Source: Frankia nepalensis (GTDB taxonomy: Bacteria; Actinomycetota; Actinomycetes; Frankiales; Frankiaceae). From it: DNA of 64,000 bases. The stretch is from positions 1 to 64,000 of the forward strand of contig NZ_JADWYU010000115.1 in assembly GCF_016786325.1 (NCBI RefSeq), written 5' to 3'. Positions 1 through 64,000 of this stretch are shown piece by piece. The notes under the pieces were generated by a model. That model had not been told where the DNA came from. It made no database searches and saw nothing but the letters and a program-made list of their open reading frames with translations. The position numbers and the translations under genes are program-made. Every line of letters starts with the position of its first letter. Within the stretch, counting starts at the first letter, position 1.

Positions 1-306
1 GACGACGCCGGCGGCGGCCTCGACGACGCGTTGCGCCAGGCCAGGGCGGCCGTCGAGGCCAGGCTGAGCCGCTACCCGGCGGGCACCGAGCCGGTGGCCG
101 AGGCCGAACGGTTCGAGGAAGATGCCCGCCGGCTCGCGAACGGGCCGGCCAGGCAGGCCGACGCGGCCGGTGGCACCGACGCGGCCGGAGCCACCGGTGC
201 CGGTGACGACAGGGCCGGTGAAGACGGCGCGGCCGGGCCCAAAGCGACCCAGAACACGGCCCACCAGGGCATTGATCCTGAGCGGTTGGCGGGACCGGAC
301 GAGTAA
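1..306 (+). CDS. C-terminal end of an unknown protein, cut by the left edge
   Basis: An open frame runs in from the window edge and ends at a TAA at 304-306. A TTG at position 31 could serve as a start, but the frame is open upstream of it (Asp-Asp-Ala-Gly codons), so this is more likely the tail of a longer gene. The visible 101 residues begin as a charged, probably helical stretch (AVEARLSRYPAGTEP) and finish in an Ala/Gly/Asp-rich low-complexity tail. I do not recognise the family. It lies 116 bp upstream of tesB on the same strand and may be co-transcribed with it. Codon use (GC-rich third positions) fits a real gene. Confidence 0.5.
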   Translation, partial: DDAGGGLDDALRQARAAVEARLSRYPAGTEPVAEAERFEEDARRLANGPARQADAAGGTDAAGATGAGDDRAGEDGAAGPKATQNTAHQGIDPERLAGPDE

Positions 307-422
307 CGTCGGGGAACGTCTGGCGGATCACGGGCGGGCCGCCCAGGCCGCACCGGGCCAACCGGTCCGGGTGACGCCGGCCGTCGGGCCAGCCGAGCCT
401 GGCGGCGGGCGGCGCGGCGGAT

Positions 423-1367
423 GTGGCGGAGGTCGATGTGGGCACGGCGGTCACCGACGGAGCAGGCTCCTTCCTGAACCTGCTCACCCTTGAACAGCCT
501 GAGCCTGACCTCTTCCGGGGAATCAGCCACGAAGGCGCCCCCCTGCGGGCGTTCGGGGGCCAGGTAGCCGCGCACGCGCTCGTGGCCGCCACGCGGACCG
601 TCGACCCCGACCGCCCGGTGCACTCGTTGCACAGCTACTTCATCCGCGGCGGCGACACCACCATCCCGATCGACTACCAGGTCGACCGCATCCGCGACGG
701 GAAGTCGTTCACCACCCGCAGGATCACCGCCGTCCAGCGGGATGAAGCGATCTTCGTCCTCTCGGCCTCGTTCCACCGGCACGAGGACAGCCCGATCGAG
801 CATCAGCGGCCCGCGCCACGCGTCCAGTCGCCGCCCGACGGCCAGCCGCTGTTCGACGGCCGCAAGCCAGCTGACTCCGACCACGCGGACCCCTACGACA
901 CCGACAAGCGCGCCGAGCAGCGGCGCGCGGCCTGGACCCGGCGTGGCTTCGAGGTGCGGGTGGTCACCGGTTCCGGGGAGGGCGAGCCCGTCGACTCGGA
1001 CGCGCTGTTCTCCAGCGAGCCCGCCCCCGCCCGGATGCGGGCCTGGCTGCGGGTCACCGAGAAACTGCCGGACGACCAGCACACGCACGCCTGCGCGCTC
1101 GTCTACATGTCGGACCTGACGCTGTCGCACTCCATCCTCGGGCCGCACGGCGGCATGGCCAGCGGCATGGCGCTCACGTCGCTCGACCACGCGGTCTGGT
1201 TCCACCGCCCGTTCCGGGCCGACGAATGGCTGCTGTTCGACCAGGCAAGCCCGACCGCGTCCGTCGGCCGCGGCCTGGCCGTCGGCGAGTTCTTCGACAC
1301 CAGCGGCCGCCTGGTCGCCAGCGTCGTCCAGGAGGCCCTGGCCCGCCCGCACCGGCACTCCCGCTGA
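423..1367 (+). CDS. tesB: Acyl-CoA thioesterase II (TesB-type, double hotdog)
   Basis: This cytoplasmic enzyme hydrolyses acyl-CoA thioesters to free acid and CoA. The 314-residue protein has the usual TesB length and two hotdog halves. The N-terminal half carries the FGGQVAAHAL segment and the HSLHSYFIRGG strand-helix. The C-terminal half carries LDHAVWFHRPF (Asp near residue 257), SPTASVGRG (Thr near 276) and VVQEAL (Gln near 302). These match the Asp/Thr/Gln catalytic trio known from E. coli TesB. The GTG at 423 is the start that leaves a normal short N-terminus before the conserved FLNLLTLEQPEPDLFRG block; no strong ribosome-binding site is visible. A clear hairpin terminator follows at 1391-1421, so the transcript ends here. 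Confidence 0.93.
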   Translation: MAEVDVGTAVTDGAGSFLNLLTLEQPEPDLFRGISHEGAPLRAFGGQVAAHALVAATRTVDPDRPVHSLHSYFIRGGDTTIPIDYQVDRIRDGKSFTTRRITAVQRDEAIFVLSASFHRHEDSPIEHQRPAPRVQSPPDGQPLFDGRKPADSDHADPYDTDKRAEQRRAAWTRRGFEVRVVTGSGEGEPVDSDALFSSEPAPARMRAWLRVTEKLPDDQHTHACALVYMSDLTLSHSILGPHGGMASGMALTSLDHAVWFHRPFRADEWLLFDQASPTASVGRGLAVGEFFDTSGRLVASVVQEALARPHRHSR

Positions 1368-1680
1368 TCCGGGACCCCCGGAAAGCCAACGGCCCTCGGC
1401 ACGCACTGCGCGCCGAGGGCCGAGCCATACATTCCGTGCGTCCGCCGCCGGGTCCGAGACGTAACGCCGCCGAACACCCAGGCCTCCGCTGGTCCGCAAC
1501 CAGGGCACCTACCTGAGGCAGGGGGAACCTCTGGTTCTCAGGCCTACCCCGGTACCAGGCTGGTCGGGGCCGCCCAGCGCCCCGACGGCGGAGCCGGGGT
1601 TCCTGCCGGATCGGCGGAGCTCGCGGAGCCGATCTGGGAGGTCCGGATGGTCGCCCCTGGGCGGCCTTGAGCCGACCGCC
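1368..1680. other. Non-coding gap between convergent genes
   Basis: This 313-bp stretch separates tesB from the convergent oxidoreductase. It holds the tesB terminator and, from about 1560, a structured repeat that is shared with the region near 62340. I see no other gene. Confidence 0.6.
1391..1421 (+). terminator. Hairpin terminator after tesB
   Basis: A perfect 10-bp inverted repeat (GGCCCTCGGC at 1391-1400 and GCCGAGGGCC at 1412-1421) with an 11-nt loop lies 24 bp after the tesB stop. There is no U-tract, as is common for actinobacterial terminators. Confidence 0.7.
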
Positions 1681-1681
1681 T
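1563..1681. repeat. Dispersed structured element, copy 1
   Basis: The element opens with an 8-bp hairpin (GTCGGGGC 1563-1570, GCCCCGAC 1579-1586), continues with CGACGGCGGAGC and closes with TTGAGCCGACCGCC just before the stop codon of the oxidoreductase. The same opening hairpin (with changed but still paired bases) and the same closing sequence occur at 62336-62404. Confidence 0.45.
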
Positions 1682-3219
1682 CAGCGGGAGGTGCCGCCGA
1701 CGCGGGAGCGGGCGGCGTCGAGGACCTTGCGGGGCAGCACCGGCGCGTCGCGGCCGGTGCCGAGCGAGCCCGCCGGCTTCGAAGCACCGGACGAGGACGC
1801 CTTCTCCTCGTGGTACTCCTCCTCGACGTTGACCGTCCAGACGTCGTGCTCCGTGCCCTTGGCGATGTTCTCCGCCGTGAGCATGGCGGTGTACATCGAG
1901 TGGTCGGCGTTGTTGTACCGGAACATGCCGTTACGGCCGACCGGGTGCACGTTGCCGGCGTAGTCGGTCAGCCAGCCCCGGATGACGTCGACGTTGGCCT
2001 GGTAGCGGTCGTCGTAGATCGGGTACGCCTTCGGCTGGCGGACGACGTAGCCGTCCTCGATGTCCCGGTACTTGACCAGGCCGAGCCGGTCGAGCTCCTG
2101 CTTGCCCTGCTCGATGAGCGTCTCGTCGGACGCGGTCCAGTCGGCGTCGTTCTCGAACACCGTGTACTCGAGGCCGAGCACGTTGCGGCCGTCCTTGACC
2201 AGGTACGGCGACCAGGAGGCGAAGTTCTGGATCCGCATGGTGCGCACGCTCGGGTCGTGGATGTAGATCCAGTTGTCCGTCCAGGACACGGCGCTGGACG
2301 GCACGACGAGCGCGACGGTGAGGAAGTCCCGGTAGCGCAGGTCCTGAGCGGCCTTGAGCACCCGCGGCGGCACCGGCGGGTCCATGATCTCGACGAGCTG
2401 CGAGATCGGCATCGAGGAGATGACCTCGGTCGCCGGGTAGACGTCGGTACCGCCGTCGGCACGCGCGGCGACGACCTCGTAGGCCTTGCCGTTCTCGTGC
2501 CGGATCTTGGTGACCTTGGTCTCCATGATGACCTTGGAACCCTGCGCGACGACCTTGTCGCGGCAGACCTCCCACATCATCCCGGGGCCGTACTTCGGGT
2601 ACTCGAACTCCTCGATGAGGGAGGTGATCTCCTTCTGGTTGGTCTTCGGCTTGACCGCGTTGAGGATCGCGTTGCCGAGGTTCAGGCTCTTGATGCGCTG
2701 CGCGGCCCAGTCGGCCGGCATCTCGCTGACCGGGACGCCCCAGACCTTCTCGGTGTAGGTCTTGAAGAACGTCCGGTAGAGCCGCCAGCCAAAGCGGGCG
2801 ACCAGCCAGCTCTCGTAGTCCGTCTGGTCCTTCGGAGGGCTGACCCGGGCGCGCAGGTATGAGGCGATGCAGACCGCGGCCTCCTTGGGACCGAGGTTCT
2901 GCAGCGCGTTCACGGCCTTGATCGGGTAGTCGTAGTACTTGCCCTGGTAGAAGATCCTGCTCTTGCGCGGCCGCAGGAGGAAGTCCTCCTTCGGCAGGAT
3001 CTCGTGCCAGAAGTCCTCGACCCGCTGGACCTTCGAGAAGAACCGGTGGCCACCGATGTCGAACCGCCAGCCGTCACGCTCTACGGTCCGGGAGATGCCA
3101 CCCACCTGGGTGTCGGCCTCGAGAATCGTCGAGGGGATCCCGTACCGGTGCAGTTCGTAGGAGGCGGTCAGACCCGCCGGCCCTGCTCCGATGACGACGA
3201 CGTCTACGTTTTCCGACAT
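1681..3219 (-). CDS. FAD-dependent oxidoreductase (amine oxidase / UDP-galactopyranose mutase-like fold)
   Basis: The protein has 512 residues. A Rossmann FAD-binding motif ([11 protein letters not shown]) sits near residue 7, followed by an adenine-ribose acid (LEAD) and the GGISRTV loop typical of NAD(P)/FAD oxidoreductases related to protoporphyrinogen oxidase and UDP-galactopyranose mutase. The [13 protein letters not shown] segment is characteristic of the group whose members often sit in polysaccharide or glycolipid loci. The C-terminus has the second FAD contact ([19 protein letters not shown]). The last 40 residues are Ser/Gly/Arg-rich and probably disordered. The substrate is unknown. 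I prefer ATG at 3219 over the TTG codon just before it. A 16-bp palindrome 60 bp upstream may be a regulator site. Confidence 0.85.
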
Positions 3220-3609
3220 CAAGACTCAGCCGTTCCTTGGGTGTATGACGAGGGCGACGACGCCGGTCGCGCCGCCGGTGCACCCGCGGGTGCATGAGCG
3301 ACCCACAGTTGATCACTCGGCGTGACGGAGCCGACGGCAGTGTCCCTCGCGGCGTGCGCAGCATGCCAGCGGTGGGGGCGTATCGCCCTGGGGAGGGCGA
3401 GCCGCTCACGCATCGTTGACTCCGCTTCTAGTTCCAGAAGTCGCGGGGACTAAGGAGGGTGGCGGACGTGGTTATCCGCTTCGCGCACACTGTAACTGGC
3501 CGACAGGACGGCGAATCGCACGGGTCCGCCCCGCCACGCACGGTCGCCGGGACGGCCGGCGGCCGCGCCCGTGCCCAGGTCAGTGGCCGGCGCGGCCCGC
3601 CGCGGCGGG
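3220..3609. other. Intergenic region upstream of the FAD oxidoreductase
   Basis: These 390 bp lie between the start of the oxidoreductase and the end of the ABC ATPase gene, both on the minus strand. They hold the palindrome at 3279-3294 and presumably the oxidoreductase promoter. I see no convincing gene. Confidence 0.5.
3279..3294. promoter_or_regulatory. Perfect 16-bp palindrome upstream of the FAD oxidoreductase
   Basis: TGCACCCGCGGGTGCA is its own reverse complement and lies 60 bp before the start of the gene at 1681-3219. The length and position fit a dimeric repressor operator. No candidate regulator is adjacent. Confidence 0.35.
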
Positions 3610-4473
3610 TCAGCCTCCGGCCGCCGTCCTGATCACCCGATGGACGCGGTCACGAAACGTGACGAAATCTGGCTCCGAACGGAGGTCTTCCCGGTCAGTC
3701 CGGGCGCCGAAACCGCCGAGCTCGTCGAAGATGACCCGACCAGGCCTCGCGCTGAAGGCCACCACCCGAGTGCCCAGGTAGACGGCCTCCTCGACGCTGT
3801 GGGTGACGAAGACCACCGTCGTCCCCGTCGCCGCCCACACCCGCAGGATCTCGTCCTGCAGCCGCTCCCGGGTGAGCGCGTCGAGCGCGGCGAACGGCTC
3901 GTCCATCAGCAGCACCCGGGGCCGCCCACCGAGCGCCCGGGCGATCGCCGCGCGCTGCTGCATACCGCCGGACAGCTCGTACGGCGGCCGGTCGGCCACG
4001 TCCGACAGGCCGACCAGCGCCAGCGCCTCGTCGGCGATCCGCCGCCGGTCCGCCCGCCGCATGCCCGCGAGCCGCGGCCCGAGCGCCACGTTGGACCGCA
4101 CGGACAGCCAGGGGAACAGCCGCGGCTGCTGGAACACCACCCCGCGGTCCGCGCCCGGCCCGGTCACCGGCGCGCCATCGGTCGCGACGGTGCCCGTCGT
4201 CGGCGCGACGAACCCGGCGACCAGGTTGAGCAGGGTGCTCTTGCCGCACCCGGACGGGCCGATGAGGCAGACGAACTCGCCGGCCTCGATCTCCAGGGAC
4301 ACGTCGTCGAGCGCGTGGCGGCGCGCGCCCCGGCGGCCGAACCACTGGCTGACCCCGGTCACCGAGACCGCCGCCCCGCGCCTGGCCTCGCCCGAGGGCC
4401 CGGCCGTGGCCGGGGCGGTCGCCCCGGCCACGGCGTGGCCCAGCGGACGGGGGTCGTCAGCCGGAGAAGGCAC
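3610..4473 (-). CDS. ABC transporter ATPase, sulfonate/taurine/nitrate type (SsuB/TauB-like)
   Basis: The 287-residue nucleotide-binding subunit powers uptake through the permease encoded at 5770. Walker A (GPSGCGKST) lies near residues 72-80, the Q-loop in GVVFQQPRLFPW, the signature LSGGM near 167, Walker B LLMDEP near 187 and the switch His in VTHSVEEA. QPRLFPWL and the DALTRERLQDE segment are typical of the nitrate/sulfonate/bicarbonate branch. I chose the GTG at 4473, which overlaps the end of the binding-protein gene by 17 bp and has GAGG 8-9 bp upstream. The frame is open further upstream, but those residues are an out-of-frame reading of the binding protein. Co-transcribed with the two genes upstream of it on this strand. 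Confidence 0.9.
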   Translation of the reverse strand: MPSPADDPRPLGHAVAGATAPATAGPSGEARRGAAVSVTGVSQWFGRRGARRHALDDVSLEIEAGEFVCLIGPSGCGKSTLLNLVAGFVAPTTGTVATDGAPVTGPGADRGVVFQQPRLFPWLSVRSNVALGPRLAGMRRADRRRIADEALALVGLSDVADRPPYELSGGMQQRAAIARALGGRPRVLLMDEPFAALDALTRERLQDEILRVWAATGTTVVFVTHSVEEAVYLGTRVVAFSARPGRVIFDELGGFGARTDREDLRSEPDFVTFRDRVHRVIRTAAGG

Positions 4474-5533
4474 TGTCCAGGTCCTCGACGCCGAGGCCGG
4501 CCCGCAGGGTGTCCAGCGTGGGCACCGCGTCGATCGCGGCCTGGGTCTTGAGGAACTCGGCCGCGCCCAGCAGGCCGTCGGCGAACTTGCCCGGCGCGGC
4601 CGGGGTGCCGAAGTACTCGGCGCCGAGCTGCTCGTCACCGGTGAGGAAGACGAGGCCCTTGGTCTGCGCGAGCGCCTCGTCCGGGGTGATGTTCAGCTCC
4701 GCGGCGATGGCGGCCGAGGCCTTCGCCGGGTCGGAGTCGATCAGCTTGACGGCCTTGTCCTGCTGGCGCAGCCACTCGGCGAGCGCGTCCGGGTACGCCT
4801 CGGCGAACTTCTTCGTCACGACGCCGAGGTCGAACGTCGGGTAGCCCGCGGCGGCGAGCTTCGCCGAGTCGGTCAGCACGGTGCCGGTCTTCTTCAGCTC
4901 GTCGAGCGTCGGCGACCAGACGTAGGCGGCGTCGATGTCGCCACGCGTCCAGGCGGCCAGGATGTCCGGTGGCTCGAGGTCGACGAGGGTGACCGCGCTC
5001 TGGGCGACGCCGGCCTCCTCGAGAGCGGCGAGCAGGCTGTAGTGCGCCGTCGACGCGAACGGCGTGCCGATCTTCTTGCCGGCCAGGCCCGCGACGTCGG
5101 TGATCCCGGCGTCGTTACGGACCACCAGCGACTCGGCCGGGCCGATCACGTCGTGGATCCAGGCGACCTGGTAGGGGATGTTCAGCGGGGCGGACAGGCC
5201 GCGGGTGACGGGGCTGCTGCCCGCGAGGCCGATGTCGACGGAGCCCGCGATGACGGCCGTGTTCACGTCACCACCGGAGTCGAACTTCGTCCAGGTGATC
5301 TTCGTCCCGGGGAGGGCGGCCTCGAGCCAGCCCTCGTGCTTGACGATCAGGTCGCCGTTGGGGATCGCCTGGTAGGCGATCCGGATCTCGCTGGGCGCGC
5401 CGGCCGGCCGGCCGGCGCCGTCCGAGGACGAGTCGTCGTCCGACGAGCAGGCGGCGGCGCCCAGCGTCACCGCCAGCGCGGCGGCGGCCGTCGCCGCCAG
5501 CCATCTGTGGCCCATGGCCTTACCGAGTCGCAT
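4457..5533 (-). CDS. ABC transporter substrate-binding lipoprotein (TauA/SsuA-like)
   Basis: The 358-residue protein has a signal peptide ending in a lipobox (LGAAAC, Cys29), so it is anchored outside the membrane. An Asp/Ser linker follows. The mature part is an NMT1/SsuA-type two-lobed binding protein with the signature segments RIAYQAIPNGDLIVK, GSVDIGLAGSSPVTRGL and GKKIGTPFASTAHYSLL. The last of these is the ligand-cleft strand-helix conserved in taurine and alkanesulfonate receptors. The substrate is inferred from the divergent TauD-type dioxygenase: an organosulfonate such as taurine is most likely, but nitrate or pyrimidine precursor uptake cannot be excluded. Its stop overlaps the start of the ATPase gene, and 236 bp without a gene separate it from the permease gene. 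Confidence 0.9.
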   Translation of the reverse strand: MRLGKAMGHRWLAATAAAALAVTLGAAACSSDDDSSSDGAGRPAGAPSEIRIAYQAIPNGDLIVKHEGWLEAALPGTKITWTKFDSGGDVNTAVIAGSVDIGLAGSSPVTRGLSAPLNIPYQVAWIHDVIGPAESLVVRNDAGITDVAGLAGKKIGTPFASTAHYSLLAALEEAGVAQSAVTLVDLEPPDILAAWTRGDIDAAYVWSPTLDELKKTGTVLTDSAKLAAAGYPTFDLGVVTKKFAEAYPDALAEWLRQQDKAVKLIDSDPAKASAAIAAELNITPDEALAQTKGLVFLTGDEQLGAEYFGTPAAPGKFADGLLGAAEFLKTQAAIDAVPTLDTLRAGLGVEDLDSAFSG

Positions 5534-5769
5534 CGCTGTCTCGTCCTTTCGGGGATTGCCTCCGGCCAGGCGGCGCGGAGAAGTTCCATGAATCCGGTGG
5601 GGTTGGTGGTAATAGCGGCGGCGCGCCCCCCGGGACCGGGCGGCGCCGGGCGGGGGCGGCCGGGGAACGAGGCGGACGAAGGCGCGGGAGGACGCGCCGC
5701 GAGGCGGGCGGTCCTTCAGGCGGGCGGTCCTTCAGGCGGCCTGCCCGGCACCGGAGATGCCCGCGCCGG

Positions 5770-6642
5770 TCACGCGACGCCTCGCCAGGGGGTGGCCCGG
5801 TTCTGGACCCAGCGCAGGATCGCGTCCAGCGCGATCCCGGACAGGCCGAGGACGATGATCCCGAGGATGACCACGTCGGTCTGGTTGTAGCGCTGGGCGT
5901 CCCGGATCATGCCGCCGATGCCGGGGACCCCGTTCACGGTCTCGGCCGCGACGACCGACGTGTAGGCGACGCCCACGCCGAGCCGGATGCCCGTGAAGAT
6001 CTCCGGAAGCGAGGCGGGCAGCACCACGTGCAGGGTCACCTGCCAGCGGCTGGCGCCGAGCGAGCGGGCGCCGTTGACGAAGTCGCGGTGCACCCCGCCG
6101 ACGGCGGTCGCCGTGGCCACGGCGACCGGCGGCATGGCGGCGATCACCAGCAGCCAGACCTTCGGGCTCTCGTCGATCCCCAGCCAGATGATCAGCAGGC
6201 TGAAGTAGGCCAGCGGCGGCAGCTGGCGAAGGAACGTCAGCCCCGGCTCCAGCGCCCACCTGGCCACCCGCACGCCGCCGACCAGCAGGCCCAGCGGAAC
6301 GCCGATGGCGGCGCCGATGGCCGATCCGAGCAGGATCCTGCGCAGGCTGACCCACAGGTGCTCGTGGAGCAGGTGCCCGCTGTAGCCACGGATCCCGTCG
6401 TGCACGGTGGAGGTCCTGACCAGTTCGTCGGCCACGGCGGCCGGCGACGGGACGAACACCGGGTCCCAGATCCGCAGCGCCGCGACCAGCCACCACACGC
6501 CGACGAGGAACGCCGTCGACCCGAGCACGGTCAGCGCCCGCCACGGCACCCCGAGCCGCCGGCGCCCGTCATCGGGCGGCCCGGCGGCCGGGCGCGGCGC
6601 GGCGCTGGTCTCGGCGGCGCCTCGGCTGTCGGTGACGGCCAC
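5770..6642 (-). CDS. ABC transporter permease, sulfonate/taurine type (SsuC/TauC-like)
   Basis: The 290-residue integral membrane subunit begins with a roughly 30-residue Ala/Pro/Arg-rich cytoplasmic tail, then about six membrane helices (for example VLGSTAFLVGVWWLVAAL and VVILGIIVLGLSGIALDAIL). The EAA loop that contacts the ATPase is clear (NGARSLGASRWQVTLHVVLP, followed by LPEIF). VGVAYTSVVAAETV and GIGGMIRDA are conserved in the TauC/SsuC group. This is the first gene of the transporter cluster as transcribed, ahead of the lipoprotein and the ATPase. It is divergent from the dioxygenase at 7143, with a 500-bp control region between them. Confidence 0.92.
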   Translation of the reverse strand: MAVTDSRGAAETSAAPRPAAGPPDDGRRRLGVPWRALTVLGSTAFLVGVWWLVAALRIWDPVFVPSPAAVADELVRTSTVHDGIRGYSGHLLHEHLWVSLRRILLGSAIGAAIGVPLGLLVGGVRVARWALEPGLTFLRQLPPLAYFSLLIIWLGIDESPKVWLLVIAAMPPVAVATATAVGGVHRDFVNGARSLGASRWQVTLHVVLPASLPEIFTGIRLGVGVAYTSVVAAETVNGVPGIGGMIRDAQRYNQTDVVILGIIVLGLSGIALDAILRWVQNRATPWRGVA

Positions 6643-6895
6643 GGTGTTGGTCCTCCTGGGCGGCGACGGGGCGGCAGGGCGTGACCGCCCGCGGCGCGAC
6701 CAGGGTCGGCCGGCTCGGTCTCGGCTCGCTGTCGGTTCGATCTCGGCGGTTGTCGGCTCGGCGCCGGCGCGGCGGACACGGCGCGGCGGCGCGGCGCCCC
6801 GGATGAGGAGCCGGGCCGCGAGGGCGGGGAGCGCGACGGGCGCGGACGCGCCGCTGGCCGGGCGGGGCGGTCGGCCCTGCCCGGCGCGCTGGCGC

Positions 6896-6927
6896 GTCGA
6901 CGCGCCTAAGGGTCGACGCGCCTAAGG
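6896..6927. repeat. Two direct copies of a 16-bp unit
   Basis: GTCGACGCGCCTAAGG occurs twice in tandem (6896-6911 and 6912-6927), with a related CGCGTCGAC just before. The site is between divergent promoters, so paired binding of a regulator on the same helix face (16 bp apart) is possible, but simple slippage would also explain it. Confidence 0.5.
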
Positions 6928-7129
6928 ACAGCGCATACGCGTCACCCGGCACAGGTCGACGTACCCGTGCCTGGCCAACCACGGCACGAACGCGTGCCGG
7001 GCCGCGGCGCCGCGAACGCGCGTCCCGCGCGTCGGGGAGGGCACCGCGGCTGGCCTGGTCATGGTGGGCGAGTATGACGAGCGGGACGAACCGGCGTCAA
7101 TACCTACGCATCAGGTCGACAAAGTGGGC

Positions 7130-7135
7130 TAACCT
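7130..7135 (+). promoter_or_regulatory. -10 box of a leaderless transcript (dioxygenase)
   Basis: TAACCT ends 7 nt before the ATG at 7143, which places the expected transcription start on the A of the start codon. There is no ribosome-binding site before that ATG, in agreement with leaderless translation. No clear -35 hexamer. Confidence 0.5.
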
Positions 7136-7142
7136 GCCGCCC

Positions 7143-8057
7143 ATGCTCACCGCGCCGGCACCCAGCCGTTCCACGATGCCCGCCGGCTCCACCAGGGCGG
7201 CGCTGGACCTCGAGCCGGTCACGCCGACACTCGGCGCGCGGGTACGCGGAATCGACCTCGCGGCCGATCTCCCGGACGAGGCCATCGGGGCCATCGGCGC
7301 CGCGCTGGTCGCCCACAAGGTGCTCTTCTTCCCCGGCCAGCGGCTGGACCCGGACAGCCAGATCGCCTTCGCCCGCCGGTTCGGCGAGCTGACCTCGTCG
7401 CACCCCGTGATGGCCCCGCTCGACGACGCGCACCCACAGCTGTGGGAGCTCGAGGGCCAGGGCGGCGGCCGGTCGGACGAGTGGCACACCGACGTGACCT
7501 TCGTGCGCCGCCCGCCGCTCGGCTCGGTGCTGCGCGCCGTGCGGCTGCCCGCCCACGGCGGCGACACGCTGTGGACGGACCTGCAGGCCGCCTACGACTC
7601 GCTCTCCGCGCCGGTGCGCCGGCTCGTGGACGAGCTGACCGCGCTGCACGACGGGTCGGCCGAGTTCTCCGGCTACCTCGCCGCGCGCGGCGGCGAGGGC
7701 AACCTGTGGGACGGCGAGCGGATCCGGTCACTCGCGCCGGTCGAGCACCCGGTGGTCCGTGTCCACCCCGTGACCGGCCGGCGCGGGCTGTTCGTCAGCC
7801 CGGCGTTCACCACCCGGATCGTCGGCGTCTCGGCGGCCGAGAGCCGCGGCATCCTCGACCTGCTGTTCGCCCACCTCACCCGGCCCGACATCCAGATCCG
7901 CCACCGCTGGTCCGACGGTGACGTCGCGTTCTGGGACAACCGCTCGACCGCGCACTACGCGACCTTCGACTACGGCGACTTCAACCGGCTCATGCACCGG
8001 GTGACCATCAGGGGCGACGAGCCGGTCGGTCCGGCGGACCCGCGGGCCGCCGCGTAG
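7143..8057 (+). CDS. tauD: Fe(II)/2-oxoglutarate dioxygenase, TauD/TfdA family
   Basis: The 304-residue cytoplasmic enzyme is expected to use Fe(II), O2 and 2-oxoglutarate to hydroxylate a sulfonate (taurine to sulfite plus aminoacetaldehyde in the type enzyme). The iron ligands are visible as DEWHTDVTF (His115, Asp117) and the distal His in LMHRVTIRG; the Arg of the same block should bind the 2-oxoglutarate carboxylate. GARVRGIDLA near residue 31, HKVLFFPGQ near 58 and AHGGDTLWTD are standard family blocks. The start at 7143 is chosen because a -10 box ends 7 nt before it; a start at 7074 would add 23 unconserved residues. Divergence from a TauA/B/C-type transporter supports a role in sulfur scavenging from organosulfonates; other substrates (such as alkyl sulfates) are possible. 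Confidence 0.9.
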   Translation: MLTAPAPSRSTMPAGSTRAALDLEPVTPTLGARVRGIDLAADLPDEAIGAIGAALVAHKVLFFPGQRLDPDSQIAFARRFGELTSSHPVMAPLDDAHPQLWELEGQGGGRSDEWHTDVTFVRRPPLGSVLRAVRLPAHGGDTLWTDLQAAYDSLSAPVRRLVDELTALHDGSAEFSGYLAARGGEGNLWDGERIRSLAPVEHPVVRVHPVTGRRGLFVSPAFTTRIVGVSAAESRGILDLLFAHLTRPDIQIRHRWSDGDVAFWDNRSTAHYATFDYGDFNRLMHRVTIRGDEPVGPADPRAAA

Positions 8058-8091
8058 CGGACCGGTCGGCCCGCGGGCCGGCGCGCCCCGG

Positions 8092-10761
8092 TCAGCCCAA
8101 CAGAATCATCACCACGGTCGTGAACAGGACGACGGCGGCGATCGCGGCCCGCAGCCAGCGGCGGGCGGCTCGCCTGGACCAGTCGGCGCCGCAGGCCGCC
8201 GCCGCGGGCTCGGCGGCGGCGAGCAGCACCGCTCCGGCCCACAGCGGCACCGCCACCAGGGCGCGGTCCGGCCGGACCACCGCGACGAGCACCGCCGCGG
8301 CGAGCCCGGCCGCGCCCAGCGAGACGGGCAGCAGCAGCGGCGTCCAGCCGTCCGCGGTCAGCCCGGCCGCCGGCCCGCGCCACCGGGTCCTTCGCGGGCC
8401 CGTCGCCGCGCGCGGGCGCCACCGTCCCAGCGCGCCGAACCGGCCACCTGGGCCGAACGTGCCCGGGCGGCCGGGCCGGCCCGGGCCGCCGGGCGACCGC
8501 CTCGCCACCGGCCGGCCGGACCCCGCGGGCCGCCTGGCCGGCCCAACGGGCCCGGCGCGCCCGGCCACCGCGCGGCCCGACGGCCCGGCCGCCTTCGCGA
8601 CCACGGGCGGCGGTGGGGCCGACGACGGGGCGACGATCGGCAGCGGGTTCTCGACCAGCGCCGACGGCGTCACGTCCGGGGCGGCGTCAAGCCTGCCTCG
8701 GCCGCCCACGATGGTGACCCGCGCCAGCGCCAGCACCGACAGCGGGATCGATACCAGCCAGCCGGTGAGCGCCGCCGCCGGGCCGTGCCCGCCGAGGCCG
8801 GTGACCGTGAGGCCGAAGACGACGGCCGCGGCCAGGTACGGCAGCCCGAAGCCGCACCACTCGCCGGCGTCGGTGCCGGTGGCCAGCCGCCCGCCGCCGA
8901 GGACCACCAGCGCCGGCCCGAGCCACACCCCCGCCTGTAGCGCGGCCAGCAGCGGCAGGGCCGCGTCGGCGAGATGGTGCGCCCGCTGCCAGCCGGTGAG
9001 CCCACGCCTCGCCAGCGGGTTGTCGAACAGCAGGATGCGCAGCCGGTCGACGGCGCGCAGGACGGTCAGCCGGGCGGCCGTGGCCGTCGAGCGGGCGGCC
9101 CGAACCATGATCACATCAGGGTGCTGCACGCTCGCCCAGCCCGCGGTGTGCAGCTGATAGGAGGTGCCGGGCTCCTCGGTCCCGCCACGCTCGCTGAACC
9201 CGTCGACGGTCTCGAGCGCGACCCGGCGGTACAGCGTGCCGCCGCCGGCGCCGCCGACCGCGCCGTCGCGGTCCCGCGCCGCGGCGACCAGCTGGGCCAG
9301 CCGGGGGACGGGCCGGTCCGGCAGCGGCCCCTGCCCGGCGGGGCCCGCGCGCCACGCCCCGGCGACCAGTCCGACCTGGGGGTCGCGCAGGTAGCCGAGC
9401 AGCTGATGGGCGGCGTCGGGCGTGACGACGTCTCCTGCGTCGAGCAGGAGGATCGCGTCGCCGTCGGTACGCGCCAGCGCGGCGTTGAGCAGGCCGGGCC
9501 GGCTCGGTGGGCCGTCGGAACGGATCAGGCAGGTGACGTCGAGCTTGCGGGTCAGCGCCTCGACGGACCGCCAGCCGCCGCGGCCCCCGGCTGTCCCCCG
9601 GCCGGGCCCGCCGAGGCCCACGCCGGCGTCCCGACGACCAGCGTCCCGACGACCACCGGCCGGGCCGTCACCGGCGCCCCCGTCCGCGACCCGGGTGTCC
9701 GCGAGCAGGTAGACCCGGTGCGGGTAGGTGATGCCGTGGGCCGAACGCAGGGTCCGGTCCAGGTCGCCGAGGGGCTCGTCACGCAGGACGACGAACACGT
9801 CCAGGGTTCCGGCCGGGGACGGCGGGCGCCGGACGAAGCCCCGGTTCACCCGGCCCGCGCACACCGCCAGCGCCGTGAGCACGAGGTAGAGCGCGAGCTC
9901 GGCGACGAAGCAGATCACGCCGGTGACCCCCGTGCCGCCAAGGTGGCCGGCCCGCCAGCCCAGGTAGGTGGCGCCCGTGAAGACCAGCGCCCCACCGGCG
10001 AGCGGCGCCACGACGCCGGCCGCGGTCCGCCCCTCCGGCGCGAGGTGCCACCCCACCCGGACCGGCGCCGCGACCTCGGTCCCCACCTGCAGGCCGGCGT
10101 CCGTGCCCGCGCCGGTGGTTGGCTCGGTGGCCGCGGCTGCCCCCGCCGCGCCTGGCTCCTCGGCGCCGGCCGGTGCCGCGTCGCCGGTCCCGGCGCCCGC
10201 CGGGCCGACGACGCCGCCGCCCGCGGCACCGTCGCCCACACGGCCGTCGTCCACGGTGGTGTCACTCACCACGCGGCTGGCCACCGTGCCCTCGGGCGCG
10301 CTGGCCGCGCCCGCGGCCGGCGGGTCCGCGTCCGTGACCGTGGCGGCCGCGTCCGTGACCGTGGCGGCCGCGTCCGTGACCGTGGCGGGGCCGGCGGGTG
10401 CCACGGCCGGCTCCGCGCGGCGCGGCGACGGCACGGCGACCGGACGGTTCACCGGCGCGCCGGGAGCGGCTTCCCGTTCCTGGGCGGCCGCCGCCCCCGG
10501 GTCCGCCGGGGACTTCTGGTCCGTGTCGGCCGGTCCGAGGGCGGGCGGGCCCTTGCCCGCCGGGTCGGCGACGCGGGCGCCGGTCGCGCGTCCGGCCCCG
10601 CCACGCCGGCCAGTCGCGCCCCGGCCAGTCGCGCCCCGGTCTGAGGTGCCTCGGCTGGAGATACCCTGACCCGAGGCGCCCTGGTCTGAGGCGTCCTGGG
10701 GGGCCGTGGCCCGGTCGGTCCGACGGGCGGCTCCGTCCCGGTTGGCTCGTCGGCCAGCCAT
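8092..10761 (-). CDS. Membrane glycosyltransferase, GT2/cellulose-synthase-like, with long disordered N-terminus
   Basis: The 889-residue protein starts at an ATG with GGAAGGGG upstream. Residues 1 to about 235 are Ala/Gly/Pro/Asp-rich and contain a triple repeat TVTDAAA. Two membrane helices follow near residues 245-300, then a GT2-like domain (DVFVVLRDEP near 315, AILLLDAGDVVTPDA as the Asp-containing nucleotide-sugar site, LVAGAWRAG, GGTLYRRVALETVDGFSE). The GT domain is interrupted by a roughly 40-residue Gly/Asp/Arg insertion. Further helices lie near 600-700, then a Pro/Arg-rich linker and two helices at the C-terminus. I do not see the QxxRW motif of processive synthases, so a non-processive or divergent enzyme is likely. 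Donor and product are unknown. It converges with the dioxygenase gene. Confidence 0.75.
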   Translation of the reverse strand: MAGRRANRDGAARRTDRATAPQDASDQGASGQGISSRGTSDRGATGRGATGRRGGAGRATGARVADPAGKGPPALGPADTDQKSPADPGAAAAQEREAAPGAPVNRPVAVPSPRRAEPAVAPAGPATVTDAAATVTDAAATVTDADPPAAGAASAPEGTVASRVVSDTTVDDGRVGDGAAGGGVVGPAGAGTGDAAPAGAEEPGAAGAAAATEPTTGAGTDAGLQVGTEVAAPVRVGWHLAPEGRTAAGVVAPLAGGALVFTGATYLGWRAGHLGGTGVTGVICFVAELALYLVLTALAVCAGRVNRGFVRRPPSPAGTLDVFVVLRDEPLGDLDRTLRSAHGITYPHRVYLLADTRVADGGAGDGPAGGRRDAGRRDAGVGLGGPGRGTAGGRGGWRSVEALTRKLDVTCLIRSDGPPSRPGLLNAALARTDGDAILLLDAGDVVTPDAAHQLLGYLRDPQVGLVAGAWRAGPAGQGPLPDRPVPRLAQLVAAARDRDGAVGGAGGGTLYRRVALETVDGFSERGGTEEPGTSYQLHTAGWASVQHPDVIMVRAARSTATAARLTVLRAVDRLRILLFDNPLARRGLTGWQRAHHLADAALPLLAALQAGVWLGPALVVLGGGRLATGTDAGEWCGFGLPYLAAAVVFGLTVTGLGGHGPAAALTGWLVSIPLSVLALARVTIVGGRGRLDAAPDVTPSALVENPLPIVAPSSAPPPPVVAKAAGPSGRAVAGRAGPVGPARRPAGSGRPVARRSPGGPGRPGRPGTFGPGGRFGALGRWRPRAATGPRRTRWRGPAAGLTADGWTPLLLPVSLGAAGLAAAVLVAVVRPDRALVAVPLWAGAVLLAAAEPAAAACGADWSRRAARRWLRAAIAAVVLFTTVVMILLG
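10328..10390. repeat. Triple 21-bp tandem repeat inside the glycosyltransferase gene
   Basis: Three near-identical 21-bp units (GCGTCCGTGACCGTGGCGGCC at 10328, 10349 and 10370, the last diverging at its final bases) code in frame for ATVTDAA repeats in the disordered N-terminal tail. Confidence 0.85.
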
Positions 10762-11180
10762 GCCCACCCCTTCCGAGCACACAGTTTCATAGTCATCACG
10801 GAAGGTAACAGCACAGAAGATCAACGAGGGTAACCCCGCACAGCGCGACGGTCCGCGAGGGCGCCCACGCGCCTCGGCGGAGGCCTGAGGCATGGCGCTG
10901 CCCGACGGGCTGACATATCGTGATCACTTGCGGCATCCGGGCCCACGGCCCGTGGGCCGCCCCTCACCGGCGGCTCCTCGGGCCACCTCATCGCGGACAC
11001 CACATGCCACGCGCCCGACCCGGGCAACAGTGATGGTGTGTCATGCGTTGAGTCAGGTGGCCGAGGAACGGCCGTTGCGCCACGCTGGACGACGACGGAA
11101 GGGATCATGAACGCCTCGGGCGATACCGGCTGTAGTCCGAACCGACCTTTGCGTGTGGGAGCGCCCGCGGAGGTCGAAAG
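10762..11180. other. Divergent control region, glycosyltransferase / CNNM genes
   Basis: This 419-bp gap must hold both promoters. It contains the ribosome-binding sites of the two genes, a near-palindrome GGCCCACGG-C-CCGTGGGCC at 10940-10958, and no gene that I can support. Confidence 0.5.
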
Positions 11181-12893
11181 ATGACCCAGGCGCTCCTTCT
11201 CCTGCTGGGTGTGTTGTTGCTCGCCGGCTGTGGGCTGTTCGTGGCGGCCGAGTTCGCGCTCGTCACGGTCGACCGGGCGAGCGTGGAGCGCGCGGCCGAG
11301 GCCGGCGGCCGCGGGGCGCGCGGCACGCTCAAGGCGCTGCGCACGCTGTCCACCCAGCTCTCCGGTGCCCAGCTGGGCATCACCCTGACGAACCTGGGCA
11401 TCGGCTATCTCGCCCAGCCCGCCCTCGCGGAGCTCATCGACACCCCACTCGGCTGGCTCGGCGTGTCCGAGGGCCTGGCCGACGAGTTCGCCGTGGTGCT
11501 GGCGCTCATCCTGGCGACCGCGCTGACGATGGTCTTCGGCGAACTGGTACCGAAGAACGTGGCGCTTGCCCGCCCGCTGGCGACCGCGGAGGGCACGCAG
11601 CGCTTCCAGCGCGGCTTCACCCAGGCGACCCTGCCCATGATCAAATTTCTGAACGGCGCGGCCAACGTGCTGCTGCACCGGTTCGGGATCAGCCCGCGCG
11701 AGGAGCTCGCCTCGGCGCGCACCGCCCAGGAGCTGTTCTCCCTGGTGGGCAGGTCCGCCGAGCACGGCGCGCTGGCCCGGGAGACCGCGACGCTGGTGCA
11801 GCGCTCGCTGCTGTTCGGCGACCGGACCGCTCAGGACGTGATGACCCCCCGGGTCCGGATGCGTTCGATCAGCGCCGACGAGCCGATCTCGGCCGTCGTC
11901 GAGCTGACCCGGCGCACCGGGCACTCCCGGTTCCCGGTGCTCGGCGAGGACAGCGACGACGTCGTCGGCCTGGTCCACATCAAGCACGCCGTCGCCGTGC
12001 CGGAGGACGCCCGGGCAGAGACCCCGGTACGGACGGTGATGGCGCCCACGGTGACCGTCCCGTCCAGCCTGCCGCTCGAGCCACTGCTGGAGACGCTGCG
12101 CGCCGGCGGGCTGCAGATGGCCATCGTGGTCGACGAGTTCGGTGGCACCGACGGCCTGGTGACCGTCGAGGACCTGATCGAGGAGATCGTTGGCGACGTC
12201 GTCGACGAGCACGACCGGGTGAGCCCGCGCGCCGTCCGCCACCGCGACGGCAGCTGGGCGCTGTCCGGCCTGCTGCGCCCGGAGGAGGCGGAGGAGCTGA
12301 CCGGCGTCCACGTGCCGACCGACGACGCGTACCAGACCCTCGGCGGGCTGATGGCCGCCGCGCTGGGGCGCATCCCGGCGGCCGGCGACACCGTCGAGAT
12401 CGCCGGCGTCCGCTACACCGTCGAGCGGATGGACGGCCGCCGCGTCGACCGCGTCCGGGTGGACCCGCCGGCCGCCGGCCGCTCCCGCGCCGCCGCGGGG
12501 CCCGACGACCCGGACGGCGCCCATGGGCAGGACGACCCGGTCGCCGACGACGACCGGTCACCGGTCGCGACGCACCCGTCCGGCAACGGGCGGCGTCCCG
12601 GTGGGCAGCCGCGCGCCGGCGCGGAGGGCTCCGGCGACCGCCAGGCGGACGACGGGCTCGCGGAGGGTGACACGGTGGTCGACGCCCGCCGGCCGCTGCC
12701 GCCGGCCCACCCACCGCGCGCGCACGGCCGCACCGGCCAGCACGCCGCCGGTGACCACGGACGGTCCCTGTTCCGCGCCGGCGAGGCCGGCGGCCAGGCC
12801 AAAGGTGGCTTCAGGCCGGGCGGGCGGGACCCGCGCGGCCTGAGCTTCGGCGGGCCGGCCGTCGACCGCCTCGGGCGGGAGGGCTGGCGATGA
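11181..12893 (+). CDS. CNNM/CorC-type membrane protein with CBS pair and disordered tail
   Basis: The 570-residue protein belongs to the hemolysin C/CNNM group, whose studied members affect Mg2+ or Co2+ export. Residues 1 to about 200 form the CNNM membrane domain (AEFALVTVDRASVE, LSGAQLGITLTNLGIGYLAQP, FGELVPKNVALARP). A CBS pair follows (MTPRVRMRSISADEP and MAPTVTVPSSLP), with the hallmark IVVDEFGGTDGLVTVEDLIEE, and then a CorC_HlyC domain to about residue 430. The final 140 residues are Gly/Arg/Asp-rich and probably disordered, which is long for the family. GGAGG lies 7 nt before the ATG. The stop overlaps the ATG of the next CNNM gene (ATGA), so the two are translationally coupled. Confidence 0.9.
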   Translation: MTQALLLLLGVLLLAGCGLFVAAEFALVTVDRASVERAAEAGGRGARGTLKALRTLSTQLSGAQLGITLTNLGIGYLAQPALAELIDTPLGWLGVSEGLADEFAVVLALILATALTMVFGELVPKNVALARPLATAEGTQRFQRGFTQATLPMIKFLNGAANVLLHRFGISPREELASARTAQELFSLVGRSAEHGALARETATLVQRSLLFGDRTAQDVMTPRVRMRSISADEPISAVVELTRRTGHSRFPVLGEDSDDVVGLVHIKHAVAVPEDARAETPVRTVMAPTVTVPSSLPLEPLLETLRAGGLQMAIVVDEFGGTDGLVTVEDLIEEIVGDVVDEHDRVSPRAVRHRDGSWALSGLLRPEEAEELTGVHVPTDDAYQTLGGLMAAALGRIPAAGDTVEIAGVRYTVERMDGRRVDRVRVDPPAAGRSRAAAGPDDPDGAHGQDDPVADDDRSPVATHPSGNGRRPGGQPRAGAEGSGDRQADDGLAEGDTVVDARRPLPPAHPPRAHGRTGQHAAGDHGRSLFRAGEAGGQAKGGFRPGGRDPRGLSFGGPAVDRLGREGWR

Positions 12894-13972
12894 GCGACCT
12901 GGTCAAGCTCGGGCTGACGGTGCTCCTGCTGCTGGCGAACGCCCTGTTCGTCGGGTCGGAGTTCGCGCTCATCTCGGCGCGGCGGACGGCGATCGAGCCG
13001 CTCGCGGCGGAGGGGTCATGGGCGGCCAGGATCACACTGCGCGCCATGGAGCACGTCTCGCTCATGCTGGCCGGCTCGCAGCTGGGGATCACGGTCTGCA
13101 CCCTGGGGCTCGGCGCGCTCGCCGAGCCCACCATCGCCCACCTGATCGAGGGCCCGTTCGAGGCGGTCGGCCTGCCCAGCGCGGCCCTGCACCCGGTCGC
13201 GTTCGTGATCGCGCTGGGACTGGTCACCTTCCTGCACGTGGTGATCGGCGAGATGGTGCCGAAGAACATCGCGCTGGCCATGCCGGACCGGGCCGTGCTC
13301 GTCCTCACGCCGCTGCTCGCCGGCTTCGTCTGGCTGCTCCGCCCGGTGATCTTCACGCTCAACTGGGTCGCCAACGCCTGCCTGCGCCTCGTCCGGATCG
13401 AGCCGAAGGACGAGGTCGCGAGCGTCTTCACCCGCGACGAGGTCGCCGGCCTCGTCGACGAGTCGCGCCGGGAGGGCCTGCTCGAGGCCGACGAGCACGG
13501 GCTGGTCAGTGGCGCGCTCGCGTTCGACGAGCGGACCGCGCGCGACGTGCTGCTGCCCCGGGAGGGCCTGGTGACGGTGCCCACCGACATCACGCCGCGC
13601 GAGATCGAGCAGCTGGCGGCGAGCACCGGCTACACCCGCTTCCCGGTGCACGACTTCGCCGGCCGGCTCATCGGCTACCTGCACCTCAAGGACATCCTGG
13701 AGACCCGGCCCGAGCGGCGGGCGTCGCCGGTCGCGGCGAAGTGGCTGCGGCCGCTGACCCACGTCGTCGAGGACGCGACGCTGCGCCAGGCGCTCGCGAC
13801 GATGCAGCGCTCGGGGGCCCACCTGGGCCAGGTGGTCGACGAGCAGGGCGAGTCGCTCGGGCTGGTCGCGCTGGAGGACATCCTGGAGGAGCTCGTCGGC
13901 GAGATCCGCGACGAGGCGGCGCGGCGCCCGCCCCGCCTCGTGGCCGCCCCGGCGACGCCCCGCCCGAGCTGA
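12890..13972 (+). CDS. Second CNNM-type membrane protein with CBS pair
   Basis: The 360-residue paralogue has the same order of features as its neighbour: CNNM membrane domain (SEFALISARRTAIE, LAGSQLGITVCTLGLGALAEP, IGEMVPKNIALAMP) and two CBS motifs (DVLLPREGLVTVPTD and LTHVVEDATLRQAL, then GQVVDEQGESLGLVALEDILEE). It ends directly after the second CBS motif and lacks the CorC_HlyC domain of the first protein. A paired arrangement of one full and one short CNNM protein is common in actinobacteria and suggests a heteromeric membrane complex. The ATG overlaps the preceding stop by 4 bp. A strong hairpin follows at 13981. Confidence 0.9.
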   Translation: MSDLVKLGLTVLLLLANALFVGSEFALISARRTAIEPLAAEGSWAARITLRAMEHVSLMLAGSQLGITVCTLGLGALAEPTIAHLIEGPFEAVGLPSAALHPVAFVIALGLVTFLHVVIGEMVPKNIALAMPDRAVLVLTPLLAGFVWLLRPVIFTLNWVANACLRLVRIEPKDEVASVFTRDEVAGLVDESRREGLLEADEHGLVSGALAFDERTARDVLLPREGLVTVPTDITPREIEQLAASTGYTRFPVHDFAGRLIGYLHLKDILETRPERRASPVAAKWLRPLTHVVEDATLRQALATMQRSGAHLGQVVDEQGESLGLVALEDILEELVGEIRDEAARRPPRLVAAPATPRPS

Positions 13973-13980
13973 CCGGCCGC

Positions 13981-14016
13981 GCTGGAAGCGGATAGGCGCG
14001 GCTACCCGCTTCCAGC
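13981..14016 (+). terminator. Hairpin terminator after the CNNM pair
   Basis: A perfect 11-bp inverted repeat (GCTGGAAGCGG at 13981 and CCGCTTCCAGC at 14006-14016) lies 8 bp after the stop codon of the second CNNM gene. The right arm is repeated once more just downstream. Confidence 0.7.
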
Positions 14017-14174
14017 CCCGCTTCCAGCCGCCTCGGCGCGCCGGGAACGACCGGCCCCGACGCGGTCGCGGTGTTCCCAGGGCCGGCCCCCACCCGCGTC
14101 CACGTGCGCTGTCGGATGAGCGTCATCTGCCAGGTATCAAGGAAATCGAGGTACCCGGCGCGGACGGGGCGGCG

Positions 14175-14180
14175 TAGCGT
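14175..14180 (+). promoter_or_regulatory. Possible -10 box of the kinase gene
   Basis: TAGCGT fits TANNNT. It would start transcription near 14187 and give a leader of about 150 nt before the GTG at 14337. The support is positional only. Confidence 0.3.
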
Positions 14181-14336
14181 GTGGGATCGTGCCGCCTAGG
14201 TCGGTGGCGCGCCTGTTCCGGCAGGCGGCGGCGCCGTCCACGGGAACCGGCGCACCCAGTGCCACGGCGTCCGGCGGGCGCGACATCGACGCGCGTCGTC
14301 ATCTCAACACGACCGGCAAGCAACGGGGAGGAACCG

Positions 14337-17006
14337 GTGGCGGGATCGACTCCACCCCCGGTGCAGGGCAACGCGCCCGCCCCGCTGAACGCCACGGACC
14401 CGCGCCGGCTGGGCAACTACCAGATCGTCGGCCGGCTCGGCCAAGGCGGAATGGGCACCGTCTTCCTTGGTCGCGGCGCAGACGGCGTGGCTGTCGCCAT
14501 CAAGGTGATCAAGCCTGAGCTGGCCGCCGCGCCGGAGTTTCGCAGCCGGTTCCGCCGCGAGGCCGAAAGTGCCCGCCGGGTTCGGCGGTTCACCACCGCC
14601 GCGGTCCTCGACGCCGACCCCGACGGCCCGTCGCCCTACCTGGTGACGGAGTACGTCGAGGGCCCGACGCTGTCGAAGATGGTCGCGCGCCGCGGCCCGA
14701 TGCGCCCGGCCGACCTGGAGCAGCTGGCGCTGTCGGTGGCGACCGCGCTGTCGGCGATCCACGCCGCGGGCATCGTGCACCGCGACCTGACCCCGGCGAA
14801 CGTGCTGCTCTCCCCGGTCGGCCCGAAGGTGATCGACTTCGGGCTGGCGCGCGACTTCGAGGGATCCGGCGAGTTCAGCCGCACCACGAAGCACGCCATC
14901 GGCACCCCGGGATACATGGCGCCCGAGCAGATCCTGGACTCCCCGGTCACCTCCGCGGCGGATGTGTTCGCCTGGGGGGCCATCACCGTCTTCGCCGCCA
15001 CGGGCCGGCCGCCGTTCGGCGAGGGCCGGATCGAGGCGCTGCTCTACCGGATCCTCTACGAGCCCGCGAACATCACCGGCGTCCCCGCTGAGCTCGCCGG
15101 GCTCGTCGACGCGGCGCTGCGCAAGGAGCCCGAGCGGCGCCCCACCGCCGAGGCCCTGCGGATGGCGCTGATGAGCGGCACCAGCCTGCCGGCGGACCCG
15201 GGCAGCGCGGCCCAGCCGACGCCGCCCGAAGGCCGGGGCGGCAAGGACGGCGGGCGGCGGCGGCGGTTCGGCCGCGGCCGCCCCTCAGGCACCGGCGACG
15301 CCCCCGTCAGCGGCGGCGCGCCCGGCTCGGGGTCGCGGGCGGCCGCCACCGGCCTGCTCACCCCGCCGCCGGGAGCTCCCCGGGCGGCGACGACCGCCTC
15401 CGGCGCCCCGCCGGCGCCGACCACGCCAGGCTCGCGCGCCCCCGGCGCCCCGATTCCAGGCACGCCGGCTCCGGGGCCAGCGCGCGGGCCGGCCCCCGGC
15501 CCGCCGCTGCCGCCGCCCCCACGCCCGCCGGCACCTGGTTCGATGGCGTCGGGCTCCCCCACGCCGGCGTCCGAGCAGGCCCCCTTCCGCCCCTGGTCCA
15601 CGCCACCATCCGGTCCGGCGGGGCCGACGGTCAGCCGCCAGGCGCCCCCGTCCCGGCCGGACCTGCCGGTGCCGGAGAGCCGGAACGGGGCCCGCGGATC
15701 CGGCCGGCGCCGGGTGGCCCTGGTCGTCGCCGGGCTGGTGGTACTCGGCGCCGTCGCCGTCGGCGTCCCGCTGGCGCTGTCCGGCGGCGGTGGCGGCGGG
15801 AACGGCGACGTGTCGGCGGCGCGCCGGGCCGAGCTGTCCACCGCGCTGGCCCAGCAGGCCGACGCCCTGCGCGCGAGCGACCCGGAGCGGGCCGCGCGGC
15901 TCAGCCTCGCCGCCTACCGGATCGAGCCGACGGCCGACGCCGAGCGGGCGATGGTCGCCTCGTTCGCCGCGGCCTCCTGGGTCGACCTGCCGGGCACCGC
16001 CGCGGCCTACACCGGCGGCGCGCTGTCGGCCGACGGCCGGTTCGCCGCGGCCACCGACACCAACGGCCACCTGCGGCTGTGGGACCTGTCCAGTCCGGCG
16101 AGCCCGACCCAGGTCGCCGACGTCGCGCTGCCGGCGGGCAGTGGCACGCCGGACGCGGCCGGCCCGCTGTTCCTGCCCGACGCCGGCCTGGTGACCGCCG
16201 GGGCGGTCGGCCACACCTGGACGCTCGGCGACCCGGGCGCCCCCACGGTGGTCGGCGACATCCCCGGGCAGGTCAGTCAGCCGCTACAGCTGTCGGTGTC
16301 CGGCGACGGGAAGCTGCTGGCCATCGCCAACCGGGGCCAGGACATCGAGATCTGGAACCTGTCCAACCCGGCCGCGCCGACCCACGTCGGCTATCGGCGC
16401 ATCCCGGGCATCGTCACCGACATCGCGATCAGCCCGGACGCGCGGATGCTCGCGGTCGCCGAGGTAGACGGCACGGCCACCCTGTTCGACATCACCAACC
16501 CGGCCGATCCGGTCGAGCGAGGGCAGACCGCGGGCCAGAGCCAACAGGTGAACGCCGTCGCCTTCCTCCCCGACAGCAAGCGGCTGGTCACCGGTGGCGA
16601 TGACGGGACGGTCCGGGTCTGGGACCTGGCCGACCCCGCCAGCCCCAAGCAGGTCAACGAGCTGCGTGGCCGCGGTTCCGCCGTGGTCGACGTCGTGCCC
16701 GTCGGGTCCGGCTACCTGGCGAGCGCCGAGGCGGACGGCACGCTGCTCGGCTGGGACCTCGCATCCCCGTCCCCCGCCGGGTTCACGCTCGACAGCGAGA
16801 AGGCGCGCCGTGACCTGGCCGCGGACGGGACCGGGACGCGGCTGCTCAGCGTGCCCGAGGAGGATGCCGGCACGCCGGCGGTCGGGACGACCGACCCGGC
16901 GCAGCTCGTGGCCGTCGCCTGCCAGAACCCGGCGAACCGGATCGACGAGCAGGAGTGGAACGACCGCGTCACCGACCTCGCCTACCAGGACCCCTGCGCG
17001 GGCTGA
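14337..17006 (+). CDS. Transmembrane Ser/Thr protein kinase with extracytoplasmic WD40-like propeller
   Basis: The 889-residue protein starts at a GTG with GGGGAGGA 5 nt upstream. The kinase domain spans roughly residues 25-280 and looks active: Gly loop LGQGGMGTVFLG, VAIKVIKP lysine, a Glu in the RREAESARRV helix, HRDLTPANV, VIDFGLAR and YMAPEQIL. A Pro/Gly/Arg-rich linker of about 170 residues leads to one membrane helix (VALVVAGLVVLGAVAVGVPL, near 459-480). Outside the cell, several WD40-like blades repeat with the pattern WDLSSPASPT / WNLSNPAAPT / FDITNPADPV / WDLADPASPK. Such propellers usually bind protein or ligand, so this is a one-pass receptor kinase; its signal is unknown. The next gene, in the same direction 230 bp away, is another one-pass protein with a sensor-like outer domain. 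Confidence 0.9.
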   Translation: MAGSTPPPVQGNAPAPLNATDPRRLGNYQIVGRLGQGGMGTVFLGRGADGVAVAIKVIKPELAAAPEFRSRFRREAESARRVRRFTTAAVLDADPDGPSPYLVTEYVEGPTLSKMVARRGPMRPADLEQLALSVATALSAIHAAGIVHRDLTPANVLLSPVGPKVIDFGLARDFEGSGEFSRTTKHAIGTPGYMAPEQILDSPVTSAADVFAWGAITVFAATGRPPFGEGRIEALLYRILYEPANITGVPAELAGLVDAALRKEPERRPTAEALRMALMSGTSLPADPGSAAQPTPPEGRGGKDGGRRRRFGRGRPSGTGDAPVSGGAPGSGSRAAATGLLTPPPGAPRAATTASGAPPAPTTPGSRAPGAPIPGTPAPGPARGPAPGPPLPPPPRPPAPGSMASGSPTPASEQAPFRPWSTPPSGPAGPTVSRQAPPSRPDLPVPESRNGARGSGRRRVALVVAGLVVLGAVAVGVPLALSGGGGGGNGDVSAARRAELSTALAQQADALRASDPERAARLSLAAYRIEPTADAERAMVASFAAASWVDLPGTAAAYTGGALSADGRFAAATDTNGHLRLWDLSSPASPTQVADVALPAGSGTPDAAGPLFLPDAGLVTAGAVGHTWTLGDPGAPTVVGDIPGQVSQPLQLSVSGDGKLLAIANRGQDIEIWNLSNPAAPTHVGYRRIPGIVTDIAISPDARMLAVAEVDGTATLFDITNPADPVERGQTAGQSQQVNAVAFLPDSKRLVTGGDDGTVRVWDLADPASPKQVNELRGRGSAVVDVVPVGSGYLASAEADGTLLGWDLASPSPAGFTLDSEKARRDLAADGTGTRLLSVPEEDAGTPAVGTTDPAQLVAVACQNPANRIDEQEWNDRVTDLAYQDPCAG

Positions 17007-17236
17007 GGGAGCGTGTGCGGCAGGTGGCGAATACCCGACAACGGCGGGACCAGGATCTCGTCGGCCGCTGAAGTGGGAGTAGGAAGGCCCGTCCAAGGGC
17101 CGCGGCGCCGGCGAGGGCGCCTGAGGGTGTTACTCACTCAATAAGGACGGCTGACCAGGAATCGCGGGCGACGCTCGGCACACGAGGGGCACGGGCGCGT
17201 TCCGGGGAAGCACGGCAGGAAGCACAGGGGATAGCC

Positions 17237-19807
17237 ATGGGCTACCAGCTCGGCATCGACGTCGGGGCGGCCAACACCGTCGTCGCCGTCTCCGACGGTG
17301 ACTGGCCGCAGATACTCACAATCGCGGGAGGCCCGTCGATACCGACGGTTCTGTACTTCCCGACGTCCGGGACGGTCATGTTCGGCCGCGCCGCGGCGCG
17401 GCGCGCGCTGGCCGACCCGGCGCGTTCCGCGGAAGCCTTCATGCGCCGGATCGGTGACTCGAGCCCCATCATGGTCGGCGGCGGGGCATACGCCCCGGAG
17501 GGCCTGCTGACCCGGTTCCTGGAGCGAGTGATCGCGGCCGCGGCGGAGGCCCGCGGCGCCAAGCCCGACCAGGTCGTCGTCACCCATCCGACGAGCTGGA
17601 ACTCCCGGCGCCGGGAGCTGTTCACCGAGGCGCTCGACCGGCTGGACACGCTCGACATCCCGGTCGTCGCGGCACCCGCCGCCGAGGCGCTCGGCGCGGT
17701 GCTGTCGAGGCGCGCGACCAGCAGGACCCCTGGCCGCCCGGCCGACCTGATCGCCGTGTACGACCTCGGCGCCGGTTCGTGCGAGGCGGCCGTGCTCTCG
17801 GTCACCGACTACGGCGCCGACGTCGTCGGCTCGCCGACCGGGTTCGCCCACACCGGCGGCCTCGACCTCGACACCGTCCTGCTCGAGCACGTGCTGTCGG
17901 CGGCCGGGCAGAACCCGGCAACGCTCGACCGCTCCGACCAGGCGACGGCGACCGCGCTCGGCCGGCTGCGCGCCGAGGTGATCGCCGCCAAGGAGACGCT
18001 GGCCGCCGACGACGAGGCGTCCATCCCGGTCACGCTGCCCGGAGTGTTCACCTGGGTGACGCTGCGCCGCGACGAGCTGGAGCGGCTGGTCACCCCGGCC
18101 GTCGAGGACAGCGTGCGGGCGCTGACCCGCACCGTGCGCTCGGTGCCGGCGACGGCCGAGCAGCTGTCGGCGGTGCTGCTCTACGGCGGCCTCACCCGGA
18201 TGCCGCTGGTCGGCCGGCTGGTCCGGGCCGGGCTGCCCGGCGCCGGGCGCTACGAGCAGCCTCCGGCCGAGGATCTCGCGCTCGGCGCCGCGCTGCTCGC
18301 GGCCGGGATGGCCGAGCAGGCGGCGCTGGCGGCCGGCGGCCCCGCGACCGCGCTGATCGGCCCGACGACCTCCCAGCCACCGGAGGCGGGGTCCTTCCCT
18401 GGTGTGTCGTTGCCGCCCTCGGGCCCGTACCCCGGCGCGCCGTCGGCGGCGGGCGGCGCGTACGCCGGGCCGCCGTCGTACGCCGGCGGGGCGCCCATGG
18501 GCGCCGCGGGGTCGGGCGACGGCGAGGCGACCGCGCTGGTCACCGCGGCCTACCAGGGGTTCCCGGCGGCCACCACCGGCGGGCCGCGCCCCACGGGTGA
18601 CGCGCCGATGAGCGCCCATCAGACGGCCTACGCGTGGGGCGCGGGCGGCGCGGCCGGCGCCGGCAGAGAGGGCCAGCACGGGGCCGGCGGGGCCGGCGGC
18701 GGGCCAGCGCCCGGCGGCCGGCGGCGGGACAGCGGGGGTCGGCGCCCGGGCGCGGTCGCGTCGCTGCGCACCCGCGGCGGAATCGCCGCCGCGGTCGCGG
18801 CGGTGGTGTTCGTGGCTGGCGGCGCGGCGCTCGGGCTGACGCTGACGAACTCAAGCGACGACAACAAGATCATAACGGCGGAGCCGACGGTCGCGCCCAC
18901 CGTGACCGCGTCGTCCGGTCCGCCGACGACGCCGACTCCCGACCCGGCTCGCAACCTGGTCCGGGTGGCGGACTCGGACGAGGTCGCGCCGATCAGCCAG
19001 CGCGCGTTCACCGACTTCCGCCAGCAGGAGAAGAACGTGTCGGTCTCGTTCGACCCGAACGTGACCGACACCGACCAGGCCTTCGGCAAGCTGTGCTCCG
19101 GCGAGGTCGCGATCGCGGGCGCGTCCTACGAGCTGGACCCGAAGTTCGCCGCCGACCCGGCCTGCAAGGACGAGGTGGTCGCCTTTGAGATCGCGCACCA
19201 CACCCTGCCGATCATCGTGAACCCGGCGAACACCTGGGTGGGCTGCATGAACCTCGACACCTTGAAGAAGGTGTGGGGGGCGGGCTCGACCGTCACCAAG
19301 TGGAGCGACATCAACAAGTCGTGGCCAAACGAGCCGATCAACTTTGTTGGGCCGAAGCCCGACAGCGTGCAGGCGCAGGTGTTCAACTCCAACATCAGCG
19401 GCTCCAAGGACCAGGGCCGGACCTACACCCCGAAGGACCTGGGTGGCATCGCGCAGACCGTGGCGAACGACCCCAACGCGTTCGGATTCCTCGACTTCCC
19501 GACATACCAGACCTTCGGCGACCAGCTGAAGGGCCTGCTCGTCGACGGCGGCGAGGGCTGCACCCCGCCGAACGCCATCACGGCCGGCACCGGAGCCTAC
19601 GTCCCGCTCTGCAAGCCGCTGTTCGTGTACGCCCGCCTCGACGCGCTGCATGACCCGGCCACCGTCGCGTACCTGCGCTACTACCTGCAGAACGCACAGA
19701 CGATCACGCAGCAGACCGGCTACGTCGGCCGTTCCGACAAGACGACGCAGGACAACCTCGCCCGCCTCGACGATCTCTCCCAGGGCGTGGGACCCGTGAC
19801 CGCCTGA
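17237..19807 (+). CDS. Hsp70-type ATPase fused through one membrane helix to an extracytoplasmic PstS-like domain
   Basis: The 856-residue protein has AGGGGATAGCC before its ATG. Residues 1 to about 365 form an actin-like Hsp70 ATPase with all nucleotide-site motifs: phosphate-1 GIDVGAANTVVAV, the VVVTHPTSWN strand, phosphate-2 IAVYDLGAGSCEAAVL, GLDLDTVLLEH and the adenosine motif LLYGGLTRMPLV. No Hsp70 substrate-binding domain follows. Instead there is a Gly/Pro/Tyr-rich linker of about 150 residues, one membrane helix near 516-537 (IAAAVAAVVFVAGGAALGL), a Pro/Thr stalk, and from about 574 a phosphate-receptor-like domain (LCSGEVAIAGASYELD, IVNPANTWVGCMNLDTL, VWGAGSTVTKWSDI, VPLCKPLFVY, GYVG). 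The usual phosphate-binding GPGTDSGT is altered to GPKPDSVQ, so another ligand is possible. Its function is not known to me. Confidence 0.85.
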   Translation: MGYQLGIDVGAANTVVAVSDGDWPQILTIAGGPSIPTVLYFPTSGTVMFGRAAARRALADPARSAEAFMRRIGDSSPIMVGGGAYAPEGLLTRFLERVIAAAAEARGAKPDQVVVTHPTSWNSRRRELFTEALDRLDTLDIPVVAAPAAEALGAVLSRRATSRTPGRPADLIAVYDLGAGSCEAAVLSVTDYGADVVGSPTGFAHTGGLDLDTVLLEHVLSAAGQNPATLDRSDQATATALGRLRAEVIAAKETLAADDEASIPVTLPGVFTWVTLRRDELERLVTPAVEDSVRALTRTVRSVPATAEQLSAVLLYGGLTRMPLVGRLVRAGLPGAGRYEQPPAEDLALGAALLAAGMAEQAALAAGGPATALIGPTTSQPPEAGSFPGVSLPPSGPYPGAPSAAGGAYAGPPSYAGGAPMGAAGSGDGEATALVTAAYQGFPAATTGGPRPTGDAPMSAHQTAYAWGAGGAAGAGREGQHGAGGAGGGPAPGGRRRDSGGRRPGAVASLRTRGGIAAAVAAVVFVAGGAALGLTLTNSSDDNKIITAEPTVAPTVTASSGPPTTPTPDPARNLVRVADSDEVAPISQRAFTDFRQQEKNVSVSFDPNVTDTDQAFGKLCSGEVAIAGASYELDPKFAADPACKDEVVAFEIAHHTLPIIVNPANTWVGCMNLDTLKKVWGAGSTVTKWSDINKSWPNEPINFVGPKPDSVQAQVFNSNISGSKDQGRTYTPKDLGGIAQTVANDPNAFGFLDFPTYQTFGDQLKGLLVDGGEGCTPPNAITAGTGAYVPLCKPLFVYARLDALHDPATVAYLRYYLQNAQTITQQTGYVGRSDKTTQDNLARLDDLSQGVGPVTA

Positions 19808-19845
19808 CAAGGACCGACTGACAAGGACCGGCTGACGAGGACTGA
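19804..19845. repeat. Three 14-bp tandem units over a stop codon
   Basis: Three related units beginning CTGAC(A/G)AGGAC (19804, 19818, 19832) start inside the last codons of the Hsp70-PstS gene and repeat its TGA twice downstream. Confidence 0.7.
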
Positions 19846-19850
19846 CTGAC

Positions 19851-19881
19851 GGAGGCGGCTGGTTCCTGACCAGCCGCCTCC
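19851..19881 (+). terminator. Terminator between convergent Hsp70-PstS and meaB genes
   Basis: A perfect 12-bp stem (GGAGGCGGCTGG at 19851-19862, CCAGCCGCCTCC at 19870-19881) with a 7-nt loop is followed by GGCCTTTCG. Its position between convergent genes lets it serve both strands. Confidence 0.8.
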
Positions 19882-19917
19882 GGCCTTTCGGGGAGCCGGC
19901 GGGCGGCCAGCCCGGGC

Positions 19918-21000
19918 TCAGTCCGGTTCGGCGCGCTGGGCGGCCGGCTCGGCGTAGGCGGCGAGGATCGCGTCGGCGGCGAGGCTCGGGGTCAGCGCGC
20001 CGTCGCGGACCCGGCGCTCCAGGTCGGGCGCGAGCGCGCGGACCGCCGGGTGGGCCCGCAGGTCGGCCAGCAGCCGGTCGTGCACCATCGCCCACGTCCA
20101 GTCGACCTGCTGGCGACGCCGCCTGGCCGCGAGCAGCCCGGCGGCGTCGAGCAGGTCCTGGTGGGCGACGACCTGCGCCCACACCTCGTCCAGGCCCTTC
20201 TTCTCCATCGCGGAGCAGGTCAGGACCGGGGCGCGCCAGCCGTCGTCGGGGGCGCGCAGCATCCGCAGCGCGCCGGCGAGCTCGCGGGCGGCCCGCTGCG
20301 CGTCGATCTCGTGCGGACCGTCGGCCTTGTTCACCGCGATCACGTCGGCGAGCTCGAGCACGCCCTTCTTGATGCCCTGCAGCTGGTCGCCGGTGCGCGC
20401 CAGCGTCAGGAACAGGAACGTGTCGACCATGTCGGCCACCGTCGTCTCCGACTGGCCGACACCGACCGTCTCCACGAGCACAACGTCGTAGCCGGCGGCC
20501 TCCATGATGACGATCGCCTCACGGGTGGCCTTCGCGACGCCGCCGAGCGTGCCGGCCGTCGGCGACGGCCGGATGAACGCGTCCGGGTCCGCGGACAGCG
20601 CCGCCATCCGCGTCTTGTCGCCGAGGATGCTGCCGCCGGTGCGGGTCGACGACGGGTCGACGGCGAGCACCGCGACCCGGTGGCCCGCGGCGGTCAGCAT
20701 CGAGCCGAGCGCGTCGATGAACGTCGACTTGCCCACGCCGGGGACACCCGTGATCCCGATGCGACGGGCCTTGCCGGTGTGCGGCAGCAACTTCACCAGC
20801 AGCCGCTGCGCCGCCTCCCGGTGGTCGGCCCGGCTCGACTCGACCAGAGTGATCGCCCGCGCGACCATCGTCCGGTTGTTCGCGAGCACCCCGTCGGCGT
20901 AGGCGTCGACGTCGACGGGGCGGCGGGCCGAGGCCGGCTGGGGGCCGGGCACGGGCCGCGGCACGGGAGCGCGGGCCTCGGTCGTCTCGGAGTCGGTCAC
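19918..21000 (-). CDS. meaB: Methylmalonyl-CoA mutase-associated GTPase MeaB (ArgK family)
   Basis: The 360-residue G3E-family GTPase protects methylmalonyl-CoA mutase and gates loading of intact adenosylcobalamin. The P-loop GVPGVGKSTF lies near residue 83. DPSSTRTGGSILGDKTRM is the strongly conserved switch region, followed by VLVETVGVGQSETTVADMVD and the base-specifying NKAD. The C-terminal dimerisation arm (VDWTWAMVHDRLLADL) is present. The gene starts at a GTG 4 bp after the mutB stop and is the third gene of the mutA-mutB-meaB operon, a standard arrangement in actinobacteria. It ends in a shared terminator with the convergent Hsp70-PstS gene. Confidence 0.95.
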   Translation of the reverse strand: MTDSETTEARAPVPRPVPGPQPASARRPVDVDAYADGVLANNRTMVARAITLVESSRADHREAAQRLLVKLLPHTGKARRIGITGVPGVGKSTFIDALGSMLTAAGHRVAVLAVDPSSTRTGGSILGDKTRMAALSADPDAFIRPSPTAGTLGGVAKATREAIVIMEAAGYDVVLVETVGVGQSETTVADMVDTFLFLTLARTGDQLQGIKKGVLELADVIAVNKADGPHEIDAQRAARELAGALRMLRAPDDGWRAPVLTCSAMEKKGLDEVWAQVVAHQDLLDAAGLLAARRRRQQVDWTWAMVHDRLLADLRAHPAVRALAPDLERRVRDGALTPSLAADAILAAYAEPAAQRAEPD

Positions 21001-21004
21001 CCGG

Positions 21005-23331
<2,327 letters not shown>

Positions 23332-23332
<1 letters not shown>

Positions 23333-25239
23333 CAGGCGACCTCGGCCTTCGCTAGTGCGGTGCGCAGGACGTCGACGGCGTCGCAGCCGGTGAAGACGTA
23401 GCCCTCGACCCCGGCCGCCGCGTCCGAGTCCGCCCGCTCCCCCGGCTTGCCGGCGAGCCAGACGTGGGTGGCGCCCGCGGCCCTGAGAGCGGCGGCGACG
23501 GGCGCGGCGCCGGCCGCGTACACCTTGTCCGACGAGCACAGGCAGGCGACCTTCGCCCCCGAGGCGGCGAACGCGGCGGCGATCGCCGCCGGGTCGTCGC
23601 CGGGACCCGCGTTCGGGGTGTCGAACCCACCGGCCTGGAAGAGGTTCGCGGCGAAGGTCGCCCGGGGGGTGAAGGTCGCGAGCGACCCGATCGTCGCGAG
23701 GAAGGCCACCGGCCGGGCGCCGGTCGCCGCCAGGTGCGCGTCGGAGCGGGCGCGCAGGTCCTCGTAGTCCTCATCGTAGTGCCGGACCGGCAGCCCGCCG
23801 GTCAGGCCCGGCGCCGGCGCCGGGGCCCGCGCGGGCAGCGTCTCCGCGACGTTCGGGAACTCGCTGACGCCGGTCAGCGGCGCGCGGCGCAGCGCCAGGT
23901 CCTCCCGGCGGCGCGCCCAGGTCGCGTCGACCCGCTCGCCGACCAGCCCGCTCGCCAGCGCCGCGGCCATCCCGCCGGCGCGCTCGATCTCGGTGAAGAA
24001 CGCCCAGGCCGCCTCGGCGAGCTCGGCCGTCAGCGCCTCGACGTACCAGGAGCCGCCGGCCGGGTCGATCACCCGGGTCAGGCTGGACTCGTCCTGCAGC
24101 AGCGCCTGGATGTTGCGGGCGAGCCTGCGGGAGGTGTCGTCCGGCAGGCCGAGGCGGGCGTCGAACGGCAGCACGGTGATCGCGTCGGCGCCGCCGACGC
24201 CGGCGGCGAACGCGGCGATCGTGGTGCGCAGCAGGTTCACGTACGGGTCGCGCCGCGTCATCATCGCCGCCGAGGTGACGGCGTGCTGGCGCTGCGCCCG
24301 GTCGGGCTCGGCCGCGCCGCAGACCTCGGCGACCCGGGCCCACAGCAGCCGGGCGGCCCGCAGCTTCGCGATCGTCGAGAACTGGTTCGCGGTCGCGGCG
24401 TAGCGGAACTCCAGCTGACCGAGCGCCCCGGCGACGTCGAAGCCCGAGCCGGTGAGCGCGCGCAGATAGGCCACGCCGGTGGCCAGGGACGCGCCCAGTT
24501 CCTCCGCGTCGCTGCCGCCGGCGTCGTTGTACGGCGTCGCGTCGACGACGAACGTCCGGACTCCCGGATAGCTGGCGGCGACCCGCTCGGCCAGGCGCGC
24601 CGCCTCGTCCAGATGGGCCGTGACCGTGTCGCCGGCGGCGCCCGTGCGGGCGACGAAACCGAGCGGGTCCGCGCCGAGCGTCCCCACCAGCTCCGACGGG
24701 GCCACCCCCCGGGCCGCCGCGAGCGCGAGCAGCACGTCGGACGCGGCGGTCGTCGTGACGGCGTCGCCGCCGGTGTCGAGCACGACCGGCGCGAGGTCCA
24801 GGTAGACGTCGCGCAGCACGTCCGGCAACGTCTCGACGGCGATGCCGCCCGCCGGGGCGAGGCGCAGCCACAGCGAGGTCGCGCCGCCCTCCAGGTCCGC
24901 GAGCGCGGCCTCGGCGGTGGTCTTCGCGTCCGGGTGGGTGTGCTGGGCACGCACGTCCCAGCCGCCGACCGCGCCCGCCGCGCGCCGCCCACGGACGAAC
25001 GGAGCGTGACCAGGTACGCCGGAGTCGACGGGCGCGCCGTCGGCCGCGGTGTACAGCGGCCTGATCGCGAAACCGTCGTAGGTCGCGGTCGCGAGCAGCG
25101 CCTCGACGTCGGCCGGATCGGCCTGCTCACCGGCCGCTCCGGACTTACGTAGCACCGCGAGCACCAGCTTCTGCCAGGCCTCGCGCGACGCCTGCGGGAA
25201 CAGCGCGGCCAGCTCCAACTCGGCCGGGGGAACGGTCAT
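23332..25239 (-). CDS. mutA: Methylmalonyl-CoA mutase small subunit
   Basis: The 635-residue partner of MutB has the same barrel-plus-B12 fold but has lost catalytic residues. In its C-terminal domain the DxHxxG cobalamin motif is absent ([15 protein letters not shown] in its place), as usual for this subunit. Conserved barrel blocks are present ([39 protein letters not shown]). The ATG at 25239 is the first start in agreement with the family N-terminus ([20 protein letters not shown]). No ribosome-binding site is visible, but TACGAT ends 6 nt upstream, so the operon mRNA is probably leaderless. It is the first gene of the mutA-mutB-meaB operon. Confidence 0.95.
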
Positions 25240-25245
25240 GACCGG

Positions 25246-25251
25246 ATCGTA
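25246..25251 (-). promoter_or_regulatory. -10 box of the mut operon (leaderless)
   Basis: TACGAT on the minus strand ends 6 nt before the mutA ATG, which puts the transcription start at the start codon. Confidence 0.45.
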
Positions 25252-25490
25252 GAGTCCCAGGCCCCAAGGAACCCGGATTGTACTCTCAGTCACAACCGCT
25301 TGCGAAGAAAGCCGGATCCCACGGCCCCAGAACGGCTCGTCCCAGCGCCACCGAAGGCCCCGACCCGGACCCGGATCGGGAACCGGACCGGGGCCAGGAC
25401 CAAGGCCGGACCAGGCCAAGACCGGAGCCGGGCCAAGCTTCTCGGCCGCTGTCCGGCCTTATACATCGACTACCTCGACACGATCCGATA

Positions 25491-25669
25491 CCTCGACAGA
25501 TCCGACTCGGCGGACCAGTCCCGATCGCTACTGTCCCAACGCCTCGCCGCCCAGATCCTGATCGAATCGAGTCATGGTTCCTGGGGCCGCCGGGCCGTCC
25601 CCTCATGGATTGCGGTGCCAAACAGGCCGATATCCGCCACCAGAGGCCATGGCCAGATCCCATGCGTAG
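25491..25669 (-). repeat. Roughly 177-bp repeat, copy A (inverted)
   Basis: Read on the minus strand, this stretch matches 27166-27342 over its whole length, from CTACGCATGRGATCTGG at one end to CGGATC(T/GC)GTCGAGG at the other, with scattered substitutions and small indels. A partial third copy is at 26999-27085. The copies lie on both sides of the gene at 25694-26722. Confidence 0.8.
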
Positions 25670-25693
25670 ACGAGGGGAGATGCCGGCCCTCGT

Positions 25694-26722
25694 CTAGGCC
25701 GCTCGTCGGTTCAGGGCGCCGCGGACATCCGCGATCACTTCCGACGGCCGTTCCAGAACATCGGACCAGGTGACGCGCACAATCGTCCAATCAAGGCCAC
25801 TGAGAGCGTTCTGGCGCTTTCGATCGCGGAAGACTGGTTCGACCCGGTCGAGTGCCCCAATTCCGGCATTCGCCCCGCCACGTGGGACACCACCATGGAT
25901 CACACCGCCGTGGAAGCGCGCACCGTCGGCCTCCACCGCCACCCGACGGCTCGGGTAGGCGAGGTCGATTCTCGCGACCGGAACGCCAGCCTTGTCACAT
26001 ACCAGCCATTGCAACTGCTCCGGCGGAAGGCCGCCGCTCACGAGAACCAGACGCGTGCGGGTTTCCAGCACGGACTCGGACCGTCCGTCAGCCAGGGACC
26101 ACCACTGTTCCGCCCGGCTGCGACCCGGTCGACCCGCCGCGGCGGCTCGGACCACGTCGAGTCCGTCCAGACAGCCGGACCGCAGGGCCGCGTCCATGAA
26201 GCTGACCGCCTCGCCTCGATCCGCGCAGCCGAGAACGAGGTCGGCCAGCGTGCGGACCGGTGCCGTCACCGGCAGGCCGCACGCCGTAGCGACCTCATCC
26301 GCGCGAAGCACGGCGAACCCGATACGGACACCCCGTGCCGGGTGGATCGCGCCACGTCGAGCGACCAGCAGGTGAACCGGCTCGTCAGCGGTCAGCGGCG
26401 GCAGGGCATGGGAACAAAGCCCGAGAAGCCGAGCCGCCGTGATCCCGCCAATGACGGCGCCCGGTCGTCCGGCAGGGGCGGCCTGGGCCCTGGCCCGCAG
26501 GTCGCCCTCGCTGTCCGCCGCCCCGGCGGCCGCGCGGATCACGTAACTGCCACGGCAGGGTGAATACCACCAGCCACGCGCGACGAACTGTCGGATCTGT
26601 TCCCGGGTCAGGCCGGCTTCCAGGGCCTGCCGGTAAGTGATCGCGCCGTTCTGGGCGCGGGCCACCCGTCCCGCGAGCAGCATCTCGGCGGTGGCCGGGT
26701 AGAAGGAAGATCGGCGACGCAC
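25694..26722 (-). CDS. AbiEi-like winged-helix plus DUF559 nuclease-like protein
   Basis: The 342-residue protein has an N-terminal winged-helix block of the AbiEi antitoxin type (GAITYRQALEAGLTREQIRQF, then GSYVIRA) and a C-terminal DUF559/very-short-patch-repair-like segment (RIDLAYPSRRVAVEADG near residue 247, RDRKRQNALSGLDWTIVRVTW at the end). The Asp...Glu-x-Asp pattern resembles a PD-(D/E)XK core with the Lys replaced, so nuclease activity is uncertain. A Gly/His-rich insertion (HGGVIHGGVPRGG) interrupts the domain. The GTG at 26722 has AGGGGA 10 nt upstream; an ATG at 26683 is an alternative. The frame stays open to 27220, but that part runs through repeat copies and is unlikely to be translated. 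Such genes are frequent orphans in actinobacteria. Inverted repeats flank it. Confidence 0.7.
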   Translation of the reverse strand: MRRRSSFYPATAEMLLAGRVARAQNGAITYRQALEAGLTREQIRQFVARGWWYSPCRGSYVIRAAAGAADSEGDLRARAQAAPAGRPGAVIGGITAARLLGLCSHALPPLTADEPVHLLVARRGAIHPARGVRIGFAVLRADEVATACGLPVTAPVRTLADLVLGCADRGEAVSFMDAALRSGCLDGLDVVRAAAAGRPGRSRAEQWWSLADGRSESVLETRTRLVLVSGGLPPEQLQWLVCDKAGVPVARIDLAYPSRRVAVEADGARFHGGVIHGGVPRGGANAGIGALDRVEPVFRDRKRQNALSGLDWTIVRVTWSDVLERPSEVIADVRGALNRRAA

Positions 26723-26998
26723 CGCGCCACGGTCCCCTGAGCGCACCGCGTTGTCGAGCCCGAGCCCACCAGCCTGTGGACAACCTGGCCCCGGCACCGC
26801 GCCCTTCGTGACACTGGGCCGGGCCGCGGCCTCCTGGGCCACCGCTAGATCTTGAGGTACCACCCACATCCAAGGATCAGGCCGACTCGGAGGTCGAGGC
26901 TCGACCGGAGCTGGGCCAGGTTGGCGGCGTCTGGTCAAAGCACACGACGGACCGCCGCCAACGCTGCGGCGCCTCGCACCCCGAGCCAGAAGATCGGC

Positions 26999-27085
26999 GC
27001 ATGACCTGTAGTGGCGGATACCTGCCCATTCGGCACCAGAGGCCATGGGCGGACGGCCCGGCCCCAGAGGCCCTGACTCAATCGG
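26999..27085 (+). repeat. Roughly 177-bp repeat, copy B (partial)
   Basis: This truncated copy is in the same orientation as copy C. It shares GTGGCGGAT, ATTCGGCACCAGA, CATGGG..GACGGCC and CCCTGACTCAAT with it, then diverges. Confidence 0.75.
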
Positions 27086-27165
27086 ACGTTCTGAAGTGAT
27101 GCCGAACGTCCGGGCGACCCGAACCGACGAGCGGCCCGGACAGGGCGGAGGCCTGCCCGGCTCCG

Positions 27166-27342
27166 CTACGCATGAGATCTGGGCATGGCTTCTGGTGGCG
27201 GATGCTGGCCTATTCGGCACCAGATCTCATGGGGGACGGCCTGAAAGTCCAGAGGCCATGACTCAATTTGATCATGATCTGGTCCGCGAGGTGCTGGGGC
27301 AGGGACGATCGGGGCGGTCCGCCGCGTCGGATCGCGTCGAGG
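27166..27342 (+). repeat. Roughly 177-bp repeat, copy C, with 12-bp hairpin
   Basis: This is the best-preserved copy. It contains a perfect inverted repeat (CATGAGATCTGG at 27171-27182, CCAGATCTCATG at 27220-27231) and a second nested pair (GCATGGCTTCTGG / CCAGAGGCCATG). It matches copy A in inverted orientation. Confidence 0.8.
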
Positions 27343-27510
27343 CGTGGAAGCCGGGCGGTGCCCGGGACGCTCGACGAGGCGGCCCAGGCGCGGAGACGTT
27401 CAGGCGCGGAGACAGTTGAGGCACCTAGATCGTCCAGGCATGGAGGCGGTGGCGGCACGGACCGGGCGGGAAGGGGCGCTCCCCCGACCGGTCAGGACGC
27501 TACGCGCGTG

Positions 27511-28284
27511 TCAGGCGGGTTTGCGCCAGACGGAGACGTGGGCGGGGCTGGTGCTGGTGAAGGGGGTGGCGGCCCAGTCCGCGTGCCGGGACGCGCGGGT
27601 GAGGCCGGCGAGCGCGGCCATCAGGTCGAGTTCGGCGGGAAAGGCGTAGCGGAGGTTGACCGGGTAGGACTCGATGCCACGGGGACCAACGACGATGTGG
27701 TTGCCACGGACCGTCTGGGAGTTGCGGTCGTGCACGGTGGCGATCAGCTTGGACTCGTCGCCGGCGATTGCCTCCACGCCGAACCGCGTGCCGTTCGGGA
27801 AGAGACACTGGTCAGGGACGAAGGCGCGCATCGCGAAGGCGCCACCGGGCGCTAGGGCACCGGCGACCGCGGCGAAGCACCTCACTTGTTCCTCCTGCGA
27901 GGGCAGCGCGAAGAACGTGTTGAAGACGACGTAGATGAGCTGGAAACCGCCAAAGGGTCCGGCCGCCTCAGCCAGAACGACAGGGTCGCCGAAGTCGCCG
28001 ATCGTCACGGAAATGTCCGTTCCACCTGGCTTTGACCACAGACGGCCCACCATCCGCTCGGACGCGTCAATGCCGACGACCTTCACCCCGGCGGCCGCCA
28101 GCGGAAGGGCGGCGCGGCCCGTGCCGATTCCCAGCTCCAGCGCCGGGCCGTCCCCGGCCAGCCCGGCGAGCATCTCGACGGCGGCCGGCATCGCCGGCTC
28201 CAGGTCGTCATACCAATCGTCATAGACGTCCGCGAGCCGGTCCCCGTATTCGGCGGGGTCCCATCCACCGGGCAATTCGGCCAT
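27511..28284 (-). CDS. Class I SAM-dependent methyltransferase
   Basis: The 257-residue protein has the methyltransferase motif I ALELGIGTGRAALPLA near residue 50, followed by VVGIDASERMVGRL (acidic end of strand 2) and LIYVVFNTFFALP (motif IV region with an aromatic, as in several actinobacterial small-molecule methyltransferases). The start at ATG 28284 gives the common MAELPGGWDPAEYGDRLADVYDDWY N-terminus; an in-frame GTG further up would add 12 residues. The substrate cannot be deduced. Neighbours (an AbiEi-like orphan and a phytoene-desaturase-like enzyme, both on the same strand but well separated) give no pathway. Confidence 0.85.
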   Translation of the reverse strand: MAELPGGWDPAEYGDRLADVYDDWYDDLEPAMPAAVEMLAGLAGDGPALELGIGTGRAALPLAAAGVKVVGIDASERMVGRLWSKPGGTDISVTIGDFGDPVVLAEAAGPFGGFQLIYVVFNTFFALPSQEEQVRCFAAVAGALAPGGAFAMRAFVPDQCLFPNGTRFGVEAIAGDESKLIATVHDRNSQTVRGNHIVVGPRGIESYPVNLRYAFPAELDLMAALAGLTRASRHADWAATPFTSTSPAHVSVWRKPA

Positions 28285-28584
28285 GCCGGCAAGCCTGCCA
28301 GCGGCCCCGGCGGCCCGCACCCCATTTTCGGCCGGCTTCCCGCGCCACCGAGGATCGCCTGACCAAGGGCCGCGTGGAAGTCCTCCTCGGCCGGATCACA
28401 CCGGCGCGGATCCACGGGCGCGGACGAGTTCGGCTGCCCCGGTCGTTCGTCAGCGCGGCGAGCAGGCCGCCGCGGCGCCGGTCCGGCGCGGCCCCGGACC
28501 GGGCCCGGACCGGGGAGGCCCGGTCCGGGGAGGCCCGGTCCGGGGACGCCCGGTCCGGGGACATGGATCAGGCTTGCCCCGGGG
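28285..28584. other. Intergenic region with tandem repeats
   Basis: This 300-bp gap between two minus-strand genes holds four 15-bp tandem units at 28501-28560 and presumably the methyltransferase promoter. No gene is supported. Confidence 0.5.
28501..28560. repeat. Four 15-bp tandem repeats
   Basis: Units GGGCCCGGACCGGGG, AGGCCCGGTCCGGGG (twice) and ACGCCCGGTCCGGGG run from 28501 to 28560. Each unit is itself partly palindromic (CCCGGTCCGGG). They end 24 bp before the stop codon of the oxidoreductase gene at 28585. Confidence 0.85.
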
Positions 28585-30162
28585 TCAGCCAGCCACCCCG
28601 GCGCGGCGCAGCGCGAGGCGGGCGGCGTGGTAGCCGGACATGCCGTGGGTACCGGCGCCGGGCGGGGTGGAGGAGGAGCAGAGGTAGACGCCGGGCAGCG
28701 GGGTGGCCCAGGGATGGCGGGACAGGACGGGCCGGGCGACGAGCTGGCGCAGGTCGGCGGTGCCGCCGCCGATGTCGCCGCCGATCTCGTTGGCGTTGTG
28801 CGCCTCCAGCGCCGCCGGGCCCATGGTGTGGCGGGCGAGGATCCGGTCGCGGAAGCCGGGGGCGAAGCGCTCGACCTGGGCCTCGATCGCCGCGGTCATG
28901 TCCACGGTCGAGCCGAGCGGGACGTGGCAGTATGCCCAGCCGGTGTGCCTGCCCTCCGGCGCCCGGGTCGGGTCGGCGGCCGTGGCCTGGACGAACAGGA
29001 CGAACGGGCGCTCCGGGTGCCGGCCGCGGGCCACGGCGCGCTCGGCGGCGGCGACCTCGGCGAGGGTGCCACCCAGGTGCACCGTCCCGGCGCTGGCCAC
29101 CGCCTCGTCCCGCCACGGCACCGGGCCGTCGAGCGCCCAGTCGACCTTGAACACCCCCGGGCCGTACCGGTAGCGCGCGAGCGCGGCGCGGTAGCGCGCC
29201 GGCAGCTCGTCGCCGGCGATCCGCAGTACCTGGCGGGGGGTGAGGTCGAGCAGCACCGCCCGCGCCGGTGGCAGCTCCCGCAGGCTCGTCACCGGGTGGC
29301 CGGTGACGAGCTCGCCGCCGAGCGCCCGCAGCCGGGCGACGAGCGCGTCGGCCAGCGACTGCGAGCCGCCGACGGCGACCGGCCAGCCGACCTGGTGGGC
29401 GCTCACGCCCAGGAGCAGGCCGTACGCCGCGGTCATCGGCTGGCCCAGGTCGAGCATCGAGTGCGCGGCGAGGCCGCCGAGCAGCGCCCTGGCCGCGTCG
29501 CCGCGCAGCGCCACCCCGGCGAGCGCCGTCGCCGGCCACACGCCGACCACGCCGAACCGGGCCAGCGCGAACGGCGCCGCCGGCGGCAGGTCCAGCAGCG
29601 ACAGCACCCCGTCGGTCAGCCGCGGCCCGGCCGCCACGAGCGGACCGAGCAGCCTCGCCCACCCGGCCGGGTCGGCGGCCAGCCGCCCGCCGCCGGCCAC
29701 GGCGCCGAGCCCGGCGGCCGTCGCGGCGACGTCGCGCCGCAGGAGCGCGGCCGCCCGGCCGTCGAGCGGATGGGCGAGCGGAACCGGCGGGTGGGCCCAC
29801 CGGACCGGCGGGCCGGCCTGGCCGGCCGGACCGGCCAGCCCGCCGGGGCCGGCCTGGCCGCCCGCGGCGGCCCCGGGCGCGTCCGCCCCGGCCGCGTCCG
29901 CGCCGTAGGCACGCAGCGCCGGCGACGCGGCGGCCAGCGCCAGGACCGTGGCGCAGACGTCATGCCGGAAGCCGGGAAGGGTCAGCTCCTCCGTGCGCAG
30001 CCCGCCGCCGGGCTGGCTGGCGGCCTCCAGGACGAGAACCCGCCACCCGGCCTCCGCGAGCGTCACCGCCGCCGCCAGGCCGTTGGGTCCCGCGCCCACG
30101 ACGACCGCGTCGACGTCCACCGGCCGGTCCCCCGCCCGTGTTCCGTCACCCTGGGCCAGCAC
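28585..30162 (-). CDS. Phytoene desaturase-like NAD(P)/FAD-dependent oxidoreductase
   Basis: The 525-residue protein has a dinucleotide fold ([21 protein letters not shown]), the [21 protein letters not shown] block of the carotenoid-desaturase/PYROXD2 family, and a C-terminal FAD contact ([20 protein letters not shown], then YHAARLALR). A Gly/Ala-rich insertion of about 25 residues follows the LRAYGAD block. I chose the GTG at 30162 because GGAGGTGA lies 5-6 nt upstream; a start at 30201 lacks such a site. No carotenoid synthesis genes are nearby, so a role in carotenoid formation is not supported; family members often act on unidentified lipids. Confidence 0.85.
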
Positions 30163-30360
30163 GCCCGTCACCTCCGCCGCTCCCGCGGCACACTCTCCCA
30201 CGCCCCATCCCGGTTCGTTCCAGTGGACGACGCCCTGCCAACGGCCCGAGCCGGGCCCACCCGAGGCGGCACGCCCCGCGCCAGGGCTGGGCCGGGCCGC
30301 GTCACCGGCCGGGCCTCGTCACCGAGCGGACAGAGACACCAGAGCGTGATCGTCTTTCGG

Positions 30361-30366
30361 TAGTCT
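30361..30366 (+). promoter_or_regulatory. -10 box of the NarL-type regulator gene (leaderless)
   Basis: TAGTCT ends 6 nt before the GTG at 30373 and there is no ribosome-binding site, which fits a leaderless mRNA. Confidence 0.5.
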
Positions 30367-30372
30367 GCGGGT

Positions 30373-31062
30373 GTGTCACTGCGCATCGTGCTTGCCGACG
30401 ACTCCCTGATCGTGCGCGAGGGCGTGCGCGGGATGCTGGACAGCCAGCCCGGTCTCGAGGTCGTCGGGACCTGCGCGGACCTGGACTCCCTGCTGGCCTC
30501 GGTGGCGGAGCTCGCTCCGGACGTGGTGGTGACCGACGTGCGGATGCCGCCGACGAACACCGACGAGGGCATTCGCGCCGCCGCGCAGCTGCGGGCCAGC
30601 CACCCGGGGGTCGGTGTCGTCGTCCTGTCCCAGTACGCGGACCCCGAGTACGCCCTGAATCTCCTCGAACACGGCAGCGGCGGGCGGGCGTACCTGGTGA
30701 AGGACGCGGTCGGCGAGCCGGGACAGCTGGCCGGCGCGGTGCGCGCCGTGGCGGCCGGCCGGTCCGTGGTCGACCCCGCCGTCGTGGAGGCGCTGGTGGC
30801 CGCGCGGGCGGCGCCGAAGGCCTCTCCGCTGGCCACGCTCACCGAGCGGGAGCACGCCGTGCTGGCGCAGATCGCGCAGGGCAAGAGCAACGCCGCCGCC
30901 GGCGCGGCCCTGTACCTGAGCGAGCGCGCGGTCGAGAAGCACATCAACACCCTGTTCGCCAAGCTGGGCCTCGCGGCGGAGGCGGACACGAACCGCCGGG
31001 TCAAGGCGGTCCTCATCTACCTGGCCGAGGACCGCGGCCCCAACCGGCTGGCCGCCCGGTAG
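30373..31062 (+). CDS. NarL/FixJ-type response regulator
   Basis: The 229-residue DNA-binding regulator has a receiver domain (LADDSLIVREGVRGML acidic pair, phospho-acceptor Asp in DVVVTDVRMPP, LSQYADPEYA, Lys in YLVKDAV) and a LuxR-type helix-turn-helix (LTEREHAVLAQIAQGKSNAAAG...SERAVEKHINTLFAKLGL). The RMPPT.TDEGI and GVVVLSQYADPEYAL blocks closely match the receiver of the adenylate cyclase fusion at 39770-41320, so the two are paralogues. It precedes a receiver-only protein and converges with a DesK-type histidine kinase (31643-33802), a plausible phosphodonor. Confidence 0.93.
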   Translation: MSLRIVLADDSLIVREGVRGMLDSQPGLEVVGTCADLDSLLASVAELAPDVVVTDVRMPPTNTDEGIRAAAQLRASHPGVGVVVLSQYADPEYALNLLEHGSGGRAYLVKDAVGEPGQLAGAVRAVAAGRSVVDPAVVEALVAARAAPKASPLATLTEREHAVLAQIAQGKSNAAAGAALYLSERAVEKHINTLFAKLGLAAEADTNRRVKAVLIYLAEDRGPNRLAAR

Positions 31063-31156
31063 GTCTCGCGGCCGGCGTCCCAGGGGGTGCTGGCACCCTC
31101 CCGGCGCGGCGGCTGGCTTCCTTGTCCCTGGTCACAGCGGCGCGGACCATGGCCGT

Positions 31157-31597
31157 ATGCGGACACCGGACGCCGACCTCGCCGCCGCGGCCAGCGCCAG
31201 CTCGGCCGGCGCGCCCCTCGGGGTGCTCGTCGTCGACGACCAGGCGCTGTTCCGCGAGGTCGCGCGCTACCTGGTCGGGGCGCTGCCTGGCTGGTCCGTG
31301 GTCGCCGAGGCGGCCTCCGGCGAGGAGGGCGTCGAGCTCGCCGGGCGGATCCGCCCGGCCCTCGTGCTGATGGATGTGCACCTCCCGGGCATCGACGGGG
31401 TCGAGGCGACCCGCAGGATCGTCGCCGGCGACCCGTCGGCCGCCGTGCTGCTGATGTCGTCGTACGGCGTCGAGGATCTTCCGCCCGGCGCCGCCGCGTG
31501 CGGCGCCGTCGGCTACGTGCGCAAGGACGAGCTGACCCCACGGACGCTGAGGGGCGCCGTCGCGGGCCACGGCCAGCGCGAGCTCGGCGACCGGTAG
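31157..31597 (+). CDS. Receiver-only response regulator
   Basis: The 146-residue protein is a receiver domain with no output domain. Acidic residues lie in VLVVDDQALFREV, the phospho-acceptor Asp in LVLMDVHLPGIDGVEATRRI, the switch Ser in LLMSSYG and the Lys in GYVRKDELTP. All residues needed for phosphorylation are there. It may act as a phosphate sink or as a shuttle for the histidine kinase at 31643-33802. It ends 45 bp before that gene, which faces it. A 20-residue Ala/Ser-rich lead precedes the domain; an internal start is possible. Confidence 0.88.
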   Translation: MRTPDADLAAAASASSAGAPLGVLVVDDQALFREVARYLVGALPGWSVVAEAASGEEGVELAGRIRPALVLMDVHLPGIDGVEATRRIVAGDPSAAVLLMSSYGVEDLPPGAAACGAVGYVRKDELTPRTLRGAVAGHGQRELGDR

Positions 31598-31642
31598 GGA
31601 GCCCGGCCACCGGGCGCGGGCCCCGCTACCGCTCACGGGCGG

Positions 31643-33802
31643 CTACTGCTCACGGGCCGGCAGCGGCACGCTGCCGCGCACGCGGGTACCGGCGCCGGGC
31701 GACGACTCGACCTGGACGTTTCCCCCGAAGGCGCCCACCCGGTCGCGCATGTTCTCGAACCCGTGGCCAGCGGTCGCCGCCGGGTCGAAGCCGGCGCCGT
31801 CGTCGGCCACCTCGAACCGGATCGCGCCGTCCTCGGCGATCACAGTGATCATCACCTCGGCGTCGGCGCCCGCGTGCTTGCCGGCGTTCTGCAGCGCCTC
31901 GAGGCAGCAGAAGTAGACAGCGGCCTCCAGGTCAGGCGGGTAGCGGTCCGGGCCTGCCTCGACGAAGCAGTCCAGCGGGCCTCTGGTGGCCGCCGCCCGC
32001 AGCGCCGGGGCGAGGCCGTGGTCGCGCAGCAGCGGCGGGTAGATGCCGTGCGCCAGCTCCCGCAGCGCCCCCGCCGCGGAGCGGACGTCCGCGTGCAGGC
32101 CGGTCAGGAGCGGGCCGAGAGCCGCCGGGTTGGTCTCGGCGACCTGCGCCGCGAGCCCCACCTTCACCGAGAGGCCTACGAGGTGCTGCTGGGCGCCGTC
32201 GTGCAGGTCGCGTTCCAGGCGGCGGCGAGCGGCGTCGGCGGTGGTCACGATGCGTGCCCGGGACGCGACCAGCTCGGCGTTGCGCTCCCGCAGCTGCTCC
32301 AGCGACTCCTGCAGGGCGCTGTCGAGCGACAGGTTGTGCAGCGCGAGGCCCACCTGCCGGGCCAGCTCCACCAGCACCCGGTCCTCGGCCGGGGTGAACG
32401 GGCCCGCCGACGGCGGCCGGCGCACCACCAGCAGCCCGAGCAGGCGGCCCAGGTGGGTGATCGGGGCGACACGCACCAGCTCGTCGCCGGCCCGCAGGCC
32501 GGGCAGCCACATCGCGATCCAGGTGTTGCCGCCGGTCCTGGCGCTGGTGACCACGGCCCACTCGCGGTCGCCGAGCGTCAGCCGGGCGGCGGGCCGCTCG
32601 GGCAGGCTGACCATCCGGGCCAGCGTGCCGTCACCACCCGTCCAGATCTCGGCGCCCGCCGGCCCGAGGGTGGCCCGCAACAGCTCGGTGAGCTGCAGAA
32701 ACAGCTCATCCATGGGGACGGACCTGGTCATCCTGGTGCCGAACGTCGCGAGCAGCCGGTCCGGCGGCAGCGCGGCACCGCGCACCGCGCGGTCCGCGAC
32801 GCCGGCCAGCCAGGACCGGGCGGGCAGCGCGAGCACCGCGCATACGAAGGCCGCCAGCAGCGAGAGCGTGAGGATCTCCCGCTCGCCGGCGCCGGGCCGG
32901 CGCCCGAGCCCGAGCACGAGGGCCAGGTAGACCACGGCCACGCCCACCGCGAGCCCGGCGACGGTGACGCCCTCGACGAAGGCGCGCGGCCCGTACCGGG
33001 CCAGCCGGGGATGCGCCCCGGCCGCCATGGCGAACGGCACCAGCACCCAGGCGGCGAGCACCGCCGGCGCGGGGTCGGCCGGAAGATCCAGCAGCAGGCT
33101 GCCGGCGCCGACGACCGCCGCGGCGGCGACGGCGACGACCGTGCCCGCCCCGGTCCACAGCAGCGCCCACCTGGTCCTGCTGCCCGTACCCGCCCCGGCC
33201 TGGCCGCGTGCCGAGCCGTCGGTCCGAGGGCTGTGCAGGTTGACGAGCACCAGGTGGCAGGCCGCCACATACAGCGCGCCGAGGGCGGCCAGGGCAGCCA
33301 GCGCCGGCGCGTACGCCGCCGAGCCCGGCGCGACGACGACGGCGACGGCCGTGGCCCCGGCGGCCAGCAGGCCCGCGAACCCGAGCCGGCCGACGCCCAC
33401 GAGCGCGCCGTCGGACGGGACGGCCAGCGCGAGCGCCCAGACCGCGACCGCGAAGGCCGCCAGCCGCGGTTCCAGCAGCGCGCCGGCCTGGACGGCGGCG
33501 ACCACCGCGGCGACCCAGGCGAGCCGGCGCGGCCGGGCGGACCGGGCGACGACGGCGAGCACGGCCCAGCTGGCGATCGAGGCCAGCCCGACCGTGCGCA
33601 CGGCGTCGTCGAGCGGCTGGTCACCGGCCAGTGGCGGGGCGTCCGCCGTGCCGACGAGGCGCGGCCCGGCGAGCGCCACCGCGAACGCCGCCAGGAGGAG
33701 GAGGGTGGGCAGCCACGCCAGCGCTCGCGTGGCAACGCCGGAGAGGCCGCGGGCGACGGGCACGCCGACGGCTGGCGTGGTACTCGGAGTGGGGCCGGTC
33801 AT
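31643..33802 (-). CDS. DesK/NarX-type membrane sensor histidine kinase
   Basis: The 719-residue protein begins with about ten hydrophobic segments (residues 25-330, for example WLPTLLLLAAFAVALAGP), then a GAF-like region (LLRATLGPAGAEIWTGG, ITHLGRLLGLLVVRRP), a short coiled coil (LQESLEQLRERNAEL), a HisKA_3 domain with the phospho-His in RRRLERDLHDGAQQH (near residue 533), and an HATPase domain (EALQNAGKHAGA, EVADDGAGFDP, GHGFENMRDRVGAFGG). It is the last gene in a run that includes the REC-cyclase, ABC ATPase and two permeases, separated from the permease by 6 bp. The N-terminal helices may sense the membrane or the transporter. Possible partners are the three receiver proteins nearby. Confidence 0.93.
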   Translation of the reverse strand: MTGPTPSTTPAVGVPVARGLSGVATRALAWLPTLLLLAAFAVALAGPRLVGTADAPPLAGDQPLDDAVRTVGLASIASWAVLAVVARSARPRRLAWVAAVVAAVQAGALLEPRLAAFAVAVWALALAVPSDGALVGVGRLGFAGLLAAGATAVAVVVAPGSAAYAPALAALAALGALYVAACHLVLVNLHSPRTDGSARGQAGAGTGSRTRWALLWTGAGTVVAVAAAAVVGAGSLLLDLPADPAPAVLAAWVLVPFAMAAGAHPRLARYGPRAFVEGVTVAGLAVGVAVVYLALVLGLGRRPGAGEREILTLSLLAAFVCAVLALPARSWLAGVADRAVRGAALPPDRLLATFGTRMTRSVPMDELFLQLTELLRATLGPAGAEIWTGGDGTLARMVSLPERPAARLTLGDREWAVVTSARTGGNTWIAMWLPGLRAGDELVRVAPITHLGRLLGLLVVRRPPSAGPFTPAEDRVLVELARQVGLALHNLSLDSALQESLEQLRERNAELVASRARIVTTADAARRRLERDLHDGAQQHLVGLSVKVGLAAQVAETNPAALGPLLTGLHADVRSAAGALRELAHGIYPPLLRDHGLAPALRAAATRGPLDCFVEAGPDRYPPDLEAAVYFCCLEALQNAGKHAGADAEVMITVIAEDGAIRFEVADDGAGFDPAATAGHGFENMRDRVGAFGGNVQVESSPGAGTRVRGSVPLPAREQ

Positions 33803-33808
33803 CGTCGC

Positions 33809-36283
33809 TCACTCGGCTCGCAGGACGTCCGGCACGTGCAGGCGGGCCGCGCGCCGGGCCGGAACGGACGCCAGCAGACCCACCGCGAGGACGGCGGTCG
33901 GCACGGCGAGCGCCAGCGCGAGCGCCGCGACCGGCGGCACGTAGATCAGCGGAGTGCTCGTCGCGACCGCCCGCCACAGCGCGCGGCCGAGCAGCACGCC
34001 GACCGGCACGCCCACGGCCAGGCCGATGGCCCCGATCACGGCGGCCTGGGTCAGCACGATCGCCCGCGCCTGCCACCGGGTCGTGCCCAGCGCGCGCAGC
34101 ACCGCGACCTCGTGCCGGCGGCGGCGCACCCCGACGAACAGGGCGTGCCCGACCGCGCCGACGGCGAGCACCCCCAGGAAGGCTCCCAGAAAGCGCGGCA
34201 GGACGGCGACGCCGCGGAAGCGGTCCTGCGCCTCAAGCGGGAGCTCGTCGCCGACGACGAAGAAGGCGTCGTCGGCGCCGACGGCCTCGTTGAGCCGGTC
34301 ACGCACGGCGAGCGTGCTGGCCCCGGGCCGCAGCTCGACGCGGACCTCGTGGTACTTGAAGCCGCCGTCGAACAGCGCGTGGTAGCCACTCGCGCTCACC
34401 CAGCCGCCCTCGTCGTAGGTGGTGTGCGGGTCCTGGGGAACGAAGGCCAGCCCGGTCAGCCGCATCGGCGTGCCGTCCGCTGGGTCCCGCCCGGCCACGG
34501 TGAGGACGTCGCCCACCCTGGCGCCGGTCCGACGCGCGACGCCGGGCGCCAGCACGATCTCGCCCGGCGTGGCCGGCAGCCGGCCGGCGAGCACCTGGAC
34601 CGACGACGGGCGTCCGGCCACCTCGTCGAGGCTGAACACCGTCACCGGCCGGCGCTCGACCGTCGCGACGCCGACCCGGGTGTCGTTGACCGCGACCACG
34701 TCGGGGTCGGCCGCCGCGGCGCGCACGACGTCGTCGGCCGGCCCGAAGTCGCGGTCGTTGAAGCCGACGATGCTCACGACCGCGAAGGTCTGCCCGAACC
34801 GGGCGGGGTTGGCCGCCGCGTCGGCGACACCGGCCTGGAACGTCAGCGAGCCCACCACGCCGAGGACGCCGACGACCGCGCCCACCAGCGCCGGCCGGAC
34901 GGCGGCGCCGGCCCGGCCCGGTTCAAGCGCGAACCGCACGCCCGTCAGCACCGGGACCGGGAGGCCGAGGCGGTAGGCCAGGCGCGCGGCCGCGGATCCG
35001 CGCGGCCGGGCCGGCCGGACGCCGCCCACCGACGTGGCGAAGGCCGTCGTGGTCGCCGCGACGGCCACCAGCAGCAGCGTCACGCCCGAGACGGCGAGGA
35101 TCACCGAAACGTCGAGGTCGACGCCCGGCTCGGGCTCGACCAGCGCCGCGGAGCCGAGCGGGAACAGCGGCGAGACGGCCACCGCCGCGCCCGCCCCGGC
35201 GAGCAGCCCGGCGGCCGTGGCCAGGACCGGCCCGGCGGCGGCCGCGACGGTGGCCTGCCGGGTGGTCAGACCGAGCGTGCGCAGCACGCCGAGATCGGCG
35301 GTCGCGCCGATCACGAGCCGGACGACGGCCTGCCCGAGCAGGACCACCGCGGCGAGGTAGGCCGCCAGCGCGAAGGCGGCCAGCCCCGCGGCTTCGAACG
35401 TCGTGGTCTCGCGGAACTTCCGCTGGTCCTCGACGACGTTGAGGGTCTCGACGGGATGGGTCGCCAGCCGGTCGAGCGCCTCCTGGAACGCGGGTATCCC
35501 GGCGGCGCCGGCGCTAAGCCGGACCATGGCGTTCACGATGGCCGCGTCACCGGTGGCGCCGACCAGGTTCTCCCGGTAGGTCTCGGTGAACGCGAAGGTG
35601 GTCCCGAGGCCGCCAGGAGAGTCCTGGGGTTCGCGCGTCCACCAGCCGGACCGGACGACACCGACGATCGTGAGCGGCTGGCGCGGGCCCGTGTAGGAGA
35701 TCGGCTCCTCGTTCAGGGCGGCGGCGTCGGTCGCCGCGGGCGTCGGCAGGAGCGCCGTCACCGTGTCGCCGACCGACAGCCCGGTCGTCTCGACGAAGCG
35801 TGGGCTGACGACGGCCTCGTCGGCCCGGGCCGGGTCGGGGAGCCGGCCGGCCAGCACCGCGGGGCGTTCGACCGTCCGCATGGTCTCGTCGTCCATCGCG
35901 GGAGACAGAACCTCGATCTCCGGGTGGCCTTCGATGGCATAGCTGCCGGTGAGCAGGATGGTGCCCACCGCCTCCACGCCGGGCAGGCGACGCACGGCCT
36001 CCCAGTCGAAGCCGGGCTCGTTCGGCACGGCGGCCACCGTGGCCGGCGACGTGACGGCGAGGATCCGGTCGAGCGCCGAGGCGCCGCGGCGGGCGCCGGC
36101 CGCGGCGGTCATGACAGTGCCGGTGGCCAGCGCGACCAGCAGTGCGAGCATGAGCAGGGACAGCCAGCGGCGCCGCAGGTCGAGCCGCAGCCACGCCCAG
36201 ACCGGCCGCCAGACGCGCGCCACCGGACTACCCCCGACCCGCGTGCGCCCATCCGTGGCCGCCTCCGAAGTTCTGATTGTCAT
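33809..36283 (-). CDS. FtsX/MacB-type ABC permease, copy 1
   Basis: The 824-residue permease has one helix near the N-terminus (WLSLLMLALLVALATGTVMTAAAG), a large outside domain, and two FtsX core blocks: one in mid-protein (FALAAYLAAVVLLGQAVVRL, DLGVLRTLGLTTRQ) and one at the C-terminus (VRRRRHEVAVLRALGTTRWQARAI, VGVPVGVLLGRALW). Proteins of this kind work with a LolD/MacB ATPase to move lipids or peptides or to do mechanical work at the envelope. It is about as long as, and very similar to, the gene directly upstream (36290-38791). The 37-nt junction (last codons, stop, spacer, next start) is identical after both genes, which marks a tandem duplication. Translationally close to the histidine kinase. 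Confidence 0.92.
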   Translation of the reverse strand: MTIRTSEAATDGRTRVGGSPVARVWRPVWAWLRLDLRRRWLSLLMLALLVALATGTVMTAAAGARRGASALDRILAVTSPATVAAVPNEPGFDWEAVRRLPGVEAVGTILLTGSYAIEGHPEIEVLSPAMDDETMRTVERPAVLAGRLPDPARADEAVVSPRFVETTGLSVGDTVTALLPTPAATDAAALNEEPISYTGPRQPLTIVGVVRSGWWTREPQDSPGGLGTTFAFTETYRENLVGATGDAAIVNAMVRLSAGAAGIPAFQEALDRLATHPVETLNVVEDQRKFRETTTFEAAGLAAFALAAYLAAVVLLGQAVVRLVIGATADLGVLRTLGLTTRQATVAAAAGPVLATAAGLLAGAGAAVAVSPLFPLGSAALVEPEPGVDLDVSVILAVSGVTLLLVAVAATTTAFATSVGGVRPARPRGSAAARLAYRLGLPVPVLTGVRFALEPGRAGAAVRPALVGAVVGVLGVVGSLTFQAGVADAAANPARFGQTFAVVSIVGFNDRDFGPADDVVRAAAADPDVVAVNDTRVGVATVERRPVTVFSLDEVAGRPSSVQVLAGRLPATPGEIVLAPGVARRTGARVGDVLTVAGRDPADGTPMRLTGLAFVPQDPHTTYDEGGWVSASGYHALFDGGFKYHEVRVELRPGASTLAVRDRLNEAVGADDAFFVVGDELPLEAQDRFRGVAVLPRFLGAFLGVLAVGAVGHALFVGVRRRRHEVAVLRALGTTRWQARAIVLTQAAVIGAIGLAVGVPVGVLLGRALWRAVATSTPLIYVPPVAALALALAVPTAVLAVGLLASVPARRAARLHVPDVLRAE

Positions 36284-36289
36284 CGTCGC

Positions 36290-38791
36290 TCACTCGGCTC
36301 GCAGGACGTCCGGCACGCGCAGGCGGGCCGCGCGCCGGGCAGGAACGGACGCCAGGACACCCACGGTGACGATCACGGCCGGGACGACGAGCGCGAGAGC
36401 GGCCGTCGCGAGGGGCGGCACGTAGATCAGCGGAGTGCTCGTCGCGATCGCCCGCCACAGCGCGCGGCCGAGCAGGACGCCGACCGGCACGCCGACGGCC
36501 AGGCCGACGAGCACGATGACGGCGGCCTGGGTCAGCACGATCGCCCGCGACTGCCAGCGGGTGGTGCCCAGGGCGCGCAGCACCGCGACCTCGTGCCGGC
36601 GGCGGCGCACCCCGACGAACAGGGCATGCCCGACCGTGCCCACGGCGAGCACACCCAGGAAGGCCCCGAGGAGGCGGGGCAGGGCGGCGATGCCCAAGAA
36701 GCGGTTCATCGCGTCGATCGGTAGCTCGTCGGTCAGGACATAAAAGACGTCGCCGGCGCCGGCGGCCTCGTTGAGCCGGTCGCGCACGGCCGGCGCGCTG
36801 GCGCCCGGCCGCAGCTCGACGTGGAACTCGTGGTACTTGAAGCCGTCCGGGAACAGCGCGCGATAGCCGGCCGCGCTCACCCAGCCGCCCTGGTTGTAGT
36901 CGGTGTGCGAGTCCTGCGGGACGAACGCCAGCCCGGTCACCCGCATCGGCCTGCCGTCCGCCAGGCTCCGCCCGGTGACGGTGACGATGTCGCCCACCCT
37001 GGCGCCGGCCCGGCTGGCGACGCCGGGTGCCAGCACGATCTCGCCCGGGGTCGCCGGCAGGCGGCCGGACAGCACCGGGACCGACAGCGGGCGGCCGGTG
37101 CCCGGGTCGAGGCTGAACAGCGTCACCGGCCGGCGCTCGACGGTCGCGACGTCGACCAGCGTGTCGTTGACCGCGAGCACGTCGCGGTCGGCGGCCACGA
37201 GGCGCCTGATGTCGTCGGCCGGCGCGAAGTCCTCGCCGCCCCAGCCGACGACGCTTCCAACCTCGAAGCTCTGCCCGAATCGGGCGGGGTTGGCCGCCGC
37301 GTCGGCGACGCCGCTCTGGAATGTCAGCGAGCCCAGCACGCCGAGGACGCCGACGACCGCGCCGACCAGCGCCGGGCGCACCGCGGCACCGGCCCGGCCC
37401 GGTTCGAGCGCGAACCGTAGTCCGGTCAGCACCGGGGCCGGAAGGCCCGCGCGGTAGGCCAGCCGCGCGAACCCCGACCCGCGTGGCCGCGCGGGCCGGA
37501 TCCCGCGCACCGAGGCGGCGAACGCCGTCGTGGTCGCCGCCACGGCGACCAGCAGCACCGTCACGCCTACCACCGCGGCAAGCACCGCGAGGTCGACGTC
37601 GAAGCCCGGCCTGGGCTCGACGTCCGCCGCGGAGCCGATGGGGAACAGCGGCGAGACGGCCGCCGCCGCGACGGCCCCGGCAAGCGCCCCGGCGGTGGTG
37701 GCGAGCACGGGGCCGGCCGCGGCCGCGACGGTGGCCTGCCGGGTGGTCAGACCGAGCGTGCGCAGCACGCCGAGGTCGGCGGTCGCGCCGATCACGAACC
37801 GGACGACGGCCTGCCCGACCAGGACCACGGCGGCGAGGTAGGCCGCCAGCGCGAACGCGGCCAGCGCGCCGGCCTCGAAGGTGGTGGTGGCCCGGTAGTC
37901 CGCCGCCTCCTTGACGATGTCGAAGGCGTCGACCGGGTGTTTCGCCAGCCGGTCGAGCGCGGCCTGGAAGGCCGGTATCCCGGCGGCGCCGTCGCGCAGC
38001 CGGACCAGGCCGACCACAAAGGCCTGGTCGCCGGTGCCGACCAGGTTCTCCCGGTAGGCCTCGGTGAACCCGTAGGTGGTCTGGATGCCGCCGAGGTAGG
38101 CCGGATCGTCGTGGAACCACCAGAAGGAGCGGACAACGCCGACGATCGTGAGCCGCTGGCGCGGACCAGAGAACGAGACCGAGGCCGGACCGTTGTTGGC
38201 CAACATGGCGTCTGTCTCGGCCGGGGTCGGCAGGATCGCGGTCACGGTGTCCCCCACCGACAGCCCTGAGTGCTCAAGGAAGCGTGAGCTGACGACCGCC
38301 TCGTCCACCCGGGCCGGGTCCGCGAGCCGGCCGGCCAGGACGACCGGGCGCTCGACCGTCCGGTTGATCTCGGTGTCCATGGGCACGCCGCCGATTTCCA
38401 CCCCGGGGTGGCCTTCAATGGAAAAGGTGCCGGACGCCAGGAACGTGCCCACGGCCGCCACGCCGGGCAGGCGCCGCGCGGCCTCCCAGTCGAAGCCGGG
38501 CCCGCCAGGCCCGCCCGGCACCGGCATCAGCGTGACGGGCAGCGTGACGTCGAGCATCCGGTCGAGGGCGGAGGCGCCGCGGCGGGCGCCGGCCGCGGCG
38601 GTCATGACCGTGCCCGTGGCGAGCGCGACCAGCAGCGCGAGCGCGAGCAGGGACAGCCAGCGCCGCCGCAGGTCCAGCCGTAGCCACGCCCAGACCGGGC
38701 GCCACAGGCCGGCCACCGGGCCCGTGACGCCACGCGGCCTTGGGCCGGGCGCATTGTCCGCGGCTCGATCGGACCTCTGCTTCGTGGTCAT
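36290..38791 (-). CDS. FtsX/MacB-type ABC permease, copy 2
   Basis: The 833-residue paralogue of the protein at 33809 has the same order: N-terminal helix (WLSLLALALLVALATGTVMT), large extracytoplasmic region, mid FtsX block (DLGVLRTLGLTTRQATVAAAAGP) and C-terminal FtsX block (RHEVAVLRALGTTRWQSRAIVLTQ). Differences are concentrated in the outer domain (for example FSIEGHPGVEIGGVPMD versus YAIEGHPEIEVLSPAMD), which is where different partners or cargo would be contacted. The two proteins probably form a heterodimer on the single ATPase encoded 8 bp upstream (38799-39605). Confidence 0.92.
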   Translation of the reverse strand: MTTKQRSDRAADNAPGPRPRGVTGPVAGLWRPVWAWLRLDLRRRWLSLLALALLVALATGTVMTAAAGARRGASALDRMLDVTLPVTLMPVPGGPGGPGFDWEAARRLPGVAAVGTFLASGTFSIEGHPGVEIGGVPMDTEINRTVERPVVLAGRLADPARVDEAVVSSRFLEHSGLSVGDTVTAILPTPAETDAMLANNGPASVSFSGPRQRLTIVGVVRSFWWFHDDPAYLGGIQTTYGFTEAYRENLVGTGDQAFVVGLVRLRDGAAGIPAFQAALDRLAKHPVDAFDIVKEAADYRATTTFEAGALAAFALAAYLAAVVLVGQAVVRFVIGATADLGVLRTLGLTTRQATVAAAAGPVLATTAGALAGAVAAAAVSPLFPIGSAADVEPRPGFDVDLAVLAAVVGVTVLLVAVAATTTAFAASVRGIRPARPRGSGFARLAYRAGLPAPVLTGLRFALEPGRAGAAVRPALVGAVVGVLGVLGSLTFQSGVADAAANPARFGQSFEVGSVVGWGGEDFAPADDIRRLVAADRDVLAVNDTLVDVATVERRPVTLFSLDPGTGRPLSVPVLSGRLPATPGEIVLAPGVASRAGARVGDIVTVTGRSLADGRPMRVTGLAFVPQDSHTDYNQGGWVSAAGYRALFPDGFKYHEFHVELRPGASAPAVRDRLNEAAGAGDVFYVLTDELPIDAMNRFLGIAALPRLLGAFLGVLAVGTVGHALFVGVRRRRHEVAVLRALGTTRWQSRAIVLTQAAVIVLVGLAVGVPVGVLLGRALWRAIATSTPLIYVPPLATAALALVVPAVIVTVGVLASVPARRAARLRVPDVLRAE

Positions 38792-38798
38792 AGCGGTC

Positions 38799-39605
38799 TC
38801 AGTCGACGATCCGGCCGTCGCGCATCGGCACGACGCGCCGCGCGCCGGCCGCGACGTCCGCGGAGTGGGTGATCACGATGATCGTCTGGCCGTCGGCGTG
38901 CAGCCGGCGGAACAGCTCGAGGATCTCCAGCCCGCCCTCGCTGTCGAGCGCGCCGGTCGGCTCGTCCGCCAGCAGCAGCGTCGGGGAGTTGACCAGCGCC
39001 CGCGCGATCGCCAGCCGCTGGCGCTGGCCACCGGACAGCATGGACGGAAGCTGGTCGGCACGGTCGGCCAGGCCCAGCAGGTCGAGCAGGTCCCGGGCCC
39101 TGGACTCGGCGGCGCGCCGGCGCATCCCGCCGATCGACGCCGGCAGGACGATGTTCTGCAGCGCGGACACGCCGTCGATGAGGTTGAAGAACTGGAAGAC
39201 GATGCCGACGTGGTGCCGCCGGAACCGGGCGAGCCAGTCGGGGTCGCGTTCGCTGATCCGCTCGCCGACGACGTCGACGGTGCCGTCGTCGATGGTTTCC
39301 AGGCCCGCGATCACGTTCAGCAGGGTCGACTTGCCGCACCCGGACGGGCCGGTGACGGCGACGAACTCGCCGGCCGCGATGTCCAGGTCGACGCCGCGCA
39401 GCGCCCGCACCGGCGCGAGATCGGCATCGAAGGTGCGCCGCACGCCCCGCAGCCGTACGACCGGCGCCGCGTCCCCGCCGCCCACCGCGACCCCCCCGAG
39501 ATCGGCCGCGGTGGGCGTGCTGGGAACGGCGCCGCCGACAGCGGCGGCGGTACCGGCGCCGGGCTCCGGCCCACCCGCGCCGCCGAGCAGGTCCGTACTG
39601 GTCAC
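38799..39605 (-). CDS. LolD/MacB-type ABC ATPase
   Basis: The 268-residue ATPase has Walker A GPSGCGKST near residue 85, the Q-loop in GIVFQFFNLIDGVSALQN, signature MLSGGQRQRLAIARAL, Walker B LLLADEPTGALDSEGG and switch VITHSADVAAGARR. The ADEPTGALDS and FQFFNLI blocks are typical for ATPases that partner FtsX-like permeases. The first 45 residues are Gly/Ala/Pro-rich and unconserved, so an internal start is possible. It lies 8 bp ahead of the permease pair, and the cyclase fusion gene ends 164 bp upstream, in the same direction. Confidence 0.93.
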   Translation of the reverse strand: MTSTDLLGGAGGPEPGAGTAAAVGGAVPSTPTAADLGGVAVGGGDAAPVVRLRGVRRTFDADLAPVRALRGVDLDIAAGEFVAVTGPSGCGKSTLLNVIAGLETIDDGTVDVVGERISERDPDWLARFRRHHVGIVFQFFNLIDGVSALQNIVLPASIGGMRRRAAESRARDLLDLLGLADRADQLPSMLSGGQRQRLAIARALVNSPTLLLADEPTGALDSEGGLEILELFRRLHADGQTIIVITHSADVAAGARRVVPMRDGRIVD

Positions 39606-39769
39606 GTCAGTTCCTTCCCCTGGCCGGCGTGCGCCGGCATTCCTTTCCGCCGGCGACCCGCCGGCGGTTTCCGTTAGCTCGGTTCCTCGGGTGCGACCGC
39701 GTCGTCCGAGTGTCGTTGGCCGCGGCGAGACGGCCCGCTGACAGCCGCACGAGGAATGGCCGCGACAGG

Positions 39770-41320
39770 CTACTCATCGCGCGCTCGGACATCGCTCCGG
39801 CCGCGGGCGGGCCACCACCGGCGGCCGCGGCCGGATACCCTCGCGCCCGCCCCGACGACCGGCCTGACGGCGAGCCCAGCCGGGGCGTCCACCGTCCCCA
39901 CGACCAGGGAATCTCCCACGGGCGCATCGACCGGCGGGGCGCATTCCACCAAGCGTGGAAAGTCGGTCGGCCCCGAGGCGAGGGAACTCCCGCCGAGGTC
40001 CGGCGGGCGCAGCTGAAACGGGCGCACCGGGGTGGTGCGACCTTTGACCGTGCGCGCGGGCATCTCCCAGACGTCGAACTCCCGATGCCCGCGCAGCGCG
40101 GCGGCGGTGGCATCACTGATAACCGTCATCCCGGCGGGCCGGGCGAGGTCGCCCAACCGCTGGGCGAGGTTCACCGTGTCGCCGACCAGGGTGTATTCCA
40201 GCCGTTCCTCGCTGCCGAGCAGGGCCGCGGCCACCGGGCCGCTGCACACGCCGATGCCGAGCCCGAACGGTTCCAGGCCGTCCCCGGCCCAGGCGTTGTC
40301 GAGGCTGGCCTGCCGGTCGTGCATCGCGCTCGCCGCGCGGCAGGCCGCCAGGGCGTGGTCGGGACGCGCGAACGGGGCGCCGAACACGGCCATCACCGCG
40401 TCGCCGACGTACTGCATCACCGTCCCGCCGTGGCCGAGGATCGCCGCGTTCATCTCGCGGCGGTGGGCGTTGAGCTGGCCGGCCAGCACCGCCGGGTCGG
40501 TGTACTCCGCGATCGTGGAGTAGCCGCGCACGTCCGAGATGAGCACCGTGACGTCGAGCCGCTCGGTGCGCCCGGTGGCGGCGCCGGTGTCGGTGCGCAG
40601 CTTCTCGGCGAGCCCCGACGGGAGCAGCCGGGACAGCGTCTCCCCCTGCTCCTCGCGGCGCAGCAGCGCGGTGTGCAGCAGCCGCAGCCGGCGCAGCGCG
40701 CCGCGCCGCCCGGCACTCGCGCCCTCGGCCAGCCGCAGGAAGATCTCCTCGATCTCGCCGTTCACCGCCTCCGGGGTGCCGCCACGCGCGGCCGCGATCG
40801 CCTTCACCGGCCGGCCGGCGGCCACGTCGGCGAGCAGTTCCTCCTGCTCGGCCGTCAGCTCCCCGCGCCGGGTCACCGGCGAGAGCATCGTGGCGACGAT
40901 CTGCGGGTCGAGCATGGAGCCGCCGGCCGCGACCTCCCGGATGGCCCTCGAGAGCCGGTCCGAGTCGCCCACCTGGTCCTTGAGCAGGTAGGCGAACCCG
41001 GCGGCGCCGTCGGCGAGCAGGGCGATCGCGTACTCGGGGTCGTCGAACTGCGACAGCACCACCACCCCCGTGCCCGGGTGCCGGCGGCGGACCTCCTTGG
41101 CGCCGGCGATCCCGTCGTCCTGGAAGGTGGGCGGCATCCGGATGTCGGTCACGACGACCTGCGGTCGCAGCTCGAACGCCGCCCGGACCAGCTCGTCACG
41201 GTCGGCCGCGACCGCGACGACCCGCACGGCCGGGTCGATGGCCAGCAGGGCGCGAATACCTTCCCGCGCGATGAGGTTGTCATCGGCGAGCAGCACCGTG
41301 ATCGGTTCCATGTCGAACAT
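39770..41320 (-). CDS. Response regulator fused to a class III adenylate/guanylate cyclase
   Basis: The 516-residue protein has a receiver domain (LLADDNLIAREGIRALL, phospho-Asp near 57 in VVVTDIRMPPT, LSQFDDPEYA, YLLKDQVG), then a stretch that resembles a decayed LuxR helix-turn-helix (LTAEQEELLADVAAGRPVKAIA), then a class III cyclase domain from about residue 235 to 410. Both metal-binding Asp are there (VLISDVRGYST and QYVGDAVMAVFGAP), as is the EYTLVGDTVNLAQRLGDLA block with the transition-state Asn and Arg. The substrate may be ATP or GTP. A Gly/Pro/Arg tail of about 100 residues ends the protein. It is divergent from a cyclic-nucleotide-binding gene. The receiver is a paralogue of that at 30373, so phosphorylation by the local kinase could control second-messenger synthesis. 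Confidence 0.9.
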   Translation of the reverse strand: MFDMEPITVLLADDNLIAREGIRALLAIDPAVRVVAVAADRDELVRAAFELRPQVVVTDIRMPPTFQDDGIAGAKEVRRRHPGTGVVVLSQFDDPEYAIALLADGAAGFAYLLKDQVGDSDRLSRAIREVAAGGSMLDPQIVATMLSPVTRRGELTAEQEELLADVAAGRPVKAIAAARGGTPEAVNGEIEEIFLRLAEGASAGRRGALRRLRLLHTALLRREEQGETLSRLLPSGLAEKLRTDTGAATGRTERLDVTVLISDVRGYSTIAEYTDPAVLAGQLNAHRREMNAAILGHGGTVMQYVGDAVMAVFGAPFARPDHALAACRAASAMHDRQASLDNAWAGDGLEPFGLGIGVCSGPVAAALLGSEERLEYTLVGDTVNLAQRLGDLARPAGMTVISDATAAALRGHREFDVWEMPARTVKGRTTPVRPFQLRPPDLGGSSLASGPTDFPRLVECAPPVDAPVGDSLVVGTVDAPAGLAVRPVVGAGARVSGRGRRWWPARGRSDVRARDE

Positions 41321-41499
41321 TCAGCCGGATTCGGCCCGCGGCGCCAAGGAGATCAGCACGGTTCTTCTGGCGTGCTAGCACCCGGTGGCCCGGGGGGTGG
41401 CCGCACAGAATGGCGGCGGCCGGCCGCCTGACCCCAGCCACCGTGGGCGCCTTGCCGGGTTTTCCCAGCTCAGTGGGCCGCGGGTGGCCCGCCCGCGCT

Positions 41500-41527
41500 G
41501 GCAGCACCCGACTCGCGGGGTGCTGCC
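41500..41527. promoter_or_regulatory. 10-bp inverted repeat in the divergent region
   Basis: GGCAGCACCC and GGGTGCTGCC are separated by 8 nt, 50 bp upstream of the -10 box for the cyclic-nucleotide-binding gene. It could be an operator or a stem-loop that ends a transcript; with no gene end here an operator is more likely. Confidence 0.4.
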
Positions 41528-41576
41528 ACCCGGGAAGCAAGCGGTTGACGCCCTCGGCGGCGCATTGCCGCGTCCG

Positions 41577-41582
41577 TAACGT
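41577..41582 (+). promoter_or_regulatory. -10 box of the cyclic-nucleotide-binding gene
   Basis: TAACGT ends 6 nt before an in-frame GTG at 41589. A TTGACG lies 26 bp upstream, too far for a standard -35. The mRNA would then carry a strong ribosome-binding site before ATG 41652. Confidence 0.4.
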
Positions 41583-41651
41583 CTGGCGGTGTCAGCCGGT
41601 CGGCGGGAGTTCCGGAAAAGGCCCGCCACACAATTCCTTTCGGAGGGCATG

Positions 41652-42728
41652 ATGGGAACGCGAGTGGTCGAGTCGAGTGTCATGTCGTTGTCCTGGATTC
41701 CTTCGGAGGCGATCCGGGGATTCGGAAAGCTGCCCTTCTCGCTGGGGGTCAGCCACTATGACGAGCCGCTGCCGGCCCAGGTCGACGACGTCGAGGCGCT
41801 GCGCCGCGCGGACCGGTTCCGGTTCGCCAACCGGCTGTCGGCCGCCGCGACCTTCGGGGATGACGGCGAGGTGCTGGCGTTCCGCTACACGGGCGGCGCG
41901 GTGACCGGGGCGACCACGGTTCGCCTCGGCGGGCTCGGCGCGACGTTCGCCGGCGTCGCCATGCCCGACCTGCGGGCCGAGCCGGTCGTCGGGGACGGCT
42001 GGGTGCGGTTCACGCAGACCGGCGGCGGCCGCACGGCGCTGCCGCTGCCGCGGCAGACCTCCCGGCCGCCGTACTTCCGGCTGCAGAGCCCGGTCACCTG
42101 GTCGACGCTGTCGCTGACCCTGTTCGCCGACGGGCGGGCCGAGTACGACCTGGTCGGCGCGAGCGCCTTCCCCCGGCACTGGGTCTACGACGCCGACGGC
42201 CACCTGGTGCTCAAGTCGGGCATCACCGACTGGGCACGCTGGACCTCGCAGCCCTCGTGGCGGCACACCCCCTGGGGGGACGAGGACTCGCCGGCGCTGG
42301 TGGTCGCCGCCGAGACGGCCCTCGAACGGGAGCTGTCCCACCGGATCATGCGGGCCGGCCAGCGGCCCCAGGTCGACAACCTGGCCGCCGGCACCGAGCT
42401 GGTCCGGCAGGGCACGCCGGGTGACGCGCTGTTCCTGCTCCTCGACGGGGTGCTCGGGGTCGACGTCGACGGCGCGCGGATCGCCGAGGTCGGGCCCGGC
42501 GCGATCGTCGGCGAGCGCTCCCTGCTCGAGGGCGGCCTGCGCACGGCGACCCTGACCGCCCTGACCGCGGTGCGGGTCGCCAGGGCGGGCAGGGACGCCG
42601 TCGACCTCGCGGCGCTGGCCGAGCTGGCCCGCGGGCACCGCCGCGAGGAGGGGAACGGCGCGTCGGGCGGGACCGGCCCCCGGCCGGCGGCGATCCCGGC
42701 GGCGCGCCGCGAGTCGGTGACCGCGTGA
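41652..42728 (+). CDS. Cyclic-nucleotide-binding domain protein with unknown N-terminal domain
   Basis: The 358-residue protein has an N-terminal domain of about 240 residues that I do not recognise (beta-rich, with SWIPSEAIRGFGKLPFSLGVSHYDEPLP and FRYTGGAVTGATTVRLGG) and a cyclic-nucleotide-binding domain near residues 242-318 (LAAGTELVRQGTPGDALFLLLDG, then AIVGERSLLEGGLRTATLTA). The GERSLLEGGLRTAT loop corresponds to the phosphate-binding cassette (Gly-Glu and Arg). ATG 41652 is chosen because GGAGGG lies 4-5 nt upstream; the leaderless GTG at 41589 would add 21 residues. It overlaps the downstream hydrolase gene (GTGA) and is divergent from a cyclase, so it is the likely receptor of that cyclase's product. 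It has no DNA-binding domain that I can see. Confidence 0.85.
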   Translation: MGTRVVESSVMSLSWIPSEAIRGFGKLPFSLGVSHYDEPLPAQVDDVEALRRADRFRFANRLSAAATFGDDGEVLAFRYTGGAVTGATTVRLGGLGATFAGVAMPDLRAEPVVGDGWVRFTQTGGGRTALPLPRQTSRPPYFRLQSPVTWSTLSLTLFADGRAEYDLVGASAFPRHWVYDADGHLVLKSGITDWARWTSQPSWRHTPWGDEDSPALVVAAETALERELSHRIMRAGQRPQVDNLAAGTELVRQGTPGDALFLLLDGVLGVDVDGARIAEVGPGAIVGERSLLEGGLRTATLTALTAVRVARAGRDAVDLAALAELARGHRREEGNGASGGTGPRPAAIPAARRESVTA

Positions 42729-43582
42729 ACGTGCACCTGCTCGGAGTCAGGGGATCGACGCCGGCGCCCGGCGAGCGGTTCGCCCGCTACGGTGGTCACA
42801 CCTCCTGTGTGGCCCTCACCGCGGCGGGCGAGCCGTCCCCGGCGCTGGTGCTCGACGCCGGGACGGGGCTGCGCAACCTCGACGAACTGCTCGGCCCGGC
42901 GCCGTTCCAGGGCACCATCCTGCTGACGCACCTGCACTGGGACCACACCCAGGGCCTGCCGTTCACGCGTTGCCTGGACCGGCCGGACGCGCGCGTCGAC
43001 CTGCGGGTGCCGGCGCAGGGCGGGCGCGGCGCGGCCAGCCTGCTGGCCAGGTCGATGTCGCCGCCGAGCTTCCCGATCGAGATCTCCGGGCTGCGCGGCC
43101 ACTGGAACACCCGGCTCGCGCGCCCGGGCCGGCTCACCGCTCCGCCGCGGTTCACGGTCACGGCGGCCGAGGTCCCGCACAAGGGCGGGCGCACCTTCGG
43201 CTACCGGGTCAGCGCGGACGGGGCGAGCCTCGCCTACCTGCCGGACCACGCGCTCGCGGGCCGGCCGACCAGGGCCGCGCTCGCGCTGGCGGACGGCGCG
43301 GACCTGCTGCTGCACGACGCCTCGAACGGGTTCGGCGAGCGGACGGCGGCCGACGCCTACGGGCACTCGACGATCGACGACGCGATCCGCTTCGCGCGGG
43401 CGTGCCGGGTACGGGCGCTGGTGCTGATCCACCACTCCCCCGGCCGGACCGACGCCGACCTCGACGCGCTCGCGGCCAGGCTCACCGCCGAGGACGCCGA
43501 CGGCCTGACGGTGAGCCTCGGCAGGGAGGGCGACGTGATCCGGTGTGACCAGCCGGCCGCGGCCCCCGTCCACGCCGGCTGA
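42725..43582 (+). CDS. Metallo-beta-lactamase-fold hydrolase
   Basis: The 285-residue protein starts at a GTG that overlaps the preceding stop. It has the metal site motif THLHWDHTQGLPF near residue 68, the N-terminal strand NVHLLGVRGSTPAPG with RYGGHTSC (a block of the PhnP / phosphodiesterase-like branch), LPDHAL for a further metal ligand and LIHHSPGRTDADLD near the C-terminus. Members of this branch cleave phosphodiesters, including cyclic nucleotides. Coupling to a cyclic-nucleotide-binding protein suggests a cyclic-nucleotide phosphodiesterase role, but this is inferred from position only. There is no membrane segment. Confidence 0.85.
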   Translation: MNVHLLGVRGSTPAPGERFARYGGHTSCVALTAAGEPSPALVLDAGTGLRNLDELLGPAPFQGTILLTHLHWDHTQGLPFTRCLDRPDARVDLRVPAQGGRGAASLLARSMSPPSFPIEISGLRGHWNTRLARPGRLTAPPRFTVTAAEVPHKGGRTFGYRVSADGASLAYLPDHALAGRPTRAALALADGADLLLHDASNGFGERTAADAYGHSTIDDAIRFARACRVRALVLIHHSPGRTDADLDALAARLTAEDADGLTVSLGREGDVIRCDQPAAAPVHAG

Positions 43583-43684
43583 CCGCGCCCGCCCGTCCGT
43601 CACGATCGGCCCGCCGACCGGCCGTCACGGCCGGCCAGTCGGTGCCGACCGGCACGTGGTCGCCGCCGGACGGCACTTTCTCCC

Positions 43685-43690
43685 TACCCT
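43685..43690 (+). promoter_or_regulatory. -10 box of the BTAD regulator gene (leaderless)
   Basis: TACCCT ends 6 nt before the GTG at 43697. No ribosome-binding site precedes the start. Confidence 0.5.
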
Positions 43691-43696
43691 GGGTGG

Positions 43697-46600
43697 GTGG
43701 CGATCGTCCTGTCCGTGCTCGACCGGGTGTGCTGGCGCGGCCAGCCCGTGGTCGGCGAACGCCCACGGGCGCTGCTCGCCGCGCTGGTCGCCGGTGGCGG
43801 TCAGGTGATGGCGAGCGAACGCCTCGTCGAGGCGGTCTGGGGCGAGGAGTCCCCGGGCAACGCCGGCAAGGCGCTGCAGGTCCTGGTCTCGCGGACGCGC
43901 ACCCAGTGTGGGCCCGACTCGGTCGTCTGGGATGGCCAGGGCTACCGGCTTGGCGTCCCGCCCGACCAGGTGGACGCCTTCCGGCTGCGTGACCTGGCCG
44001 CGCGGGCGCGCCGCGGCCTCGCGACCGGTGATCTCGCCGAGGCGCGCGACGCGGCGACCGAGGCACTGGCGCTCACCGAGGCGCTGGTGGCGCCGCCCGA
44101 CGGGGACGACCGCCCGCTGGCGGGGCTGCACCGCGACGCCGCGGCGCGCCGCGCCGAGCTCGTCGGGCTGCTGGGCCGCGCGCTGAGCCTGGCCGGCGAG
44201 CACGCCGCCGCCCTCCCGCCGCTGGCCGAGGCCGCGGGCCGGGACCCGTCGGACGAGGCGGTGCTGGCCTGCCTGCTGCGCAGCGAGGCGGCGGCGCGCG
44301 GCACGAGCGCGGCGCTGGACCGGTACGAGCGGTACCGGGCCGAGCTGCGCGAGCGGCTCGGGGCCAGCCCCGGCGATCCGGTCGACCGGGTGTACCGGGA
44401 GCTGCTGCACCTCGACAGGCCGGTGCGCGAGGGCCTGCACCACGAGACGACCCCGCTGGTCGGGCGCGACGATGACCTGCGGCGCCTGCGCGCGCTGCTG
44501 AGCACCTCCCGGGTGGTGTCGATCGTGGGCGCCGGCGGCCTGGGCAAGACTCGGCTCGCGCACGCGCTCGGCCGGTCGGCCGAGCACCCGGTGGTGCATT
44601 TCGTGGGCCTGGTGGGCGTCACGACGCCGGAGGACCTGATCGGCGAGCTCGGTTCGGCGCTGGGGGTCCGCGACTCGGTGCACGGGCGCCGGACGATGAC
44701 CCCCCAGCAGCGCGCCGACGCGCGCGGGCGGATCGCCCAGCAGCTCGGCGCGGCGCCCAGCCTGCTGATCCTCGACAACTGCGAGCATCTCGTCGACGCG
44801 GTGGCCGACCTGGTCGCCTTCCTGGTGGCCACCACCGGCGACCTGCGGGTGGTCACCACGTCGCGGACGCCGCTGGCGATCAGCGCCGAGCATGTCTACT
44901 CCCTCGACGTGCTCGGCCATGCGGCGGCCGTCCAGCTGTTCCGGCAGCGGGCCGTCGCGGCGCGGCCCGACGTCCGGCTCCCTGACGAGGCGGTGGCCGA
45001 CCTCGTGACCCGCCTCGACGGGCTCCCGCTGGCGATCGAGCTGGCGGCCGTCAAGGCGCGGGTGATGTCCGTCGAGGAGATCCGCCGCCGGTTGGCGGAC
45101 CGGTTCGCCCTGCTGCGCGGTGGGCTCAGGAACGCCCCCGACCGGCACCGCACGCTGCTCGCCGTCATCGACTGGTCGTGGAACCTGCTGGCGGAGCCCG
45201 AGCGCCGGGCGCTGCGCTGGCTGTCGGTCTTCCAGGACGGCGCCACCCTCGCCACCGCCGAGGTGGTGCTCGGCCCGGACGCGCTCTCCGCGGTGCAGGC
45301 GCTGGTGGACCAGTCGCTGCTGACGGTCGTCGAGACGACCGCCGGCGTGCGCTACCGGATGCTGGAGACGGTGCGCGAGTTCGGCCGCCTGCGTCTTGGC
45401 GAGTCAGGCGAACAGGATCAGGCGTACGCGGCGCGGCTCGCCTGGGCGGTCCGCTATGCCCGCGCCGCGGCGGAGCAGCTGTTCAGCCCGGCCCAGTTCA
45501 CGGCCATCGACGTGCTCGCCGCCGAGGAGACCAATCTGGCGGACGAGCTGCGCCGCGCGCTCGCCGCCGCCGACCCTCGGGCCGCGGTCCAGCTGCTGTT
45601 CGGCCTGGGCGGGCTGTGGTCCGTCAGGGGCGAGCACCTCAGGGTGGCCGCGCTGGCCGGCGCGACCGGTGAGGCGGTGTCGGGCTGGGAGCCGCCGCCG
45701 GAACTCGCCGACTGCACCCGGGCCGCCCTCGCGGTCGTCCTGCAGAACGCGATGATCGGGGCGGCGGACAGCATCGGTCCCATCCGCGACCTGCTCGTCC
45801 GGCTGGGGACGGACAGCGGCGGCGACCGCCGGGTCAACGCCGTGGTCAGGGTGCTCCTGCTCACGCAGGAGACCTCGCCCGCCCGGGAGCCGGTACCAGG
45901 TCAGCGGCTGCGGGACCGGCTGGACGCGCTGGCCGGCTCGGCGGACCCGTGCGTGGCGACGGCGGCCCTGCAGTGGAAGAGCCATCTGCTCGAGAACGTC
46001 GGCGACCCCGCCGAGGCGATCGACGCGGCCGAGCGGGCGCTGGCCCTGATGGGGCCGCCGACCGACGGGCCGTGGCAGGCGGCGCTGCTGCGGGCCCATC
46101 TGGCCGGGCTCCACATGCAGCAGGGCAATCCGGCCGCGGCCGTGCCGCACGCCCACGCGGCGATACCGGTGCTCGACCGCCTCGGCGCGCTCGACGACCT
46201 GATCCAGCTCCACTCGCTCCTGGCACTGAGCGCGCTGGCCGCCGGACGCCTCGACGAGGCCGCGGACCGGCTCGACCAGGTGGCCACGCTGAAGGAGCCC
46301 GACGGCCTGTTCGGCGGCGTGTTCGCGCATGGGATCGGGGTCGGGGAGCTCGCGCTGGCGCGGGGAGACCCGGCCGCCGGGCTCGCGGCGTACCGGACCT
46401 CGGCGGCGCGCATGCACGCCCTGTGCATCCCCGGCCACGTGACGACCGGCGTGGAGCCCTGGACGCTGTTCGGCGACGCGGGCCTGCTGGCCGCGCTCGC
46501 CTACCACGCGACCGGCGAGGCCGAGGCCGCCGAAGGGGCGGAGCTGTTCCGGGCCTGCCGCGTCCGGACGTCGTGCGCCCTGGAGCCGGGCCGGCCGCAC

Positions 46601-46876
46601 CTCGACTATCCGGTGTGCGGCATGGCGCTGTTCGCCCTCGGCGCCTGGGGGCTGCTGCGGTCGGCGATGCCCGCGGCGGACGCGGTCCGGCTGCTGGTGC
46701 TCGCCGAGCGGTTCGCCTACAACCGCATGGTCCCGACGATGTCCTGGGAGCGGATCGCGCTCCGCGCCGAGGAGCGGGCACCCGGCCGGATCGCCGCGAT
46801 CCGCGCGGAGTACGGCGAGGCGCGCGGGCCCGAGCTGGTCGACGAGGCGCGCCGCGTCGTCGACCAGCTCGGCTGA
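43697..46876 (+). CDS. BTAD/NB-ARC/TPR transcriptional regulator (AfsR/SARP-like)
   Basis: The 1059-residue regulator has an OmpR-type winged helix at its N-terminus (RALLAALVAGGGQVMASERLVEAVWG, ALQVLVSRTR), a BTAD helical domain to about residue 240, an NB-ARC ATPase with P-loop SIVGAGGLGKTRLA near 278, Walker B LLILDNCEHLVDAV and VVTTSRTPL, the GLPLAIELAA motif, and a helical repeat region to the C-terminus that resembles TPR. Proteins of this type activate antibiotic or metabolic genes after ATP-driven assembly. No biosynthetic cluster is in view; the closest possible target is the convergent exporter at 47006-48825. The GTG start at 43697 follows a -10 box by 6 nt. Confidence 0.9.
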   Translation: MAIVLSVLDRVCWRGQPVVGERPRALLAALVAGGGQVMASERLVEAVWGEESPGNAGKALQVLVSRTRTQCGPDSVVWDGQGYRLGVPPDQVDAFRLRDLAARARRGLATGDLAEARDAATEALALTEALVAPPDGDDRPLAGLHRDAAARRAELVGLLGRALSLAGEHAAALPPLAEAAGRDPSDEAVLACLLRSEAAARGTSAALDRYERYRAELRERLGASPGDPVDRVYRELLHLDRPVREGLHHETTPLVGRDDDLRRLRALLSTSRVVSIVGAGGLGKTRLAHALGRSAEHPVVHFVGLVGVTTPEDLIGELGSALGVRDSVHGRRTMTPQQRADARGRIAQQLGAAPSLLILDNCEHLVDAVADLVAFLVATTGDLRVVTTSRTPLAISAEHVYSLDVLGHAAAVQLFRQRAVAARPDVRLPDEAVADLVTRLDGLPLAIELAAVKARVMSVEEIRRRLADRFALLRGGLRNAPDRHRTLLAVIDWSWNLLAEPERRALRWLSVFQDGATLATAEVVLGPDALSAVQALVDQSLLTVVETTAGVRYRMLETVREFGRLRLGESGEQDQAYAARLAWAVRYARAAAEQLFSPAQFTAIDVLAAEETNLADELRRALAAADPRAAVQLLFGLGGLWSVRGEHLRVAALAGATGEAVSGWEPPPELADCTRAALAVVLQNAMIGAADSIGPIRDLLVRLGTDSGGDRRVNAVVRVLLLTQETSPAREPVPGQRLRDRLDALAGSADPCVATAALQWKSHLLENVGDPAEAIDAAERALALMGPPTDGPWQAALLRAHLAGLHMQQGNPAAAVPHAHAAIPVLDRLGALDDLIQLHSLLALSALAAGRLDEAADRLDQVATLKEPDGLFGGVFAHGIGVGELALARGDPAAGLAAYRTSAARMHALCIPGHVTTGVEPWTLFGDAGLLAALAYHATGEAEAAEGAELFRACRVRTSCALEPGRPHLDYPVCGMALFALGAWGLLRSAMPAADAVRLLVLAERFAYNRMVPTMSWERIALRAEERAPGRIAAIRAEYGEARGPELVDEARRVVDQLG

Positions 46877-47005
46877 GCCGCCCGCGCCAGTCCCGGGTTC
46901 ACTCCGTCGTCCGGTTCACCCCGTCGGCGAGTTCAGTCCGTCGCCGCGCCGGCTCCCGGAGGCCCTGCCGGCTCGGCGAGGCCCCCGGGATCGGGCGGGT
47001 TCGGC

Positions 47006-47824
47006 TCACAGGTGCCGCTTGTAGAGACGCACCGACAGCGGCGCGAAGATCGCGATCACGGCGGCGCAGGCGACGAGCGTCCAGCCGACCTGCGCGGTCA
47101 GCTCCGCGTGGTTGGCCAGGTCCCGGTCGGCGGAGACCAGGTGCGACACCGGGTTGACCCGGACGAACGCGGCCAGCCAGCCCGGCAGGGTGTCGACGGG
47201 CACGAACGCGTTCGACAGGAACGTCAGCGGGAACATGATCAGCATCGAGATGCCCTGGACGCTCTGGGCGCTGCGCGCGACCGTGCCGAGGCAGGTGAAC
47301 ACCCAGGCCAGCGACCACCCGGTGACGACCGCCAGCAGGATCGCGCCGAGCACACCGAGAACGCCGCCGCCCGGGCGGTAGCCGATCGCGATGCCCATGA
47401 GGAAGGTGATCGTCGCCGCGATGGTGTAGCGGAGCAGGTCGGCGACCATCGGGCCCGCCAGTGGCGAGATCCGGGCCATCGGGAGCGACCGGAACCGGTC
47501 GAAGACGCCCTTGTCCATGTCCTCACGGAGCTGGGTGCCGGTGGCCATCGAGCAGGTCAGCACGGTCTGCGCGAGGATGCCGGGGATCATCAGCGGCAGA
47601 TAGCTCTTCACGTCACCAGAGATCGCCCCGCCGAAGATGTAGGCGAACATCACCGTGAACAGGATGGGCTGCAGGGTCACGTCGAAGAACTGCTCCGGGT
47701 TGCGGCGCATCTTCTTGGTGGCCCGCCAGGCCATCGCCAACGTCTGGCGGAACGTGTCCGCGGCGCTCGGGCGGGCCTGGGTGCGGGCCACCGCGGCCCA
47801 GGCGTCGATCGTGATCGTGCTCAT
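47006..47824 (-). CDS. ABC-2 type exporter permease (DrrB-like)
   Basis: The 272-residue permease has six hydrophobic segments (FDVTLQPILFTVMFAYIFGGAI, LRYTIAATITFLMGIAIGY, LLAVVTGWSLAWVFTCLG, and others) and the family blocks PEQFFDVTLQPILF, IPGILAQTVLTCSMATGTQLREDMDKGVFDRFRSLPM and FLSNAFVPVDTLPGWL. These match the daunorubicin-exporter type DrrB. The start overlaps the stop of the ATPase gene (ATGA), so the two subunits are translationally coupled. Substrate unknown; drug or lipid export is typical. Confidence 0.93.
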   Translation of the reverse strand: MSTITIDAWAAVARTQARPSAADTFRQTLAMAWRATKKMRRNPEQFFDVTLQPILFTVMFAYIFGGAISGDVKSYLPLMIPGILAQTVLTCSMATGTQLREDMDKGVFDRFRSLPMARISPLAGPMVADLLRYTIAATITFLMGIAIGYRPGGGVLGVLGAILLAVVTGWSLAWVFTCLGTVARSAQSVQGISMLIMFPLTFLSNAFVPVDTLPGWLAAFVRVNPVSHLVSADRDLANHAELTAQVGWTLVACAAVIAIFAPLSVRLYKRHL

Positions 47825-48825
47825 CGGGTCACCTTCTCGGGAGCCTGCGCGGGGATCGCTTGCGGACGCGGGTCGGGCCGCTCGGTCTCGCCGGCGTCGT
47901 GGCCGGTGAGCGCGAGGAAGACCTCGTCGAGCGTGGGCTTGTCGACACTCACCGAGGCCAGCGCCACACCCGCCTGACGCAGGCCGATCAGCACGTCGGC
48001 GACGTGGTCGGCCGACGCGAGCGGCACGTTCAGCTGCCCGGACTCGGGGGTGAGGACGGGCTCCCCGCCAAGCTGGCGGCGCACCACGTCGCCGGCGAGG
48101 GAGAGGTCGGCTCCCGCCGCGAGCCGCAGGTGCAGCGTCAGGTCGCCCACCGAGTTCTTCAGCTCGTCAGGCGTGCCCTGGGCGACCTTGCGGCCATGGT
48201 CGATCACCACGATCCGGTCGGCCAGTTGGTCGGCCTCGTCGAGGTACTGCGTGGTGAGCAGGACGGTGCACCCGCTGGCGACCAGGCCGCGGATCGTGTC
48301 CCACATCTGCCCGCGGGTGCGCGGGTCGAGGCCGGTGGTCGGCTCGTCGAGGAAGATCAGCGGCGGGCGGGTGATGAGGCTCGCGGCCAGGTCGAGCCGG
48401 CGCCGCATGCCGCCGGAGAACTGCGAGATCCGCTTGTTCGCCGCGTCGGTGAGGCCGAACTGCTCGAGCAGCTCGGCGGCGGTGGCGCGGGCCTGGCGGC
48501 GGCCCAGGCCCTGCAGCCGGCCGAACAGCCAGAGGTTCTCGGCCGCGGTGAGGTTCTCGTCGACCGAGGCGTACTGGCCGGTGACGCCGATCAGCTGGCG
48601 CACCCGGTGCGGCTCGCGGCGGACGTCGACGCCGAAGACGGCCGCCTCGCCCTCGTCGATCGCCAGCAGGGTCGCCAGCATCTTCAGCATCGTCGTCTTG
48701 CCGGCGCCGTTCGGTCCGAGCACGCCGAAGATCTCGCCCTCGCCGATGTCGAGGTCGACGCCGTTGACGGCTCGGACATCGCCGAACACCTTGACCAGGC
48801 CGCGCGCATGAACAGCGAGCGTCAT
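47821..48825 (-). CDS. ABC exporter ATPase (DrrA-like)
   Basis: The 334-residue ATPase starts at an ATG with GGAAGGAG about 8 nt upstream. It has Walker A GPNGAGKTT, Q-loop TGQYASVDENLTAAENL, signature SQFSGGMRRRLDLA, Walker B LIFLDEPTTGLDPRTR and LLTTQYLDEADQLADRI. The C-terminal part holds the DrrA regulatory segment (ASVSVDKPTLDEVFLALTG). It is the first gene of a two-gene exporter operon. A longer reading that starts at 48894 has no support. Confidence 0.95.
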   Translation of the reverse strand: MTLAVHARGLVKVFGDVRAVNGVDLDIGEGEIFGVLGPNGAGKTTMLKMLATLLAIDEGEAAVFGVDVRREPHRVRQLIGVTGQYASVDENLTAAENLWLFGRLQGLGRRQARATAAELLEQFGLTDAANKRISQFSGGMRRRLDLAASLITRPPLIFLDEPTTGLDPRTRGQMWDTIRGLVASGCTVLLTTQYLDEADQLADRIVVIDHGRKVAQGTPDELKNSVGDLTLHLRLAAGADLSLAGDVVRRQLGGEPVLTPESGQLNVPLASADHVADVLIGLRQAGVALASVSVDKPTLDEVFLALTGHDAGETERPDPRPQAIPAQAPEKVTR

Positions 48826-48998
48826 CGAGTTGCTCCTTCCGGGCCGGCGCCGGTGGCCGCCCTCTCGAACGACTCTGCGAGCCGCCGGTTTCACGGCGGC
48901 CTCAGGGCGGTTTCACGGGCACCCTGCGCCAGGGCAGGAGCGAAACTCGATGCTCGGCTGGCTCATGCCGGTGTCAGGGCCGGACTCAGCGGCCGGTC

Positions 48999-49763
48999 TC
49001 AGCGGCCGGTGGGACCGAAGCGTTCGGTGCGGACGCGGGACGGATCGTGGCCCTGGGTGACGAGCAGGTTGGCGACGGTCTCCACGAAGCCGGTGGGGCC
49101 GCAGACATAGCAGGTGGGGCCGAGGTCGGCGGGCCAGCCGGACGCCGCCAGATCACCGGCGGTGATCCGCCGGGGTGCTGCCCGCCAGCCTTCCGGGACG
49201 GACCGGGTGTAGACGTACGCGACGTCGAGGCCGCCGTCACCGGGGCCGCGGCCGCGGCCGCGCAGCTCGGATGCGTAGTACGCCTCATCGGGGCCGCGCA
49301 GCGAGTAGACCAGCCGGAACGGGACCCGGCTGCGCGCCGCGCGGCGAGCGCGAATCATCGCCATCAGCGGGACGATCCCGGAACCACCCGCGACGAGGAG
49401 CACGGGCTCGGCCGGTCCGTCCGGTTGCCAGACGAACCAGCCGCCGATCGGCCCGCGTAGTTCGACCGGGTCCCCCACCGTGAAGACCTCGGTCAGATAC
49501 GGCGAAACCTCGCCGTCCGGCACGCGCTGGACGGTGATCTCAACCCGGTCGCCGGCCGCGGGCGCGGCGAGGGAGTAGGCGCGCGAGGCGCGGTAGCCGT
49601 CCTCGGCGGTCAGCCGGACGTCGACCCGCTGGCCGGCGAGGTGCCCCGGCCAGCCGGGCACGTCGAGCACGAGCGTGCGGGCGGTCGCCGTCTCGTCGAC
49701 GATCTCGACGAGACGGCCCACCCGCCAGGCCATTCGGGCCGCGACCCGGGCCGTTCCGGCCAT
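48999..49763 (-). CDS. Ferredoxin-reductase-type FAD/NAD(P)H oxidoreductase
   Basis: The 254-residue flavoprotein has an FAD-binding barrel (RASRAYSLAAPA with the Arg-x-Tyr-Ser motif), a linker GPIGGWFVW and an NAD(P)-binding half (LLVAGGSGIVPLMAM, YVCGPTGFVETVANLLVTQG). There is no 2Fe-2S domain. It lies 80 bp after the sulfite-oxidase-fold gene on the same strand; in actinobacteria such pairs are common, and the reductase probably feeds electrons to the molybdenum protein. Confidence 0.9.
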   Translation of the reverse strand: MAGTARVAARMAWRVGRLVEIVDETATARTLVLDVPGWPGHLAGQRVDVRLTAEDGYRASRAYSLAAPAAGDRVEITVQRVPDGEVSPYLTEVFTVGDPVELRGPIGGWFVWQPDGPAEPVLLVAGGSGIVPLMAMIRARRAARSRVPFRLVYSLRGPDEAYYASELRGRGRGPGDGGLDVAYVYTRSVPEGWRAAPRRITAGDLAASGWPADLGPTCYVCGPTGFVETVANLLVTQGHDPSRVRTERFGPTGR

Positions 49764-49807
49764 GGATGCCCCTTGCTCCCCAGTCGTCCCGATCCTCGGC
49801 CGCCCTG

Positions 49808-49855
49808 TCCTCAGTCGCCCTGCTCCTCAGTCGCCCTGCTCCTCAGTCGCCCTGG
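49808..49855. repeat. Three 16-bp tandem units over a stop codon
   Basis: TCCTCAGTCGCCCTGC occurs at 49808, 49824 and (last base changed) 49840. The third unit holds the final codons and stop of the gene at 49843, so the gene end has been copied twice downstream. Confidence 0.85.
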
Positions 49856-50439
49856 TAGCGCTGCTCGAGCCAGGGATCGCCGCGGTCGTGGTAGCCGGCG
49901 GCCTCCCAGAACCCCGGGGAGTCCTCGAGCATGAGCTGGATACCGCGGACCCACTTCGCGGACTTCCAGAAGTACAGGTGCGGGACGAGGAGACGGGCCG
50001 GACCGCCGTGCTCGGAATCCAGATCCTCGCCGGCGTACTTGTGCGCGATCCAGGCCTGGCCGTCGAGCAGGTCCTCCAACGGCAGATTCGTGGTGTAACC
50101 GTCGTAGGACTGCACCATCGCGTAATCGGCGGTCGTCTCGACGTCGGCGAACAGGACGTCCAGCGAGACGCCCTGCCAGTCGGTGTCGAACTTCGACCAG
50201 CGGGTGACGCAGTGGATGTCGACCTTCGGCGTCTCCTGCGGCAGCGCCTGGAACTCGTCCCAGCTCCAGCCGTACCGCTCACCCGTCTCGGTCGTGATGA
50301 TGAACCGCCATCGGTCCAGCGGGACGCGCGGCGTCGGCCCGGCGGACAGCACCGGGAAGTCCTCTTCCTCGTACTGGCCCGGCGGCAGCTTCGAGCCGCT
50401 CCGGCGCCGCCCCTGGAAGCCAGGCGAGACGATTCCCAT
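49843..50439 (-). CDS. Sulfite-oxidase-fold molybdopterin protein (MsrP-like, no Tat signal)
   Basis: The 198-residue protein has the molybdopterin block of the sulfite oxidase/YedY family: the Cys ligand in VDIHCVTRWSKFDTDWQGV (near residue 78), YDGYTTNLPLEDL, HGGPARLLVPHLYFWKSAKWVRGI and the closing GFWEAAGYHDRGDPW. It is about two-thirds the length of E. coli MsrP and has no twin-arginine signal or membrane helix, so it is predicted to be cytoplasmic. I chose ATG 50439, with AGGTG upstream; a GTG at 50448 adds three residues. The partner reductase follows on the same strand. Confidence 0.9.
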   Translation of the reverse strand: MGIVSPGFQGRRRSGSKLPPGQYEEEDFPVLSAGPTPRVPLDRWRFIITTETGERYGWSWDEFQALPQETPKVDIHCVTRWSKFDTDWQGVSLDVLFADVETTADYAMVQSYDGYTTNLPLEDLLDGQAWIAHKYAGEDLDSEHGGPARLLVPHLYFWKSAKWVRGIQLMLEDSPGFWEAAGYHDRGDPWLEQRYQGD

Positions 50440-50574
50440 CCGCCACACCTACCACGCGCCCCGCCTCCCCGGGAGAGCCCAGGATCGTGTCCGCCGTCAT
50501 AGGACAGGCCCGGGGCCGGCGGCACGCGAGGTCCGACCAGATTCCCCACGCGTCCGGAAAGGCCCGGCGCGCCG

Positions 50575-51924
50575 CTAGCGGGCCGACAGCTCGCGGTGCA
50601 GGAGCGTGAGGCGGGCGGCCGCGCGGTCCCGGTCAGGGCCGGGGGGCAGCAGCCGCAGGCAGGCCTCCCAGAGGCCGACGTCGTCCTCGCCGGCGGCGCT
50701 GTCCGCCCAGCGCAGCAGCAGGCGCGGGTCACGGCGGCGCAGCAGCCCCGCGCGCACCTCGGCGCGCAGCCGGTCGCGCAGCATGGCGACGCCCGGCGCG
50801 GCGGAGCGCGGCAGCAGCTGGCCGCCCCACCGGTCGAGGACGCCCGCGTGGTCGCCGGCGGCGAGCAGGCGGCGCAGCTCGGCGACGTCGGTCTCGAGCG
50901 GGCCGACGACCCGGTAGGGCCGGGAGCCGACCAGCCCGGCGCCGACGGCCCGGCGCAGGCGGGACATCTCGGCGCGCACGGTCACGGGGTCCAGCGCCCG
51001 CTCGTCGATCACGGCCGCGAGCTCGTCGGCGGTCAGGCCGTCGGGATGCTCCGCGAGGAGCAACAGCAGCTCCGCGTGCCGCGGCGTGATCGCCAGCCGC
51101 CTGCCCGCGCGGACCAGTGCCGGGGCGTCGGCGCTGGCGACCTCGAGCCGGATCCGGCTGCCCGCGCCCCGCGCCCCGCCCTGGCCGTCGTCGCCGCGGG
51201 TCCGGCTGTCGTGGGACCGCGGGGGCCCGCGATGGCCCGCGGGCCGCTGGGGACGGTCACGGCCCGGCTCGCGCAGGCGCCGGATCAGCAGCTCGCGCTC
51301 GGCGGCCGCGACGGTCGCGGAGATCAGCGCGAGCACGGCCGGCTCGGCGGCGCGGCTGTCGCCGGTCACGTCGAGAGCGCCGAGCAGCCGGCCGTCGGCG
51401 GGGTCGTGGACCGCGCTCGCGGAGCAGCTCCACGGCCGCACGGTGCGCACCCAGTGCTCGGCCGCCGCCACCCGGGCCCGGCCGTCGATCGCGAGCGCGA
51501 GGCCCGGCGCGTTCGTGCCGGCGTGCGCCTCGTCCCAGGCCGCGCCGGCGGTGAACCCCATGTCCTCGGCCCGCCCGCGCACCGCGCGGTCGCCCTCGAC
51601 CCACAGCAGGGTGCCGCCCGCGTCGCTGACGGCGACGATCATTCCGTCGGCGGCGATCTGGTCGACGAGCAGGCCGCGGATCAGCGGCAGCACGCCCGCG
51701 AGCGGGTGCGCGGCGCGGGCGGCGGCCAGGCCGTCGCCGGCGAGCCGGACCGGCGGGGTGTTGTGCTCAGGGTCGACGCCGAACGAGCGTGACCGCGTCC
51801 ACGAGTCGACGACGGCCCGCCGGACCTCCCGCCCGAGCACCCGCGCGACGCCGGCCGGCAGGTCGTCGCCGGCCGCCACCGCGTCACGCGCCAGCTGGAC
51901 CAGGCATCCCAGGTCATCCGTCAC
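50575..51924 (-). CDS. GAF-domain transcriptional regulator with C-terminal winged helix
   Basis: The 449-residue protein has an N-terminal helical start (VDSWTRSRSFGVDPEH), a GAF sensor (AVSDAGGTLLWVEGD, GFTAGAAWDEAHAGTNAPGLAL) as in acetoin-catabolism regulators, an Arg/Gly-rich linker, and a winged-helix domain (ITPRHAELLLLLAEHPDGLTADELAAVI...VTVRAEMSRLRRAV). It lacks the AAA+ domain of true AcoR. In actinobacteria this architecture is regularly divergent from an aldehyde dehydrogenase gene, as here, and probably controls it in response to a small molecule. Confidence 0.88.
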   Translation of the reverse strand: MTDDLGCLVQLARDAVAAGDDLPAGVARVLGREVRRAVVDSWTRSRSFGVDPEHNTPPVRLAGDGLAAARAAHPLAGVLPLIRGLLVDQIAADGMIVAVSDAGGTLLWVEGDRAVRGRAEDMGFTAGAAWDEAHAGTNAPGLALAIDGRARVAAAEHWVRTVRPWSCSASAVHDPADGRLLGALDVTGDSRAAEPAVLALISATVAAAERELLIRRLREPGRDRPQRPAGHRGPPRSHDSRTRGDDGQGGARGAGSRIRLEVASADAPALVRAGRRLAITPRHAELLLLLAEHPDGLTADELAAVIDERALDPVTVRAEMSRLRRAVGAGLVGSRPYRVVGPLETDVAELRRLLAAGDHAGVLDRWGGQLLPRSAAPGVAMLRDRLRAEVRAGLLRRRDPRLLLRWADSAAGEDDVGLWEACLRLLPPGPDRDRAAARLTLLHRELSAR

Positions 51925-52173
51925 GCCCGATCCCCGTCTCTCGAGGGGAGGTCGTCTCCCGCGCGGACTCTCGGCCGGTCATCGGCCGCGGTCGCGTCGC
52001 CAGGTGTCCAGGCCGACAGCCCCACCGAGAGACCTATGACGAGGGTCACACTACGCCGCGCGGTGTCCTGCCGGAACCGCCCAGAACGGGGATGTGCCGC
52101 CGCCTTGTCGGCGGGAGCGCTACGCAACGGTCAGCAGGGACACAGCGCAACGGGATTGCAACGTCGCGCGAGC

Positions 52174-52179
52174 TAACCT
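52174..52179 (+). promoter_or_regulatory. -10 box of the aldehyde dehydrogenase gene
   Basis: TAACCT lies 39 nt before the ATG at 52219. Unlike the leaderless genes, this one has a 5' leader with GGAGG 8 nt before the start codon. Confidence 0.45.
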
Positions 52180-52218
52180 GCGGCCGCTGGATGATCTCTT
52201 CCACACGGAGGACGCGCG

Positions 52219-53742
<1,524 letters not shown>

Positions 53743-53783
53743 CCGGCGGACGGCCCGGCGCCGCGGGCAGGCGGCCCAGGGCT

Positions 53784-53825
53784 CCCGGAGCCGGCCGGCG
53801 GACACGGACCCCGGCCGGCTCCGGG
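53784..53825 (+). terminator. Hairpin terminator after aldehyde dehydrogenase
   Basis: A perfect 15-bp inverted repeat (CCCGGAGCCGGCCGG at 53784, CCGGCCGGCTCCGGG at 53811-53825) with a 12-nt loop lies 42 bp after the stop. Confidence 0.75.
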
Positions 53826-53879
53826 TACCACCGGCCGCGTCCCGGGCGCGGGTGCGGGCGGGTCACCGTGGGCCGGGCG

Positions 53880-53927
53880 GCGAACGCGACGGACAGCGAA
53901 CGCGACGGACAGCGAAGGCGACGGAGG
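53880..53927. repeat. Three 16-bp tandem units upstream of the DUF779 gene
   Basis: GCGAACGCGACGGACA at 53880 and 53896, and a diverged third unit at 53912, lie 29 bp before the DUF779 start codon. Confidence 0.75.
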
Positions 53928-53955
53928 CAGGGAGAGCGACGAGAAGGAGCGCGTC

Positions 53956-54486
53956 ATGGGACAGGTCCGGCGGGTCGACGCGACGCCCGCGGCGGTCGCG
54001 ATGCTGCGGTCGCTCACGGCGGCGCACGGCCCGTTGATGATCCACCAGTCGGGCGGGTGCTGCGACGGATCGTCGCCTATGTGCTACCCGCGCGGGGAGT
54101 TCCTGGTCGGCGACGAGGACGTGCTGCTCGGCGTTCTCGATCTCGACGACCCCGCGAGCCTCGCCGACCCAACGGCCTGGGCCGACCCGGACCGCCCGGT
54201 CGGCCGGGCCGAGCCCGCGCCGGCCAGGGGAAGGCAGGCGGGCGACGGGCCGGCCGGCGTGACCGTCCCGGTCTACATCGGCGGCGCCCAGTTCGCGTAC
54301 TGGTCGCACACCCGGCTCACGATCGATCTCGTTCCGGGCCGCGGCGGCGGCTTCAGCCTCGAGGCGCCCGAGGGCTACCGCTTCCTCACCCGCTCCCGCC
54401 TGTTCACCGAGGACGAGACCGAGGCCCTCGACGCCGCCGGCCCACCCCACCGTGGACCCCTCACCACGCCCGAACCCACCCGCTGA
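53956..54486 (+). CDS. DUF779 family protein with internal insertion
   Basis: The 176-residue protein has the DUF779 hallmark IHQSGGCCDGSSPMCYPRGEF near residue 34, with three Cys that suggest metal or thiol chemistry, and the C-terminal block VPVYIGGAQFAYWSHTRLTIDL followed by GGGFSLEAPEGYRFLTRSRLF. Family members are near 120 residues; here about 40 Asp/Ala/Pro/Arg-rich residues are inserted in the middle. The function of the family is unknown, but it is nearly always next to an aldehyde dehydrogenase, as here. AAGGAG lies 7 nt upstream of the ATG. A terminator and 213 bp separate it from the dehydrogenase gene, so it may have its own promoter. Confidence 0.88.
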   Translation: MGQVRRVDATPAAVAMLRSLTAAHGPLMIHQSGGCCDGSSPMCYPRGEFLVGDEDVLLGVLDLDDPASLADPTAWADPDRPVGRAEPAPARGRQAGDGPAGVTVPVYIGGAQFAYWSHTRLTIDLVPGRGGGFSLEAPEGYRFLTRSRLFTEDETEALDAAGPPHRGPLTTPEPTR

Positions 54487-54550
54487 CCAGCGGCAGGCCG
54501 CTGGAAGGGCTGGGGCAGAGGTCGCGGTCGAATCGGAGGTCGCGGATGGA

Positions 54551-55459
54551 TCAGAGGTTGCGGATGAACAGGATGACGGCGACGGCGACGCCGAGGGTGA
54601 TGACGCCGACGCGCAGCGCCCTGGCGGGCAGACGGCGGGCGACGCGGGCGCCGAGGACGCCGCCGGTGGCCGAGGCGACGACGAGGATGCCGGCGTAGGC
54701 CCAGGCGACCTCGGCGCTCGCCAGGAAGACGAGCACGCCGACCAGGTTCACGATGAACGACAGCAGGGTCTTGAGGGCATTGGTCCGCTGCAGGTCGTCG
54801 ACGAGCAGGATCCCGAGCACGCCGAGCAGCAGCACGCCGAGCCCGGCGCCGAAGTAGGAGCCGTACGCGCCGGCGACGAAGACCCCGATCCGGGTGGGCC
54901 AGGTCACCGCCGACGGCGCCGCGGCGGCCGGACCGGCCGCCGCTGCCTGGGCGCTCGCCGTCGCCACGGCGCCAGGCCGCTCCCCCGTCGCCGGCGCCGG
55001 CCCGGCGGCCGAGGCACCCGCCACGGCCGGGGTCGCAGTCGCGGCCGAGGGCGCCGTCGCGGTCCTGGCGGCCCGGCGGCGGGCCACGACACCGGACAGC
55101 TTCGACTGAGCGGCCAGCAGCGCGCAGGCCACCAGGACAAGGAACGGCACCGCGAGGTCGAAACCGTCCGAAGGAGTGATCAGCAGGACGATCGCGCCGA
55201 CGATCCCGCCGAGGACCGCGGGCGGGCCGAGGGCGCGCAGCCGGGCCGCCTGCCCGGCCAGCTCGCGCCGGTAGCCCAGCGCCCCGCCGAGATAGCCGGT
55301 GACCAGGCCGGTCGACGAGGTGATGTTGGCGGTGATGGCCGGAAGGCCCGCGGCGAGCAACGCGGGGAAGGCGATCAGCGTGCCGCCGCCGGCGACCGCG
55401 TTGACGGCGCCGGCCAGCAGCCCGGCACCGGCCGTCAGCAGCGCGTCGAGTCCGTTCAC
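54551..55459 (-). CDS. TauE/SafE-type membrane permease
   Basis: The 302-residue protein has the two-repeat layout of the family. The first half has GAVNAVAGGGTLIAFPALLAAG and NITSSTGLVTGYLGGALGYR; the second has GVFVAGAYGSYFGAGLGVLLLGVLG and NALKTLLSFIVNLVGVLVFL. An Ala/Pro-rich cytoplasmic loop of about 55 residues joins the halves, which is longer than usual. Family members export sulfite, sulfoacetate or other sulfur anions. No sulfur genes are nearby, so the substrate is open. Confidence 0.9.
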   Translation of the reverse strand: MNGLDALLTAGAGLLAGAVNAVAGGGTLIAFPALLAAGLPAITANITSSTGLVTGYLGGALGYRRELAGQAARLRALGPPAVLGGIVGAIVLLITPSDGFDLAVPFLVLVACALLAAQSKLSGVVARRRAARTATAPSAATATPAVAGASAAGPAPATGERPGAVATASAQAAAAGPAAAAPSAVTWPTRIGVFVAGAYGSYFGAGLGVLLLGVLGILLVDDLQRTNALKTLLSFIVNLVGVLVFLASAEVAWAYAGILVVASATGGVLGARVARRLPARALRVGVITLGVAVAVILFIRNL

Positions 55460-55606
55460 GCCCCACAGCCTCCGGCCCGCGCCGTTCGCGCGCCTTGTGC
55501 CCAGCTCACAAACATGCCCAGCTCACGGGACCGTCCGGGGCCGGCCCCGTCTCCCGCCCGCCCCGGCCGGGCAGCCTCGCCGACGCGCGCGCCCCGCTCG
55601 CTGTGG

Positions 55607-56707
55607 TCAGAGGACGCGGGCGCGGATGAGGACGCCGCAGACCGCGGCGGACGGGGCCAGCGGGAGCCAGTTGGTGAGCAGCCGGTAGCCGAGGACGGCG
55701 GCGATCGCGGTCGTCGTGGGGGCACCGGCGGTGGTGAGCAGCGCGGTGAGCGCGGCGTCGAGGCCGCCGAAGCCGCCGGGGGACGGGATGACGGCCGCCA
55801 GCGCGCTCGCCACCAGGTAGACCACCATGATCTTTCCGGGGCCGAGCGGCGCGTGCAGCGCGGCCGCCACCGCGCACAGGGTGGCCGCGTGCAGCATCGG
55901 GATGGCGATCGAGCCACCCCACAGCAGCGCGGCCCTCCTGGTGCTGCCGGCGCCGACCAGCAGGCCGCGCTGCTCGACCAGCCGGCGCGCCAGCGTGCGC
56001 GCCAGCTGCCGCAGCCTCGGCACGCAGACCACGACGGCGACGGCCACCGGGAGCGCGATCAGCAGGTAGCGGTGCATCGGCCCCAGGGCGAGCCGGGGCA
56101 GCGGGACCGCCCCGGCGAGCAGCAGCACGACCAGCATGATGCCGTGCGGAATCGCCCCCGCCGTCGCGTTCACGGCGGTGGAGGCCACCGCCTCGGCCAT
56201 CGACAGGCCACGCCGCAGCAGGTACCGCATCTGGACGGCGGCGACGCCCATACCGGCCGGCGCCAGCGTGTTGGGCAGGATCCCGGCGATCTGGACGGCG
56301 ACAAGCTGGCCAAAGGGCAGCTTGTGGGCGACCGAGCCCTTCATGCTCGCCGCGGCGGCGACGTAGGTGGCGCACGCGGCAAGGGCCGCGACGAGCAGCC
56401 ACTTTCCTTCGGCCCGTCTACACGCCTCGAACGCGGCCCCCAACTCGTCGTGGTGCGTCGCGAGCCACACGGCCCCGAAGGCCGGCATGACGATGCTGAG
56501 CGCGGTCATGACGCGCTTGGACCAGCGCGACTTCGCGACCGGCGGCGCGGACTCGGGCTCGGCCTCGAGCGCCTGGGAGGCCTCCTCGGCCATGGCGGTG
56601 GTCGGCACGAGCATGGCGGTGGTCGGCGCGGCCATGGCGGTGGTCGGCGCGGCCATGGCGGTGGTCGGCGCGGCCATGGCGGTCATGGCGGAGATCGGCT
56701 CGGTCAT
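55607..56707 (-). CDS. Flippase-like membrane protein (lysylphosphatidylglycerol synthase TM / UPF0104 family)
   Basis: The 366-residue protein has about eight membrane helices of the AglD/MprF flippase-like fold, with the blocks QIAGILPNTLAPAGMGVAAVQMRYLL, ASTAVNATAGAIPHGIML and VIPSPGGFGGLDAALTALL. The start at ATG 56707 lies 2 bp after the glycosyltransferase stop. Its cytoplasmic N-terminus contains four copies of a 7-residue unit (MAAPTTA, with one MLVPTTA). Coupling to a GT4 glycosyltransferase suggests a part in glycolipid synthesis or movement. Confidence 0.88.
   Translation of the reverse strand: MTEPISAMTAMAAPTTAMAAPTTAMAAPTTAMLVPTTAMAEEASQALEAEPESAPPVAKSRWSKRVMTALSIVMPAFGAVWLATHHDELGAAFEACRRAEGKWLLVAALAACATYVAAAASMKGSVAHKLPFGQLVAVQIAGILPNTLAPAGMGVAAVQMRYLLRRGLSMAEAVASTAVNATAGAIPHGIMLVVLLLAGAVPLPRLALGPMHRYLLIALPVAVAVVVCVPRLRQLARTLARRLVEQRGLLVGAGSTRRAALLWGGSIAIPMLHAATLCAVAAALHAPLGPGKIMVVYLVASALAAVIPSPGGFGGLDAALTALLTTAGAPTTTAIAAVLGYRLLTNWLPLAPSAAVCGVLIRARVL
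56592..56675. repeat. Four 21-bp tandem repeats coding MAAPTTA
   Basis: Units of 21 bp (ATGGCGGTGGTCGGCGCGGCC on the plus strand) start at 56592, 56613, 56634 and 56655; the first differs in the last bases. They are in frame in the membrane protein gene. Confidence 0.9.
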
Positions 56708-56709
56708 CG

Positions 56710-58074
56710 CTAAGGCGCCCGCTCTGTGGGTGCCGGCCCCGCCCCAGGCGGCGACGAGCCGGCGGACGGCGCGGACGACACCAGTGACGGCTCGTCCGCC
56801 GGTACCGGAACGGACGGGAACGGCCCGCGCGCCGCGCCCGCGGACCCGACCTGGCCCGCCGGACCGGCGAGCAGCGACGCGAGCCGGCCACCCAGGTGCT
56901 CCCAGGTCCACGCGGAGCTCATCCAGTCACGCCCCGCTGCACCCATGCGCCGCGCGCGGTCCGGGTCAGCCAGCAGCTCGTTCACGGCGCCGGTGACGGC
57001 GGTGACGTTCGCGCCGTCGACGACCAGGCCGGTCTCACCGGGGATGACCACCTCGGGGGCACCCCCGGCCGCGCCGGTGATCACCGGCACCCCGGCGGCG
57101 GCGGCTTCCAACGCGGACAGTCCGAGTCCCTCCAGGTCCAGGCCGAGCTTGGCCGGACGTGAAGGCATCGCGAACACGTCGGCGGCGTCAAGATAGGCGG
57201 GCAGCTCCTCATCGGTAACGGCGCCGACGAACTCCACATTCCGCTCGACGCCGGCGGTCGCCGCCAGCCGGCGAAGCCAGCGCTCGTGTCGGCCGCGGCC
57301 GACGATGACCAACAGAGCGTCCGGGTGGTTCCTCAACACCGACGGGAGCCCCCTGATCAGGACATCCTGGCCCTTGCGCGGGACCAGACGGGCGACACAC
57401 GCCACGATAGGTCGCCCGCCCCAACCGTGCCGGCGTCGGATGTCGGCCCCACCGGTGCCGGGCTGAAACCGGTCGACGTCGACCCCGCCCGTCAGCCGCT
57501 CGAACCGCGTACCGGCTGGCGCGACCTTGCGCAACCGGCGCAGTGTCACGTCGGTCAGGTGCGTGACGACGTCAGCCTTGCCCGCCACCGACCGTACCAG
57601 CGAGTAACCGTAGGGCAGATGTGACCAGCCGTACTCGTGGCCGTGCGTCGACGACACCACCCATTCGACGCCCGCGCGCCGCAGGGCCGGGGCGATCATC
57701 CCGCGTGGCGTTCCGGCGGGGAACCAGGCCGCCGCGCAGCCCTCGGCGCGCGCGATCTTACTGATGGCCGGCCCGACGCCGGGCAGGCGGAGGTTGGCGG
57801 CGCGGTGCCGAATGATCTCGAAAGGCGCGTCCGCGTCCAGCTTGGGCGCGTCGGGATGCGGCGGGGCGACGACGAGCACCTTGTCCGCCGGCAGAGTGGC
57901 GGCGAAGCAGTACGCGAAGGTCTGGATGCCTCCCATGACGGGCGGGAACTTGTCCGCGACGATCAGCGTACGGTGCATGGTGCTGTCGGCCGCCTCTCGG
58001 CGGACTCCGCGACCTGTCCGCGTTGGCTGGTGGACGGACGGCGGCCACCCGTTGGTCACCGCCGCTTCGGACAT
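56710..58074 (-). CDS. GT4 glycosyltransferase, PimB-like
   Basis: The 454-residue enzyme has the N-terminal block LIVADKFPPVMGGIQTFAYCF, the acceptor-side THGHEYGW, the linker GGVDVDRFQPG and the donor-side blocks IVACVARLVPRKGQDVLIRGLP, AADVFAMPSR and the E-x7-E motif in LGLDLEGLGLSALEAAAAG. This pattern fits alpha-mannosyltransferases such as PimB. ATG 58074 is preceded by TATCTT at 5 nt, which fits a leaderless start; ATG 57978 (MHRTLIVADKF) would remove 32 unconserved residues and is a real alternative. It is followed 2 bp later by a flippase-like membrane protein. Confidence 0.88.
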   Translation of the reverse strand: MSEAAVTNGWPPSVHQPTRTGRGVRREAADSTMHRTLIVADKFPPVMGGIQTFAYCFAATLPADKVLVVAPPHPDAPKLDADAPFEIIRHRAANLRLPGVGPAISKIARAEGCAAAWFPAGTPRGMIAPALRRAGVEWVVSSTHGHEYGWSHLPYGYSLVRSVAGKADVVTHLTDVTLRRLRKVAPAGTRFERLTGGVDVDRFQPGTGGADIRRRHGWGGRPIVACVARLVPRKGQDVLIRGLPSVLRNHPDALLVIVGRGRHERWLRRLAATAGVERNVEFVGAVTDEELPAYLDAADVFAMPSRPAKLGLDLEGLGLSALEAAAAGVPVITGAAGGAPEVVIPGETGLVVDGANVTAVTGAVNELLADPDRARRMGAAGRDWMSSAWTWEHLGGRLASLLAGPAGQVGSAGAARGPFPSVPVPADEPSLVSSAPSAGSSPPGAGPAPTERAP

Positions 58075-58079
58075 ACCGG

Positions 58080-58085
58080 AAGATA
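58080..58085 (-). promoter_or_regulatory. -10 box of the GT4 gene
   Basis: TATCTT on the minus strand ends 5 nt before the ATG at 58074. It is the closest match to the consensus among those listed here. Confidence 0.45.
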
Positions 58086-58268
58086 CCCCGAGCTCCAACC
58101 GGCGCCCCGCAAGGTGGGGCCGCCGTTGTGCGTCGGCAACCAGACAACCGCGATGCCAGTACCGCATGTCAGCGGCCCGCGCCGAATGCGCGCCCGGACG
58201 GCGACCGTCCCGGTCGGTCAGGGGCCCGCCGCCCGGAGCGCGTCCCCGGCGGGGCGGTCACGCGACGG

Positions 58269-58724
58269 TCAGAGGTCGAACTCCTCAGGCGAGAGGCCGA
58301 CCGCGAAGCAGGCCTCGCGGACGACCGCCTGCTCGGTCTTGTCGAAGGTCCCGTCCGCGCCGCCGATGATGATGCCGATCTGGATCACGGCGCGGGCCTC
58401 GCCCGGCTTCTTCTTCGTCTTGCCGATCTCCTGGAGCACGGCGACCTTGCCGAACGCGAAGTCGGCCTGCAGCTTGTTCAGGTAGTCGTCGAACCTGCGT
58501 TGCAGGTCGTCGGACGGAAAGTTGGCGAGGACCGGGTTGGTGGCGATGAGCGACGCCACCCGCTGGCGCTCCGCCGGATCAATGACGCCGTCGGCGGCCG
58601 CCACGAGCGCGCACATCGCCATGCTCGCGTCCCGGAACGCCCCGCTTTTCAGGTCGTTCTTCTTCGCGAGCAGCTGGTTCTGCATCGTCTGCGCCGACTG
58701 GCGGAACTGGTTCCAGATAGCCAC
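58269..58724 (-). CDS. TerB-like protein
   Basis: The 151-residue protein is a TerB-family helical domain: MCALVAAADGVIDPAERQRVASLI and IGIIIGGADGTFDKTEQAVVREACFAVGLSPEEF are the two acidic helix-loop-helix blocks that bind metal in studied members. Start at GTG 58724 with GAGGGGAGC 4 nt upstream. Ter-family proteins belong to stress and phage-defence systems, but no other ter gene is in view, so this appears to be an orphan. It lies 194 bp ahead of the GT4 gene. Confidence 0.9.
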   Translation of the reverse strand: MAIWNQFRQSAQTMQNQLLAKKNDLKSGAFRDASMAMCALVAAADGVIDPAERQRVASLIATNPVLANFPSDDLQRRFDDYLNKLQADFAFGKVAVLQEIGKTKKKPGEARAVIQIGIIIGGADGTFDKTEQAVVREACFAVGLSPEEFDL

Positions 58725-58964
58725 CGCTGCTCCCCTCACGCGCGGCCAGGCAGGTCGTGGCGCCCAGGCCGCCGTCTCGTCGGCCCCCGACGGGTCCAGA
58801 GCCTAAGGCCAGCCCGCGCCAGCCCAGATGGACTTCGCTCGCCACCGCCGGCGACGTCGTGGTCCTTTCCCGACGCCCACCGGCGAATGCCGCTGACCGG
58901 ACAACGTCCGACCGCCGCCGCGCGCTCCCCGGGACCTCCCGTGCCCATGCCCGAGCCCGCGAGA

Positions 58965-61265
58965 TCAACCCCGGGCGGCGCCGTCGGAGGGGGCGAGGCC
59001 GTTGAGGACGTCGACGGCGCGCGGCAGGTCGCCGATGTTGACGAAGTCGACCGCGACGAAGGTGGGCTGGCGGCGTTCGCGTTCGCAGACCTGAGCCCGC
59101 CCGACCACCGTCTGGCTGGCGTTGCCGGCCAGGGCTGCCCGCCGGTCCGGCGCGGCGGCGGTCAGCCAGTGGTTCATCAGCAGGAGCTTCGCGTCGACCG
59201 AGCCGCGCCCCAGCGCGCAGCCCGCGAGGTCGCTCGGGTCCTGGGCGTCGAACGGGGTCTCCGAGCCGTACCGGTAGAACGACCGCAGGAAGCCGCCCGG
59301 GGTGTCCTGGCGCTCGGTGAACACCACCAGCCGCCGCCCCGAGTCGATCATCTCCCGCAGCGTCGGCCAGTCGCCGTCCGGGTCGTCCGGCGGCGTGAAC
59401 AGCTCGTCGGCGAGCCCGGCCTGCGCGAACGCGCCCTCGATCTCGGCCGCCGGAACCTCGTCCTGCAGGATCAGCGTGACGACCTCGGTCGGGTTGCGGT
59501 CCAGCCAGCCGTCGAGCGTCCGCAGCTGCCCGGTGAAGTCGAGCGCGCCGAGCTGGCACACGTTGTGGCACAGCCACAGTCCCGGGCGGGCCGACAGCGC
59601 CCCCCGGGTCAGCGGTTCCAGCGCCGCCCGCGTCGACGGGGTGAGGTCCTTGAACGCCTGGGCGATCTGTTCCGGCGTCGTCCAGTGATGCACGTCGAGC
59701 AGCAGGCCGCGCACGCCCAGGTCGAGCTGGTGGACGATCGACGGGTCCTGCGCCGAACCGAGGAAGAGATCCTCGCTGTTGGCCATCGCGTTGTGGCTGG
59801 CCGCGTGGGTGACCTCGTCGTAGTGCCGGTCGCACAGCCGCGCCGACCCCTGGCACACCACCCGGGAGTCGGCCGCCGCGCCGGGGAACGCGGCCCAGGT
59901 GACCAGGACGAGGGCCGGGACGACGACGACGGAGGTGGCCACGAGCCGGCGCCAGCGGGCGTGCCGCTCGAGCCGCCGCGACGCCGCGACCAGCAGCGAC
60001 GCCCCGGCGAGGACGAGGCCGACGACCGTCATCCAGGTCGAGAGCCACAGGAAGTCGCCCTCGATCCCCCGGTAGGCGTGGTCGCCGAAGTCGGTGAGCA
60101 CCGCCGCGGCGCCGGGTGGCAGTTTCGAGCCGGGCGAGTCCAGGGCGTCGAGCGGGTTCGGCAGGGCCAGGCGCAGCGCCACGCCGAACGCGAACGTGGT
60201 CAGCCCCGCGGCGAGCGCCGCGTACCCGACGGCGCGCACCGGTGAGCGGCCGCCGCGACGGGCCAGGGCGGCGACGCCCACGAGTCCGCCGGCCATCGCC
60301 AGCCCGCAGGCGGCGGCTATCCAGGGAAGCTGCTTCGAGACGTCGTGCAGTCGGTCGATCGCCCGGATGGTCGGCTTGTCACGCAGATCCGACAGCGAGA
60401 CCCCGAGGTCGAGCACGGTGCCGTTCACCAGGCTGCCGCGGATCTGTTCGATGGCCTGGTCGTCACCCTGGAACAGCGGCGGGCCGAGCAGCGCCAGCGC
60501 CCCGGCGATGTCGCCCTGGCGCAGCAGCGCCCGCGCGGGCTCGGCGAGCCTCGCCCGGGTCGGCTCGTCGAACCGGTCGAGCACCGCCCGCAGCACGATG
60601 TCGACCTGCTGGGCGCTCAGCTCCATCACCGGCAGCGACGTCGGCGGCCGGCCGGCGGCCATGTCGTCGAGAGCCCCCAGCAGGTCGTCGGTGAACTGGG
60701 AGACCGACGACGCCTGGTAGGTGACGCCCTCACCGAGCTCGCCCGCCAGGTAACGGTTGGCCAGGCCCGAGATGCTGGCGAACAGCGGCCGCATGTCCAC
60801 GCTGAGCTGGACGTCGTCCGCGTCGCCGCGCAGGTAGTCGACGATCCGGCCGATCTGCTCGTCGGTAAGGCCCTCGATGGTCGACGGCGGCAGCACGGCG
60901 CGCAGGTTCGCGGTGACGAGGGTGCGGTCGACCGGCAGGCCGGCGAGCAGGCTGTCGACGGCCGGGTCGGGCAGGACCTCGGTGTAGACGCGGTCGTAGG
61001 CGTGGACGTCGTCGAGGCCGTCGGTGTAGAAGTCCGCGCTCAGCACGGTGGAACGCGCCGTCAGGATCACGACGAGCGGCAGCCAGCAGAGCGTGACGAG
61101 AACGGCCAGCGCCACCCGCGCCAGCCGACCCCGGCCGGTGCCCGCCGCCCGTTCCGCGCGCGCCAGGCGTGCCAGGAGCGGCCGGCGGCGGTCCTCGCCG
61201 TCCGCTGGCTCCTTCGGCGCCTCGCGCGGCGCCGGCGTCTGCCCGTTCTGCTCCTCCAGCCGCAC
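58965..61265 (-). CDS. Membrane protein with PI-PLC-like (PLC X / GDPD-fold) outer domain
   Basis: The 766-residue protein starts at a GTG with TAGGTT ending 7 nt upstream. A cytoplasmic N-terminus of about 45 charged residues leads to a helix (VALAVLVTLCWLPLVVILTA), an extracytoplasmic helical region of about 250 residues (VQLSVDMRPLFASISGLANRYL), then three or four more helices (WIAAACGLAMAGGLVGVAAL and others). The C-terminal 260 residues are a phosphatidylinositol-PLC-like TIM barrel: THAASHNAMANSED (first catalytic His), QLDLGVRGLLLDVH, LWLCHNVCQLGAL (second His) and NPTEVVTLILQDEV. It probably cleaves a phosphodiester of a lipid or glycan at the outer membrane face. The exact substrate is unknown. 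Confidence 0.85.
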   Translation of the reverse strand: MRLEEQNGQTPAPREAPKEPADGEDRRRPLLARLARAERAAGTGRGRLARVALAVLVTLCWLPLVVILTARSTVLSADFYTDGLDDVHAYDRVYTEVLPDPAVDSLLAGLPVDRTLVTANLRAVLPPSTIEGLTDEQIGRIVDYLRGDADDVQLSVDMRPLFASISGLANRYLAGELGEGVTYQASSVSQFTDDLLGALDDMAAGRPPTSLPVMELSAQQVDIVLRAVLDRFDEPTRARLAEPARALLRQGDIAGALALLGPPLFQGDDQAIEQIRGSLVNGTVLDLGVSLSDLRDKPTIRAIDRLHDVSKQLPWIAAACGLAMAGGLVGVAALARRGGRSPVRAVGYAALAAGLTTFAFGVALRLALPNPLDALDSPGSKLPPGAAAVLTDFGDHAYRGIEGDFLWLSTWMTVVGLVLAGASLLVAASRRLERHARWRRLVATSVVVVPALVLVTWAAFPGAAADSRVVCQGSARLCDRHYDEVTHAASHNAMANSEDLFLGSAQDPSIVHQLDLGVRGLLLDVHHWTTPEQIAQAFKDLTPSTRAALEPLTRGALSARPGLWLCHNVCQLGALDFTGQLRTLDGWLDRNPTEVVTLILQDEVPAAEIEGAFAQAGLADELFTPPDDPDGDWPTLREMIDSGRRLVVFTERQDTPGGFLRSFYRYGSETPFDAQDPSDLAGCALGRGSVDAKLLLMNHWLTAAAPDRRAALAGNASQTVVGRAQVCERERRQPTFVAVDFVNIGDLPRAVDVLNGLAPSDGAARG

Positions 61266-61272
61266 GCGCCCC

Positions 61273-61278
61273 AACCTA
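61273..61278 (-). promoter_or_regulatory. -10 box of the PI-PLC-like gene (leaderless)
   Basis: TAGGTT on the minus strand ends 7 nt before the GTG at 61265, and no ribosome-binding site precedes that codon. Confidence 0.5.
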
Positions 61279-61472
61279 CCGAGATCCGGACGGACCAAAC
61301 CGGTGTTCCGCCGGCCCCGCGCGAGGCGCCGAAAACCATTCATCCCTTTCGTCCGGCTGGCGGTAAAGTCGGCACCGGCTCGCTGATCAACCCGAAGGTG
61401 GGACCGTCGCCCGCCAGTACCGGACGGGGCGGGTCCACGGCACGGGGGGCCGAGGCACAAGGGAGTACCGCC

Positions 61473-62207
61473 GTGACCAAGCTGAACCAGATCATCGCGC
61501 TCGAAAAGGGCGTCAAGGCCCGCGCCAGCCGCGAGCTGGAGGAGCTGCGCGCGTCGACGCAGAAGGACGCGCTGCTCGCCGGCATCTCCCGGACGTACCA
61601 GCCGCGCGACGAGGACGGCGACCCGCTGCCGCCCGAGGGCACCAAGGTCCAGGTCCGGGTCGAAGAGGTGCTCGCGCGGGTGTCCGCCGTCCTGACCCGG
61701 CTGTTCGACGTCGTCGCCACGAAGGACATCGCGAACGGCTCGGCGCGGGCGGACGTCGTCGTCGACGGTGAGACGCTGCTGCGCGACGTCCCGGTGGCCT
61801 ACCTGCTCTTCCTGGAGAAGCAGCTCGCCGACCTGCAGTCCTTCCTGGCGAAGCTGCCGGTGCTCGACCCGGCCGAGGACTGGTCGTGGGACTCGGCGGC
61901 CGGCGTCTACCGCACGCCGACGACGAAGACCGTGCGGTCCCGCAAGGTGCCGAAGGTGCTCGTCAAGTACGAGGCCACCGAGCACCATCCGGCGCAGACC
62001 GAGGTGTTCACCGTCGACGAGCCGGTCGGCGACTGGTCGACGGTGAAGTTCTCCGGCGCGCTGCCGGCCGAGCGGCGCGGTCAGCTGCTCGACCGGGTCA
62101 TCGCGCTCGGAGAGGCCGTCAAGGTCGCCCGCGAGGCCGCCAACCAGTTCGACGTGACCGACCAGGCCTACGGCAAGCTGGTCTTCGACTACCTGTTCGC
62201 CCGATAG
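61473..62207 (+). CDS. Conserved hypothetical protein upstream of the permuted tRNA-like genes
   Basis: The 244-residue soluble protein starts at a GTG with AAGGGAG 8 nt upstream. I recognise it only as a conserved hypothetical protein of actinobacteria and some phages; no function is known to me. It begins with a charged helix (TKLNQIIALEKGVKARASRELEEL), then a QKDALLAGISRTYQPRDEDG block, a middle part with VLTRLFDVVATKDIAN and VDGETLLRDVPVAYLLFLEKQLADL, a basic strand region (TKTVRSRKVPKVLVKYEATEHHPAQ) and a C-terminal helix. Lys/Arg-rich segments could bind nucleic acid. It is directly followed by a structured region with two tRNA-like sequences whose halves are swapped, which makes an RNA-related role worth testing. 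Confidence 0.8.
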   Translation: MTKLNQIIALEKGVKARASRELEELRASTQKDALLAGISRTYQPRDEDGDPLPPEGTKVQVRVEEVLARVSAVLTRLFDVVATKDIANGSARADVVVDGETLLRDVPVAYLLFLEKQLADLQSFLAKLPVLDPAEDWSWDSAAGVYRTPTTKTVRSRKVPKVLVKYEATEHHPAQTEVFTVDEPVGDWSTVKFSGALPAERRGQLLDRVIALGEAVKVAREAANQFDVTDQAYGKLVFDYLFAR

Positions 62208-62482
62208 GCTGCCGCCCGTCGGCCCACGGCCGGCGGGCTCTCACCTTTCACTGATCATGGGAGACGACGTGACCATGATCTCAACCCGTGACCAGCGCCA
62301 GCCCGAGAGCGAAGATCGACCATCCGTCAGGTCCGGTCGGGCGCGCCAGCGCCCGACGGCGGAGCGGCGAGGGGCGCGCAAGCGCCCTTGGAGCCGACCG
62401 CCCCACGAGTTCCCGTCTGGAGCGGCGGGATGCGTCCCCCAGGGGGGCGCGAAAGCTGAGACTCTTACTCAAGATCACAAAG
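62208..62482. other. Structured leader between hypothetical gene and first tRNA-like unit
   Basis: These 275 bp hold an 8-bp perfect inverted repeat (GATCATGG 62253-62260, CCATGATC 62273-62280), the second copy of the dispersed element (62336-62404) and a GC-rich stem near 62432-62450. No gene can be supported. Confidence 0.5.
62336..62404. repeat. Dispersed structured element, copy 2
   Basis: The opening hairpin is a perfect 9-bp stem (GTCGGGCGC 62336-62344, GCGCCCGAC 62349-62357). It is followed by GGCGGAGC, a 6-bp stem (GGGCGC 62372, GCGCCC 62382) and TTGGAGCCGACCGCC. It matches the ends of the element at 1563-1681, with the hairpin bases changed in pairs. Confidence 0.5.
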
Positions 62483-62557
62483 ATCGGTGACAGTGAGGGT
62501 TCGAATCCCTCCCTCGGCTCAGCCCGCCGGGGTAGCCCAAGGGCAGAGGCAGCCGGT
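62483..62557 (+). tRNA. Circularly permuted tRNA-like gene 1 (3' half first)
   Basis: The 3' half is at 62483-62519: anticodon-stem strand ATCGG (62483-62487), T-stem GAGGG/CCCTC with T-loop TTCGAAT (62495-62511), acceptor strand CCTCGGC (62512-62518) and discriminator T. After a 6-nt linker the 5' half follows at 62526-62557: acceptor GCCGGGG, T8-A9, D-arm GCC...GGC with A14, A15 and GG, then anticodon strand CCGGT (62553-62557). Acceptor strands pair 7/7 (one G-U) and anticodon strands 5/5 (one G-U). U8-A14 and A15-U48 contacts are possible. CCA is not encoded. The anticodon loop is split and cannot be read with certainty. Anticipated product: a tRNA or tRNA mimic made by circularisation or rejoining. 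Confidence 0.75.
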
Positions 62558-62630
62558 CATGACTCTTAGTCTCTCGCTCCACAACTCAACACCGGTCACA
62601 TCGCCGGCCCGGCCGACGGCTGGCCTTACA

Positions 62631-62702
62631 GGTCGAGGTTGCGGGTTCAAGCCCCGCGCGGCGCTCCACCTGCGCCGCTGGCTCAATAGGAAGAGCGCGA
62701 CC
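62631..62702 (+). tRNA. Circularly permuted tRNA-like gene 2 (3' half first, CCA encoded)
   Basis: The 3' half is at 62631-62668: anticodon strand GGTCG (62631-62635), 5-nt variable loop AGGTT, T-stem GCGGG/CCCGC with T-loop TTCAAGC, acceptor strand GCGGCGC (62658-62664), discriminator T and encoded CCA. Only CCT separates it from the 5' half at 62672-62702: acceptor GCGCCGC, TG, D-stem GCTC/GAGC with loop AATAGGAA (A14, A15, G18 G19, A21), G26 and anticodon strand CGACC. All 7 acceptor pairs, all 4 D-stem pairs, all 5 anticodon pairs and all 5 T-stem pairs are Watson-Crick. This is a complete, well-formed tRNA body in permuted order. The anticodon loop is split between the two outer ends. 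Confidence 0.82.
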
Positions 62703-62762
62703 ACGTGAGACTGACCAGACCCGTCAACGACACGGACTGGCGTGCGCAAGGTGACCATCCCC

Positions 62763-62793
62763 CGGGGCCCAGGGAAGGGTAATCCCTGGGCTC
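62763..62793 (+). terminator. Strong hairpin after the permuted tRNA-like pair
   Basis: GGGGCCCAGGGA and TCCCTGGGCTCC form a 12-bp stem (one G-U) around a 7-nt loop, about 60 nt after the last tRNA-like half. It probably ends the transcript. It is followed by ACCA, but the loop is not a T-loop, so I do not call a third tRNA. Confidence 0.6.
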
Positions 62794-63066
62794 CACCAAT
62801 CTCAGCCGGGTGGCAGGCCGTCCGTAAGCCGACGCATGGACTCGGCGCGGGAAACGCCGTCCGCGCGGGCGGGCGGTTCCCACGGAAAGCCAGTGGACGA
62901 GGTGGCGAGCACCCATCCAGGCGGCGGGCTTTCGGCACCGCGGCGCTCACTCGGGGGCGGGCGCCGGCGCGCGGGCCAAGCGGCCTCAGGATCCGCTCTC
63001 GGATCCTGAGGCCGCTTCCGCGACATGGGCGATGCCCGCCGCTGGGGAGGTACGTACCCGGTAGGT
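62794..63066. other. Intergenic region before the P450 gene end
   Basis: Apart from the P450 terminator at 62978-63017 I see no gene or repeat here. Confidence 0.5.
62978..63017 (-). terminator. 18-bp perfect hairpin terminator of the P450 gene
   Basis: AAGCGGCCTCAGGATCCG (62978-62995) and its exact complement (63000-63017) enclose a 4-nt loop. It lies 49 bp past the P450 stop, reading the minus strand, and could stop transcription from both sides. Confidence 0.85.
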
Positions 63067-64000
63067 CTACGCCGCCGCGATGGCGGCACCCTTGGTGACG
63101 AGGGGGAGGTTGGCGGCGCCCCGCACGTTGGAGGAGACCTTCATGACCGCGCGGTCGGGGTCGGCCACGAAGTCGGGGAAGCGGTTGAGGATCTCCTCCA
63201 GGGCGATCCTGGTCTCCAGGCGGGCCAGGTGGGCGCCCAGGCAGCGGTGGATGCCGAAGCCGAAGAACAGCGTCGACGGCTCGTCCCGCCGGTTCAGGTC
63301 GAACGTGTCCGGGTCGGCGTAGACCCGCTCGTCGCGCAGCGCCGAGCCGGTGATCAACATGACCCGGTCGCCGGCCGGGATCGTGACGCCGTGCAGCTCG
63401 ATGTCCCGGGTGGCGGTCCGGCCCTGCAGCTGGGACGGCGCGTCGTAACGCAGCGTCTCGCCGGCGGCCCGGTCGTACAGGGAGGGGTCCGCCAGCAGCA
63501 GGCGGCGCTGTTCGGGGAACCGCGTCAGCGCCATCAGCCCGTTCGGGATGGCCTTGGCGACGGTCTCGTGGCCCGCGGTGCCCAGCTCGAGGAAGCGGAA
63601 GGCGATCTCGTCGTCCGGCAGCGCCCGGGTCGAGCCGTCCTCGTCGTCGAGCACCTCCGTCTGGATCAGCAGGCTGATCGGGTCGTCCGTCGGGTTCTTG
63701 CGCCGCTCGGCCGCCAGCGACAGGTAGATGTTGATGATCTCCACGTTGGCGGCGATGAACTCCGCCTCCTCGTCGACGCCCTCGCCGCGGGCGAGCATGC
63801 GGTCGCTGCACTCGTTGATGGTGGCCCGGTACTCCTCGGGGATGCCGAGGAGCTCACTGATCACGTCCAGCGGCAGCAGGACCGAGAAGTTCCGGACGAC
63901 GTCGAACTCGTCGACGTCGCGGAAGCGGTCGAGGAGCTCGGCGGCGCGGCGGCGGATGTACGGCTCGAGGGCCAGCATCCGCCTCGGCGAGAACACCTTG
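63067..64000 (-). CDS. Cytochrome P450, N-terminus cut by the right edge
   Basis: The visible 311 residues are the C-terminal three-quarters of a soluble bacterial P450. The I-helix oxygen-activation block is FLELGTAGHETVAKA, with Glu-Thr in place of the more common Asp-Thr. The K-helix ExxR is in AAGETLRYDAP, and the heme ligand Cys lies in FGFGIHRCLGAHLARLETRIAL. The frame is open through the window edge, so the gene starts outside. CYP-type substrate cannot be assigned. A near-perfect terminator follows at 62978-63017, so it is the last gene of its transcript. Confidence 0.93.
   Translation of the reverse strand, partial: KVFSPRRMLALEPYIRRRAAELLDRFRDVDEFDVVRNFSVLLPLDVISELLGIPEEYRATINECSDRMLARGEGVDEEAEFIAANVEIINIYLSLAAERRKNPTDDPISLLIQTEVLDDEDGSTRALPDDEIAFRFLELGTAGHETVAKAIPNGLMALTRFPEQRRLLLADPSLYDRAAGETLRYDAPSQLQGRTATRDIELHGVTIPAGDRVMLITGSALRDERVYADPDTFDLNRRDEPSTLFFGFGIHRCLGAHLARLETRIALEEILNRFPDFVADPDRAVMKVSSNVRGAANLPLVTKGAAIAAA

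Follow-up and report, generated by a model that had tools for sequence, protein, structure and literature searches.

A cluster of three genes in the soil actinobacterium Frankia nepalensis probably constitutes a dedicated cyclic mononucleotide circuit, in which a histidine kinase would drive a response-regulator/cyclase fusion (RR-cyclase), a sensor protein would read the cyclase product, and a hydrolase would remove the signal. The locus lies within the window analyzed here, a stretch of 64,000 nucleotides (contig NZ_JADWYU010000115.1, positions 1 to 64,000), where the RR-cyclase gene (39770-41320, reverse strand) is divergent from the sensor gene, which is followed by the hydrolase gene at 42725-43582. 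For this circuit we computed gene and domain content, conserved order, conservation of catalytic residues and co-occurrence, and we infer the individual biochemical activities, the step from kinase to receiver, the direction in which the signal runs and the nature of the output. The recurrence of the set across the phylum suggests a genuine, unstudied signaling circuit.

Gene and domain content of the locus

The features of the locus and of the adjoining gene run are the following:

30373..31062 (+): response regulator of NarL type (REC-GerE), which may be another target of the kinase
31643..33802 (-): sensor histidine kinase with GAF, HisKA_3 and HATPase_c domains, the candidate for the input
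33809..36283 (-): FtsX/MacB-type permease, a paralogue of the next one
36290..38791 (-): FtsX/MacB-type ABC permease, adjacent in relatives too
38799..39605 (-): ATPase of an ABC transporter, encoded downstream of RR-cyclase and adjacent in relatives too
39770..41320 (-): RR-cyclase, a response-regulator/class III nucleotidyl cyclase fusion of 516 aa, from Pfam, orthologues and invariant catalytic residues
40034..40555 (-): class III cyclase catalytic domain, with metal Asp263/Asp307, base Gln303/Thr377 and transition-state Asn384/Arg388
40706..40873 (-): linker, putatively a degenerate LuxR-type HTH-like segment, from the alignment of RR-cyclase to the NarL-type regulator
40976..41296 (-): NarL-like receiver domain, from Pfam and NarL-type models, with phospho-acceptor Asp59, acidic pair and Lys114 conserved
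41321..41648 (no strand): divergent promoter region, candidate shared operator, in which two dyads have GGTGCT/AGCACC half-sites in common
41652..42314 (+): orphan N-terminal domain of the sensor, mostly beta-strand, a conserved family with no named relative
42378..42602 (+): cyclic-nucleotide-binding domain (CNBD) of the sensor, phosphate-binding cassette GERSLLEGGLRTAT intact, from Pfam, residues and fold
42725..43582 (+): metallo-beta-lactamase (MBL)-fold hydrolase with THLHWDH, RNase Z/class II phosphodiesterase branch, its start overlapping the sensor stop

A reading of the sequence alone had proposed a receiver/cyclase fusion divergent from a cyclic-nucleotide-binding gene, and the Pfam matches agree: RR-cyclase contains Response_reg at residues 9-115 (E 5e-15, 56 bits against a cut-off of 30.2) and Guanylate_cyc at residues 256-429 (E 5e-17, 62 bits against a cut-off of 21.9), and the opposite gene encodes cNMP_binding. 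The orthologues of RR-cyclase are 64-90% identical. The receiver homologues have the residues expected of response regulators, with Asp59 kept in 29/29 and the acidic pair, the Ser/Thr and the Lys in 27-29 of 29. The alignment of RR-cyclases with the NarL-type regulator extends over ~205 aa at 44-46%, and the linker between receiver and cyclase appears to resemble a degenerate LuxR-type HTH, with no GerE match passing in Pfam.

Loss of the metal ligands in cyclase homologues, named beforehand as an observation that would count against the circuit, was looked for, and both Asp residues are kept in 28/28 receiver-type cyclases. In the rows that could be scored, the transition-state Asn and Arg are each present in 26/26, as in class III cyclases. 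The base-specifying pair (Gln in 28/28, Thr/Ser in 26/26) follows neither classic pattern, these being Lys/Asp for ATP and Glu with Cys, Ser, Thr or others for GTP (PMC4215837).

The sensor gene ends at 42728, and the GTG at 41589 is probably 60-63 nt too early as its start. Given that homologues align from the ATG at 41649 or 41652 and that a GGAGGG ribosome-binding site lies upstream (41642-41647), translation probably starts at one of these two codons, which reduces the N-terminal domain to ~220 residues. The 240-residue unnamed domain described from the sequence is thus somewhat smaller than proposed, but it remains unnamed, since sequence profile searches of Pfam, NCBIfam and PDB sequences identified no relative. 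In the PDB profile search, matches to antibody chains and to a short stretch of carbon monoxide dehydrogenase (E 0.023) were at chance level and were discarded as noise; weak cupin matches of full-length sensor proteins were also rejected, as they probably reflect the CNBD barrel. With a model of the whole sensor protein (pLDDT 82), Foldseek and VIA returned matches to the CNBD only, and a search of the viral library produced no convincing match for the N-terminal part.

The sensor probably binds a cyclic nucleotide. As had been claimed, Pfam assigns it no DNA-binding domain: cNMP_binding (E 2e-14, above cut-off) is its sole Pfam domain, and no Crp/Fnr-type C-terminal helix-turn-helix was found in Pfam searches, few residues being left beyond the CNBD. 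The ribose-binding Glu is conserved in 60/60 rows and the phosphate-binding Arg in 59/61, as expected of CNBD proteins, and in the predicted model the fold matches PKA, PKG and CRP domains (Z ~14). The orphan domain is fused to a CNBD in 57 of its 59 copies.

The hydrolase likewise bears out the earlier description of a phosphodiesterase-like MBL-fold enzyme whose start overlaps the sensor stop. The overlap is 4 nt (42725-42728) and, among the separate and fused frames examined, is the commonest arrangement (20/29 same-strand pairs); in one genome (L109) the two form a single ORF. The protein matches Lactamase_B_2 (PF12706; E 5e-21, 76 bits) and falls in the RNase Z/class II phosphodiesterase branch. 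HXHXDH and the metal residues are present in 31/31 homologues, with T or S before the motif in 24/31, so that it combines the fold and the [T/S]HXHXDH motif of atypical class II phosphodiesterases. Its fold matches include RNase Z, YhfI (TMt 0.80), PhnP, PqqB and yeast PDE1. Its score with NF041851, the NCBIfam model for cyclic-nucleotide phosphodiesterases (49.1 bits, cut-off 400), makes it a relative rather than an equivalog of Rv1339/CpdA/YhfI and, being so far below the cut-off, means that its substrate could be another phosphodiester; the best curated-model score, for RNase Z (TIGR02651), is 63.6 bits against a cut-off of 292.95. On motif and fold, the hydrolase probably destroys the cyclic-nucleotide signal.

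Between the divergent genes lie a short dyad, GTGCTAGCAC (41372-41381), and a long dyad, GGCAGCACC-N10-GGTGCTGCC (41500-41527), for which the chance expectation in the window is 0. Both are kept in close relatives, and related GGGTGC..GCACCC dyads are present in other families. These dyads are candidates for an operator common to RR-cyclase and the sensor. The presence of the histidine kinase in the same gene run as RR-cyclase makes a two-component input more likely. A histidine kinase occurs near 13/55 loci, and one locus (L069) has the same order of RR-cyclase, ABC transporter, permeases, kinase and NarL-type regulator.

Recurrence of the gene set across the phylum

The orphan domain is present in ~8% of sampled actinobacterial genomes. 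Among 393 genomes of the class, it was found in 30, the RR-cyclase linker in 32 and both in 23, compared to ~2.4 expected if the two were independent. In a set of 44 loci with enough flanking sequence, read on six frames and drawn from related genomes that are not independent events, a class III cyclase lies within ~4 kb of the orphan domain in 33 and none is nearby in 11. The host genome encodes five class III cyclases in 10.7 Mb, giving a random gene a ~0.4% chance of having one within 4 kb, so that the proximity of cyclase and sensor exceeds chance. In the same loci the hydrolase adjoins the sensor in 23 and is missing there in 21, which makes it an optional part of the module.

The divergent order of RR-cyclase, sensor and hydrolase is found in several families of the class and extends to genomes farther away in the phylum. 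In L056, L058, L059, L110, L114, L124 and L127 the RR-type gives way to another class III cyclase, and three genomes have 10-20 kb between the RR-cyclase run and the sensor/hydrolase pair. The trees of the three proteins co-vary (r 0.77-0.87 after dereplication), a correlation confounded by shared descent. In genomes of one family (f19) the cluster occupies a fixed chromosomal place beside truA/rplQ/rpoA, and a search for plasmid copies found none. Frankiaceae, a label taken for the relatives from a 93% identical Pseudofrankia record (L003), the other families being working labels, also carry an RR-cyclase paralogue without the sensor, indicating that cyclases of this type do not serve the sensor in every case.

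The proposed circuit and its alternatives

Taken together, the recurrence of the set across the phylum, the swappable cyclase and the branch of the hydrolase support, as far as gene content and conserved residues go, the reading of the three genes as a compact make-sense-degrade circuit. In this circuit, the membrane histidine kinase and the FtsX-type ABC transporter would sense an envelope signal, and the kinase would phosphorylate the receiver of RR-cyclase, which would promote dimerization of the cyclase and production of a 3',5'-cyclic nucleotide (cAMP or cGMP being the likeliest). This nucleotide would bind the C-terminal CNBD of the sensor and switch its N-terminal orphan domain, the presumed output, and the translationally coupled hydrolase, acting as an atypical class II-like phosphodiesterase, would remove the signal locally. 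Insulation of the circuit is not guaranteed, given the four other class III cyclases and seven other CNBD proteins in the genome. A bolder version, to which we give somewhat less than even odds, holds that the orphan domain is an undescribed, phylum-wide output switched by cyclic mononucleotides (an enzyme or a small-molecule-binding domain), that the cluster is a self-contained maker, reader and eraser driven by a two-component system, and that the Gln/Thr cyclases may make a nucleotide other than cAMP.

Signaling might instead involve only the cyclase and the CNBD protein, with the hydrolase acting on another kind of substrate, such as the ends of RNA, different cyclic phosphates or a metabolite from the orphan-domain pathway. 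The absence of the hydrolase from about half of the loci, its higher score for RNase Z (64 bits, cut-off 293) than for the phosphodiesterase model (49 of 400), and the varied substrates of MBL folds of this branch, with PhnP, PqqB and RNase Z among the fold matches, are compatible with this idea, which we nevertheless consider unlikely in view of the overlap of exactly 4 nt that couples the hydrolase gene to the CNBD gene in most pairs, the sensor-hydrolase fusion, the class II phosphodiesterase signature motif, and the fact that the remaining conserved parts all concern cyclic nucleotides. It is similarly improbable that RR-cyclase serves the kinase/ABC run and a general cAMP pool read by Crp-type regulators, the CNBD/hydrolase pair being a separate reader placed next to it by accident. 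The three genomes with a 10-20 kb separation and the further cyclases and CNBD proteins of the genome would fit such an arrangement, but the head-to-head adjacency recurs in distant families, another class III cyclase adjoins the sensor in several lineages lacking the RR-type, and the divergent genes share a candidate operator.

An antiphage role akin to Pycsar, with a cyclic pyrimidine made on infection, the sensor as toxic effector and the hydrolase as a safety valve, is very improbable. In PADLOC, the cyclase domain does score 64 bits with PycC models and the CNBD 35 bits with that of TIR-type Pycsar effectors, but these matches span only the folds common to class III cyclases and to CNBDs, PADLOC gives no match for the hydrolase, and no TIR or transmembrane killer domain of the kind borne by such effectors was found in the sensor. 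Moreover, a receiver and a histidine kinase suggest that the environment is being sensed, and the fixed site in family f19, with no plasmid copy found, is unlike that of mobile defense genes. Membership in Pycsar was rejected on the generic nature of the PADLOC matches and the missing killer domain.

Relation to studied systems

The usual picture of cyclic mononucleotide signaling in bacteria is one of a global pool that Crp-like regulators read, and few outputs other than transcription factors are known. The dedicated circuit proposed here would join cyclic mononucleotide synthesis, sensing and removal in one cluster, under a likely two-component input. The cluster is conserved across its phylum, whose members include producers of antibiotics and nitrogen-fixing symbionts. 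Its output domain is unnamed by the databases searched by sequence, and the module offers a clean, testable system for local cyclic mononucleotide signaling. A literature search covering a minority of subscription papers yielded no paper describing a module that combines a cyclase, a CNBD protein and an MBL hydrolase.

The closest studied analogue is XC_0250/XC_0249 of Xanthomonas campestris, a cGMP cyclase with a linked CNBD-GGDEF effector (PMC3770947). In both systems a class III cyclase gene is linked to the gene for a protein that joins a CNBD to an output domain (presumed for the sensor), and one of the best fold matches of the sensor CNBD (Z 14.4) is PDB 5h5o, the CNBD of a cGMP pathway in a phytopathogenic bacterium. 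In XC_0249, however, the CNBD is N-terminal and the output is GGDEF, whereas the sensor has a C-terminal CNBD and an orphan domain on which Pfam finds no match, GGDEF included. Furthermore, PMC3770947 mentions no linked phosphodiesterase, in contrast with the hydrolase linked here, and the canonical transition-state residues of RR-cyclase are absent from the Xanthomonas cyclase.

The hydrolase shares with the cAMP phosphodiesterases Rv1339, CpdA (C. glutamicum) and YhfI the PF12706 fold and their [T/S]HXHXDH signature (PMC9293780), as well as the fold match to YhfI; it differs from them in scoring below the NF041851 cut-off and in being the coupled partner of a CNBD protein. Pycsar (PycC/PycTIR/PycTM) together with Apyc1, an MBL-fold cNMP hydrolase (PMC9117128), also comprises a class III cyclase, a CNBD protein and an MBL-fold hydrolase, but the module described here has a two-component input, is chromosomal and lacks a TIR or membrane killer domain, and its hydrolase is cell-encoded and coupled to the sensor rather than phage-encoded like Apyc1.

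The cyclase itself belongs with a previously known kind of response regulator, in which a receiver is likewise followed by a class III cyclase domain as output. It differs from those proteins in its NarL-like receiver and in the apparent degenerate HTH-like linker between receiver and cyclase, and its gene comes first in a run that also encodes an ABC transporter and a kinase.

Conservation of the cyclase, sensor and hydrolase genes

The sequence-only reading had placed a possible make-sense-degrade module for a cyclic nucleotide at 39770-43582, and its positions for all three genes agree with the gene coordinates in the window. These genes, described by their domain matches, are listed with two dyads in the divergent gap and the adjoining genes.

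Features in the window
30373-31062, strand opposite to the kinase: NarL-type regulator, beyond the kinase
31643-33802, minus: sensor kinase (HisKA_3 type, GAF match), after the permeases
33809-36283, minus: second FtsX-type permease, after the first
36290-38791, minus: FtsX-type permease, after the ABC ATPase
38799-39605, minus: ABC ATPase, after the RR-cyclase on the same strand
39770-41320, minus: RR-cyclase, receiver domain and class III cyclase domain
41372-41381: first dyad, GTGCTAGCAC
41500-41527: second dyad, GGCAGCACC-N10-GGTGCTGCC
ending at 42728, plus: sensor, with a C-terminal cyclic-nucleotide-binding domain (CNBD) as its single recognisable domain
42725-43582, plus: hydrolase, metallo-beta-lactamase fold, Lactamase_B_2 type

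Across the 393 class genomes searched, the N-terminal domain of the sensor was present in 30 and the RR-cyclase linker (residues 131-250 as query) in 32; the two occurred together in 23 genomes, against about 2.4 expected if independent, an excess inflated by phylogeny. In a profile search of a phylum sample (376 genomes), 30 genomes from 24 genera proved to carry the N-terminal domain. Comparison of neighbourhoods revealed the divergent order RR-cyclase, sensor, hydrolase repeated in several families at roughly 50-75% identity. In a six-frame recount the N-terminal domain was fused to a CNBD in 57 of 59 loci. Flanks of 3.5 kb or more on each side were available for 44 loci: 24 of these had an RR-type cyclase and 33 a class III cyclase of any type no further than 4 kb away, and 23 had the hydrolase no further than 2.5 kb away.

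Several loci without an RR-type cyclase have a different class III cyclase adjoining the sensor, either as divergent multidomain proteins (L056, L058, L059) or on the same strand as the sensor (L110, L114, L124, L127). An exact 4-nt overlap of sensor stop and hydrolase start, found in 20 same-strand pairs, is by far the commonest arrangement, and in locus L109 a single 591-codon ORF spans both genes, on one draft contig where an assembly error is possible. Cyclase substitution, overlap and joint ORF argue for a functional connection beyond mere proximity.

The two dyads in the 328-bp gap between RR-cyclase and sensor share their half-sites and are kept in close relatives (the first is altered in L036), and other families carry similar GGGTGC-GCACCC dyads there; these are plausible candidates for an operator common to both arms.

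The f19 family genomes (L040-L054) carry the module at a fixed site, next to truA, rplQ, rpoA and genes for 30S ribosomal proteins. G000:C393 (L062) and Frankiaceae loci L063-L066 have a second RR-cyclase paralogue (about 61-64% identity), with sensor, hydrolase and ABC genes all absent nearby.

Candidate messengers and the orphan domain of the sensor

Loss of the cyclase metal ligands in homologues had been named as evidence against the module; residue alignment shows both metal aspartates in 28/28 RR-type cyclases. The transition-state Asn and Arg are kept in all scoreable rows, and the receivers retain the phospho-acceptor Asp in 29/29. At the base-specifying positions, RR-type cyclases have Gln at position 1 and Thr or Ser at position 2. 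M. tuberculosis Rv0386, with Gln at the same position, makes cAMP. Position 1 is Lys in adenylyl cyclases and Glu in guanylyl cyclases (PMC4215837). The CNBDs keep the ribose-binding Glu (60/60) and the phosphate-binding Arg (59/61 rows), their cassette reads Arg then Thr in 56/61 rows, and the best sequence matches of the window CNBD are PKG-type domains. In eukaryotic PKG, Arg-Thr in the cassette favours cGMP. Both cAMP and cGMP are candidate messengers.

Alignments of relatives with the sensor begin at ATG 41649 or 41652, preceded by GGAGGG, so this is a more likely start than GTG 41589. This start shortens the unnamed 240-residue domain of the sequence-only reading to about 220 residues; unnamed it stays, with no match among Pfam, NCBIfam or PDB sequences even with a 33-member profile. 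An AlphaFold2 model shows the domain as mostly beta-stranded with a few short helices. Residues invariant in the phylum set (Trp16, Pro18, Asp38, Asn61, Gln123, Gly126, Trp151, Ser172, Pro-Arg-His-Trp 175-178 and Pro-Trp 208-209) look like a binding or catalytic site. Since the sensor, as claimed, has no DNA-binding domain, this domain would be the natural output of the circuit.

A phytoene-dehydrogenase-like FAD oxidoreductase (28585-30201, minus) recurs near the sensor gene in L057, L101, L109, L112 and L118, with 34-63% identity to the window copy in distant lineages, and may hint at the pathway in which the orphan domain acts. In L100, L104, L106 and L109, the gene immediately upstream of the sensor, in the same orientation, codes for a membrane protein whose C-terminal domain is cupredoxin-like.

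Affiliation of the hydrolase

The HXHXDH motif and the other metal-binding His/Asp positions are kept in 31/31 hydrolases. The window motif, THLHWDH, fits [T/S]HXHXDH, the signature of the atypical class II cyclic-nucleotide phosphodiesterases Rv1339, CpdA and YhfI (PMC9293780), and the modelled fold (pLDDT 85) matches RNase Z, YhfI, PhnP and, lower down, yeast PDE1. The protein scores 49 vs 400 bits on the curated model for Rv1339/CpdA/YhfI-type phosphodiesterases and 64 vs 293 bits on that for RNase Z. Because these scores fall far below both, we rank it from sequence as a relative of class II phosphodiesterases and RNase Z, not demonstrably a member; its context makes a cNMP the likeliest substrate. 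Next after the hydrolase, at 43697-46876 (plus), is a large BTAD/AfsR-like regulator with winged-helix, BTAD, NTPase and TPR parts, whose position there is not conserved in relatives.

Candidate input genes and the proposed circuit

In most relatives ABC and permease genes come after the RR-cyclase, and L069 has RR-cyclase, ABC gene, two permeases, kinase and NarL regulator in one row; in three genomes 10-20 kb separate the RR-cyclase/ABC run from the sensor/hydrolase pair. It is a reasonable inference from gene sets of this kind that the kinase with the transporter would sense an envelope or transport signal; the kinase may pass phosphate to the RR-cyclase.

The conserved gene set and kept active-site residues support the make-sense-degrade reading, and the comparative evidence also supports widening it to a putative circuit of kinase/transporter input, cyclase, orphan-domain reader and optional eraser, the biochemical steps being inferred. 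A Pycsar identity was considered and does not fit. In working principle, the nearest studied analogue is the Xanthomonas cyclase-CNBD pair XC_0250/XC_0249 (PMC3770947); the output domain, the input and the hydrolase set the window module apart from it.

What the first reader, a model, noticed from the sequence alone, without database searches (positions are those of the whole stretch)
62631..62702. A complete tRNA body encoded in permuted order (3' half before 5' half)
Seen directly: T-arm, GCGGCGC acceptor strand, T and CCA come first, then after only CCT the GCGCCGC acceptor strand and D-arm. Acceptor 7/7, D-stem 4/4, anticodon stem 5/5 (CGACC with GGTCG) and T-stem 5/5 pairs are all Watson-Crick, the variable loop is the usual 5 nt, and A14, A15, G18 G19, A21, G26 and T48 are all in place. 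Permuted tRNA genes are established in the red alga Cyanidioschyzon merolae and in some archaea; I do not know of an established bacterial processing route. The split lies in the anticodon loop, so something must circularise and reopen, or otherwise rejoin, the RNA. The anticodon is not readable, because neither flank gives a clear U33.
Basis: partly seen in the sequence, partly recalled or inferred. Interest (0 to 1): 0.95.

Follow-up and report, generated by a model that had tools for sequence, protein, structure and literature searches.

The report
Tandem permuted tRNA-like RNA beside DUF7873
The "back-to-front tRNA" is real and is one of two tRNA look-alike arms of a conserved noncoding RNA of about 390 bases that travels with one uncharacterised protein (DUF7873) in soil bacteria and in many phages, apparently a new kind of RNA-protein pair rather than a tRNA used for translation.

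Summary
Both belong to a conserved, structured region of about 390 nt (62411-62798) directly downstream of a DUF7873 gene (61473-62207). Other Pseudofrankia genomes keep it with compensatory changes.

DUF7873 loci almost always carry such modules: 52 of 56 loci by a strict rule (0 upstream, 0 on the opposite strand), and 22 of 24 held-out viral loci, in Streptomyces, Nonomuraea and phages of many hosts. In 396 actinomycetote genomes, the strong module matches that I checked lay beside DUF7873, beside Rsr (Ro60), or were ordinary tandem tRNA pairs.

The closest known RNA is YrlA, the Rsr-bound Y RNA with a tRNA-like domain, but this element is under Rfam's YrlA cut-off, lacks the Ro-binding motif of the same genome's rsr-linked copies, and persists in three species with no Rsr found. 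U33 is not conserved and module 1 can be replaced by a plain hairpin, so a spliced decoding tRNA is unlikely. Best reading: an RNP in which permuted tRNA arms mimic tRNA. Transcription, protein binding and function are untested.

The parts
61473..62207 (+). DUF7873 (PF25283) protein-coding gene, 244 aa, GTG start
   Evidence: Pfam E=1.3e-103; translation; adjacent in all 7 genomes of the genus that hold the element
62411..62430 (+). 5' hairpin (TCCCGT-CTGGAGCG-GCGGGA) whose loop GGAGCG (62419-62424) can pair with CGCTCC 62575-62580 (possible pseudoknot)
   Evidence: 40/40 and 42/42 cells paired in 7 species but nearly invariant, so no covariation support
62432..62450 (+). second hairpin of the RNA
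   Evidence: 41/42 cells paired, one compensatory change
62458..62463 (+). 5' strand GAGACT of the helix that extends module 1 (pairs with AGTCTC 62568-62573)
   Evidence: 42/42 paired, invariant in the genus
62484..62556 (+). permuted tRNA-like module 1: T arm 62495-62511, acceptor 3' strand 62512-62518, spacer TCAGCCC 62519-62525, acceptor 5' strand 62526-62532, D arm 62535-62550, anticodon-stem strands 62484-62488 and 62552-62556
   Evidence: R1 match 62.7 bits
62565..62582 (+). conserved core strand TCTTAGTCTCTCGCTCCA, recognisable in Streptomyces and phages (TCAGAYTMTCGCTCYA)
   Evidence: alignments A2 and A9
62615..62725 (+). helix that extends module 2 (62615-62623 with 62715-62725)
   Evidence: 51/61 cells paired in the genus; a helix at the corresponding place covaries strongly in A9, columns 287-294 with 412-419
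   Evidence: R1 match 65.6 bits; YrlA model match 62613-62730, 31.6 bits
62764..62798 (+). 3' hairpin with 12 bp, 7-nt loop and ACCA, shaped like a tRNA acceptor/T minihelix (G-U wobble at the third pair in 6 of 7 species)
   Evidence: 84/84 cells paired, 2 compensatory pairs in 7 species; a 3' hairpin is also present in Streptomyces

Best explanation
The feature is one of two permuted tRNA-like arms of a single ~390-nt structured noncoding RNA, encoded just downstream of, and on the same strand as, the gene for an uncharacterised protein, DUF7873. Protein and RNA form a conserved two-part locus in Pseudofrankia, about half of Streptomyces, Nonomuraea and many tailed phages. Shown here: the anatomy, its conservation with compensatory change, and the near-constant linkage of DUF7873 to such an RNA. 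Inferred: DUF7873 and the RNA's conserved core make an RNP; [quoted passage not shown] RNase P and 3'-processing enzymes may nick the acceptor loop, as in two-piece tmRNA, because CCA is encoded there in about a third of modules; no decoding tRNA need be made.
For: Element conserved over ~355 bp at 77-84% identity in 6 of 7 other genomes of the genus, module stems paired in 285/287 cells with compensatory changes. DUF7873 is in exactly those genomes and adjacent. Modules lie within 900 nt downstream in 52/56 DUF7873 loci by the strict rule, 0 upstream, 0 opposite strand, 0-1 after shuffling; the R1 model finds modules in three of the four exceptions. Hold-out viral loci: 22/24. RNAalifold, without being told, recovers T, acceptor and D stems of both modules; 34 of 53 pairs have two-sided changes. 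All 82 rejoined modules are called tRNAs by ARAGORN, 43/82 with partners mixed, 0/2000 shuffled. In 396 genomes the high-scoring module matches whose loci were checked were next to DUF7873, next to Rsr, or tandem tRNA genes. YrlA full-length weak match. Papers describe YrlA's tRNA-like domain, its modification by DusA and TruB, and its tethering of PNPase to Rsr (PMC8394870; PMC7790460).
Against: No transcript, binding or mutant data were available. DUF7873's predicted structure (pLDDT 87, pTM 0.63) has no clear match to a known RNA-binding fold, so the RNP step rests on linkage alone. The modules might be independent small RNAs rather than one molecule. The finder that gathered the modules selects for pairing, so the broad covariation numbers are partly circular; the genus alignment and less so. 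Many of the 56 loci are close relatives, so they are not 56 independent cases. One cyanophage locus (L084) and L121 show no module.
Confidence: 0.62

Rival explanations
1. True permuted tRNA genes: the transcript is cut at the leader/trailer helix, the ends are joined (for example by RtcB), and RNase P and 3' processing open the circle at the acceptor, giving a decoding tRNA as in Cyanidioschyzon merolae.
For: Perfect cloverleaf when rejoined; leader and trailer pair with each other; discriminator plus CCA is encoded in about a third of distinct modules (35 of 102); RtcB genes exist in the genome.
Against: U33 in only 11 of 79 distinct modules, so no anticodon loop is conserved; module 1 is replaced by a plain hairpin in some Streptomyces; two-thirds of modules lack CCA; sequences outside the modules are conserved too; the host has a large set of ordinary tRNA genes.
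Confidence: 0.08
2. An outlying YrlA: a tandem pair of Y RNAs that act with the cell's Rsr (Ro60) protein even though encoded elsewhere.
For: YrlA model matches over its full length at 31.6 bits; rsr loci in the same genome and in Streptomyces also carry two permuted modules in tandem, so common descent is plausible.
Against: Below Rfam's gathering score of 69; no Rsr found in three species that keep the element, one of them a single-contig genome; the CGAAGTGC / GGTTCTCGG flanks of the rsr-linked RNAs are absent from the element; it tracks DUF7873, not Rsr.
Confidence: 0.12
3. A tmRNA-like or tRNA-like RNA whose arms are aminoacylated and used on the ribosome or as aminoacyl donors.
For: Permuted order plus CCA in the loop is the two-piece tmRNA arrangement; A73 or U73 with encoded CCA in many modules, ACCA in 8 of 14 distinct phage module-1 arms; the 3' hairpin resembles a minihelix with a G-U wobble at the third pair.
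Against: CCA is absent from module 1 in all Pseudofrankia and from most Streptomyces module-2 arms; no tag-peptide frame was sought; Rfam tmRNA hits in related loci were far under cut-off.
Confidence: 0.1
4. A tRNA decoy carried by phages and hosts in conflicts over tRNA (inhibitor of nucleases or modification enzymes), with DUF7873 as carrier protein.
For: Sits in phage tRNA clusters; patchy in Streptomyces, 118 of 247; the authors of PMC7790460 suggest that YrlA's tRNA-like domain could inhibit an anticodon nuclease.
Against: The arms lack an anticodon loop, the usual target of such nucleases; no defence-family match for DUF7873.
Confidence: 0.08

Closest known systems
YrlA bacterial Y RNA (Rfam RF02553) with Rsr/Ro60
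   Same: Noncoding RNA with a tRNA-like domain in permuted order (T arm, acceptor, acceptor, D arm) hung on a longer basal stem; encoded next to its protein partner; tandem copies occur in actinomycetes.
   Different: Partner gene is DUF7873, not Rsr; ~390-nt RNA with its own conserved core and usually two arms; no Ro-binding motif of the local type; below Rfam's cut-off; widespread in phages; persists without a detectable Rsr.
Two-piece (circularly permuted) tmRNA
   Same: Acceptor strands in permuted order with CCA and a spacer between them.
   Different: Intact D arms, no tmRNA family match at cut-off in the window, tandem arms, DUF7873 partner.
Permuted tRNA genes of Cyanidioschyzon merolae and archaea
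   Same: 3' half encoded before 5' half, split in the anticodon loop.
   Different: No conserved anticodon loop or U33; embedded in a larger conserved RNA; bacteria and phages.

Membership tests
YrlA (RF02553) | reaches the family's gathering score (69 bits) | tested here: not met
   31.6 bits in the window, 28.2-36.4 in the other genus loci; most rsr-linked copies in the same phylum also fall short, at 38.4-43.5 bits, so the cut-off alone is not decisive
YrlA (RF02553) | permuted tRNA-like domain | tested here: met
YrlA (RF02553) | genomic link to rsr / Ro60 | tested here: not met
   rsr is on another contig in G000 and not found in G001, G003, G007; the linked gene is DUF7873
YrlA (RF02553) | Ro-binding stem motif as in the rsr-linked RNAs of the same genome | tested here: not met
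   CGAAGTGC and GGTTCTCGG present in L014, absent from 62405-62800; only these strings were tried
YrlA (RF02553) | binds Rsr | not testable with these tools
   needs binding data
Permuted tRNA gene (decoding tRNA) | halves rejoin to a canonical cloverleaf | tested here: met
   ARAGORN calls both rejoined window modules tRNAs, with an artificial loop
Permuted tRNA gene (decoding tRNA) | anticodon loop with U33 after joining | tested here: not met
   T at that position in 11 of 79 distinct modules
Permuted tRNA gene (decoding tRNA) | circular intermediate and charged product | not testable with these tools
   no RNA data
tmRNA | matches the tmRNA covariance model | tested here: not met
   no match in the window at gathering
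DUF7873-linked permuted-tRNA RNA (proposed here) | DUF7873 gene directly upstream, same strand | tested here: met
DUF7873-linked permuted-tRNA RNA (proposed here) | conserved core TCAG/TTAG-NYTMTCGCTCYA between two modules | tested here: met
   A9

The most novel reading that the evidence does not exclude
DUF7873 and its RNA are a previously undescribed class of ribonucleoprotein, independent of Ro60/Y RNA, whose RNA carries permuted tRNA mimics and which phages of very different hosts carry, often within tRNA clusters, to act on the host's tRNA-handling machinery.
Probability: 0.45. Interest if true: 0.9.

Novelty: new variant of a known kind. Interest (0 to 1): 0.8.

Why it matters
Permuted tRNA mimics in bacteria have been tied to the Ro60/Rsr system. 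This adds a second, apparently separate protein partner and a larger RNA with usually two mimic arms, in roughly half of sampled Streptomyces and in phages from actinomycetes to Klebsiella and cyanobacteria. It gives a testable partner for a protein family of unknown function, explains unannotated gaps of 400 nt or more after that gene in phage tRNA clusters, and warns that tRNA finders either miss these RNAs or report false tRNAs in them.

Tried and rejected
Chance: rejected by conservation and controls. Tandem ordinary tRNA genes: these imitate the arrangement and gave most weaker model hits (Asn-Asn, Ala-Ala, Gly-Gly pairs), but no ordinary tRNA lies in the window. Group I intron: GAGACT/AGTCTC recalls a P7 pairing, but no other core element was seen and Rfam reports none. 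Exact-motif scan of named genomes for AGTCTCTCGCTCCACAAC: four Frankia/Pseudofrankia contigs plus two coding-sequence coincidences, L027 and L028. A similar motif in viral contigs: none. Fold searches with DUF7873: no E under 0.001 in PDB or BFVD; best second-look match 3kdq_A, Z 9.4 but rmsd 9.3 over 147 residues, a protein of unknown function, not taken as evidence. Profile against PDB sequences, PHROGs, PADLOC, NCBIfam: nothing significant. Library searches: no paper with DUF7873 or with permuted tRNA in phage genomes; the key YrlA papers (Chen 2014, Wang 2018, Sim 2018) are not held, so their content comes from PMC8394870, PMC7790460 and my own knowledge. One search's ARAGORN counts were wrong and were redone. 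Promoter and terminator consensus scans found nothing, which says little in this GC-rich genome.

Full report
OBSERVATION. Neither ARAGORN nor Rfam at its gathering score sees a tRNA in the window. Rejoined with a neutral anticodon loop, both are called tRNAs by ARAGORN, against none of 2000 constructs from shuffled halves; equally strict modules do not occur in ten shuffles of the window.

CONSERVATION. The window lies in a 10.7-Mb actinomycete genome. A 361-bp query finds the element in 6 of 7 other genomes of the genus at 77-84% identity, but in no other genus of the family. Contig names show the genus to be Pseudofrankia/Frankia. In the seven-species alignment, built on homology and not chosen for pairing, the stems of the two modules pair in 285 of 287 cells, with two-sided changes in the T, acceptor and anticodon stems of module 1 and in the anticodon and acceptor stems of module 2 (alignment). 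A 12-bp 3' hairpin ending in ACCA pairs in 84 of 84 cells with two compensatory pairs. The whole stretch 62411-62798 looks like one structured RNA; that it is one transcript is inferred.

THE PROTEIN NEXT DOOR. The gene directly upstream on the same strand is DUF7873 (Pfam PF25283, E=1.3e-103). Among 58 relatives it occurs in exactly the seven genomes that hold the element and is adjacent each time. The Ro60 homologue Rsr, by contrast, is on another contig in this genome, with its own pair of permuted modules, and is not found in three of the genomes that carry the element, including one on a single contig.

WIDER DISTRIBUTION. DUF7873 occurs in 118 of 247 Streptomyces sampled, in Nonomuraea, and in 73 phage records from Vibrio, Gordonia, Rhizobium, Klebsiella, Serratia, Arthrobacter, Rhodococcus and cyanobacteria. 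In 52 of 56 DUF7873 loci a strict rule finds at least one permuted module within 900 nt downstream on the same strand, two in 29; the same rule finds none upstream, none on the opposite strand and at most one in shuffled copies. The covariance model R1 finds modules in three of the four exceptions. As a hold-out, 24 further viral contigs encoding DUF7873 were fetched by protein search; 22 have a module downstream; of the other two, L120 ends 134 nt after the gene. Many of these loci are close relatives, so the counts are not counts of independent events.

WHERE ELSE PERMUTED MODULES OCCUR. R1 was run on 396 actinomycetote genomes. I checked the fetched loci of the best matches: they lie beside DUF7873, beside Rsr, or are ordinary tandem tRNA genes such as Asn-Asn, which imitate the order. 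Matches without a fetched locus were not all checked.

STRUCTURE. RNAalifold on 18 whole RNAs from Pseudofrankia, Streptomyces, Nonomuraea and phages recovers the T, acceptor and D stems of both modules unprompted, and a strongly covarying helix under module 2; 34 of 53 pairs have two-sided changes. Outside the modules a core is conserved from bacteria to phages: CTGAAAYTGA before module 1, TCAGAYTMTCGCTCYA between the modules, CTTAAACG after module 2 in all but the Pseudofrankia rows. In Streptomyces loci L042 and L062 module 1 is replaced by a plain hairpin, and the spacing in L071 suggests the same. The arms therefore look like exchangeable peripheral domains.

NOT A DECODING tRNA, PROBABLY. 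The position that would be U33 is T in 11 of 79 distinct modules. Discriminator plus CCA is encoded in 35 of 102 distinct modules (5 of 5 module 2 in Pseudofrankia, 8 of 14 phage module 1, 1 of 26 Streptomyces module 2; the split into module types was by a rough pattern). Acceptor-end processing is thus possible for some modules but is not a general feature.

RELATION TO YrlA. In E-value mode Rfam's YrlA model matches 62613-62730 over its full length at 31.6 bits, E=5.5e-5, under the gathering score of 69. The best rsr-linked RNAs of these actinomycetes also score only 38-44 bits, so the cut-off does not by itself separate the two. What does is the partner gene, the absence of the CGAAGTGC/GGTTCTCGG motif found in the rsr-linked RNAs of the same genome, and persistence without Rsr. 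YrlA has a tRNA-like domain, is modified by DusA and TruB, and in the Rsr RNP tethers PNPase (PMC8394870; PMC7790460). Both kinds often have two modules, so common descent is plausible and untested.

MECHANISM. My best reading is an RNP: DUF7873 with the RNA's core, and permuted tRNA-like arms that present a tRNA elbow and acceptor to tRNA-recognising enzymes. The linkage and the fold of the arms are supported by computation. Binding, transcription and effect are inferred. DUF7873's predicted structure (mean pLDDT 87, pTM 0.63) has no clear structural relative, so it adds nothing on function.

NOVELTY. No paper in the held library mentions DUF7873 or permuted tRNA together with phage genomes. 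The library is partial, so prior description cannot be excluded. As permuted tRNA mimicry is known from YrlA, I rate this a new variant of a known kind, with a fair chance that it is a class of its own.

Noticed in passing
L014:367-440 and 528-595 (G000:C166): The genome's Rsr/Ro60 gene has its own pair of permuted tRNA-like RNAs directly upstream, with CCGAAGTGC / GGTTCTCGG flanks; Rfam scores the first only 42.9 bits, so actinomycete YrlA RNAs are missed at the gathering score.
   Followed up: partly
L085:2326-2405; L039:2268-2357; L040:2264-2350: Ordinary tRNA calls overlap permuted modules: a deposited tRNA-Sup-TTA in Klebsiella phage FBKp24, and ARAGORN tRNA-Leu and tRNA-Phe in Streptomyces; they are probably false.
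   Followed up: partly
L080:2560-2654, L081:2464-2556, L079:2589-2679: In several phages the acceptor 3' strand is followed by CCA or a near match and then a spacer of about 28-30 nt in all, partly hairpin-forming, before the acceptor 5' strand.
   Followed up: partly
L014:490-561, L012:492-563, L016:490-561: A weak standard-order tRNA match shares its T arm with the second rsr-linked permuted module, so two alternative tRNA-like folds are possible there.
   Followed up: no
G000:C357:10141-13485: Dense array of about 30 tRNA genes in 3.4 kb, some scoring poorly, on a contig apart from most other tRNA genes.
   Followed up: no
G665:C1:26964-27686 and 9777627-9778349: One Streptomyces carries two DUF7873 copies of equal score near opposite ends of a 9.8-Mb contig, as expected for terminal inverted repeats.
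   Followed up: no
L106 (G393:C105): A distant Rsr homologue (29% identity) in another actinomycetote lineage has two permuted modules with 2-nt spacers between the acceptor strands, i.e. nearly closed acceptors.
   Followed up: no
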